A stretch of 43,330 nt of DNA from Chromera velia. Taxonomy: Eukaryota; Sar; Chromeraceae. The stretch spans positions 1 through 43,330 of the forward strand of contig JAHBMJ010003579.1 of the NCBI GenBank assembly GCA_018398765.1, given 5' to 3'. Below are positions 1 through 43,330 of the stretch, piece after piece; within the stretch, counting starts at the first letter, position 1, and each line of letters opens with the position of its first letter. The position numbers and the translations under genes are program-made. Under the pieces are notes generated by a model that was given only the letters and a program-made list of their open reading frames with translations, was not told where the DNA came from and searched no databases.

Positions 1-2404
1 GAGAGAGAGCAAGAAAAAAAAAAAAAAAAAAGTGACCCGTCCATATTTTGATCGTTCGGGCAAGAGAAGCTTGGCACATCGTGTTCCAGTTTTGTGTCAT
101 TCATTCTTTCATCCTTTTGTACTAATACATCGATCCTCAAAAACATGCTGCATCGATTTCGTAGTGCTCAGCCATGTCGACAGTCTGCATGGTTTTCCTT
201 TTCCGGGGCCGTCAGCAGGGCCGCATGATTGAACGTTCAGTCGTCAGGGCGTTGCTTGCCTGAACGCTCTCTCTTTTTATTTTCTCTGTGTAATCTTTCA
301 ACAACATCAAGGGAATTTCAATATTCTCTCGCAATCTCTACGTAACACGCGACTTACTTGCAGGACGGAGGCGCTCGAACGGTGTTGCTTGATATGCCCG
401 CTGCCAAAAAGATATTTCTTGAAGTTTTGCATTGCGGGTACGTTCCTTGATTGCCTGTTTGTGTTTCGGTGCCCCAGTCTTTTGGTCTCCCGCTGTCTGC
501 CAGCAGGGGTGTGGGGGGGATCTGGGGAATCCTTGGGGCCTCTTTGTGCTTCTGGTGGTGCCGCACATTGTGTTTGAACACTGCGAAGTCCGCAGCCAAC
601 ACCGGAGAAACATATCAATATAGATAGAAGGACAATCAGCGAGATATGGAGGGAGAGGGATGAAAGGAGACAGACGGAGAGACAGTTAGACTGCCACCCT
701 GCAGGTGTGTATGTCCAGAGAAACGCGCGCTCCTTTCGAGATTTGTTTCCTTAGGGGACAAATTGAGAGTGAAATCAAATTACCCCATGCAATCGCTCAA
801 AGTTCGTCTGCACATTCACGTCTTGGCGTACACAGCCAAAACATAAATGATGTACGCACGCTGCTTTCTGTCCCAATTATGCAGTTTCCATCACAAACGC
901 GGCAATAAACGCTCTCTGGACTCTTTTCACAAGCTTCCCGCATTCCCCTACGAAGTTTCGCTGTGTGATCGAGTCCTTTACCTTTGGGACACGAAGCGCC
1001 AGTTCTCCCTGCAGGTCTGCAAATGTGAACCTATGCGTGTTCATTCCTTTCCTTCCTTCCTGCCTTCGCTTTCGTGGCTTTTGGTTTCCTCTGTCTTTCC
1101 TTTTTCTTCTGCCATCAATTTCTATTCTGCATCGATCCTTTTGTAGATGCATGCAGCCTTTTGAATTCAGTCTGCATGTCTATGCTTCCGGCTCCCTGCC
1201 CTTCCTCTCATTTCGTCAATCCAGAATTTGTGGGAGGATCTCGAATTTCCGTCTGTCTCAGTCGTTTTTTTTGCTTCTTTTTTGACGAACCAATCGATCA
1301 GCCAGTGAATCACTCTGTTCTTCATCGTCCAACAAGCTTTTACGGAGCCCCTGTCCCTGTCCCTCAGCGGACGAAAAATTGAACTCGAAATAGATGGATC
1401 AAAACATAAATGACAAGATGAACAAAGGCAAGTCCTCTCTCTCTCTCCTTAATTGTGTGTGTCGTGAAGGAATTTCTCCTCGCAATTGTCCGAGTGGCCC
1501 TAGAGGTCGTCAAACCGGACCACCTGGATCCAGGGGCAAAAGTGCGGTCAGCCGATCAGCCTGCCATCCAGCCTGACGACACCATCCGTCCATTTGTTTT
1601 TCATAAATGATTCATGGCTGCCTGCCTGCGGGGGGATCAAAGTATGACGCAGGGAGGTCATCAAATCGATTCTGTGGGGAGGCAGGCAGGGACATTCTGC
1701 TTAGATTAGGTAATACATGTGTGGATGCAAAGCGAATCACCCACCCCGTTTTTCGCTTTTTGCGACATCAGAGAGGGCTCCAGAAGGATCACGTACGTTC
1801 ATGCGGTGACAGTTCATTCTATGTGCGGGCGAATTAATGAAAGTATGCATATATACACAGTCAGGCAGGAATGCATACGTCGAGGCCTCCACCAGGCACG
1901 TAGGCAGGCAGTCTTAGTGCAGTGTGGCAAGGAAACCTGCATGTGCAGGCACGCAGCAGCCGTGTGTGTGTACATCGTTTGAGCAAGCGATCGAGCGATG
2001 GGGGAGCCCGACAGGGTTGGGTTCCCGTCCTTTTTGAATAGGTGTCTGTCTGTCTGTCTGTCTATCTGTCTCTCTGTCTGTCTGTCTGTCTGTCTTCTCT
2101 CTCTCTCTGGTTCATACTCTCTCTGTCTCTTTGTCACTTGATTTCTCTCTTTCCTCGCCTCGAGCTATTTTCCTGATGTTCGTGCGATCTTTTTTGTGCG
2201 TGTCGGCAGGCTCTTTCTGACGAACAATCTAGCTCGACGAGCAAAACGACTGGTCAGTGGAACGCACACCTACATCGGTTCGAAATGTGGCGTGTGTGCT
2301 GGAAGGGAAACACGCAGTCTCTCTCGCACAAATAAAGAAAAAGAACGAAGTGGGACTCGCTTCGTAGTGACGACCAGCATGACGAGAGCCAGAGAGCGAG
2401 CAAG
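1..2404. other. Upstream region without a convincing gene
   Basis: This stretch precedes the first supported exon of the TTLL gene. Short open frames occur on both strands, but none has a recognisable motif or a coherent acceptor/donor pair that I could connect to the exons downstream. It contains pyrimidine-rich tracts (about 1030-1280) and a CTGT/CTCT microsatellite near 2041-2110. The promoter, 5' untranslated region and possibly further 5' exons of the TTLL gene may be here, but nothing in the sequence pins them down. Confidence 0.5.
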
Positions 2405-2581
2405 ATGGAGAGAGAGAGAGAGAGAGGGAGAAGCTGGGGAAAAGGCTATGTGTCCTTTTATCAAGACATTGTGTTTGTTTCAGAATTGCTGCCTGTCGAC
2501 TCCCTTTCTCTTTGTGTCTCTGTTTGTCTGTTTCGCTTTTGTGTAACACGCAAAAGAGAGACAACGACCTGTTTTGCCCAG
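2405..2581 (+). CDS. TTLL gene, possible first exon
   Basis: An ATG at 2405 opens a frame of 59 codons (Met followed by Glu-Arg repeats from a GA microsatellite) that ends at a textbook donor, CCCAG/GTGAGT, at 2581/2582 in phase 0. That phase matches the next exon. The donor is better supported than the start: a TTTCAG acceptor at about 2473-2482 could begin the exon instead, with the true start further upstream. No domain is recognisable. Confidence 0.35.
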
Positions 2582-5500
2582 GTGAGTTCAGGTCCTTGCA
2601 TGAGTCTTTTGCCCTTCTTCGGGTCTTCTCTTCCTCTATGTCATATCTGACTTCTGTTTTTTGTTCCCTTCCTTCGACTTGTCTCCATGACTGTTGGTTG
2701 CGTGTCAGGTTGGTCTGGTGGTCACTCGTCAGCTCTCTCTGGTGCCTGTGAGAATTGTGGTGGACAAATACAGGGAGACGCTGATGAAAATCTTCAACCA
2801 GAGTGCCCGAAGGGGGTGGGATCAGGGTACGTATTTTTTGTTTTTTGAAAAAAAAAAGAATTCTGTATTAAAATAAATGCATGCACAATTAAAGATGTAT
2901 TCCTCCATTCATACTCAAAACGTAATCAGTTATCTGTCCAGTCGATTTCTTTCTCATGCAGACACGCATATGAATATGAAGAGGTCGTAGACGCAGGGGC
3001 GTGCATCCACAGTTGCACATGCAGCCGTGCGTGCATGTAGGCGTGGAGGTGCACAAACAAAAACAAACATGCAGCTCACGAGTTTGGGCCATTTAGACCA
3101 GAAAAGGCGATTAAGTTCATCGAATTAATTTTTCTTTTTTCTGTTTGTCGCTTTGATTTCTTTCTGCTTCTTCATAGATCTTGTGACCCTTCTTTGTTTG
3201 CACTTAATTCTGCAGGACCGCAAATGTCGATGCAATCTGTTCTGGTGTTCCTGGGACATATCGGCATTCGACATCTCTTGCCTTTTCCTCTTCTGGCAGA
3301 ACTTCTTCTCTGCTATCGAGTGGGGGTGGGTACGCGGGTTTGCATGGGAATTCTTTTTATGTATGTATGTATGTATGAATAATTCTGTATGCATGTAAAA
3401 CGAATTCTGTATGAAAATGAATCCGTACACCGAGTGGGGGTGGGTACGTGGGTCTGCATGGGGGGAATTGTCGATCCATCGATCGATAGATGCACTTGGT
3501 TTCCTTTTGTTCTCTTCTCTTCTCTTCCTTTGTTTGATTTCCCTGTGTTCCCCTCTTCACCCCTACTGTGTATGATTTCTTTATTTATTTCGTCTGTGTG
3601 TCCGTCCGTCCGTCCGTCCGTCCGTCTGTGTGTCCGTCCGTCCGTCCGTCTGTCTGTCTGTGTGTCCGTCCGTCCGTCCGTCTGTCTGTCTGTGTATCAG
3701 TCGATGTGTCTGCATGCGTTTGATCTGTCTCGATCCATTTCAGCCTTTGTTTGATGACCCGCTGGATGAGTGAGTCTGCGTGCGTGCCTGGATAGGTGGA
3801 TGCATATATCCTCCTCTGCAGATTTGCTTTGCAGTCTCTTCTTTCTGCCATTCTTTGGGACTGCTCACGCGAAGGAAGGCATGACGAGTGTGTGTGTATA
3901 TTCAGGTATGACGAGTGTTTGTGTGTATTTATGATTTTCGATCCTTCGAGTGCATGCATGGATGCAGGACATTTCTCGACTCTCGTTCCTTCCGTTTTTT
4001 GTGGACCTCCTTCAACCTCAACGGAATCCTTCCCTCCAATCCAATTCCAACGAACATCAAGAGGAAGACGGAGAGGGCGACGGGACGCAGAGGGTTTTCT
4101 CGACTTCCCCCACGGTTGGGAGGCTGAAACCGAAAGTGCAGAATAATAATTCGATTCTTGTCGACAGAGGTCGAGGACAGAGCCTATCAGCCGCTGCGGG
4201 GACAGACGGAGACAAGGGCGGCAATTTTCCTCTGGAAAGTTTGACTCTGAATAATCAAAGGGGAACTGAGGGGACAGCAGTAGAAGTTCCTAGCAAAGAG
4301 ACGACTCAGCAATCAGACGGGGAGAAGAAGAACAAGAAGAAGAAGGCGTTGAGCATCGTCCTTCCTGACAGGGGCCCCCCACTCACATTCATGATGCCCC
4401 CCTTAACACATTTGGTCAGTGCAATCACCGATTGAGTCTGCATGCCTAGGCGGGTAGAAAGAAGCATATGTGTCCGTGTGTGTGCTCCTAGGCGGGTAGA
4501 AAGAAGCATATGTGTCCGTGTGTGTGGGTAGAAAGAAGCATATGTGTCCGTGTGTGTGCCCGTATGCACGCCTGTATACAAGCTCTTGCACACACATGCG
4601 CAAAGCACATTGCCTCTTGTGTCGCAATCTGTGTCCGACCGTCACCTTTCCTCGCCTCCCTCAAATTGCATAGACAGTTGGTCCGTCAGTTCGCCTGCCC
4701 TCTTTATTCTTCTTGCCTAGCTCACTTCATTTCAATTCATAATTTTGCACGCATCTATTTTCATACAGAATGAATGAAAAATAAGACTGCAATTATTCTT
4801 CTTGTTTCACTTCAATTCAATTCATAATTTATATTCTCTGCACAGACCTCCTTAATTCCTCACCGGATCTTTAGCAAAATTTTCCTCTCTCCACTTGTTT
4901 CTTCCTTGCGGAAGGAACAGAGAGTATGCGTACCCACACGTATTGATGAGCTTTGAGGAAAGTCTCCTTGGTCGCACACAAGGATTTAATCCCCTTGTTT
5001 GCTCTCCCAAATTCTGTATGATGAAAATTCTGTGTGAAAATGAATGCATCCATACACGCTCGATCGATCGATCAGGATTTTCCAGAGGTACTCAGTTTGA
5101 TCGGAATGCTGCCCTTTTGCAACGAGACCAGTCCAGATACCATAGCGTTTATTTTCATACAGAAATCTTTTTGATACATACAAACACATTAGTACATACA
5201 TAACTGTATGCAGGATTTTCCAGAGGTACTCAGTTTGATCGGAATGCTGCCCTTCTGCAACGAGACCAGTCCAGATACCATAGCGTTTATTTTCATACAG
5301 AAATCTTTTTGATACATACAAACACATTAATACATACATAAATGAATGCAGGATTTTCCAGAGGTACTTAGTTTGATCGGAATGCTGCCCTTCTGCAACG
5401 AGACCAGTCCAGATACCATAGCGAAGGGTCTCGACCAATTCCTTGTCCACTTTGTTCTCAAGAGAGGGAGGGAACCCTTCAAGGCGCCTCAGGCGGTCAG

Positions 5501-6782
5501 TCGGTGTAGCTCTCTCTCTCTGTGTCAGTCAGTCAGTCAGTCAGTCAGTCAGTCGGTCAGTCAGTCAGTCGGTCAGTCAGTCAGTCAGTCAGTCGGTCAG
5601 TCAGTCAGTCGGTCAGTCAGTCAGTCAGTCAGTCAGTCAGTCGCCTCGACAGACAGACAGACAGACAGCCCCACAGAATGCATGAATGGAGAATCGAATA
5701 AATGAAGGAATTATGGAATGCCTACATTCATGCAACATTGACACAGTGACAGCCGCATCCTGTTGCAGTTCTGTTTTTTCTGTCTATCCCGCACTTCCTT
5801 TCTCTAGCCTTCCCTGTCTCCCTTCCAGCATTACAGTCATACTTATCATACTTACAAGGACTGCATGGGAGAGGTAACGGGTGACAGGCACATCAACAAA
5901 CATCAAAGCGCTCGAATCAAGCAATGCAGGGATGGATGCAGAGGACGTGCTATGCATGCATATCAATGCACACATTCCCTTCGGTGTTCATTCAGGGCGA
6001 AGAGTCGACAGAGAAGTCGCCGGCAGAGAAAGAGAAAGAGAAGGAGAAGGAGGCAGCAACCAGGGCGGGCTCTCCATCTCCTGCCTCTCCCCAAGGACGC
6101 AACAGCCCCTCAGCAGCCGCGGCAGCAGCAGCCGCAGCAGAGACTCCGGAGAGGGTCATGCTGAGGGAACTGGAAGCAGAGGAGCTGGAGGAAGGAGAGA
6201 AGGACGAGCAGGAACGCAAAAATCTAGCTACCAGGACGCATATAAATTCTCTTGGTTGGTCTGTTCACGCAGTACAAGTCAGGAAGGAATCAAAGCAGCA
6301 TGGGTGGGAATTAGGCAGAGAGGAGCTTCAAAGAAGAGACGTGCGACGTGAAGCAGATTCTGAGAGAAGAGAAGGCAGACTAGCTGTCTATCAGAAGGAA
6401 GGCTAGTAGCGTGGGTAACCAGTCCATCTAACGGCTCGAAGAAGCGGAGGGCCAATCTGGGGGGGGGGGAGGCTTAGGTTTTCCATGCGTGTCTGAGTGT
6501 GTGGGCTTGTTCGTGATCTTGTAGCTGGCAGCATCTGTGTATGTATTTACTTTCATACAGAATTCGCTCTGTATGAAAAAGAATTCTGTATGAAAGTAAA
6601 TACAGGGCTTGTTCGTGATCTTGTAGCTGGCAGCATCTGTGTATACGCGAACACGAATCATTGCCTGTGTGCGTTTGGTGACGTGTACACCCGTGTTCAA
6701 TTGTGTAGATTCGTGTATGCGCGCGCGCGTGTGCCTGCATGCATATGCATGTCCACGTTTGTACGCATGTGCACTTCTGTGC

Positions 6783-6821
<39 letters not shown>

Positions 6822-7024
6822 TTTGTGTGCAGGCCGTGTTACTGGACAAAAGGAGCAGACGGAAGAGGAGGTGGGCTATCTCTTTCTGGCTGTGTCTTGG
6901 TTGTGCTCTGTTTGTCTATTTGTGCGTGTGTGTGTGTGTGTGTGTGTGAGTGAGTGAGAGAGACAGACAGACAGAAAGCTACACACACACACACACACAC
7001 ACAAACAAACAAACAAACAAACAA

Positions 7025-7059
<35 letters not shown>

Positions 7060-9961
7060 TAACGCCCATCAATGACCATCGTGACATTCGGGTGCTTTCG
7101 CTTCTGTGAAATTTGATAAAAGATATCAAACTTTGAAGCAATCAATGTTTTCCCTCGAACACTCCCACAATCATCATCATCATAGCGCACAAGAGCATGC
7201 AGCCATCCTCGATCGACTCCTGCCTGCCTGCCTGCCTGCCTGCTTGGTGCATGCATCGATTTTCATACAGAATTATTTAAATTTTTAGGGAGGAAAATTA
7301 ATGCAAGCATCGATCCTGCCTGGTGCATGCAGGTGTGGATTCTCCGTTTTGAAAAGAGCCTCCACACAGACTTTCAAAGGGTTCGAGTGAATCCGAAAAG
7401 GGTGTTCCTTTGAACGTCTGACTGGGAACACAGAACGCCTACTAAACACTATAAAATCGCTAGATATAACCGCTAGGTAGATAGAAATCACGTACTTCTG
7501 GGCACTAGTCTGGGCAAATGAATCTAAATGCCTAGAGTCTAACTGTTGAGCAAGCAAACATGACTGCTACACAAGCAAATGTAAGCAAAAAAGCTAGCTA
7601 GTAGTCCTAAGGTTTGGCCACTTTAGGCGAGTATTCGCTAGCGTGCTCCTAGCTTGTAATATAACATGAATGCTCACAGACTGCCCTTTGCCATTGGGAT
7701 ACGATGGCTGGCGGGTTTAGTCACATCATCATCATCATCAGGCAAAGGGTACTGTAGGGTACTGCTCATAGCGTCCCAGGCAGCCAATTAACATGGTAGC
7801 TAGGATTGTAGTAGTGCTAGAATCTGCTACTAGAGATTAATTAAATACGTGCTAGCATTTACCAAGTTTTTAACTTATATACGTCTAAAAGTTTAAATAA
7901 AAAAATATGATATGGTCATGAAAAAATATATAAGTAAATATATAAGTCTGATTTGCTATGATTAATTTGGAAAAATGTAATTAAAAAAAATCATTTATGT
8001 AAAAGTGTTACTAAAAGTTTTAAGAACCTCTACAAGTTATAAGCCTAGTATAGTATGGAACCCATCATTGTCATCAATCAATCAATCAATCAAAGTTATG
8101 GTCCTTTCCATAACTAGTTCCGTAATCAAAGCATTAGAATGTATTGAATGCGCCATTTGGCATAAATTTCTGATCTTCACTAGGTTTTTCAGATAATCAT
8201 TTGAAGCAACCATCCCTTTTGATGCAGTGGGATGCACATAAGATATTTTTTTAATAGATATCAGAACTCTATACGACACTAAATACGATGTATACATAGA
8301 CGGGTTTTACATACCTATAGAAGTTGTTTATACTAGAAGCCTGAGTTATATTATACTAAGAAATGGTGTAAGTATTAGGTAAATTAAGTAAGTGTGATTC
8401 GATTTTAATGATGTAACAAATTAAAATTTGATCGATTTTGATCAACTTTTTGAATTATTATACATGCAGTATATGCACTCAGCATTCTTTTTTGCCACTT
8501 CGAGGGCTGCACCCCTCCCAGTCTTACGCGAAGCCTGCAGGAGGACCTGGTATAGGCGATTCGGAGGATGCGAGGGCTTTCAGGAGGGTGCACCCGAGCG
8601 GCTGCTTGTGGGCAAGAAACGCCTTGAAAGCGATGCGGAAGCCCTGGGAGCTAACTGCTGCTTAGTCTAGGAGAGCGGTAAACGCGGCGGCCGCCCTTGT
8701 CACCTTAAAATTGGGCCCGGGGTGAGTACCAGCCGCGGGAGCAATACCACATCCTTAAACAAATTGGTGAACACCGTGCTCAGACATCCCCTACACAGGG
8801 TTCCCATGGAGATCTTGGCCAGTTACCTACAACTCGATGCTTGAGTTGTAACTCTCTGAGTCATTCATATGAGGGAGCTCACATGCTCAGCAAGCGGCGC
8901 GCTGTGCCCACATGACGTGGTCTGCTGCTGCGGCTTGGAGGTTGAATGACTTCACTTCCTGGAGAAGAGTCTCCTGCTGAGAGTAGAACCTCTCATGGAC
9001 CCCCTACACATGGTCATTCAGGAACTCGTGGCAAGCGTTAGAGACGTTCTACTCGCTGATGGCTGCTAAGATCTTTTTAGCCTCATACACCACCCTGCGG
9101 TAGCAAATTCGCTTCCGTAGGTGCTTGAAGATGCTCTTCCCGGTGCGAGAGGCTGCTTGGGCTGCAACATGGCACACGTCCTTCGCCACCTGCTTCTAAA
9201 GGCTATCAACGACCTTCTGCATGTACCCCTTGTGCCTGCCCGAGGGCCTGGTTCATACAGGGCTTCTATCTGCTCGACCTCCTTCTTTTCCAAGCTCCTC
9301 ACAAGCTTTTCGAGACTCTGAACTCTCTCTCGTTCTTTGCCGAGGGCATGCGCACTCTCTTGAGCTTTGAGCACAGCTGTCTGTCCGCAGCTTCAGCCCT
9401 CTTCCCTGCATCCAACTCCCCCCTCCATACTGCCTGCAGATCGCACTTGAGCTGTGCAATGACCCCCCCTCAGGAACCGGAGGGTTCGTTGGCCCAAAGG
9501 CGACTTCAGAGCCAGCATGCACACTGCTCGCCATGTCTCTTCCCCCGGAACCATTCCCGCTGTCCCCATCCTTCTCCCGTCTGCGCTTGACTTTCCTACC
9601 CTCCCCTTCTCCCTCACCCCTCTCCGTCTCCATCTGCTCATATGGGGGCTGCAGCACCTTCTTGATGATGTGGCCCAGTCTGCGATGCTTGGCAAGATCT
9701 TCTTCCAGGAGGCTCTTGAGAGCCTTCAAGAAGATAGGACTGGCTGCGTGGGATTTTTGGGGCTGGGATTCAATTTTGGCCCACCTGCCTCCCGTAGGCA
9801 ACCATCTTGGTCTTCACCCAGATTGATCGGTCTGCAATTCAATTGAATGAAGAGAGCGTTGCCATGCAGCAGAGTTAAGCACATTCATACAGTAGGCGTA
9901 ACTCATTTTAGCTTCATATGGTGACTGTTTCTTCCATCGTTCATTTCTTTCTTTCTTTTCT

Positions 9962-9993
<32 letters not shown>

Positions 9994-10103
9994 TCCTTCT
10001 TTCTTTTTTTCTTTCTTTCTTTCTCTCTATCTGTCTGTCTGTCTGTCTGTCTATCTGTCTGCCTGCCTACCTGTCTGTCTGTCGGTTGGTCGGTCGGTCG
10101 GTT

Positions 10104-10144
<41 letters not shown>

Positions 10145-10145
10145 T

Positions 10146-10197
<52 letters not shown>

Positions 10198-10215
10198 TGT
10201 ATGTGTGTGTGTGTA

Positions 10216-10246
<31 letters not shown>

Positions 10247-13200
10247 GTGTATTGTGTATATTGTGTATGTGTTTCTATCTCTCTGTCTCTCTCCCCTCTT
10301 TCTTTTTTTCTTTCTTTCTTTATTTATTCTTTTCTTTCTTTTTTTCTTCCTTTCTCTTTTTTTGTCTTTTGCTTTCTTCCTTACTTCCTTTCTTCCGTTT
10401 GTCCTCCTTCCAGCCTTCCGTGCCGGCAAAGCGCTTATGGCCTGACGGACTTGATTTTTGAGTCCTTGTTCATCGTCTCATAAGTGTTGTCCTCCCGTTT
10501 TTGGACTGCTGCCATACAGGCCAATTACCGTGGCGCCTTCTCCCCGCCGCTTGCGATCTTGCAAACATTCTTGGGGAATCGACTGTTGAAATCAGTGTCC
10601 GTAAAAAAAGAGGGGAATCCGATGCCGCCGCCCACCTTCTCCTGCTTGATTGCTTAAATAAATTGTGTTGCAGTGAAGGTGGCGATCCCTTTGAGGGTGT
10701 CTATCTGCTCCTTCGTTAGACTGTCTGTATCATAGAAATTCTGCTTGTTTAAGAGTGTGCACGAAGCACACTTCACGAGCCTTGGGCCTAAAGTCTCTTG
10801 CCCCTCACCCTCCTTCATTAGTATATCTAATGGTACGTCAGCAACTTCGCGGGTGTCCAAAGCTGCCGAGTTCATCACACAGGGTCTGTTCAATGTTCAA
10901 CACCCTGTGATCGCTGGCCAAGCTCAATCAACTAGGACAAGGCTGTGGTTGTTCACCAAAAAGTTTGAGTGGTATAGACTCTCAGTTCTAGGCTAAAGAC
11001 GAGAGATTGTACGATGGAGTCAGCTTTACATAGAAGTTGATTGTTCCTACTTTGGAGATTCTGTCTGTTCTGCCTCACTTTATACTTCTGTACTTTGATT
11101 GATCAGACTTTTCCTGTCTGATTCAATCAAATGCATGCATGCACTTTGATTGATCTGCATTTGAGACTTATTTGGTTGGGAACATAATGCACCTGGCTTA
11201 ATTTTTTTGATTTTGCTCTGCATGTGCGCGTTCTCCCGTGCTTTGGTCAATCTGTCAGTCAGGCGGCGGCGGGATACTAAGATATCAGACCCCACAGGGC
11301 CGAACTTCTCACACACCCCCTGTCTCGACAACGTCTGATTTTTTCTCTTGTTTCTGTCTCTGTATGCAGGACTTTATGCGTTTGTGAGCGAAGAACAATG
11401 TCCTTTCAGAGAGGAATCCTGTTATCTCAATGCAATGTCAACTTGTAGTATATTTATCTGTCTGTCTGTCAATCTCTCTCTCTCTGTCTGTCTGTCTGTC
11501 TGTCTTTCTGCTTGTCTAACTCCTCCTCAGTCCCCATTTGAGTCTTTGTCCATCCGTAGGCTTCATGGTTTACCCTGTTCGGACAGACAAACTACTAGGT
11601 AAATACTAAAATTGCACTAGCATTTAAATAGAATTTACTAGGGAAACACTAGGGTAGTTAGGGTATGTTACACTGTAGGTGCTTAATATTTCTAAAATCA
11701 TGCTAGGGCATGCACTATAGTAAAAATAAAAAATGTCTAACATTTTTATAGCATCAAGATTAGTACAGTTTCAGCAGTTCCTAGCAGCAGTTCACTATTT
11801 TAACAATAGAAGTCAATTGACTTATAATGAAGAGATATATGGGTATGCATGACTTGAGACATCGATCAGGCATCAATCTCATCATCTTTCTGTCATCCAA
11901 CCTAAATAGCTGTGAGCTTGTTTCTGCATGACCGCATAATCGACAGTTAATTCGATACTGCATGCACGTCGCTGCTGGCCGTTGTCGTATGAGTTCGTCT
12001 CTTACGCACCCTTGTCGTTCTTTTGTCGATCATTGTAAAATGTTATAAATGAGAGACGTCCTCAACTTTCCAGAAGTTAGCATCTATCTGTATATTTGTT
12101 TAATCAAGCTTACATCACTGTAAACAATCAGTTTCAAACAATTTTATCTTCTGCTATTATACCAAGTATTATCATAGATGTTACTATGAGACATACTAAA
12201 AAAATTTTGTAGCATTTTTTTTGTTTGCTAAAATAATGCCTAGTATTTTTTTTTGTTAAAAAAAAAATTCTCAGTATTTTAATAGTATTTACCCAGATTG
12301 TCCTAGAGTATGCAGGGCCTCTATCATAGTAGTTTGACGTAGAGCACTTACTGGATGCCTTGGACCATAATAACGGGCTGCCTTTAGCGCTTCTTCCACT
12401 CACAGACCTCTTGACCTTGAATGGAGGTATTTTTTCCAACGCGCACGGGCACCCAAACATTGTGTATATTCCAACCCCCATGCAATCCCACACATGGAAA
12501 TCCATCAACAACAAAGACACACACGTTGATCCATAGCAAGCTCAATCAAGCCAGCCTCTTGTGTATTGATCTGTATTGTAATACATGCAAGCTTTGTATT
12601 CAATGCGTCTCTCTGTATTGCAATATGCATGCACGATGGAGATCCGGTTGGGGATGTCTTTCTGGTTCTGTATTAATTCAGCCAGTTTGCTCAGCCTACG
12701 TACAGAAGATAAGTCCTGCCTAACTTAGCTTCTCTGACGCACCAAATATACACAACGTGCTGCAACACATGCTAGATCTGCTCGCGTGTTTCCTTCTGTT
12801 TACAACTAACAGTGTGATGTACTCTTAAAGACTTCCTATATTTCTGTCTCTCTGCACACGGGACGATCTATAACAACCACTCATCTCTACAAGTTCGTTC
12901 GTCCCGAACGAATTCAGAAACAAAGTCTTCATTCACGCTTTCCTCATTTTATACCTGCAAGCACACCATTTTACTTCATCTCAATGATTCCAGCCACCTA
13001 CACCGGCAATGAAAGACTCCTCGACAGTTTGGATTCTGTCGGACATATGACACGAAGATGCGCTGAGAGAAACAAAGAATACAGAAGAAGATCGAACGTC
13101 GTTGAACGTATGAAACATCAAGGAGGTTCACTCTCGTTCTTTCCCTCATTCATTTATCATGGGTTTACAAGATGGTCTGCCCCTTTAGTATGGATGCGGC

Positions 13201-16200
13201 TTCCAAACCAAAGGCCATCAAGCTGACATTTGAGAAACGGTCATTCATGCGTATGGACACAAAATTTAATCCAAAGACGAAGACGGGCGGTTAATTGGCG
13301 CAAATTACAAAAAGACATGAGGTGAGAAAGAATAGAGGTGAGAATCGAACAAACAACTTTTCCACATACACGCTTCTGATTGTTGCTCTCCCTTCTATAT
13401 TTCTTCTTCACTTCATTTTTTCATCATTTTAACTTAACTCAATCCTCTTCTTTTTATCTTTCTCCCTTCTCCTTTTCTTTCTATTCTCTTTCTTTTTCTC
13501 CTTTAGCTTTACGTATACGCTCAAAGCTTATCGCTCTCAATCTTTCTACTTCCCTGCTCTCTCTCTCTCTCCCTCTCTCTTCTCTTCTCAGTTCTCTTCT
13601 GTCTTCTCACTTCTGGGTCGGTCAACAGTACATCTTCCTTTCTCTAACTCATTTCTTCTTTTCTTCTCACAGTGCAAGCACCTCCTGCCCGCTCTGCCAT
13701 CTTTTCAGGCTTCCACTAGCATGCCCTCACAGAAGACTTTCCTTTCTCCCTCTTATCGTTCCGTTTGGCGCCGTTTGGTTGGTTCGAGAATCTGCGTGTT
13801 GTCTGGTTCTACCCTTATCTGGCTTGTCTTCTTTTTTTTGCTTTGATGCCGGTAACGGGGGAAAAGTTTGGAGTGCATTCGCTCTTTTTCAAAGTGATCT
13901 CCGGCCCTGCACATTCATTCTCTCCTAAAAGCAGTCTTGGGTTCATTCTATGAATACAAAGTCCGACACAGGGAGAAAACAAGGCATCGTTGTTTTTTGA
14001 AAGGCAAGTCTTCATGCATGCGCTTCTCTGTTTCACCTGGCTTCCTTTTCTCTCAGTTTCTCTCTATCTTCTCCTTCCACGCCCTTCTTTTCTGTTCATC
14101 TTTGTTTGCGGTGTTTCTCTCTCTCCAAGTCCATTTCTTCCTTGTTTGTTCCATCTTGTATTCTCTCTCTTACCTTTCCTCCCTTCCTCTCTGTTTCTTT
14201 CCCTTCTTGCTCAACGGTGGTCTATCTTCTATCTGTGTTTATGTTGAGTTTGTTTGTCTTTGCTTCTCCGTTGTTTCCTCTCTTACTTCTATTTCTGCTA
14301 CGTTTTGAGTTTTCTTTTTTCTTGCTCTTCCTTTTGTTTTCATCTATTCTTCAGAGCTGCAAGCCCAGCCTGGGCGCCTGTAGCCTTCCAGCACTTACAA
14401 TCGCTGCTCTCCCTTGACTGTGGCTGCAGGGGGGGGAAATCAACTCCGAAGCTAACAACATACATGAACATGAAAAGAAAGAGGTCAATATCAATTCAAC
14501 AAGAAATAAGACTCACTGGGTTTTTTCTTTTTTCGTCACTTGTATGATGAATCTTCGCTTTAGGTGCTTCTCTCTCTGTCTCTTTACTGTTCTTTCCCTT
14601 TCTTTCTTCACATGCACCAGCCCTCATACGCACACACTGAATGCAGATTTAGCCCCCCTCAGTTCCGTTTGATTTTACCAATACCCTACAATCTCTCTTC
14701 TGCCCATTAACAAGAGAGACATCAACATATTAAGCATGCACATAAGCAAAGAAGATAAGTCAAAGCGGTTCTGTTCCATCTCTCTTCCTCTTTTCCTTTT
14801 CTTGCATGTGGTGTCTGCATGACTCACTTTTTGGTGTTCCTCAGCCTCCGAGCATTCTGTCTCTGTATCTGTCCTGGCAGGTGGACAGATGGGTAGACAT
14901 GCAAACAATATGCTCCCTTCCCTTCTACATGCAGTTCTTTTCTCACCGCTTTTTATGAACCCCCTCTTCCAGGGTCTCTGCTGGCTTGTGGCTCCGGCCT
15001 TCCGAATATTGGCTTCTTAGACATTTTCCAGCTTTCTTTTCTCTTTTTCTTCCTTTCTTTGAAATCTCGTATCTCTTGTTTTCTTGTGTTGATCATCACG
15101 AACCTTTGGGTTTTCGAAACGCTTGGGGCCATTTAGCGACTAGCGGATAGAGAGGCTTCCTTTCTTTGAAGTCACCCTCACTCCAGCAAGATTTCCCCAT
15201 TCCTGCTGGAGGCACTGTAAGCATCTGACTGGTTCTCTACAATTTTTTTTTGACCTGCGCATGACTCTCTCTCCTTTCTATGCGTCGCGTTGAAGCACCT
15301 TTCTGATTTCTTTCTTTCTTTCTTTTCCTTCGACCACCTTCTCCATTACCGTTCCTTCTCTTCCTTGAGGCATCGCGTCGCCGAAGCGAAATTGTCCCCC
15401 GTTTCAGAGACCGAAGTCTTTTGCGACCCTTCCCCCTTTCTTTTCTGTTAATCACTTTCACGATGAAACTTTCTCAGTTCCTTGAACTCTCTTTTTACTG
15501 TCTGAGGTTATTGTCATATACTATCATTGGACTGACTTGAGGATTACTAAGGATAGCTCGGCAGGTCGACTTCCCTCCGGGGACCTTTCCGATCTTGTAG
15601 AAGAAAATTTTGCTCTCCCCCTTTTCCCTCCTTCCCTCTGCTACCTCTGCTTCTCCACAAAATTTGTTATCTCCGTCTTCTCCTTAACCTCCCCGGGCCC
15701 CTTTTTAGCAAATTTCAAACTTCCAACATCGGCTATACATCGATAAATGTTTGAGGGTTTTTTTATGCATACCGCATCCCCATATATGAGAAACGGATCT
15801 ATAAATAAATATAATAACTCTATTCCAGAAGATGGACAGGTGTATGTGTGTGGGTGGGCTATGTGAGCGTGCAGATCGTGCTTGTTCTTGCAGTCTCACG
15901 AGTTTCTCTCTGATTAGCCCCAATCGGCCCCGCTAAGCCCTGCGCCATACGTGCGTACCTATAACTGCCGACGCGGGACCGGCCTTTTACAGAGATCCTA
16001 ATACCCCCTCATGCATGCATGCAGTGGATCTTACAGAGATTTAAGGAGTGCAAGATCCACTGAGGGGGTTAGGATCTCTGTAAAAGGCCGGTCCGGCGTC
16101 AGTAGTTATATGCACATGCGGTGCGCGGGGGGCCGATCTCTCGCATCATGTATACAACTACCGATGCAAGACCAGCTTTTTACAGAGATCCTAACCCTCT

Positions 16201-17558
16201 TATACAGCGGATCTTGCAGAGATGCAACTAGGAGATGCAATTATAAGGGTTATATAGGATCTCTAGTCCTGCATCGGCAGTTGTACGTGCGTGCACAGCG
16301 TGGGGAGCCGATCTCTGTACCAGCGGTGCATCGGCCCCCCGTACGCCGCGCATGTATATATCTACTATACTTACTGTGGGCCAGGGAATCCTTCAAATCC
16401 GCTGGAGGGGCACTTCCTTCCCAAAATGCCATCTCCGTAGCCGCTCCCATAGAGCTTGCGCAGGATTTTTCTTCGGCGACTCTGACAAGCGGGGGCCCCG
16501 GAAAGTCCATTACTATATTATACATTCGCTTTCACGGACGAGCCCTTTTTTTTTAGCCATACGCGCGCGCGTGCACACGTTCTTTTAGACACAAACCACG
16601 CACCCCGCGACCGGCCCCAGAAAGACTACCGCCTAAAATGGTCCCGCAAGCGAAAAATTAACCAAACGCTATACGGGTGAGTGCCTTAATTGCGCACGCC
16701 TGCGAAAAGGATGAGTGCCTTAGAATTGAAATTATCCAGCTGGGGACATTTGACGGGCTATAAAATTGGCATAAATGTTTGATGGGCCAGGGATTTTTGA
16801 TGAGCCAGGCTATTTTGACGGGCCACGCTATTTTGACGAGCCAGGGATATTTCACGGGCCTGGTGATCTTGACCGGCTCATTTTTTTGACAGGCCAGGCT
16901 AGTCGATATACAACTGCCGACGCGGGAGACCAGCCTTTTACAGAGATCCTAACCCCCTCGGTGGAGGGCATGCAAGATCCATGCACCGCGAGGGGGTTAG
17001 TAAAAGGCCGGTCCCGCGTCGGCAGTTAATTTATATCTGACGGTTCGGGGATGCATAGCACGTCCCAGCATACCGGCCGTAGACTGCACGGCATTGGGAG
17101 TCGTGCCTAGACCTGTTTGCCTAGTCGGCAGTTAATTGTACGTATGCACGTGTGGCGCGGGGCCGATCGGAGAGAAACTCATAAGACTGCAAGAACAAGC
17201 ACGATCTGCACGCCCACATATATAGCCCGCCCACACACATACACCTGTCCATCTTCTGGAATAGAGTTATTTATTTATCGATGTATGGCCGATGTCGGGA
17301 GTTTCGCCAAAAGGAGGTTGAGGGGGAGACGGAGACGGCAAATTTCGTGGAGAAGCAGAGACAGCGGAAGGAGGGAGGGAAAGAGAGAGAGGAAGATTTT
17401 CTTCTACAAGATCGGAAAGGTTCTCGGAGCGAAGTCGACCTGCCGAGCTATCCTTAGGTCAGTCCAGTGACAGTAACCTCAGGCGGTAGACGCTCGGAGG
17501 CAGAAAGCGACTCTGTAGCTCTCACGCACATTCTCTTCCTTTATGTGTAGCTGTGTGC

Positions 17559-17619
<61 letters not shown>

Positions 17620-20600
17620 CGTCTGTGTGTGTGTCGAATTCCTACTGAGGTAGATTTTGTTCCTTCTGCCCTGATGTATCAACATGAAGCGTTTCATACG
17701 CATGCAAGCTCCGATGGATGCATTCGTTCGCCCGTCTCCTACCGTAACGACAAATTGGAACCAGCAAACGTGTCCACAGCATGGGCAGATGCATACCCGC
17801 TCATGCAAAGCCTCTGCTTGGCCGGGTGAAGTATCTGTTCCCTCCGTCTGAGATCGATCGATCGATCGATCAGCTTGACGGACAGCCAATGCATGCATGG
17901 AGCTAGGGAAAGGGGATAGGACACAGTGCTAGGCCAGGTTTTTCGTAAGCAGAGAGCACGTGACAGAAGGGGGAGGAAAGAGAGCATATGTGTGTGCCGC
18001 TGTGTGTTTAACGGGTGTACACGTCTCTGTCGCAAATCATATCTTTAGGGGACATGTTTGCGTGACTGAATTTTGCGTTCTCGCTTCCTGTTGCAGAGCC
18101 TTCGAGACATCTGGGGGCGTTGAAACGGACACAGTGACAGATGCTTCCATGGTTTTCTGCAACACCTTCCAACCAACTTTGATCGAGACTCTGGCTGCTG
18201 GACGTGCGATCAATCACTTCCCTGGGTGAGTGCTTGAAGGGTTTCTCTTACTTTACGTCTCTTTTCCACTCTCCATCCCTTCGCTTGTTATAGTCTGTCT
18301 CTTTCTCCCAATGCCGCCACCTTCACCTGCGTCTCTTCGTTGAAAACTGCTGCAGATAGAAAACATGGAAAACCTCTTTTTTGTGCTCTTTCTCCCCAAG
18401 GACCGACCGACCCCCCTCTGTCTGCCTTTATTTTCATACAGAATTTTGAATAAAATAAAATAAAATAAAATAAAAAAATAAATGTATTCTGTATGAAAAC
18501 CTCTTTTTTGTGCTCTTTCTCCCCGATAATCAACCGACCCCCCTCTGTCTGCCTGCAGTCTCTTCGAGATCACTCACAAGCACCGGCTGGCAAGGACTCT
18601 GAGGGAGGGGGGGGGGCAGGGCGTCTCCTCTGAGGATGGAATGACGCAGACAGCTACGGAAAAACTGAGTGCCAGCGAGAATACAGGCAAATCGACGCTC
18701 GGAGTTCCCTGGTTCCTCCCCGTCTCCTTCGTCTTGCTGGAGCAGCTCCCTGAGCTCTGTCGGTTTGTTCGGCATGATTCAGGCGGGGGTGAGGGGGGAG
18801 AAGAGTGGAGAGCAGCTCAAACGGTGTTCTCCCAAAGACAGAGAACCCCCCCCCCCTTTTCGAATCTGGGTTTTGATCGAAGCCGGGAAGGAGTGGGGGA
18901 GGGAGGGGTCACAGACTGCTGACTGAAGTCAATGTGCTGACTGCTCTGTCTTCATGCACTTCCTTGGTCTTCCTCCCAATTACCCACAGCAGGAAGTTGT
19001 TTGACTTCTTCGGATGGATTTGATCGTCATCTTCTTCTTCTTCTTGAGAGGTCTCGAGCAAGACAGCCCGTCCCTTTCAGAAATTTACGACGGAGCAGAA
19101 AAGGCCGGAGAAGGAGACACTGCATTGAAAGCAGGCGCTTCTGGTAGTTCCGGACCAACATACACGGACAGAGACAGAGACAAGGACGAAGGGAATGTGC
19201 ACAGGTCGACAGAGGGGAAAAGAGAGACTGCTGAGGGAGAGGATGAAGAGTGTGACGCCAACGACCGCAAGGTGAGTCGGGAGAGAAGAATGGGGATCGA
19301 AGGAAAAGCTAGCGTGTGCATGTGTGTGTTTGAGCTACATGCATAGACATAGATGTGTATGCAAGTTTTTTTGTGTGGGAGAGATAAAGTGTGCGTGTGT
19401 GTGCAAGAGTGTGGACGCGTGGATGTGTCGAGGTCCCCCCCTTCCCCCCCAATCCCTCTCTGCAGACCCCCAAACGAAAGACCACCGAGATAAACAGGCA
19501 CCGACACCAAAGAGAACCCCCCCAAATGGCCTCCCTTCTCCTGCCCCCCCCCCCCAAATTCCGATCGGACTCTCATGTCCTCTCTGAGTACATCCATAGA
19601 CCCCTCTTGGTGGGAGGACACAAACTCAATCTCAGACTCTATGCACTCATCACCAGGGTCGGGCAAACAAATCACAACACGACCGCGGCGTCGTCATACA
19701 GACAACGAAAGAATCCCAGCAAGAAGACAGAACATCTCTCCTCTCCTTTAAAGAAAGAGAGAGCCTCTCAAGGTACTCACTCTTCAACCGCGCCTTTGTT
19801 CTTTCTCTATAGAGAGGGCCTCGTCCGATTTGCCAGTGAGGTCTATCCTTCAAGTCATTTCTCCTCCCCGTCTCCCGTCTCCTCAACGCCCCCCCCCCCC
19901 CCCNGAAGAGAGAAGGAAAGAGAAAGATGATGCAGAGGGAGAGACAGAAGAAACAAAAAAAACAACAGCCAAAGGAGCCTCATCGCATCTCTCGACAACC
20001 CATTCATCCATCTGACCAACAACAAAGTCAACGGGACCAATCCTAGGTCGGTGAGTTGGTGTATGGGTGGGTGGGAGGATGCATGAGCAGCTGCATGGTT
20101 TTGTTTGCCAACATTTGCTTTAGCAAGGACAAAACATAATTTGAAAAAGCATGCATATGACCGTCTGCATGGTAGCTACAGAGGCATGAGCCCCCTAGCT
20201 TGTTTTCCTTGCTTTTGGCTTTTGAACCGCGCGCGTCTCTTTCTTTCGTTTTGTGCATGTTCCTCTGTTTCCACCCACCCACTCACTGCATGGTGCGTCT
20301 TTCTGTAGTGATAGGTTTACGGCAAGAGGGGCAGAAAATCTCGATCACGCGTATTCCAAAAAATGCATGGGTACATTGATACGTCCCGAGTGGCTGCACG
20401 GCTGCATGCAGGGCGAGAAGACAGAGCGGCCTGGGGAGTAACTGGACGGTGTCGATGCTCCGAGAGGCCCTGAGAGCTGAGGGGAGACGTGGGGGTGAGT
20501 GCCTTGAGAAGAAAGTACCTGAGGGTGAGTGCCTTGAAGAGAGCACTGCTGGAGATGACATTTTGAGGGACGCAAGTTCAGCATGGGCATCTGTAAACAC

Positions 20601-21162
20601 TGGAGGTAGAAGAGGCGCTGCGTCCTGAGCAGCCCGCTCCCGTTTCTGTCACCATTTTGGAGGAGGGCATCGTGGAAGGGGGAGCACATTCGGTGGAGCT
20701 GTCTGGGAGGAAGTGGGCTCCTGGGGGGCTGTATGGTGGCGTATTTGTCGGTTGGTCTCTGAGACTCTGGAGGCGGCAGCGGGACCGGTCCGAAAAGCGA
20801 TGGAAGCAAGAGAGGGCAAGAGGAGACTGAGAGGGGTACACGATTTGGGTGTGAAGACTGATCTGGAAGGTGGGATTGAAGGGCGACCTGAGAGTGTTGT
20901 AGAGAGGGAAGAGGGCGTTGGGTCTGTTGTGTGTTTTTCTGTGTTGGGTTTTGACGTTTTGCTCGATGCAGATTTGCATCCTTGGCTCTTGGAAGTGAAC
21001 GCGTGTCCCGGTTTGGAGACTGAGAGCAAAGGAGGGGCTATCGTATATGAAACCGATTCTCTGGTGCATGACCGCATGCTGTTGGATTTGTTCGCTCTTT
21101 TGGAGACAGATCGCCAAGAGGTGCAGCAATCAAAGGAGAAAGGGGGATGGCAAGTTGTATGA
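2405..21162 (+). CDS. Tubulin-tyrosine-ligase-like (TTLL) protein, about 14 exons
   Basis: TTL-family enzymes are ATP-dependent amino-acid ligases that add tyrosine, glutamate or glycine to tubulin and other proteins in the cytosol. The model joins exons 2405-2581 (weak), 2709-2826, 3216-3325, 3968-4414, 5352-5495, 5996-6277, 6833-6870, 18097-18225, 18559-18788, 19051-19271, 19466-19869, 19936-20046, 20412-20605 and 20663-21162, all on GT..AG introns with agreeing phases, giving about 1,034 residues. Residues up to about 438 are unrecognised and partly low complexity. The TTL domain follows in the expected order: NHFPG (about 477), YIHRPLLVGG..LNLRLY (about 674), YREGLVRFASEVY (about 745), FIHLTNN (about 792) and LLDADLHPWLLEVN (about 968). 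The lysine motif W-[IV]-x-K-P normally found before YIHRPLL was not found. Family membership is firm; substrate and activity are not. The start codon is uncertain. Confidence 0.85.
2709..2826 (+). CDS. TTLL gene, N-terminal exon
   Basis: The open frame runs from a GTGTCAG acceptor at 2708 to a donor GTACGT at 2827, ending in phase 1. It encodes about 39 residues including VDKYRETLMKIFNQSARR, an amphipathic helix-like segment. A second acceptor (CGTCAG at about 2732) is in the same phase and would shorten the exon by eight codons. The phase-1 end fits the next exon exactly, forming a Gly codon across the junction. Confidence 0.6.
3216..3325 (+). CDS. TTLL gene, N-terminal exon
   Basis: The exon lies between the acceptor CTTAATTCTGCAG and the donor GTGGGTACG at 3326 and encodes a hydrophobic segment (SVLVFLGHIGIRHLLPFPLL within about 37 residues). 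It starts in phase 1 and ends in phase 0, agreeing with both neighbours. It lacks the length and flanking charge typical of a clear membrane span, so it could equally be a buried helix. Its last bases and donor are part of a 32-bp sequence repeated at 3431-3462. Confidence 0.65.
3317..3462 (+). repeat. Filler element inside a 32-bp direct duplication
   Basis: The sequence at 3317-3348 recurs at 3431-3462 with two mismatches. Between them is 82 bp of AT-rich filler containing GTAT repeats and the motif GAATTCTGTATGAAAATGA (3402-3420). The left copy contains the end and donor site of the preceding exon, so a second donor-like site now lies inside the intron. Confidence 0.75.
3597..3695 (+). repeat. 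GTCC/GTCT tetranucleotide microsatellite
   Basis: Tandem GTCC and GTCT units interrupted by GTGT fill this part of the TTLL intron between 3325 and 3968. The interruptions recur regularly, which suggests growth by duplication of larger blocks. Confidence 0.9.
3968..4414 (+). CDS. TTLL gene, 149-codon linker exon
   Basis: The exon is bounded by an acceptor at GGATGCAG (3967) and a donor GTCAGT (4415), phase 0 at both ends. It starts with a short hydrophobic stretch (LSFLPFFVDLLQ), then a long polar, Asn/Gly/Glu-rich segment and a lysine-rich run (EKKNKKKKALSIVL), and finishes with PPLTFMMPPLTHL. This is typical of the disordered insertions in apicomplexan proteins. No domain is recognised. 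Confidence 0.65.
4446..4560 (+). repeat. Tandem repeat of 41/32 bp
   Basis: About 2.7 tandem copies of a unit beginning CCTAGGCGGGTAGAAAGAAG and ending in a GT-rich tail. The third copy lacks the first nine bases. It lies just inside the intron after the exon ending at 4414. Confidence 0.85.
4704..4830 (+). repeat. Filler motif inside a duplicated flank of about 40 bp
   Basis: The left flank 4704-4745 and right flank 4793-4830 are near copies (TTATTCTTCTTG then a TTCAATTCATAATTT segment), separated by filler containing TTTTCATACAGAATGAATG (4758 on). The duplication is less perfect than at the other loci, with a small indel, so it may be older. Confidence 0.55.
5073..5423 (+). repeat. Exon start triplicated, 138-bp period
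   Basis: A 75-bp sequence beginning CAGGATTTTCCAGAGG occurs at 5073-5147, 5211-5285 and 5349-5423. The two 63-bp spacers (5148-5210 and 5286-5348) are near identical and begin TTTATTTTCATACAGAAATC. Only the third copy continues into the rest of the coding exon. The first two contain the acceptor and the start of the exon but run into the spacer, which brings an in-frame stop. Confidence 0.9.
5352..5495 (+). CDS. TTLL gene, 48-codon exon
   Basis: The exon starts after an ATGCAG acceptor and ends before a GTCAGT donor, in phase 0 at both ends. It encodes DFPEVLSLIGMLPFCNETS followed by a helix-like segment KGLDQFLVHFVLKRGRE, with the composition of a folded region rather than a linker. Its first part is the source, or a copy, of the upstream duplications. 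The donor opens directly into a long CAGT array. Confidence 0.75.
5497..5660 (+). repeat. CAGT/CGGT tetranucleotide array at a splice donor
   Basis: Starting at the donor itself, the intron contains some 28 CAGT units with regular CGGT variants, then a short CAGA run. Each repeat recreates GTCAGT, the same six bases as the real donor. Confidence 0.9.
5996..6277 (+). CDS. TTLL gene, Glu/Lys/Ala-rich linker exon
   Basis: The acceptor is TTCATTCAG at 5995. The frame encodes a charged run (GEESTEKSPAEKEKEKEKEA), a Ser/Pro stretch, nine consecutive alanines and a Glu-rich helix (LRELEAEELEEGEKDEQERK). This is a disordered, then probably helical linker. The phase-0 end is needed for the next exon; GTCAGG at 6278 and GTACAA at 6272 are both possible donors, and the frame stays open to about 6406, so the exact 3' end is unsure. 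Confidence 0.6.
6503..6644 (+). mobile_element. Palindromic filler element with 40-bp perfect flanking duplication
   Basis: This is the cleanest example of the repeated structure in this gene. The 40 bp at 6503-6542 recur without mismatch at 6605-6644. The 62-bp insert (6543-6604) has perfect 23-bp terminal inverted repeats: it opens GTATTTACTTTCATACAG and ends with the exact reverse complement, both arms meeting at GAATTC, around a short core containing CTCTGTATGAAAAA. No protein could be encoded by it. Confidence 0.8.
6786..7060 (+). repeat. GT, CA, CAAA and CAGA microsatellites
   Basis: GT runs (about 6786-6820 and 6925-6950) flank the small exon at 6833-6870. They are followed by CA, CAAA and CAGA runs up to 7060. 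GT runs on one side and CA runs on the other could pair in the transcript. Confidence 0.85.
6833..6870 (+). CDS. TTLL gene, 38-nt micro-exon
   Basis: The interval lies between a TGTGTGCAG acceptor (preceded by a GT run) and a GTGGGC donor. In phase 0 it encodes AVLLDKRSRRKR plus two bases, AG, that complete an Arg codon with the first base of the exon at 18097. That phase agreement is the main support. Because the exon is tiny, has a poor pyrimidine tract and is followed by an 11.2-kb intron, it could be spurious. Confidence 0.4.
7239..7331 (+). repeat. Filler motif inside a 17-bp duplication
   Basis: CCTGC(T/C)TGGTGCATGCA at 7239-7255 recurs at 7315-7331, and GCATCGAT also recurs. The intervening filler starts TTTTCATACAGAATTATTT, the same motif as at the other loci. 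It lies at the beginning of the giant TTLL intron, next to a CCTG microsatellite. Confidence 0.6.
7340..8430. other. AT-rich intronic repeat region, no gene seen
   Basis: There is no credible coding sequence here. The segment contains many CTAG/GCTAGC words, a run of ATC trinucleotides (about 7726-7740) following GGCGGGTTTAGTCAC, and a CAAT tetranucleotide run near 8075-8095. The ATC run after a short GC-rich stretch resembles the 3' end of a short or long interspersed retroelement. A similar tail occurs, reversed, near 22018-22060. Confidence 0.4.
8480..9830 (-). pseudogene. Decayed unidentified coding remnant
   Basis: On the minus strand several frames carry protein-like sequence that shifts frame repeatedly. 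From about 9800 down there is FLKALKSLLEEDLAKHRRLG, then a charged Glu/Lys/Arg run; further on a coiled-coil-like segment (SLEKLVRSLEKKEVEQIEAL, about 9245-9310); then, in another frame and with stops, FKHLRKRICYRRVVYEAKK and FYSQQETLLQEVKSFNLQAA (about 8940-9150). The base composition is more GC-rich than the flanking AT-rich DNA. This looks like one old coiled-coil protein broken by frameshifts and stops. I do not recognise the family; it may be a mobile-element protein, since it sits in a repeat-filled intron. Confidence 0.4.
9940..10400 (+). repeat. Long polypyrimidine/GT microsatellite tract
   Basis: About 450 bp consist almost entirely of pyrimidines on the plus strand: CTTT runs, then CTGT, CGGT and CT runs, with a GT/GTAT block at about 10180-10265 and further CTTT runs. 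The open frames through it are artefacts of the repeat. Such a tract could adopt triplex or slipped structures. Confidence 0.95.
10534..10893 (-). pseudogene. Unidentified coding fragment with in-frame stop
   Basis: Read on the minus strand, a frame from 10893 encodes about 79 residues including LDTREVADVPLDILMKEGEG and YDTDSLTKEQIDTLKGIATF, then meets a TAA at 10654-10656. It continues in the same frame with AIKQEKVGGGIGFPSFFTDT and FPKNVCKIASGGEKAPR before the next stop. The composition is that of a real soluble protein, and a single internal stop suggests recent decay. No ATG or splice structure is evident and I do not recognise the family. It may belong with the broken coding remnant at 8480-9830, the two being separated by the microsatellite. 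Confidence 0.45.
11000..15498. other. Intronic region with no supported gene
   Basis: This part of the TTLL intron contains a CTGT run (11457-11515), AT-rich sequence with CTAG words (11600-12300), ordinary sequence (12400-13350) and a long pyrimidine-rich stretch on the plus strand (about 13380-15480). The pyrimidine bias yields long Ser/Leu/Phe-rich open frames, for example one from 13380 to 13928, that I regard as non-coding because they have no motif and follow the composition. Confidence 0.5.
15749..15800 (+). mobile_element. 52-bp mini-insertion with 6-bp target duplication
   Basis: These 52 bp (GTTTGAGGG...ACGGATCT) interrupt the left arm of the foldback element and are absent from the matching place in the right arm. 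They are flanked by ATAAAT on both sides (15743-15748 and 15801-15806). A second 52-bp copy, 44 of 52 bases identical and with no length difference, lies at 42601-42652. Confidence 0.7.
15961..16110. repeat. Hairpin module 1 of the foldback element
   Basis: The two halves are near-perfect reverse complements over about 50 bases: CGGCCTTTTACAGAGATCCT on the left and its complement at about 16070-16090. An inner hairpin (GTGGATCTT / AAGATCCAC) closes the loop. Transcribed, it would give a long stem-loop. Confidence 0.85.
16154..16284. repeat. Hairpin module 2 of the foldback element
   Basis: This is a diverged copy of module 1: ACAACTACCGATGCAAGACC at the left pairs with GCATCGGCAGTTGT at the right, with TACAGAGATCCTAACCCTC shared with the other modules. 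The stem is less perfect than in modules 1 and 3. Confidence 0.75.
16776..16900. repeat. 18-bp tandem repeat, about six to seven copies
   Basis: Units of the form GGGCCAGGCTATTTTGAC repeat with small changes between hairpin modules 2 and 3. On the minus strand they translate as a hexapeptide repeat (WLVKIA, WPVKIA, WLIKNP, WPIKH), but the open frame is short and there is no other sign of coding. Confidence 0.75.
16910..17029. repeat. Hairpin module 3 of the foldback element
   Basis: ACTGCCGACGCGGGAGACC pairs with GGTCCCGCGTCGGCAGT, and CCTAACCCCCTCG with CGAGGGGGTTAG, giving a stem of about 45 bases with a small bulge. It is closer to module 1 than to module 2. Confidence 0.85.
17558..17633 (+). 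repeat. GT microsatellite
   Basis: A GT run of about 75 bp with a few interruptions, just right of the foldback element, inside the TTLL intron. Between here and the exon at 18097 I see only a GATC run (17853-17872) and unremarkable intronic sequence. Confidence 0.95.
18097..18225 (+). CDS. TTLL gene, first exon of the TTL domain
   Basis: The acceptor CTTCCTGTTGCAG ends at 18096 and the donor GTGAGTG starts at 18226. The exon encodes ASMVFCNTFQPTLIETLAAG then RAINHFPG. The NHFPG segment is the conserved TTLL signature (usually NHFP followed by a short linker and a basic segment). The exon begins with one base and ends with two bases of split codons, consistent with its neighbours. Confidence 0.9.
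18368..18554 (+). mobile_element. Filler element inside a duplication of about 60 bp, next to an acceptor
   Basis: The 60 bp at 18368-18427 recur at 18494-18554 with one internal difference of a few bases. Shared blocks are CCTCTTTTTTGTGCTCTTTC and CCGACCCCCCTCTGTCTGCC. The insert (18428-18493) opens TTATTTTCATACAGAATTTT, has an AAAAT repeat in the middle and closes ATGTATTCTGTATG, so its ends are inverted copies of the common motif. The right-hand duplicate supplies the pyrimidine tract of the next exon's acceptor. Confidence 0.85.
18559..18788 (+). CDS. TTLL gene, TTL-domain exon
   Basis: It follows the acceptor TCTGCCTGCAG and continues the domain with FEITHKHRLARTLREGGGQG, a polar insertion, then GVPWFLPVSFVLLEQLPELC. 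The last part matches the TTLL segment in which a Pro-Thr/Ser-[FY]-x-L strand precedes the ATP-binding region. The chosen donor (GTGAGG at 18789) is in phase 1. Downstream of it, in another frame, a GC-rich stretch reads FRIWVLIEAGKEWGREG, vaguely like the missing lysine motif but without the lysine. Confidence 0.8.
19051..19271 (+). CDS. TTLL gene, acidic insertion exon
   Basis: The acceptor is CTTCTTCTTCTTGAGAG and the donor GTGAGT. The exon encodes about 74 residues starting LEQDSPSLSEIYDGAEKAGE and ending in a Glu/Asp-rich run (KRETAEGEDEECDANDRK). It sits where the ATP-binding lysine strand of TTLL enzymes should be, but contains no such motif, so it is likely a species-specific insertion. 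Phases fit both neighbours. Confidence 0.65.
19466..19869 (+). CDS. TTLL gene, central catalytic exon
   Basis: The exon follows the acceptor CCCTCTCTGCAG and holds the clearest family signatures: SEYIHRPLLVGGHKLNLRLY ALITRV (the ligase strand with the conserved Arg), then a polar insertion, then APLFFLYREGLVRFASEVY. A 42-base segment in the middle (19773-19814) has GT..AG ends but is in frame and encodes the conserved LFFLY residues, so I keep it as coding. The donor GTCTCC at 19870 gives the phase the next exon needs. Confidence 0.85.
19904..19904. other. Ambiguous base in a poly-C run
   Basis: A single N ends a run of about 20 C bases. It falls inside the predicted intron 19870-19935, so it need not affect the protein, but the local sequence length is uncertain. 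Confidence 0.95.
19936..20046 (+). CDS. TTLL gene, HLTN exon
   Basis: The acceptor is GATGATGCAG and the donor GTCGGT at 20047. In this frame the exon encodes a basic stretch, then SLIASLDNPFIHLTNNKVNG TNP, a close match to the FxHLTN signature of TTLL enzymes, whose Asn contributes to nucleotide and metal binding. The stronger-looking donor GTGAGT four bases further on would break the phase with the next exon. Confidence 0.85.
   Translation, partial: RERQKKQKKQQPKEPHRISRQPIHPSDQQQSQRDQS
20412..20605 (+). CDS. TTLL gene, TTL-domain exon
   Basis: It follows a GCATGCAG acceptor and encodes RRQSGLGSNWTVSMLREALR, the region after HLTN that in TTLL proteins reads roughly Gly-Ser-Lys-Trp-[TS]-Leu. 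A Glu-rich segment with two near repeats (GECLEKKVPE, GECLEESTAG) follows. A stop lies 21 bases beyond the proposed donor GTAGAAG in the same frame, so a short intron is needed here (see the next exon), or the copy carries a nonsense mutation. Confidence 0.75.
20663..21162 (+). CDS. TTLL gene, last exon with metal-binding motif
   Basis: The proposed 57-nt intron 20606-20662 ends in a pyrimidine-rich stretch and TTTTGGAG. The exon encodes WGAVWWRICRLVSETLEAAA, a polar insertion, then FSVLGFDVLLDADLHPWLLE VNACPGLE. The Glu and Asn of LLEVN are the family's metal-binding residues and both are present. The conserved C-terminal helix follows (DSLVHDRMLLDLFALLETDR), and the stop TGA is at 21160-21162. 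This is the strongest single exon of the gene. Confidence 0.92.
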
Positions 21163-21277
21163 AAAAAAACTAGAAAAAAAACTTCTGCAGATCGAGATGT
21201 TGCATTCAAATCCTCTTCAACGTTGTTGTCATCATCATCATACGTCATCGCCATCGGCCTATCATTAGGCGTCTAGC

Positions 21278-21511
21278 GAAGCTCCCTGAACCTAAGTGCC
21301 ACTTGAAAAAATATAATCAAGATGATCTCTATCTGCGGCATCGTTTTTCAAGAGACTGTCCATGCTTGCGGTGTACACTGTCAAGACACCGTCCAGATAT
21401 ACGGCCTTGGCTTTTAAGACACCATACATAATCCGTACCTGCGGCGCAGACTTTCAAGCTTATCCAAAAATGCGGCTTCAACTTTCAAGTAGTAGTTAGG
21501 TTTAGGGAGGT
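21278..21511 (-). mobile_element. Short TIR DNA element, copy A (234 bp)
   Basis: The ends are inverted copies of CCTCCCTGAACCTAAGTACC (with a few differences), and the flanks carry an 8-bp target duplication, CGTCTAGC, at 21270-21277 and 21512-21519. The internal part has GCCGCAGG-type subrepeats. It is the same family as copies at 39011 and 41609, in the opposite orientation to the copy at 39011. It has no coding capacity and lies 115 bp past the TTLL stop codon. Confidence 0.85.
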
Positions 21512-21519
21512 CGTCTAGC

Positions 21520-23340
21520 ATTCGACAAAGCAGCATAGGCAGTTGTTATATGATTGTGAATAGTAGTAAATAATGTAGAATAATGACGCTTTGGACATTC
21601 TAATTGTAAAAACAATACAGCCTACATCATGGCATGCCCCGGCCGGTACAGACTTTGATCCTATATTTTTGATCCTTTACTAGATCCTGCACCACTTTTT
21701 GTGTATGCTATATAATATGTATGCTTCTATTATTTTCCTTTTTTTTTAAAGCCTATAATTTAGTCTATAAAAGACTTACTGACTTAGCAAAAAAAGCTCT
21801 AAACATTTGAGCACAAGATAATATTAATGTTCCATTTTTTTTCCTGTGGTTTATACTACTTCAAGTTCAGTTAAATCATGAATAAAGGTAGGTAAAATAG
21901 CTTGTATAAAAACTATTGATTGATTGATATGTTCCGCCCTAGGGCCTTCTCGCTATGTCTATCTGTCGCCAGAGCAAGCTATTAATTTTATATAATTCTT
22001 AAACTAACCGAGTCTAAATGATGATGATGATGTATGGGGTTAAAGCCGGTGAGCCGTATAGACTCTGGCCAACCTAGAGCGTCATACATAGAGTTAAACT
22101 TTCGACTTAGGCCCCACTGGGGTAAGTTGAATCGATGGGAGCCTGACAGGGGTGGGGAGGCGGATAGAAGTGGAGGGTGGCTCTACCTCTAAGCAAACAG
22201 GCTTTTGCTTCATCTGGTAGTTCTCTTACAGGCTGAGTTACAACGCGCTCTCTATTCCACCCTTGAAACGATCGAGGACTGCCTGCATTTCGCCCGGAAG
22301 AGGGTCCCCATGACCGATCAAAGCGCCAGAACAGCACTGGCACGCCCGAGCGGAGGGGGAAACGAGCTACGGGGCCGCACTGTGTGCGGCCCATGGTAAT
22401 GCCCACTTGGTTCCTAGTATTAAAAGTGATAAACAGATTCTGTCAAAAAAAAAATTGATCAAATAGAATATAAAATAATGTCTGAAAAGTCTATTGTGAC
22501 ATGTTTTAGCTTGGTTCTTAACCGGTTCCCACTAGTTCTCACGCAAAAAGTAGGTGTCCAGCGTTTTGGTTCCTAAGTTCCTAAAATACAGTTCCTAACC
22601 ACTCTGAACTGAGGCTGCTACAGGAACTACAAAGGATGTAAATTAAGTATATGAATACTAAAATTGCTAGGAAGTCAAACAGGAATCTTAGGATCTATGG
22701 AAAAACCCTAAAAAATTAGTAGTAACCGTATGATAACCAAAAAACTATATAGGAAGTCACTAAAAACTGCCTGAGGAACTACAAAGAATTTAGTCCCTCA
22801 ATTGGCCTGAGACGCTCCTGGTACTTAAGTAATACTAGTGCTGCTTGCTTCTTTAGACTGGGCAAGAGCGAAGCCATCTTCCGGGGGGGGGCCAAAGAGG
22901 GTCGATGAAAGCATGTTTGTGGATGGGAGCAAACTAGCACGAGCTAGCACAACTTGTGTCTGCATTTAATCAGTTGTAAACTCATCTACAGCCTCTTTCA
23001 AATGCATTTCTTTATAGAAAAATGTCAGTTCTTATTGGTTCTTGGCGGTTCCTTCCGGTTCCTTCATAGTTCCTAAAAAGCGGTTCTTAGGCTTTTTGGT
23101 CAACGTGAGAACCAAAAGCTTGGACATGACTTTATCGTCGGGAACTAACATCAATCTCTCATCTAAGTATAAAAAACTCCTAGGAACTTGAATCAACATG
23201 TTATAAAAAGCTTAAAACAAACGTTTTTAGAGGATAGATTGACAGTAGACTTAGTAGTCTGTACCTATATCTAACTTAGGGTTAGTAAGAACTACTAGGA
23301 GTGCAGGACCGTAGGAAACGAGAAGGAAAGGGAAAAAACA
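21520..23340. other. Intergenic repeat-derived sequence, no supported gene
   Basis: AT-rich DNA with ATG trinucleotide runs (22018-22031) next to a GC-rich stretch (22040-22400) that resembles the reversed tail of a retroelement. From 22496 to 23135, GGTTCCTA-like words recur, with an inverted pair of ends: GTGACATGTTTTAGCTTGG at the left and AAGCTTGGACATGAC at the right. I see no coding sequence. Confidence 0.4.
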
Positions 23341-23639
23341 AGTACCTCAGGGGGAATAGAAAGGACGGAGATGGACTCCTCTGTTTCTGTGTCTTTTTTT
23401 TCCCCAAGGGTCACGGGCCAGTGAGATTCCTTCTGTCAGTTCGTGTCAGTTAGAGGTCTGTCAGATGACCTCTAAAAAAAATCATCCGAGGTGGAACGGA
23501 AGGAGACGGAGAGAGAAAAAGATCAGAACTCCCAATCTCCTTTGATTCCCTATCTTTTCTGTCGAAGACATATAAGCAAAGGTTTCTCTCTCAGTTCAGT
23601 TCCTGCAGTTCGGTCAGTTCAGTCAGTTCAGTCGGTTCG

Positions 23640-24700
23640 GTTGGTTCATCCCTGAGGCACGACTTGTTTTCCAGGGGAGTGAAATTGCGAGTAGTAAGCA
23701 TGATAAAGAAATTCAAAAAGGGGAGAAAAAGGGAGAAAGAGAACGGAGAAGCCGTACGTAGCATGCACCCCGCTCGCAGACCCGCTTGTAAACCATATGA
23801 GCACAAGCACCCCGCGCGCCCCCCCGTATCCGTGCAGGCTCAAGCCCTCACCTCCCACCACCTCCCCACGCTCATGCGAAGAGTGCCATCCAAGCCCCGC
23901 AGCCTAGGCCTCTTGGGGTCGTCCGTAACAGAGTAAGTTCTAGGCTCCCCATACATAAAAAAATTTAGAAAAAAAAAAAATAAATAATTTTAAACTAAAA
24001 CCTGAATTAGTTTTTTTATTTTTTTATTTTTATGTGTCAGTTAGGCTTTGAGCTTCGATGGAAGTTGAGTCGATCGATCGTTTTCAGGCTTTGGCGTGGG
24101 TGCAGAGAGAGTAGACAAACAAGCAGGCAGCCCTACATGGCCGCAGAACACTTTCAGCTCACAACATAGTAAGCTTCTTCTGCAACAGTTGGAGATCGTC
24201 ACGGCTTTACGAACCTTTTGTTCCTCCAGTCTCTTGACGGAGTTGAGGAACCCGGAGTTACCAGGTGTTCCCTCACTTCGGAATAAGCAGCGATGCTCCA
24301 AAAGGAAACCACAGAGCAAGCAGAGAAAACAAGGCATCCACAACCACCTCAGAGCTTTAACCAACTGAGGAGACGCCTGCAAGCTGAGCGCCCTACTCCC
24401 CACAAATCCAGAATCATGACAAACATGGCGGTACCCATGACTTCGCACGCCTGGAGGTAGACGCTAGCCTTCCAAGTTTCCCCCTTCCTTCAATGTCAAC
24501 CAGACAAGTGGCGCTCACAGCCGTAGCCGGTTTTTGAGAAGGCAGTGCAGCTGTATAAAAGAAGAAAATCGGAGGAGACGGCAAAAATCTGGGGGCAGGA
24601 CTCAAGGAGAGTTTTTCAGCTCGGTCAGGACGGCGAGTCACAAGTATGTACAAGCCAAGAAGCACTTCAGGACCGTTCAAGACAGCTGTGATCTAGGCTG
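23640..24700. other. Coding-like but unresolved segment
   Basis: Two parts look partly protein-coding without a consistent strand. On the plus strand, after the acceptor-like TTGTTTTCCAG, a frame of about 80 codons ends at a GTAAGT donor near 23934. On the minus strand, LNSVKRLEEQKVRKAVTISN (about 24175-24260) follows an acceptor-like CGTCTCCTCAG. I recognise no family and could not join them. The segment ends near ATG trinucleotide runs (25026-25038) like other repeat tails here, so it may be an old retroelement. Confidence 0.25.
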
Positions 24701-24969
24701 TGATGGCGTGGGTTTCCCAGTATATGAGCACCAGTCGGGAAAAAGCAAAGAAAATAAAAAAAAAGAGAAAAAGAGAGAGATGAGATGGAAGAAAGCGGGC
24801 AGCTTGGCTCTCCCCAGTCACCTTCTAATTCTACAGACCAGCGTTTAAAGCCGACCTTTTCTTATAGTGTAAGACAAGCCCCTTTTGAGCTGCTGGAGGT
24901 TGTTTGTCGCGTCTTTACGTGTGCTTTTTCCTTGGGGGGAAGGCTGTTGAGCTTGTCTCCTACCAAATG

Positions 24970-26480
24970 TTAGAAGCCTCGAAGGCTAGGCCACTATAGT
25001 CTATGCAGACGGCAATAGTGTACTATGATGATGATGATGGAACTTGAAGTGTCTGCTTCAAAAAAATAAATAGAAAAATAAAAAATAAAAGTGATTTTGA
25101 GCAATTAACTTTTTTATTTTTTTGCATATATAGGAAGCCTAGAGTAAGTTTTGTCTAACTCAAGATAGACGTGTTTATATATATTAGCTAGTCTTGTATT
25201 ATCTTGTATAGTCTCTTATCATGTATATAATTTGATTGGGATGCTTATTAAATTTTTTAAACTTTTCTACTTCTGATTTAAAAATTTGTGTCAATTAATG
25301 TTAAATTAAATTGAGAATTAATTCAGCAAAAAAGTTTATAATATAAAAAATACTTTTTTATAGTTTTTATAATTATTAACTATTTAAAGTATAAGATTAT
25401 ACAGTTTCTAAAAGCTTGAAATGAGGTATTTAATTGATTGAGACATGCAAAAAAGAAATGTAAAGAAATGATGATCATGATGGTGCTTATCACACATTCT
25501 GAGACAGTTGCACATAATACACTGGTAAATTTTGCATTTTATACTAAATTTCATAATTATATTATTGGAATCATATTGAATGATTACAACTGAGAATTTA
25601 CTTGGGATCGAAGTTTGCATATACATACATGGCGCTACATAGCACGAAGAGAAGACTTAGTCTAACGCATGTCTGCCAGGCAGGCATCTTCGATCTCTTT
25701 CTAAGTTGACCTCCTCCGTTTCCAAAGCGTGGTGAGAGGTTCATGTCAGCTCCTCAGAGGATACCCTGGAGGCAAAGCATATGTAGTCTCTTCATACTAG
25801 AGCCCAGAGACTCGAGTAGGAAAGAGTCACGTACATCCGGAATTCAGAAGTTCAGATCGAAGCCTACTGCAAAGACATCAAGCAGAGCGCTAGGCAGAGC
25901 ATAAAAGCGGTTTAGAGAGCCAAGGAGGGAGGGATGGAGGGTAAGGGAAAGTGGAGATAATATGCTACGATAAGGAAAGGAAAAATTGAAGGAACAAAAG
26001 AAATAGCACAGTGGAAAACAGAAAACAAAAAAAACGATTGACCCACGAGGAGAGAAGAAGAGGAAAAGCAAGCAAACAAATGAACGATCAAACCCCGAAC
26101 GGATCAGATTCTAGAGAACGACTGTGCTAAACGGTTTGCAGTGCTAAGCCCGCCGAAACAATACAATGGGGAGCATGCATAAGAGCAATCTTAAGGAAAG
26201 GAAAGAGCCACTACTTATAAGCCAAGCATTTTTGCATACGTAAATTCCATGTGTACGCATATATTCTTAAATTCTGCATGTCTTTCGATCCTGATCTGCG
26301 CCAGGCGGGCAGACAGTATAGGGGGAAACTTCATACGGGGTATTCAAAAGGAGACCGGGCTAGAAAGCAAAAGTACGGTGGGGTTTACCAACTATCGGAA
26401 CACTGCAGTGAGAGAAAATTAAGGAATCTATTTCTCGATCCAAACATGCAAATCAAATGACAGATTGACAGAACGATTTC
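24970..26480. other. AT-rich intergenic DNA, no gene seen
   Basis: The first 650 bases are strongly AT-rich with frequent stops in all frames. From 25640 to 26460 the composition is more balanced, but I find no motif, splice structure or long frame that supports a gene. Confidence 0.6.
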
Positions 26481-26491
26481 TCTACTGATGG

Positions 26492-26609
26492 ACTGACGGA
26501 TCGACTGACCGACCGACCGATCTTTGAGGGATATGCATTTATTTAATAATATTATAACAGAATAAATACTAAATGCACAAACTGACGGATCGACCAACCA
26601 ACCAACCGA
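26492..26609 (+). repeat. 60-bp AT-rich filler inside a 29-bp duplication
   Basis: ACTGACGGATCGAC followed by a GACC/AACC run occurs at 26492-26520 and 26581-26609. The 60-bp insert (26521-26580) has short inverted ends (TGCATTTA / TAAATGCA) and contains ACAGAATAAAT. The architecture is the same as at the TTLL filler loci, but the sequence is only weakly similar. Confidence 0.6.
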
Positions 26610-26619
26610 GGAGTAGAGG

Positions 26620-28710
26620 TTGAGAGAGGATAGAGAGGCACTTGGAGATTCGATTGAGAGGGCCCGGAGCCCAGCAGGATGACGGGACATCTCCAAGCTG
26701 AGGAACAGCTCAGACAGAGGGCGTTTCAGGCTCTTAGGAACTAGGGGGGACGCGGGGACTCCTACGGAGGCGGAGTCAGCAAGGGCAGATGAAGGCGCTT
26801 CTTGGGAGCCTTAGAGGACACGGAACCTAGGAGGGGGAGGCACTTAGTTCATCATCCCCCCCTCCGTGATCTCCTTCTATCTCCTACTTCTCTGTCCCCC
26901 CTTCTCGGCTCCTCCTCCCTGACAGTGTCCTTACTTCTCTTGCTGCTCCAAGTTAACAAGGAACGGACCAGAGAGGATGGGTCAGGGTGCTGACCAAAAA
27001 GATCGGATCCAGGGGAACGAAAAAATGGGTCGGCAGCTGACTCTCTCCGGAATCAATGTTATGGGATCAAGTTGGGGGTGTCTATTCTCCTCGCTCCTTT
27101 CTCTTTCCCCTCTCAGCCGGAGGTCCCACAGGCCTAGGTACTGTTTTAATTGTAGAGTGAAAAGAGAACACCAGACTGAGTAGAAGCAACGGCAAGGGAG
27201 CGGAGGGTAAAAAAGAAAGGTGTAATAATCTTGGCACAGAGAAGAAATGGCTGGAAGACTCGATAAACGAGACGGAGGAAGAAGAAAGATTAGATGCGTT
27301 GCTGGAAGAGAAGGTGAAGTTTTCCTCCTCTTTGTTACATCCTTCTCTTTTGTCCCTGCTGTTACTTTTATGTTTGCGGCCTTCTCTTTCTCAGAGTCTT
27401 CAGGTACGTGTTCTCTCTCTGCCCATTCCCCTGCATGCTGTGGCTGCAAACAGCTCAGAGGCCGAGACTGCTGCATCGCTCTTCGAAGCTTTTTTGAGCT
27501 CTTCTGCTGTCAGTTCTTCTCTGAATGTCACTCCCTCGGCCTTCAAGAAGAGGGAATGAGGAGGGGAGGTGGATATGGAGCTGTCCGTCTGTGTGGCACT
27601 GCGTGGGCAGTAGAAGAGACGGATTCTTTCGGCCGTGACTGAACAGAGAAAGGAATCCGAATAGGCCTCTGCTAGCTGTTGTTGGGGTCTCTCTTTTTCT
27701 CTGAGAGACTCTCGCTCCTTCTTCCTACTCCGTCTGACGCCTTCTCTTTCTTTTCTTAGCCTTAGACTGTTTCTTTAGAGGTGGATCGACTCTTTGATGA
27801 GGACTGCACTCTAGACTGCACTCCCTCGCCTGCTTCGCTCGTCCTTTCTGTACATGATTCAGGGTAACGAGAGGAAAAGACACACAAATTCTGAATAATC
27901 CTCCTCTTCCACCTCCTCCTTCCCCACCTGCCTCTTCTCCTGTTCATGTTCGGGGGAGGAATCGATGAGCCGCTGGCAATGGTAGGAAGCAGTTGCGGCC
28001 CCAAGTCTGAGTCCGTCTTGTGCACTCTCCAGATTTCTGCTCAGGGTCTGCAAACAAAAAAAGAGAGCAAAGAATCTTCACAGAAAAAGAGAGAGAGAGT
28101 AAAGAAGAATCAACGACCAAAAAAGCAAGACCCGATTGATTCACGTTGGAGGAAGTGTGAACGAACGGAGGACAGATTAAAAGGCCGCTCTGAGGCTCAT
28201 CACAGAACGAATATATTCCTTCCGGCCTATATTGTATGTCAAATTACACATGCAAAGAGAGTCTCAGAGAGAGAGAAAGAGAGAGAGAGAGAGATCCTGG
28301 CATTTTAAAACAAAAATGACATCATCTCGAGTTCCTTGGTTAATTTATTCCTTCCTGTGCTCCCTCCATCTATTGTTTAAGATCAAAAAGAAACATCGAC
28401 TGGCTGCCTATAGTTAGAATCAAATCCCTCACCCAAAAGATAAGTGAAGAGCAGAAATTCTTATACTACCGAACAGAGAGAAACCAACAGAAAAGGCGTT
28501 GCAGGCTTTCGCAGAAAGAAAAGAGAGATAGGTGTTTGCCTGGCTGGCTGGCTGCCTAGCTGACCCCCTCCCAGTATTTGAGGATTGTAGACAACAGCTA
28601 GAGACAACAGTGCGTTTTCTGACTCTGCCAGCCACCGACAGGCAGTGATTCTGCCCCCTTGTGTCTGCCTGACCCTTCTGGAGCCCCCGCATCGATCATG
28701 CATCTCTCCT
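26620..28710 (-). CDS. Possible minus-strand gene of unknown function
   Basis: Several minus-strand segments look like exons. About 28703-28560: an ATG frame with ACRWLAESENALLSLAVVYN. About 28048-27880: a segment after a strong acceptor, CTTTTTTTTGTTTGCAG, starting TLSRNLESAQDGLRLGAATA and ending in a Glu-rich run. About 27545-27410: a segment after CCCTCTTCTTGAAG starting AEGVTFREELTAEELKKASK, with a GTACCT donor. About 26800-26620: a Ser/Leu-rich frame. I did not prove that the phases join, nor find a domain. The plus strand at 27134-27410 is also open (KKWLEDSINETEEEERLDAL), so the strand is not certain. Confidence 0.3.
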
Positions 28711-28982
28711 GCCACCTCGAGCACATTTGAACAGATTTGTATAGAATTAATGATTGTAGATGATATAAAAGGCTTTATATTGCTTTAAATAACCTAGTTT
28801 TACTTTATAACGGTATTTGGTACTTAAACTGACCTTTTTAAGCCTGTCAGCATTTCAAGTTAACCAACTATGCATTTAAAAATATGAATTAAAAATATGA
28901 AATATCATTTGAACCAAAAAACTTGTAAAAAGCTAGTTACTTGCAGGGCATAAGTATTCTATACTTCAAAAGTTATATAAGG

Positions 28983-31620
28983 CTTTTTCAAAAAAACAGA
29001 TTATGTGAAACCAAGAAAGGATGGAGCAGGGTTTGGGTCGGGGGTTAAGCGTAGAACGAAAGAGGCTTGGTTTGATGAAGAATGCAAGTCGATGCAAAAG
29101 GAAGTGGGGGAGGTGAACCGCGTTTGGAAGTTGGTGAGAGATGCGGGTGGGAGAAGGTTGGAATTCGATCGCCTTCAGAGACTACTCCGGGTCTGCCGTA
29201 GCCTCTTTAAACGCAAACAGACTGCTTAAAAGAAGAAAAAAGCACAGAGGGTTTAAGAAGAACTCCTCAAGGATCCTCTTTCCCTTTGGAAAAGGAAAAA
29301 GAAAGCCGCCTCGTCGGCTGGTGGTTCATCACGCCCGTCCCCCCACGCATTCTTGAACCATTGGACAGGTGTTTTTGAAGATTCAAACGAGGAGCCTCTC
29401 TTTTCGGTCCATCCCCCTGCCCTTCCTCCCTTCCACCCCTCTGCTCTGCCCTTCTCTTTTCACCAGATCTCTTCCTACCTGAAAAAATGAACAAGAAGAA
29501 AGCTGCTGGCCTTGAAGGCATCTCTCCCGCACAGTTAGATCTCTGCTTTGCCAAATCTGCCCTCTCCCGCTTTTTACTTTTTGTTTTATTTAACCTGATG
29601 CATATTTATGCTTGCTGGCCCCCTTCATGGAATATTTTGCGCATTTACCCAGTTCTAAAAGGCCCTGCTTCCCCCTTTCCCAACGAATGGAGACCAATCT
29701 ATGTTGTAAACCCTTTTGCAAAACTTTTCGGCCTCCTGATAGACTGCCGTGTGCGTTCCCAGGTCCGTCTTAACTTCAGACAGCTGGGGTTCCGTGAAGG
29801 GGTGGGAATGAGGAGGGGGTTAATGCTCTTGGCTCTGTTGTCTCTTTATGCAAAAAGAAAAGAAAGGCTCTGTTGACAGGTTTTGTTAACTTTTTAAAGG
29901 CGTTTGACACTGTGCTGAGAGCAAAGTTAATTCAAAAACTGAGAAATGAGGGCGTAAGTGAGGCAGACATCTGCATGATCTGTGAAATGTACAGAGAGGT
30001 ATGGGGCAAGGTTGACGGGGACTCTCTACGTTTTCGGGAGGGCGCTGGAGTGAAGCAAGGGGATGCCTTCTCGCCTATTCTTTTTCTTCTGTACATAAAT
30101 GATCTCCCCCGTGTGTGTTCTGCAAGCAAACGCGAGGCAAGGTATGCCAGCGAGGCAGTCAAGCGAGAGCAGGCAGATGTAAAAATGGAAACGGGCAGTG
30201 AAGAGGAGCCAGAGAGCGAGCCGGAGCCAGTTTTGCTGGATGATTGTGTTCTGGACAGTTTGGGTTATGCTGACAATCTCTGTTGTCTTGCCCATTCTGT
30301 TTCAGACCTTCAAAAGAAATTCTTTGCTCTCGAGAAGTATTACAAAGAATGGAGACTTACAGTCAATTTAAAAAAGACAAAGATTCTCCGCCTGTTTGCC
30401 TCTGCATTTGGGGAAAGCTCCGGTTTGGTGGTGTATAAAGGGAAAGAGGTTGAATAGGCAACGGAATACAAGTACCTGGGGTGCCTGTTCTTTGAGGGGG
30501 GATGCCTCAGTGAGACAGTTGAATCGCGTATTGCTTCGGCCTCCCACACCCTGGAGGCTGTGTTTGGTCTGATTGCTAGCATGGGTCCCCTCAGTGTAGA
30601 TACACAGATAACTATTTTTAGAGCGTGTTGGTCCCTTGTCGCACTATACTACCTCGAATGCTTCCCTCTTCGTGATGCCGATCTTCTTGCAATCGATGCT
30701 TTGCAGCTCCGTTTTGCAGTGCCACGCTAGTCTAGCCGTCTGTCTGTTCGCAGTCTTTGTTTGCCCTCCCTGTGTATTTTCGGCCTGCTTCCTGCAAAAG
30801 CCCTGCTTTGCTCTAGAGTAGCCGACTGGTGGTGCTCGCTCTCGCAAACCATGCATACCGTTCCCGCTGCAATGCTGCGTGCCTAGAAAGGAAACACTTG
30901 TCCAGAGTTTTCGAGAGCCTTCTTGCGGCTGCTTCGTTGGGCTACTCTAGATTTTGTTTGTTCATTGGGGGTGGGAGTGCCACAACACCCTAACACCAGC
31001 GGACAGCAGCGACGAAGAGTTCAAGGTACCGGCTCTCTCTTCTTTAAGGGTAGAGCTAGACATACAGTTGCGGAAGAGGTCTGTACGTGGCGGGCGGGGG
31101 CTATCGCTTCTTCACATTTCCCTCCTCTTGCCAAGCTTACCCCCCTTCAACAAGCTTTTCCCTCCTCTCATCGCATGTTTATGTTTCTTCTTTATAACAA
31201 ATCCGCCTCTGGTCTCTACTCCTTTTCTGCCCTCCCTTGATCTACTCTCACAGTAACCGACGGCTCTCTGTTCGGTTTCTTACGTCTGCTCTCATTTAAC
31301 CCACAAGGCGAAAGCAGTGCTCTGTCTGTTGAATGTAGCGACCACAAACTCTGTGTACATAATTCTTATATTCGGTGTGTTGATGACTTCATACATAGAC
31401 TTTCTTCATGTGCTAAGTGGCTGGATGAAAGAGAATTCCTGTACTGCCTGGCTGAGCTGGAATCCATTAATTCAAATGAGTGTAACTCTCCGCTCCCCGG
31501 TATAAGTACATCTGATCTCTTCATCCATAATATCATTCGATCGCTTTTACGCTCGCATCCGGTCTGTCTCTTTGATGCCTGTCTCCCTATTCTAGAAAAT
31601 GATTAACTGATCAACTCCAC
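28983..31620 (+). pseudogene. 5'-truncated, broken LINE (non-LTR) reverse transcriptase
   Basis: Non-LTR retrotransposons copy their RNA into the genome with this enzyme. Segments appear in the expected order across several frames: EAWFDEECKSMQKEVGEVNR (linker before the RT domain, about 29065), MNKKKAAGLEGISPAQLDL (29487), NEWRPIYVVNPFAKLFGLL and FRQLGFREGVGMRRG (fingers), GFVNFLKAFDTV (motif A, 29880), GVKQGDAFSPILFLLYINDL (motif B) and SLGYADNLCCLA (motif C). After a TAG at 30455 come EYKYLGCLFFEGGCLSETVE and thumb-like sequence, another TAG at 30730, and a Cys-containing C-terminal region near 31310-31500. Motif A has Asn in place of the first catalytic Asp, and motif C is YADN instead of YADD. 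There is no endonuclease domain. It is dead by frameshifts, stops and active-site changes. Confidence 0.85.
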
Positions 31621-31713
31621 CGGCGTCTTAACAAACAACAACCATGCATGTATGTGCCGCCCGGGAGCTTAGCGCTCCAACTGGGGTTAGGCATCCTCTA
31701 ACTAACTAACTAC
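31620..31713 (+). repeat. 3' tail of the LINE copy
   Basis: After the coding remnant comes a short GC-rich tail (TGTGCCGCCCGGGAG, then GGGGTTAGGCATCCT) ending in a CTAA/ACTA tetranucleotide run at 31699-31713. The same tail occurs reversed at about 41780-41860, which supports its being the 3' end of a LINE family whose insertions finish in short tandem repeats. Confidence 0.65.
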
Positions 31714-31877
31714 CTTATATAGTGCATGCATGTATAATGGAAAATAATTCAAAATATTTCAAGTTCTAGAGGAGATTTTGTCAGACTAAGTTCAAGGGTC
31801 AGACTGTAGAGAAGAGTTCAAGGAGACATCTATACCCATGGGAACTAGCAAGGGAAGGAACGACGCTGGGAATCACT

Positions 31878-32758
31878 TCAGCGACGCGGCCCTCGGGGCA
31901 TATAGCCGTTTCCCTGGCCTGCTCTGCCCCTTCTAGATTGAACGGGAAAAGGAGGTCTAAAATTTTGCGGAGGGTACCACGATTGGGGGCCCCATGCGGC
32001 GGCGGGGGGGCGGAACATAAAAGGTGGGGGACCCATCGGATTCGGCGGCGGGATGAATGGACCGTCAAAAACGTGCGGTGGTGGCGCAGCTTCCTGCCCG
32101 GTTGTTTCAGGTTGGATTTCTGGGCAAAGCGTCACCTGTCTGTGCGATGAATCCGAGGCCTGTCGATCAAAGCGAGAAAATCGGTCACTGAACAGCATCG
32201 TCTCTCGCGGACGCCATAAAGCATCATTCAAGGACTCCAATTCTACCCCTTCACTGACTGTTACGAAGCGGGCTGGCTGATGGGATTGAACGGCTGCGGG
32301 CGCTTCCGGCGGGTGCGAGGCGGGTCGGAGATGGATTCGTGGGGGTGGGGGTGCAGGTGCCGGGGGAGGTGGCTGAGGGACTTCCACGGCTGCGGATGCA
32401 TCTGCCAGAGGAGGTCGAAGCTGGAGTCGAACGCCTGCGAATGTCGACAGGGGTCGGTGAGGGGCTTGCACGGCGACTGATGCGGCTGCAGGGGAAGGTC
32501 TCTGGGGGAGTTCCAGTGACTCCCCGCCCGTCGAGGCTCCTGAGTGACCGCCCATCACCCCCTGCTGCTCCGTCTCGCCCTCCACATCCACCACTCCGTT
32601 TTTGTCTTCCTGCTCTGCTACTGCAGCTGCAGGAGCAGCAAAGGAGGAGGAAGATGAAGAAGGCTGACTGGACTCAGTCATCTCTCTAGGCGTAGCCCAA
32701 CGCATCTTGCGAAGGCTCTGCTCACGGTCCTGAACGGGGCGCTTCTCCGCAGCTTGCT
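31878..32758 (-). CDS. CCCH gene, last exon, Pro-rich C-terminus
   Basis: It follows a 59-nt intron (32759-32817) that contains a CTGAC branch-like sequence and ends CAACCCGAG. The exon encodes KQAAEKRPVQDREQSLRKMR, Ser- and Ala-rich stretches, a Pro-rich stretch (PQPPPPAPAPPPPRIHLRPA), a more ordered part (MLFSDRFSRFDRQASDS), a GPPPFMFRPPAAAWGPQSWY segment and a basic end with RGRAG and RGPRR, reminiscent of RG-rich RNA-binding tails. The stop is at 31878-31880. Confidence 0.8.
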
Positions 32759-33541
32759 CTCGGGTTGAAATCGTCAGAAGAAGGACCCACATTGTCCCTG
32801 CGCAGCCATTGGGTTACTGGAAAGGAGGTCGCGAAGCCTCTTCTTGTTGTCAAGAAGGAACTTGTTGCGCTCCTGTGGGTGAAGGGTTTTGTGCGAGCCG
32901 TGAGGACAGGGGTCCCGGAAACACGTTTCTGCACAAAGGACAGGGGGGGCGACAGAGGCCATCAGGCACGAATCACGACTCTCTATCACGGACAGCGATC
33001 AATGCACTGGGGAGGGCCTCAAACTTTGAATGCATGCAGACGTACAGACAGTCATTGAAACGCCCGACAGCTAGACACATGTGGAAAGAGGCAGAAACAG
33101 ATAGAGATGGAGACAAAAAAAGATGCAGGCATCCACAGTGGTGTACACACAAAGCAAGAACAGAGCGAAGACATGCAGGCAGAGGCATGGACAAACAAAG
33201 CGCGACAGACGCATGTAATTGTTTTCTTTTTCTGCTTTTCTTTCTTTTCGACAGAAAGAGGCAGACAAAGTGAGGCATGGACAGAAAGAAACAGACGAGA
33301 ATGAAAGACACCCAGACTGAAACAGAGAGAACCAGAGACTAGCTCTATCGCTTATTCCTTCCATGTGATCTTTCATGAAAATGCACTGCATACAGGCAAC
33401 CAGTTCCTGTTCTTTCCGCTTTACCTCCAGTTCCTGGTTTCTTTGCTTCGATTTCTTTCTTTGGACAATCCATGTTTTTCCCTTCCCAGCATCTTGTTGC
33501 AGGCAAGACAGACAGGCGTAGAGACTCACACACAAACAGAA

Positions 33542-33595
<54 letters not shown>

Positions 33596-33790
33596 GAAGA
33601 GAGGCCTAACGCGACTTCTCTTTGGTTCTGTCTGTACTTCCAACCTTGGCGCATAGATAAAAAAAACTTACGGAGCGCAACATGCTCAAAGCACGGCAGT
33701 TTTGATCCACTCCCCTCCTTGGCGATGCGCCGCAAAATCTGCGCGCAAACAAAACGATTAACCGCACGTACACGTACACGTACACGTACA

Positions 33791-33824
<34 letters not shown>

Positions 33825-36800
33825 TTAACACCAGCTCTTCGGTGGGAACCCGGGTAGGAGGGTAAACGAAAGCCGCCTAACCAAGAAAGCTGTCCGCAGA
33901 AGGGCGTTTTCAATACGCCCACGCAACCAGACGTATACCTTTCTTCCACTCTCTTCTTTCGATGCAGATACAGTTCTGCTTCCTTCCTGCCTTTCTCGCC
34001 AGCCTTTCGTTGCTCAGGGCGAGCATCCCGAACACGATCGAGTTTCAGGCACAGAAAGGGAGTAAGCAAGAAAGAGAAGAAACAGCTGAGGAGTGTTCGT
34101 GTTGAGGAGACCTCCTTCTTCTCTCAGACAAAAAGGAAAGAGGATGAGATCTTAAAGAAAAATGAATTGTCAAACCGGTACTAATCTCCATGCTCATAGT
34201 TGTCAGCTCCCTCTTACGGACACACATGCATGCACACAGACACGCTTCATTCTGTTTGTGCGTCCGTTTCTCGAGCAGTGCACGAATGGAAGGACCATCA
34301 ACACCCCTTTTACGCCTCCCAAACGTGCGTCATTTGCGTCATACATCGTTCATTCTGATCACCCCCCTTTCTCCTCCCCCTGTCCAAACTTGAAACTACT
34401 CCCTCTCTCTTTGCGCAGGCATGTTCGGGGAAATAGAAGGCAAAAGACATGCACCAATTCTTTTTTTGAGAGAGACCTTTTGATGGATTCGGTTCGACCA
34501 AAATCAGGGAATGAAAGAAAGAGGTGAGACATAGCTCCTCTCTTTTCCTCATGGAATGCCGGCGCACTTCTGTGAATTCGCCACTCTCACTTCACATTCC
34601 TCCAACCCCTGGGTGCGTACTTCAAGCAGGAAGGGGCGTGCCTTCACTTACACTCATTCACACACATGTGTTGTCTCAACCATGCACATCCATGCACCCT
34701 CACAGGAATACAGGCAGGTTTCTTTGGCGAATCCGTCTGCCCTCAAAGACGCCTTCTACATGCTTTTTTCCCGCGTCAAACACTTCTGCGTCCGCACAGT
34801 CACTCATTCTTTTTACAGCATCACGTTGATGCATACAGATAGAATACCGTCACTCATTCTTTTTAGAGCATGACGTCGATGCATACAGATGGCCTACCTT
34901 TGCTGCTTGCGCGAACAGAAAAAAAAAAAAAAAACATCAAGTCACCAGAAGTACAAAATGTGAACAGAAAAGCAAGTCACTTAGCTATGGATGCTGAAAG
35001 TGCAATGCAAGAGCATGCACGCGAAGGTAAAACCACCAAGACAGGGGCAAAAACAAAAAATGGAGAGCAGTGAGGGCACACGAGTCTTCATTGCATTAGA
35101 TTTGCTCCCCCGCCGCCTTCCCCTGTACTCACCTCTTCAGCTTCAGGCGTTTGGGAAAGAAGAGACTCGACTATTTCTCCTGGGGCCGGACCCAGCCTGG
35201 CCGTTTTGCCTCTCGGAGCCTGCATCGGGATATGGCACAAAAACCTGGCGTCTGAGGTGTCACCGCACACAAAAGACAAGTGAACATAGATCTGCAAGTC
35301 AATGGAGAAGAAAGACTTCGGATTCTTGTGCAAAGTCCGTTACTGCGGGGAAGAAGCTCCAGAATTCATCGCAGACACAAGAGCGCAGACAAACTCATGG
35401 CCAGTTCTTCGCACCCTTCTCTTGTCCAACATGGAATCTCTCTTTCTCTCTTCGAGTGTCTGTTTATCTGTCTGTCTGGGCGCGCAGTGGCCACTCTCCC
35501 TGGCGCGGGGGCGTGGCAGAGGGCGCAGAGTACATCGGGTTGGTGTCTCTCTCTCTCCCCCCCCCTCCCCTCCTCTCTCCCTCAATCTCTCTCCCTCTCT
35601 CTCTCTCCCTCTCTAGTCCTCTCTCTCTCTCCCTCTTTCTCCCTCCCTCTCTNNNNNNNNNNNNNNNNNNNNNNNNNNNNNNNNNNNNNNNNNNNNNNNN
35701 NNNNNNNNNNNNNNNNNNNNNNNNNNNNNNNNNNNNNNNNNNNNNNNNNNNNNNNNNNNNNNNNNNNNNNNNNNNNNNNNNNNNNNNNNNNNNNNNNNNN
35801 NNNNNNNNNNNNNNNNNNNNNNNNNNNNNNTCTCTGCCCCTCTTTCTCTCTTGCTTTCTCTCCCCCTCTTTCTCTCTCTCTCTCTTGCGTGTTCCTGCGA
35901 CGGCTTTCTTTCTTCTTTCTCTCTCTGTGGCTCCGTGGACGCGCATTCATTCGGTCACCTAGCTACTCACGCACATCTAAAAAGTTACACGCACTCATTC
36001 GGTCACCTACTGCTGACATCCAAAAAGAGCGTCGCTTCTACGCCCTTCGCCCGCGCTGCCTCCCAGGAGCGCTTGAGAGAAGATAACGGGAGTGTCCCCC
36101 CACCACTTTCGTTTATGTCCTTCGGTTCCGTCGACATGACAAATCCCAACTTTCTCGCAGCAGCCTGCGCTCTCTGCTGAGCTTCCACAACAGCGGCAGA
36201 AACAGAAGAGGCGGCGGCAGAAGAAGGCTCCACGGAGGATGAAGAAGAGGAAGAGGAAGACGAAGGTACAGCAGTGGTAGAAGGAAAAGGCACCATGGAA
36301 GATGAAGAAGAGGACGAGGAAGAGGAAGACGAAGGTGAAGCATAGGTAGAAGGGGTTCCCCTGGTCTGTGAAATACCAGCTTTCACTCCACGGTTCGGTG
36401 CTACGCGCTCCATTTCCCCCACCTTCTTCTGTTCGCGGGACCCTTCCTCTCCCTCTTCTGACTCTTCCTCCGATGGCTGTCCATGTTCTTCCGCCAATAC
36501 TCCCCCAAACACGGTTATTCCAGCTTCTCTAGACGGCTGGTGCTGCTCCGCATACCAGCGACCAGCTTCTCTTTTGATCGACAGCTTCTCCCTTCCTTAA
36601 TGAAAATGGGGTACCACCACCGCTTTTCCAACAATTCCCTCTTTTTCTTCTTCAATGCTTCGTCTTCCCCCTTATCTGCACCTTTCATATGCTGATGCAG
36701 CTTGTAAGAGTACCAGTGTATAAACTGAATCTTCTCGCGCTCTTCAGCAGGCTTTTCGTGAGAGAACGGACACCGCTCCCCATTTTCTTCTTTCTCGCAC

Positions 36801-37791
36801 TCGTCTGCGCGCACATTCACAAAGAGAACGGAGGTACACGTCCAACTCTTTGAAGAGCGTACACCCACAGACAGGAGTCCTTGAAATTGCACAGAGTGCG
36901 AACGAGAGATATCAGCGGCTGACCGAAAAAGATGTAGCTGAGACAGGGGTGGGCTCCGATGTCATGCGACCACTCGCACGTTTTTTTCTGGCACCCCTTT
37001 TTCTTCAAGAGCCTTTTGCAAAGATTTCTCTGCAGTAAAAATGCAAATGCACATTAAAAAACAAAAGATGGACATGCAAAAGAATGGTCGCATCGAACAG
37101 AGTAATGGGTCCTGGAGCCGTTCAGCGCGAGGGAAGATGGAGAAAGGCAGGGAGATGCAACACGACGCAAGAAGAGGGTCGGTGTGGAACAAGCTACGGG
37201 CAGCTCGGCCGAGGTCTGCATGCATAGCGTCGAAGGTGACCAAGAAGACAGACAGTAAAGGAGACGCCGGTTCGATCAGGGCCGGTAGACGGATAATGTA
37301 GTGGGCAGAGTGGAAAAGCAAAGCCAACTCATGAGACGCAGAAGGCCAAATGTTGAGAAATGACAGCAAGTGCACACCAAAACCGCAAAACAGCAAACAA
37401 TAAACTCCCAGAGGCCGCTTATCAGAAAACGAAACTTGCGTACCCGTTTCGTTTGAAGGATCTCGGCGTCGTGAGAGAACCGGCAGGCATCCGCAGTGAA
37501 TCCACACCTGCACGGATCGACAGCTTTTGTGTCTTGTATTCGGTCTATACATGCATAGTGCAGCATGTTACAGCATGTCAAACTCCAGAGAGACTGACTG
37601 ATGTCGCCGGAATGCCTCGCACGGGACCCACTTGTTCCCGGACCCTGCAGTACATGACACGTGCAAAGAAAGCACAGCTCCTGCGGGTGCGTCAGTGACT
37701 GGCCATCTTGCAAGCAGAAGAAGGAGCACTCACCAGCTTGCGGTTGTGCTTGCGGGTTACCAAGTTGGACGCGATACGTGCACTCAGACAT
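31878..37791 (-). CDS. CCCH-type zinc-finger protein, multi-exon
   Basis: CCCH fingers usually bind single-stranded RNA, so a role in mRNA regulation is likely but inferred. Read from 37791 downwards the gene has a Cys-rich first exon, a canonical C-x8-C-x4-C-x3-H finger (CKRLLKKKGCQKKTCEWSH), a further C..C..CPFSH finger, a Glu/Ser-rich linker, a short exon near 35.2 kb, another finger (CFRDPCPHGSH) and a long Pro-rich C-terminus ending GQGNGYMPRGPRR. The junctions 37444/37029 and 32818/32758 agree in phase. Those around 36.8, 36.55 and 33-35 kb are unresolved, and at least one exon is probably missing from my model. The gene converges on the TTLL gene. Confidence 0.75.
32818..32928 (-). CDS. 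CCCH gene, zinc-finger exon
   Basis: The exon follows the acceptor CCCTGTCCTTTGTGCAG and encodes ETCFRDPCPHGSHKTLHPQE and then a basic helix (FLLDNKKRLRDLLS). The C-x4-C-x4-H arrangement suggests a finger whose first Cys is in the preceding, unidentified exon. It starts with two bases of a split codon, so the exon before it must end in phase 1. The exon near 35.2 kb ends in phase 0, so one exon is missing between them. Confidence 0.75.
32930..35100. other. Intronic region of the CCCH gene with microsatellites
   Basis: It contains CA and GA runs (33540-33595), a CGTACA hexamer run with CA repeats (33768-33822), a 50-bp tandem duplication (34800-34840 and 34850-34890) and a poly-A run (34919-34934). 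A possible minus-strand exon near 34720-34795 (EVFDAGKKHVEGVFEGRRIR) was noticed, but its phase does not fit the exon before it. Confidence 0.5.
35112..35345 (-). CDS. CCCH gene, internal exon
   Basis: The frame reads RTLHKNPKSFFSIDLQIYVH, LSFVCGDTSDARFLCHIPMQ, then KTARLGPAPGEIVESLLSQT PEAEE, and stops at a clean GTGAGT donor in phase 0. The acceptor is a CTTCTTCCCCGCAG with a TAA immediately after it in another frame. The composition is that of a folded region. An internal acceptor (TGACACCTCAG, about 35256) could shorten it. Confidence 0.6.
35530..35905 (+). repeat. CT/CTC-rich low-complexity tract around the assembly gap
   Basis: The sequence on both sides of the gap is nearly pure pyrimidine (CTCT, CCCT units). 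It lies in an intron of the CCCH gene. The gap most likely reflects failure to assemble this repeat. Confidence 0.9.
35653..35830. other. Assembly gap, 178 N
   Basis: A run of N inside the CT-rich tract. Its true length is unknown. Translations that run across it are meaningless. Confidence 0.98.
36090..36545 (-). CDS. CCCH gene, Ser/Glu-rich linker exon
   Basis: The frame reads EAGITVFGGVLAEEHGQPSE, a Glu-rich stretch, VGEMERVAPNRGVKAGISQT, two long serine runs separated by MVPFPSTTAVP, an Ala-rich stretch and VVEAQQRAQAAARKLGFVMS, typical of disordered apicomplexan linkers. It is in a different frame from the finger exon upstream, so a short intron lies near 36545-36600, but I could not fix its ends. 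The downstream donor (somewhere near 36090-36160) is also unfixed. Confidence 0.6.
36570..36804 (-). CDS. CCCH gene, zinc-finger exon
   Basis: After an acceptor GTGCGCGCAG the frame reads DECEKEENGERCPFSHEKPA, then EKIQFIHWYSYKLHQHMKGA and a basic stretch KKKKRELLEKRW. C-x8-C-x3-H is the second half of a CCCH finger, with the first Cys contributed by the upstream exon (CNFKDSC). The phase of the upstream donor does not match this acceptor exactly; GAG/TGC a few bases later would, so the true start may be a few codons in. Confidence 0.65.
36865..37029 (-). CDS. CCCH gene, canonical CCCH finger exon
   Basis: The acceptor is CATTTTTACTGCAG and the frame starts in phase 0, matching the previous donor. 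It encodes RNLCKRLLKKKGCQKKTCEW SHDIGAHPC, a C-x8-C-x4-C-x3-H finger, then LSYIFFGQPLISLVRTLCNF KDSCLW. The likely donor is GTGTAC at 36864. Confidence 0.8.
37444..37791 (-). CDS. CCCH gene, first exon
   Basis: An ATG at 37791 opens a frame of 116 codons without stops, ending at CGG/GTACGC in phase 0. It begins MSECTYRVQLGNPQAQPQAG and is rich in Cys and His (GECSFFCLQDGQ, LCFLCTCHVLQG, LTCCNMLHYAC), finishing with VDPCRCGFTADACRFSHDAE, a CCCH-like finger with unusual spacing. GTGAGT..CAG pairs inside it could be spliced, but the resulting frames do not fit the last finger, so I prefer one exon. No promoter element is identifiable upstream. Confidence 0.65.
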
Positions 37792-38226
37792 CAGGAGAAA
37801 CTTCTCCGAAAAAATGACGAAGAAAGAGACGGGGGGTATTCAAACCAAGGTTTCTGTCACCCAATAGCACACGGCAAGCATCAGAAATTCATCAAACATG
37901 CATGAAACGTGCTGCTGCTGAGTTGCATGCCATAAAAAGTCCACTGTGAACTGACAAAGCTAGAGGGCCGCTGGCAAAACTGAGAATCAGGAGGATTCAT
38001 GGAGGATTCCCACCAACTGAAATGCTCCCATGCAGGGAGCATGCCGTGGCCCCCAAAAGTTCATGAACTATTGAAAATTCGTTGGCCGGCTCCGCCGGCG
38101 GCCACGGTATCTGACTGCATTGTTAATTGACGTGCTCCGCCGGAGCGCGCGGTTTATACCGTCGCGGCCGCGGGGGCCACGGCAGGGAGGCATTGAAGCC
38201 GGCTGGGGACGCAAACTCTCCAATGT
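37792..38226. other. Upstream flank of the CCCH gene with a GC-rich inverted repeat
   Basis: It probably holds the CCCH promoter and 5' untranslated region. GCCGTGGCCCCC at about 38043 is repeated inverted as GGGGGCCACGGC at about 38173, with GCCGGCTCCGCCGGC and GTGCTCCGCCGGAGC palindromes between. This may be a decayed mobile element. Confidence 0.5.
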
Positions 38227-38438
38227 GGGGACGCACAAAAAAAATTTTATAAGACGGTGTCTCAAAACCCCCCCCCTCCCCCCAAGCCTTCAAAAAGCCC
38301 AACTTATAAGGCGGCGGTACATATGTAGTGCGGCGGCGCATGGGTCATATACGGCGGTGCGCAGCGTCTTATAGCCCCCCCCCCCTCCAAGAAATCCTTA
38401 TAAGACACCGTCTTATAAGCAATATTTTGTGTGTCCCC
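38227..38438. mobile_element. 212-bp inverted-repeat element with poly-C tracts
   Basis: The ends are inverted copies over about 35 bp: GGGGACGCACAAAA..TTATAAGACGGTGTC at the left and the complement of GGGGACACACAAAA..TTATAAGACGGTGTC at the right. The interior has two C-rich runs and GCGGCGG repeats. No target duplication is evident and there is no coding capacity. Confidence 0.7.
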
Positions 38439-39010
38439 TATCTGATGTAAGTAAGCTTGCGAATAACCCCGGAAAGCAAGAAAAACTACCACTGGTTACC
38501 ACTGCGATATGCAGTGTCATCAGTTACCACTGCATGGTTGACGCACGGAAGCTCTTTAAATTCATTGAAAGACTTCAAAGCGCGAAAAATAGTGAAAAGA
38601 TATGAGCATAATATATTAGCGATGGTTTCATAATTAAGTGTCCCCCGCTACGAATAAATTCGCCGGCAGCCATGGCTAGCCATGGCAGACTTTCTGGAGC
38701 TGCGGCCTTTTTTACATGCTGTTTAAAGTAGCTAGGGGCCAGGGGGCACCCCCGGGTTAACTTGGCTGCCTATTAGGGCAGCCGGGGACCGCCCCTAGCT
38801 CGTTTTTGAAATTAAATTTTATTGAGCGACCCGGAGTGATGGAGTGATGAGGGATAGATGAGTGGATGAAGTGAGGGAGTGACTAAGGGAATCCGATGGA
38901 TGGATTGATGGATGAATCTCATCTCTTTTTGTCTTTTCTTTTGCTTTCTTTTCTTCCTACTACTTTCTTTTCTTTTCTTTTCCAGGTAGGCAGCCTAGGC
39001 AGGCAGTAGG
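38439..39010. other. Repeat-derived intergenic DNA, no gene seen
   Basis: A segment near 38690-38830 (CATGCTGTTTAAAG, AGCTCGTTTTTGAAA, CGACCCGGAGTGA) shares short blocks with 39780-40065, partly inverted, suggesting decayed members of another element family. GATG-rich and TTTTC-rich simple sequence fills 38830-38985. Confidence 0.45.
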
Positions 39011-39284
39011 GACCTCCCTGAACCTAACTACCACTTAAAAATTCAAGCCGCATTTTTGGATAAGCTCGAAAGTCCGCGCCGCAGGCGCGGATCATTTACG
39101 GTGTTTTAAAAGCCAAAGCCGCATATCTGAACGGTGTCTTGACTTAATGTCTTGACCGTCTACGCCGCAGGTATGGATGGTCTGCGTGGACGGTCTCTTG
39201 AAAAACAATGCCGCAGATAGAGATCATCTTGATCTATAACATCTTGATTATATTTTTTTAAGTGATACTTAGGTTCAAGGAGGT
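39011..39284 (+). mobile_element. Short TIR DNA element, copy B (274 bp)
   Basis: It starts GACCTCCCTGAACCTAACTA and ends in the inverted equivalent (TGATACTTAGGTTCAAGGAG), matching copies A and C. Flanks GGCAGTAGG and TGCAGCAGG agree at 7 of 9 positions and may be a decayed target duplication. The interior has GCGCCGCAGGCGCGG and related subrepeats. Confidence 0.75.
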
Positions 39285-40114
39285 TGCAGCAGGCCCCTGC
39301 ACTAGCAGCGCTAGGAGGGAGTGGTCTTTTTGAACAGCAGGCAGGCAGCAGGCGCCAGTGCAAGCTGCACTAGCAGGAAGATGGTTCCGTTATCACAATT
39401 GAAGTAGCGCATATGTCGTTTGACAGTCATGATCTTGTAGTCTTAAAATGTGACAGTCTTAAAAAGAGTTCGATTCAATGTAGGACAGTATTATGTTAGG
39501 TCACTTTAAAATATTTGTTTCGTCACCTCTTACTTTAAAAAAAATTTGCGTGGTTCCCCCCCTCCGCCCCCCTCTCCATTTCACCACCCCGTGGAAAAAA
39601 ATCTTTTACTGCGCCGCCCTAAATATGTGATGATATTTGGGCATATTTTATAAAGAGGCGCACCCGAGGGCTACCCCCGGTTCACTTTTGGACCACCCGG
39701 GGGCCTAAGCTATGCTAAGCTACTTATGCTCCCACCTGAAGTCTAGTCAGATGGGGGCTTGCCCCCGCCTAGTTTTTTTCAACTTTAAACAGCATGCTTT
39801 TTTACGAGGGGGGTTTACTTCTAGGTTCACTCTTATTTCACTCTTTTGGGGGGTTTAGGCCTCGATTTAGCAAATTTCAGCCAAAATAGACTAAAATTTA
39901 TCTTTTAAAGCACTCTGCTCACTGCCTATAGTTTTGTTGCAAAGATGATAAGGTATTTTATGATATGACCCAGCTTTGAAGTCGGTTTTTCTAGCCTTTT
40001 TTAGCTCCCAGCTCGTTTTTGAAAGCTAGTTTTGAAAGTTTAGTGAACAACCCGGAGCTACCTGGAGCACTGTCGGGTGACTGTACTATATGAACAAAAT
40101 TCCCGATGCACTGC
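39285..40114. other. Intergenic DNA, no gene seen
   Basis: It contains GC-rich islands (39660-39770, with CCCCGGTT and CACCCGGGGG) and AT-rich sequence. Blocks resembling 38690-38830 appear here inverted. No coding sequence or RNA gene is supported. Confidence 0.5.
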
Positions 40115-40124
40115 ACGTATGTCT

Positions 40125-41069
40125 AGTGACCATGTTTGATTTGATTATATTTGATTTGATTTGATTTAATTTAATTTGATTTGATTTGAGCTTCAACCTC
40201 AAATATTTAATGTTTGAGGTAAGATTTGAGGTTAACTTCTTAGGGTTCCTCACTGAGTCACTGTATGACTTTCTGTCACTCTGATCATTTTTCTCATGAC
40301 AATAGTTATCAGAACATTTCTGATGTGTGTTTCAAAAATTTTAAAAAATATATATAAAATTATAACTTATCAGTTCCGTAAAAAAAATATACCTGTGTGG
40401 CAGTGTATATACACTAGTCACTGAGACTCATTCTAGTATACTAGTCACTGGGACTCACTCTAGTACTAATAGAGATTAAGAACGTAAAATTGATAGATTT
40501 GAAATTGCATATGACTTTTTATTGATATGATAAAGTTAGAGCACGTACCAAAATTGAGGTGACAATCACTCAGCTTTATGGCACTTCCTTTTCCTCTTTT
40601 TTATGATCACTTTCTTTAATGTAAATCGAATCGATCGGTGGTGGGAGCTGCTGAGAGCTTTTTCTCGGTGGTGAGAGCTGTAAAATGTTTGCAGACGCTC
40701 AAAAAGGGGGCCGTAAAAGATGTTCCAGCACCAGAAAAGTCAACACAGCTGTTCAGGAAAACGTTCAGCTGATCGGTTTACCCTCTGCATGAAGTAAAAA
40801 GGGGTGAAACGTCAATTTCAGTGCAGCTCAAAACGTTTTTTTTTTTAGAGCAAACCATCAAGATTTAGGTTTTTTTATTTGAATCAGCATACGTGACGGA
40901 TCGGTACTTGCAAAAGTTTTTTCGGGACCTTCATATTTGAGGTTGAAAGTCATATTGACAAATATTTGATCGTATTTGATAGGTCTTTAAACACTAGGTC
41001 CTCCCTGACTGGATATTTGATTTGAGCTTAAGCCCTACCTCAAATCAAATCAAATCAAACATGGTCACT
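40125..41069. mobile_element. 945-bp TIR element with 10-bp target duplication
   Basis: The ends are inverted copies starting AGTGACCATGTTTGATTTGA and going into TTTGA pentamer repeats. The flanks are ACGTATGTCT (40115-40124) and ACATATGTCT (41070-41079), a 10-bp duplication with one mismatch. The interior has a tandem pair of TACTAGTCACTGRGACTC units near 40430-40460 but no transposase frame. A 9-10-bp duplication suits Mutator-like elements; that assignment is inference. Confidence 0.8.
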
Positions 41070-41608
41070 ACATATGTCTTACCGAATGAAGACAGTCCCT
41101 CAAAACGTATCCATCATTTCCTCTGCATGGCATTTTCGACTTTTGTAAAAAGATAGACTTGCGTCTCTCCTGATTAAGTGTAAGAAAAGATAATGGGCTG
41201 ACTTCCTTACTGGCAAGTTACTGCTGAAAAAGGCTTTCTTAAGCCGTACAGTATTAAAGAGAGCAAAAAGATGCCTAAAATATGTAAAACGCCCCTCAAA
41301 TTAGTTTAGCATTCGTGCACGTTCGTGTAACTTAATGTTGCTTAATATGATTTATATGAATATCTCAAACTCAGACTGCAGTACCAAAATTTTATTGTTA
41401 TGCATTCCAAATATAATAAGGGATTTTTATTATTTCTTAAATATTGAAATCACGATATTGATCCAACTATTCACTATAATGTATATTCATTTTGTTTTCT
41501 GATTTATAATACATAGATTCACGAAATATGTGCTTACGTCCTAGCCATAGTTTTGCTGACTGAAGTTAGGTACTCATACGGAGTTATACCTAGATTCATA
41601 CCTCTGGT

Positions 41609-42026
41609 GACCTCCCTGAACCTAAGTACCATTTGAAAGTTGAAGCCACACTTTTGGATAAGTTTGAAAGTCTACGCCGCAGGCGTGGATCTTTAAGGGT
41701 CTCTTAAAAGCTAAATGAACAGTGTCTTGACCGTTTATACCGCATGTGTGGACGGTTTCTTGAAAAAGAGTGCTGTACATTTGATTAATGATTAATTGAT
41801 GCTAAACCCTAGGTGGAGTTAGAACTCCCGGGCGGCGTATACATGCATAGGTCTGTTCAATTATGCCAGCTACAAGCTAAGTGGACGACAGTTATTCGAA
41901 CTTAATCTAATCAATCATTTACTATAATATGAAGAGAAATTATAAAGAGGTGAGAGGGTTGAGAGCGTAATACATATGAATTATCTTGATTATATTTTTT
42001 TAAGTGGTACTTAGGTTCAGGGAGGT
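41609..42026 (+). mobile_element. Short TIR DNA element, copy C, with nested insertion
   Basis: The element opens GACCTCCCTGAACCTAAGTA and closes AGTGGTACTTAGGTTCAGGG AGGT. A perfect 9-bp target duplication, ACCTCTGGT, lies at 41600-41608 and 42027-42035. It is about 145 bp longer than copy B because other sequence, including a reversed LINE tail, has inserted near 41783. Confidence 0.88.
41783..41860 (-). mobile_element. LINE 3' tail nested in copy C
   Basis: Read on the minus strand this gives CATGTATACGCCGCCCGGGAG and then CCTAGGGTTTAGCATC, followed by a TTAATCA-type run, the same layout as the LINE tail at 31640-31713. It is inserted in the short TIR element and is therefore younger than that copy. 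The 5' limit is not clear. Confidence 0.55.
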
Positions 42027-42035
42027 ACCTCTGGT

Positions 42036-42600
42036 TTAAATTTTAGCATGTATCTAAGCATATATAGTGAAGAATGAAGACAGGGGAGATTGAGGTACGT
42101 CGCCGGCCAGACGAGATTGAGGGTGGTGCCGGGGTGCGGGTCTGCCGCGCTTGCCGCCCTACGATATGTCTTCGCCTTCTGGGGCCGCTTACATACGCTT
42201 ACATTGCACGATACGTCATGCACCTGATTTGGTTGCATTCAGATCGATTGACGGTGCATCATTCATTAACGCTTCTAGCTTTGCAAGAACGTTTGTCTTT
42301 CTCTGTACGATCGAACTGACAGACTTTCCTAAAGAGCTTTGACAGAAGAAAGCCGTGGGTACTTGCGCTCTAGCAGCTCTAGCTACATATGGCTTAACTT
42401 GTATAGCTATCAATCGTAACTCTCAGAGCCTTAATGCATGAGTTAGAACATCATCAGAAACATTCTTCAACTGTTCATCATTTTAATGTATTATAATGTC
42501 TTCAATAATTTTTAAATCAAAACTACATGATTTTTCAGTTTTTTAAACATAATTTTTCTATTTCTCGATCTTTTTACTATATAACTTCGTGCACAATGAT
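42036..42600. other. Intergenic DNA, no supported gene
   Basis: Short overlapping frames on both strands have no motif. From 42430 the sequence becomes AT-rich. Confidence 0.5.
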
Positions 42601-42652
42601 GATTGAGGGTTTTGTTATCCATGCCGCGTCCCCATATATGGGAGGCGGATCT
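42601..42652 (+). mobile_element. Second copy of the 52-bp mini-element
   Basis: GATTGAGGG...GGCGGATCT matches the insertion at 15749-15800 at 44 of 52 positions with no gaps. No target duplication is obvious here. Confidence 0.65.
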
Positions 42653-43330
42653 AGCCTAGTTTGTCGATAAGTTCCGTCCTAAAACCACTAGCGACTAAAA
42701 CAAGCGTGACTTCGATTACTTTAATACATCTTAATCGACAGAATAGACAAACAAAAGAGAGAAAAAAAAAACAGAGGAGATAAAGGGCAGAACCTTCACA
42801 ACACTTCAGTTCTTTCCTTGGAAAAGGCTACCCTCTTCCCTCTCCTCCATCAACTCATCACCCCTCCTTCTTTAAACACAGTGCCCCAAACTTTTCTGAA
42901 TGATTCTCCCTTTTGTACAATAACTGCCTAACTCATAAAAAAAGCCTCCGGCAGGGACAAGGTGCGCTTCGCCAGAAGCTCCGCGCCTTGTATATATGGA
43001 CATGTATTACTATACGTAATAATCGAGATGTAATTAAAATATATATACGTACATCGATACGTACATTGCATGCATGATGCATATTAATATTAATAATAGA
43101 TATAGCTATAGGATGCAATTCAACCTTCTTCTCAATGTCGGATCGAGTATAGTTGGTCGAGCCGCAAGAGGAAATCGAAAGAGAACGGGCAGAGAAGCTC
43201 TCGCCTTGCTTTGGAACTTTCATTATTCTCTTTCCCGTCCAAATCTCCAAGCAGCCCAGTACAAGGCATGTGTGGAAACCGCGAAGGAAGGCCCATAAAA
43301 GCTTCCGCCTTCCTCCTCGGCGGGCTACTG
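42653..43330. other. Right end of the window, no supported gene
   Basis: An AT-rich segment (42980-43110) contains ATATATACGTACATCGATACG and TGCATGCATGATGCATATTA. Short frames near the end on the plus strand (about 43135-43298) have no recognisable motif, and any gene here would continue outside the window. Confidence 0.45.

Follow-up and report, generated by a model that had tools for sequence, protein, structure and literature searches.

Background

The systems closest to the sequence described here are MITEs, introners, LINE-moved SINEs, tandem duplication at paired nicks and Rogers-type intron gain. MITEs are short, palindromic, multi-copy elements having a family sequence with matching inverted arms, and their short and fixed duplications are given as 10-15 bp (PMC7789003). 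Introners, as in Amoebophrya and in the families of Gozashti et al. (2022), are short, carry inverted and direct repeats and, in protists and algae, are located at exon/intron boundaries; those of Amoebophrya display inverted repeats of 8-20 nt and direct repeats of 3-5 nt, and cut-and-paste-like introners are associated with duplications of 3-9 bp (PMC9860276). SINEs are short elements with target duplications of variable length, recent Entamoeba SINE1 (EhSINE1) duplications measuring 21 +/- 5 bp (PMC2996970). Paired nicks with 46-nt overhangs are described as producing tandem duplications of varied size, second and third copies being added by repeated rounds of cutting (PMC5730883), and the fill-in of 3' overhangs has been described as well (PMC8355091). 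Intron gain of the Rogers type is described as taking place through AGGT duplication (PMC4974935).

The present analysis covers a window of 43,330 nt (the whole stretch of DNA that was analysed) and a 177.8-Mb genome assembly. The organism, Chromera velia, is an alga related to apicomplexans. A short hairpin-like insert, designated E, lies between duplicates of a local sequence of about 40 bases, designated D, and this arrangement is a genome-wide pattern displayed by nearly every copy examined. In 65 single insertions, D measures 16-68 bp (mean 39.5, sd 11.3) and E 39-93 bp, the two lengths being uncorrelated (r = -0.05, n = 65). E has the MITE properties listed above apart from the duplication length, and differs from MITEs in its terminal nucleotides as well, both being defining traits: D is long and variable, and the ends and centre differ between copies even when the duplicates are identical. 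The introners of Amoebophrya have far shorter direct repeats than D. The variable D pieces are comparable to the 46-nt overhangs tested with paired nicks, and further copies could likewise arise by repeated rounds, but one specific palindromic family lies here between the copies. In contrast to the SINEs, E is palindromic, shows no consistent tail by eye and is flanked by duplications about twice as long as those of recent EhSINE1. As in the Rogers-type process, exon pieces able to carry AG|GT are duplicated; here, however, a repeated hairpin-like sequence separates the copies and the GT is often missing.

Inserts of the window

The first-pass annotation had named seven inserts in the window, and all seven are present with flanking duplications. 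Searched with at most 3 mismatches, the motif TTTCATACAGAATTC occurs 15 times in the window, where 1.86 occurrences are expected and the highest of 100 shuffles reached 5. The features are listed below, with the strand where one was assigned.

2858..2872, minus strand: bare motif (motif search), no flanking duplication found
3317..3348 and 3431..3462: D copies of insert 1, direct repeat of 32 bp, 2 mismatches
3349..3430: insert 1, exact motif at 3402-3416 on the minus strand, hairpin fold not strong (z -0.7)
4704..4745 and 4793..4830: D copies of insert 2, gapped alignment, 83% identity, weak taken alone
4746..4792: insert 2, degenerate, motif at 4759
5009..5039, minus strand: two degenerate motifs (motif search), no flanking duplication found
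5073..5147, 5211..5285 and 5349..5423, plus strand: D copies of inserts 3 and 4, a 75-bp unit in three direct copies, tandem period 138, 97% matches
5148..5210: insert 3, motif at 5153, 1 mismatch
5286..5348: insert 4, motif at 5291, 1 mismatch
6503..6542 and 6605..6644: D copies of insert 5, 40 bp, identical
6543..6604: insert 5, exact motif present twice, once in each orientation, fold z -11.3, the clearest hairpin in the window
7239..7255 and 7315..7331: D copies of insert 6, 17 bp, 1 mismatch, weak taken alone
7256..7314: insert 6, motif at 7261, 1 mismatch
18372..18427 and 18499..18554: D copies of insert 7, about 56 bp, gapped alignment, 91%
18428..18498: insert 7, (AATAA)n centre (motif search and repeat scan)

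Six flanking duplications of 17 to 75 bp, as previously claimed, were recovered, with the reservation noted above for those at 7239 and 4704. The bare motifs reported near 2862 and 5011 are also present and devoid of flanking duplication. The 75-bp unit at 5073..5147 resembles an exon edge, with CAG followed by an open frame, and its third copy (5349..5423) shares the open frame 5346-5705 with the downstream sequence. The window is also rich in simple repeats.

Genome-wide occurrence and flanking duplications

The motif had been noted in a single gene and proved to be far more widespread, with 1,086 exact occurrences in the assembly and none for the reversed control sequence. A long flanking direct duplication was found in 43 of 46 sampled motif clusters (27/28 in a first sample and 16/18 in a second). 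Under the exact criteria of the null, made of 6,000 random positions with simple repeats and E masked, 19/22 and 16/18 single loci pass, versus 59 of the random positions; in the strict recount giving 19/22, loci L040 and L045 fail on the entropy limit alone. The three clusters without a passing duplication (L032, L058 and L066) count against the reading preferred below. A short gapped duplication is nevertheless visible by eye at L058 despite its failed score. When a distant partner was sought in the 10 kb of L032, the sole other match lay 3.2 kb away, had 3 mismatches and shared no flank (flank score 9), so that it is not supported as a partner. The motif is held by 27 of 48 non-simple short-range duplications, in a scan where 20 of the 21 stretches had been picked for carrying it.

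The 65-locus counts leave out 25 array rows removed by hand, 5 loci without duplication, the nested locus L017 (~2925), and L058 and L066 for insufficient scores. The D sequences of the loci read are unrelated to each other; the two copies are identical in 20/65 loci and diverge elsewhere down to about 83% identity. The lengths of D agree with the earlier claim of locus-specific duplications far exceeding those of cut-and-paste transposons. Two observations that would contradict the first-pass interpretation had been stated with it, namely genomic copies lacking duplications and a motif forming the end of a larger known element that contains the flank; neither was borne out, D being present in the sampled proportion given above and closing around 39-93 bp at the 65 single loci. 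Tandem (D-E)n arrays are common, 6 of the 28 clusters of the first sample having this form according to our own sorting.

An exact search of viral contigs with two arm patterns returned no match, in a collection where close relatives of the genome of the window may be absent. The prokaryote genomes yielded one match, in an archaeal MAG contig, which by eye displays neither duplication nor palindrome and was taken as a chance occurrence.

Structure of the insert

Reading inward at either end, the arm consensus is approximately TGC(A/G)TTT(A/T/G)(C/T)TTTCATACAGAATTC, and both arms, as terminal inverted repeats, were recognised at most loci examined for ends. An apparent left/right difference was seen at TGCATGCA ends, the orientation of the inserts being arbitrary. 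The first-pass annotation had described a recurrent palindromic filler; a palindromic insert does recur, but its recurrent part is the outer arm whereas the centre varies. The fullest centres seen contain CATACAGAGCGCTCCCTG, an asymmetric centre TTCATACAGAGCGCTCCCTGAA is found at 11 places with at most 2 mismatches, and other centres hold sequence foreign to the arms, such as CATA repeats. The palindrome CAGGGAG/CAGGGAG was found 13 times, with 5 occurrences in a single array, which counts against the preferred reading. Hairpin folding exceeds that of shuffled sequences in 5 of 8 folded inserts (z -6 to -15) and hardly so in the other 3 (z -0.6 to -1.2, at most about 1 sd below shuffles). These weakly folding inserts all come from the window, where insert 5 is the only strong hairpin of the four folded, and they also count against that reading.

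Variants are common to both arms in 27 of 37 loci, versus 11.1 expected (p 5e-5, at two positions picked after their variability had been seen). A comparison over 20 nt of arm gave only a slight difference, with 2.50 mismatches within loci and 2.93 between loci, and counts against the preferred reading. Together with the defined asymmetric centre, the co-variation of the arms favors a propagating element. Where the two D copies are identical (20 loci, 672 nt), no two of the 17 centres that could be measured are the same, and the measured ends deviate from the canonical start by -9 to +11 nt, a spread of about 20 nt in which offsets of a few nt may be ambiguous as the edges of D are set by alignment; the exact TGC(A/G)TTT start is found at 16/83 ends. 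Such imprecise ends and fresh centres favor a repair-like joining step.

Splice-like signals in the duplicated segments

TGCAG is found within D in 27/65 loci, versus 4/65 and 9/65 in the flanks, and CAGGT in 17/65, versus 6 and 5. At the edges of D, TGCAG occurs in 20/130 cases (null 8.5, max 15) and AG|GTNNGT in 8/130 (null 1.3, max 5). Altogether, a splice-like signal is present at a D edge in 31/65 loci, the mean of 400 null sets being 15.1 and their maximum 25, for words picked after seeing the loci. In many cases the duplicated piece likely includes an exon edge, to judge by these words, and such edges may reflect either targeting or a remnant left after selection. Of the TGCAG signals located close to the beginning of D, 14 of 18 lack a following GT.

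Origin of the pattern

The explanation that we favor, with a probability of about 0.58, is that E is a non-autonomous hairpin element entering through two nicks spaced by about 40 nt, with subsequent fill-in and imprecise joining. E would be a nearly palindromic mobile element, and the break would result from two nicks on opposite strands with a mean spacing of about 40 nt. Once the overhangs were filled in, the stretch separating the nicks would be present as two direct copies, D, and a hairpin intermediate would be captured between these. Imprecise end-joining would finally provide every new copy with its own centre and slightly shifted ends. The distribution of D lengths fits a duplication between such putative paired nicks and supports the earlier idea of a widely staggered break. 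Ordinary break repair captures varied filler; a single family is found here, so a dedicated step must exist, which weighs against this explanation. If it is right, the target duplication of a mobile element would reflect a break of about 40 nt instead of the few bases left by cut-and-paste transposases, the copies of the element would not be copies at the centre, and a connection would emerge between transposition, the repair of paired nicks and the origin of tandem repeats. Many insertions of differing age would also constitute a natural system for studying the splicing of duplicated exon edges and the origin of introns. A more ambitious formulation is put forward only tentatively, as we lean against it: E would be a mobile element of a new kind, consisting of hairpin DNA that enters genes at splice sites via two nicks about 40 nt apart, whose tip would be rebuilt at each insertion, and which would copy exon edges genome-wide, leave the host gene able to be spliced and seed locus-specific tandem arrays.

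The strongest competitor, although unlikely, is a SINE-like process in which a reverse transcriptase of LINE or Penelope type would use a short hairpin RNA as template at a nicked target, D being an unusually long target duplication created by the second nick. D lengths differ among loci, as in target-primed reverse transcription, and the ends are often truncated or extended, some having TGCA in common with the target and some being extended by a second TGCA readable as a short repeat tail; the window itself contains a fragment of a LINE-type reverse transcriptase (RVT_1), and the relatives of this fragment that bear a name are proteins of Chromera velia. A consistent poly-A or simple tail is however not seen by eye, apart from one T-rich right end at L045, and the recent Entamoeba SINE1 duplications cited above are about half of the mean D. 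Priming of both arms on one template moreover predicts CATACAG/CATACAG centres, and this palindrome was found as an insert centre at 0 places; such twin priming is therefore disfavored. Rather less probable is an introner, in which insertion of E would duplicate an exon piece bearing AG|GT and create a new intron removed by scar-free splicing. The CAGGT enrichment in D agrees with this, as does L034 (~4816), where D has AG|GT and the rejoined flanks form an open frame closed by the insert, other loci behaving likewise; the frame test is not discriminating, a frame of at least 180 nt being obtained in 45/49 loci. The TGCAG signals without GT imply that in most insertions the copied piece would be an exon edge already present rather than an AG|GT site, and neither the window gene nor the L034 gene had a match in protein searches.

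Capture of a hairpin at paired nicks was also weighed against a conventional MITE mobilised by a DDE transposase, with secondary long duplications, which we regard as improbable. Inverted arms, small size and a family sequence common to the copies are typical of MITEs, but D has no fixed length, the ends vary in nucleotide position even at identical D copies, and later tandem duplication is unlikely to have doubled the host sequence at almost all copies. The DNA read, within a limited scan for distant partners, revealed no larger element with such ends. We give hardly any credit to local tandem duplication or minisatellite growth involving a common AT-rich motif by chance: frequent (D-E)n arrays and the simple repeats in which the window is rich would suit it, whereas one arm sequence recurs genome-wide between D sequences unrelated among the loci read. 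An assembly or library artefact at hairpins appears just as improbable. Hairpins may be mis-copied, and the Chromera and Vitrella assemblies are described as built with velvet from short reads of an Illumina library (PMC4501334); yet neither the arm-foreign sequence of the centres nor the range of identity between D copies is expected from skipping or collapse.

Occurrence of the inserts in the window and in the genome

The window covers contig C3413 (88,481 bp) from its first base to base 43,330. The first-pass annotation had placed seven inserts between direct duplications of local sequence in a gene of the tubulin-tyrosine-ligase-like family. All seven were recovered, with duplications of 17 to 75 bp, those at 4704 and 7239 being too weak to convince singly, and the gene assignment agrees with a TTL domain found in the reading frame 20629-21159. 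The short, AT-rich and nearly palindromic insert is hereafter designated E and the local host sequence repeated on both of its sides D. Allowing up to 3 mismatches, the 15-mer TTTCATACAGAATTC, part of the E arm, has 15 matches in the window (1.86 expected), and the motifs standing alone at 2858 and 5009-5039 display no flanking duplication. Other features of the window are as follows:

29798-30454 (+), partial LINE-type reverse transcriptase (RVT_1), E-value 8e-13
about 35650-35830, run of undetermined bases within TCTC repeats; the window has 179 N in all, and position 35830 is the last of them

Four protein relatives of the reverse transcriptase fragment were found, three named Chromera velia CCMP2878 (37-76% identity) and a fourth without name; no identical protein turned up. 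The organism is taken to be C. velia or a close relative. Further along the contig, an array with 11 motif matches (up to 3 mismatches) lies at about 84720-85475 (about 2001-2756 of the sampled stretch L006), close to a single insert at 84220-84291.

The genome-wide motif search and flank test proposed by the first-pass annotation revealed a widespread motif, nearly all sampled copies of which are duplicated at their flanks. The exact 15-mer is present 503 + 583 times in the 177.8-Mb assembly (4,040 contigs), and its sequence read backwards, used as a control, 0 times. A first sample, made up of the sequences most similar to a single insert (29 entries, 25 distinct loci), displayed the duplication at all 25 loci. 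A second sample was drawn from the top of the motif list and comprised 20 stretches of at most 10 kb and 18 further short stretches. The former contained 28 motif clusters (at most 1 mismatch), of which 27 are duplicated and 6 are arrays, and 16/18 of the latter pass a fixed duplication score. As the criteria behind 27/28 were looser than those applied to the null, the loci were recounted under exactly the null's criteria: 19/22 single loci from the 20 stretches and 16/18 from the short stretches pass, versus 59 of 6,000 random positions masked for simple repeats and for E itself. Two of the five failing loci miss solely the entropy limit on D. In one sorting of loci, 5/55 single loci carry the motif without duplication, and L032, a sampled cluster without duplication, has no convincing distant partner within its 10 kb. 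The motif is held by 27 of 48 non-simple short-range duplications in 242 kb, a proportion that is no measure of the exclusivity of the link since 20 of the 21 scanned stretches were picked for holding the motif. The D-E-D arrangement is real, widespread and unusual.

Anatomy of the D-E-D units

Length statistics were computed on 65 single insertions, leaving out arrays and failed rows. D ranges from 16 to 68 bp, with a median of 40 and a mean of 39.5 (sd 11.3), and the insert from 39 to 93 bp, with a median of 67; their lengths are uncorrelated (r = -0.05). The GC content is 0.29 in the inserts and 0.54 in D, the latter an ordinary composition like that of the sides (0.52 and 0.51). Tandem (D-E)n-D arrays are frequent, with a unit particular to each array. 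Two duplications enclose unusual inserts: a 32-bp duplication with 5 mismatches (L035:6223-6346) surrounds 60 bp holding CAGGGAGC in place of the motif, which may represent a diverged sister family of E, and an identical 31-bp duplication (L045:6316-6443) surrounds an insert whose arms (TGCATGCATTTAATGTATGAAAATG...) have diverged strongly and which may be a degenerate E copy overlooked by the motif search.

Read inward, the E arm is about TGC(A/G)TTT(A/T/G)(C/T)TTTCATACAGAATTC, and TTTTTCATACAG or TTTTTCAGGGAG often comes next. At several loci some arms have TGCATGCA at their ends, a sequence similar to a DNA motif bound by apicomplexan ApiAP2 factors. The two bases preceding the arm core are the same in both arms at 27/37 loci (11.1 expected, p 5e-5), and mismatches over 20 nt differ slightly, 2.50 between arms of one locus versus 2.93 between loci. 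E might in principle arise from one arm copied twice by independent priming. The asymmetric centre TTCATACAGAGCGCTCCCTGAA was found at 11 places with at most 2 mismatches (5 exact) versus 0 for a CATACAG/CATACAG palindrome at the same tolerance, which argues against such an origin; E is a defined sequence with a direction. A CAGGGAG/CAGGGAG palindrome occurs at 13 places (at most 2 mismatches), 3 of them exact and 5 within one array. Five of eight chosen inserts fold into hairpins much better than their shuffles (z -6 to -15); the remaining three, all in the window, form no strong hairpin (z -0.6 to -1.2).

Proposed insertion mechanism

The D copies are identical in 20/65 loci (672 nt in total), which we take to be recent insertions because of this identity. 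Their centres, measurable in 17, are all distinct, an assembled 28-nt centre is matched within 4 edits by 0/20, and the measured E ends lie -9 to +11 nt from the canonical start. In the L047 and L048 arrays, the centres likewise differ with D copies identical or nearly so. A transposase working at fixed ends would not give such varied centres and ends.

The duplication and its spread are probably accounted for by a process of which the analysis shows anatomy and statistics, the nick, the hairpin intermediate and the joining being inferred. Each strand would be nicked once, the nicks lying about 40 nt apart, and the overhangs would then be filled in, doubling the intervening piece as D; a hairpin element would be captured between the copies and joined. 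In mouse embryonic stem cells, paired nickases that leave overhangs of 46 nt are reported to produce tandem duplications of varying size, with second and third copies after several rounds (PMC5730883); filling in of 3' overhangs by Pol alpha-primase is also reported (PMC8355091). Unlike in D-E-D, the accessible text of these papers describes no specific element between the copies.

Known systems display other dimensions: Amoebophrya introners have inverted repeats of 8-20 nt and direct repeats of 3-5 nt, and MITEs duplications of 10-15 bp (PMC7789003); earlier cut-and-paste-like introner families have duplications of 3-9 bp (PMC9860276) and recent EhSINE1 copies of 21 +/- 5 bp (PMC2996970). 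As far as the accessible text of the sources extends, none of these, nor Rogers-type intron gain, combines all D-E-D features. Among the matches listed, titles and abstract openings of the open-licence literature name no element like E, either on Chromera transposons, introns, MITEs and introners or on introners with target duplication, long target duplications, twin priming, intron gain by duplication and patch-mediated duplication. E is filed as a variant of known mobile hairpin elements. That its insertion mechanism is new in kind is possible, with the odds against it.

Splice-like signals in D

TGCAG is present within D at 27/65 loci versus 4/65 and 9/65 in the left and right flanks of equal length (p 9e-7), AGGT at 27/65 versus 15 and 18 (p 0.03) and CAGGT at 17/65 versus 6 and 5, the p-values being optimistic as the words were picked after reading the loci, from sequence alone. 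TGCA without a following G shows no comparable excess (17 in D, 15 and 13 in the flanks), which argues against homology with the TGCA at the arm ends as the sole source of TGCAG in D. D edges also gather 0-12 nt to the intron side of TGCAG (20/130; null mean 8.5, maximum 15 in 400 null sets), AG|GT (19/130; 7.9, maximum 15) and AG|GTNNGT (8/130; 1.3, maximum 5), and five control words all fell inside the null range. This gathering of breaks near a splice-like signal favours some targeting. The excess of signals within D may reflect either targeting or the survival of those insertions that leave the gene readable through a duplicated splice signal. In Rogers-type intron gain, AGGT exon pieces are duplicated, according to the accessible text (PMC4974935); D-E-D differs in that GT is missing after 14 of the 18 TGCAG signals located where D begins.

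Ten likely exon edges, nine chosen out of 30 rows plus that of L009, were translated. Three gave no Pfam match, two matched below the cut-off only (PRORP, WD40-like) and five above it (EGF, kinesin, DUF4215, PEP carboxylase and tyrosinase). In the region of L045:7945, D appears to contain the last part of a kinesin motor exon, its donor AG|GTAAGT and 12 nt of intron.
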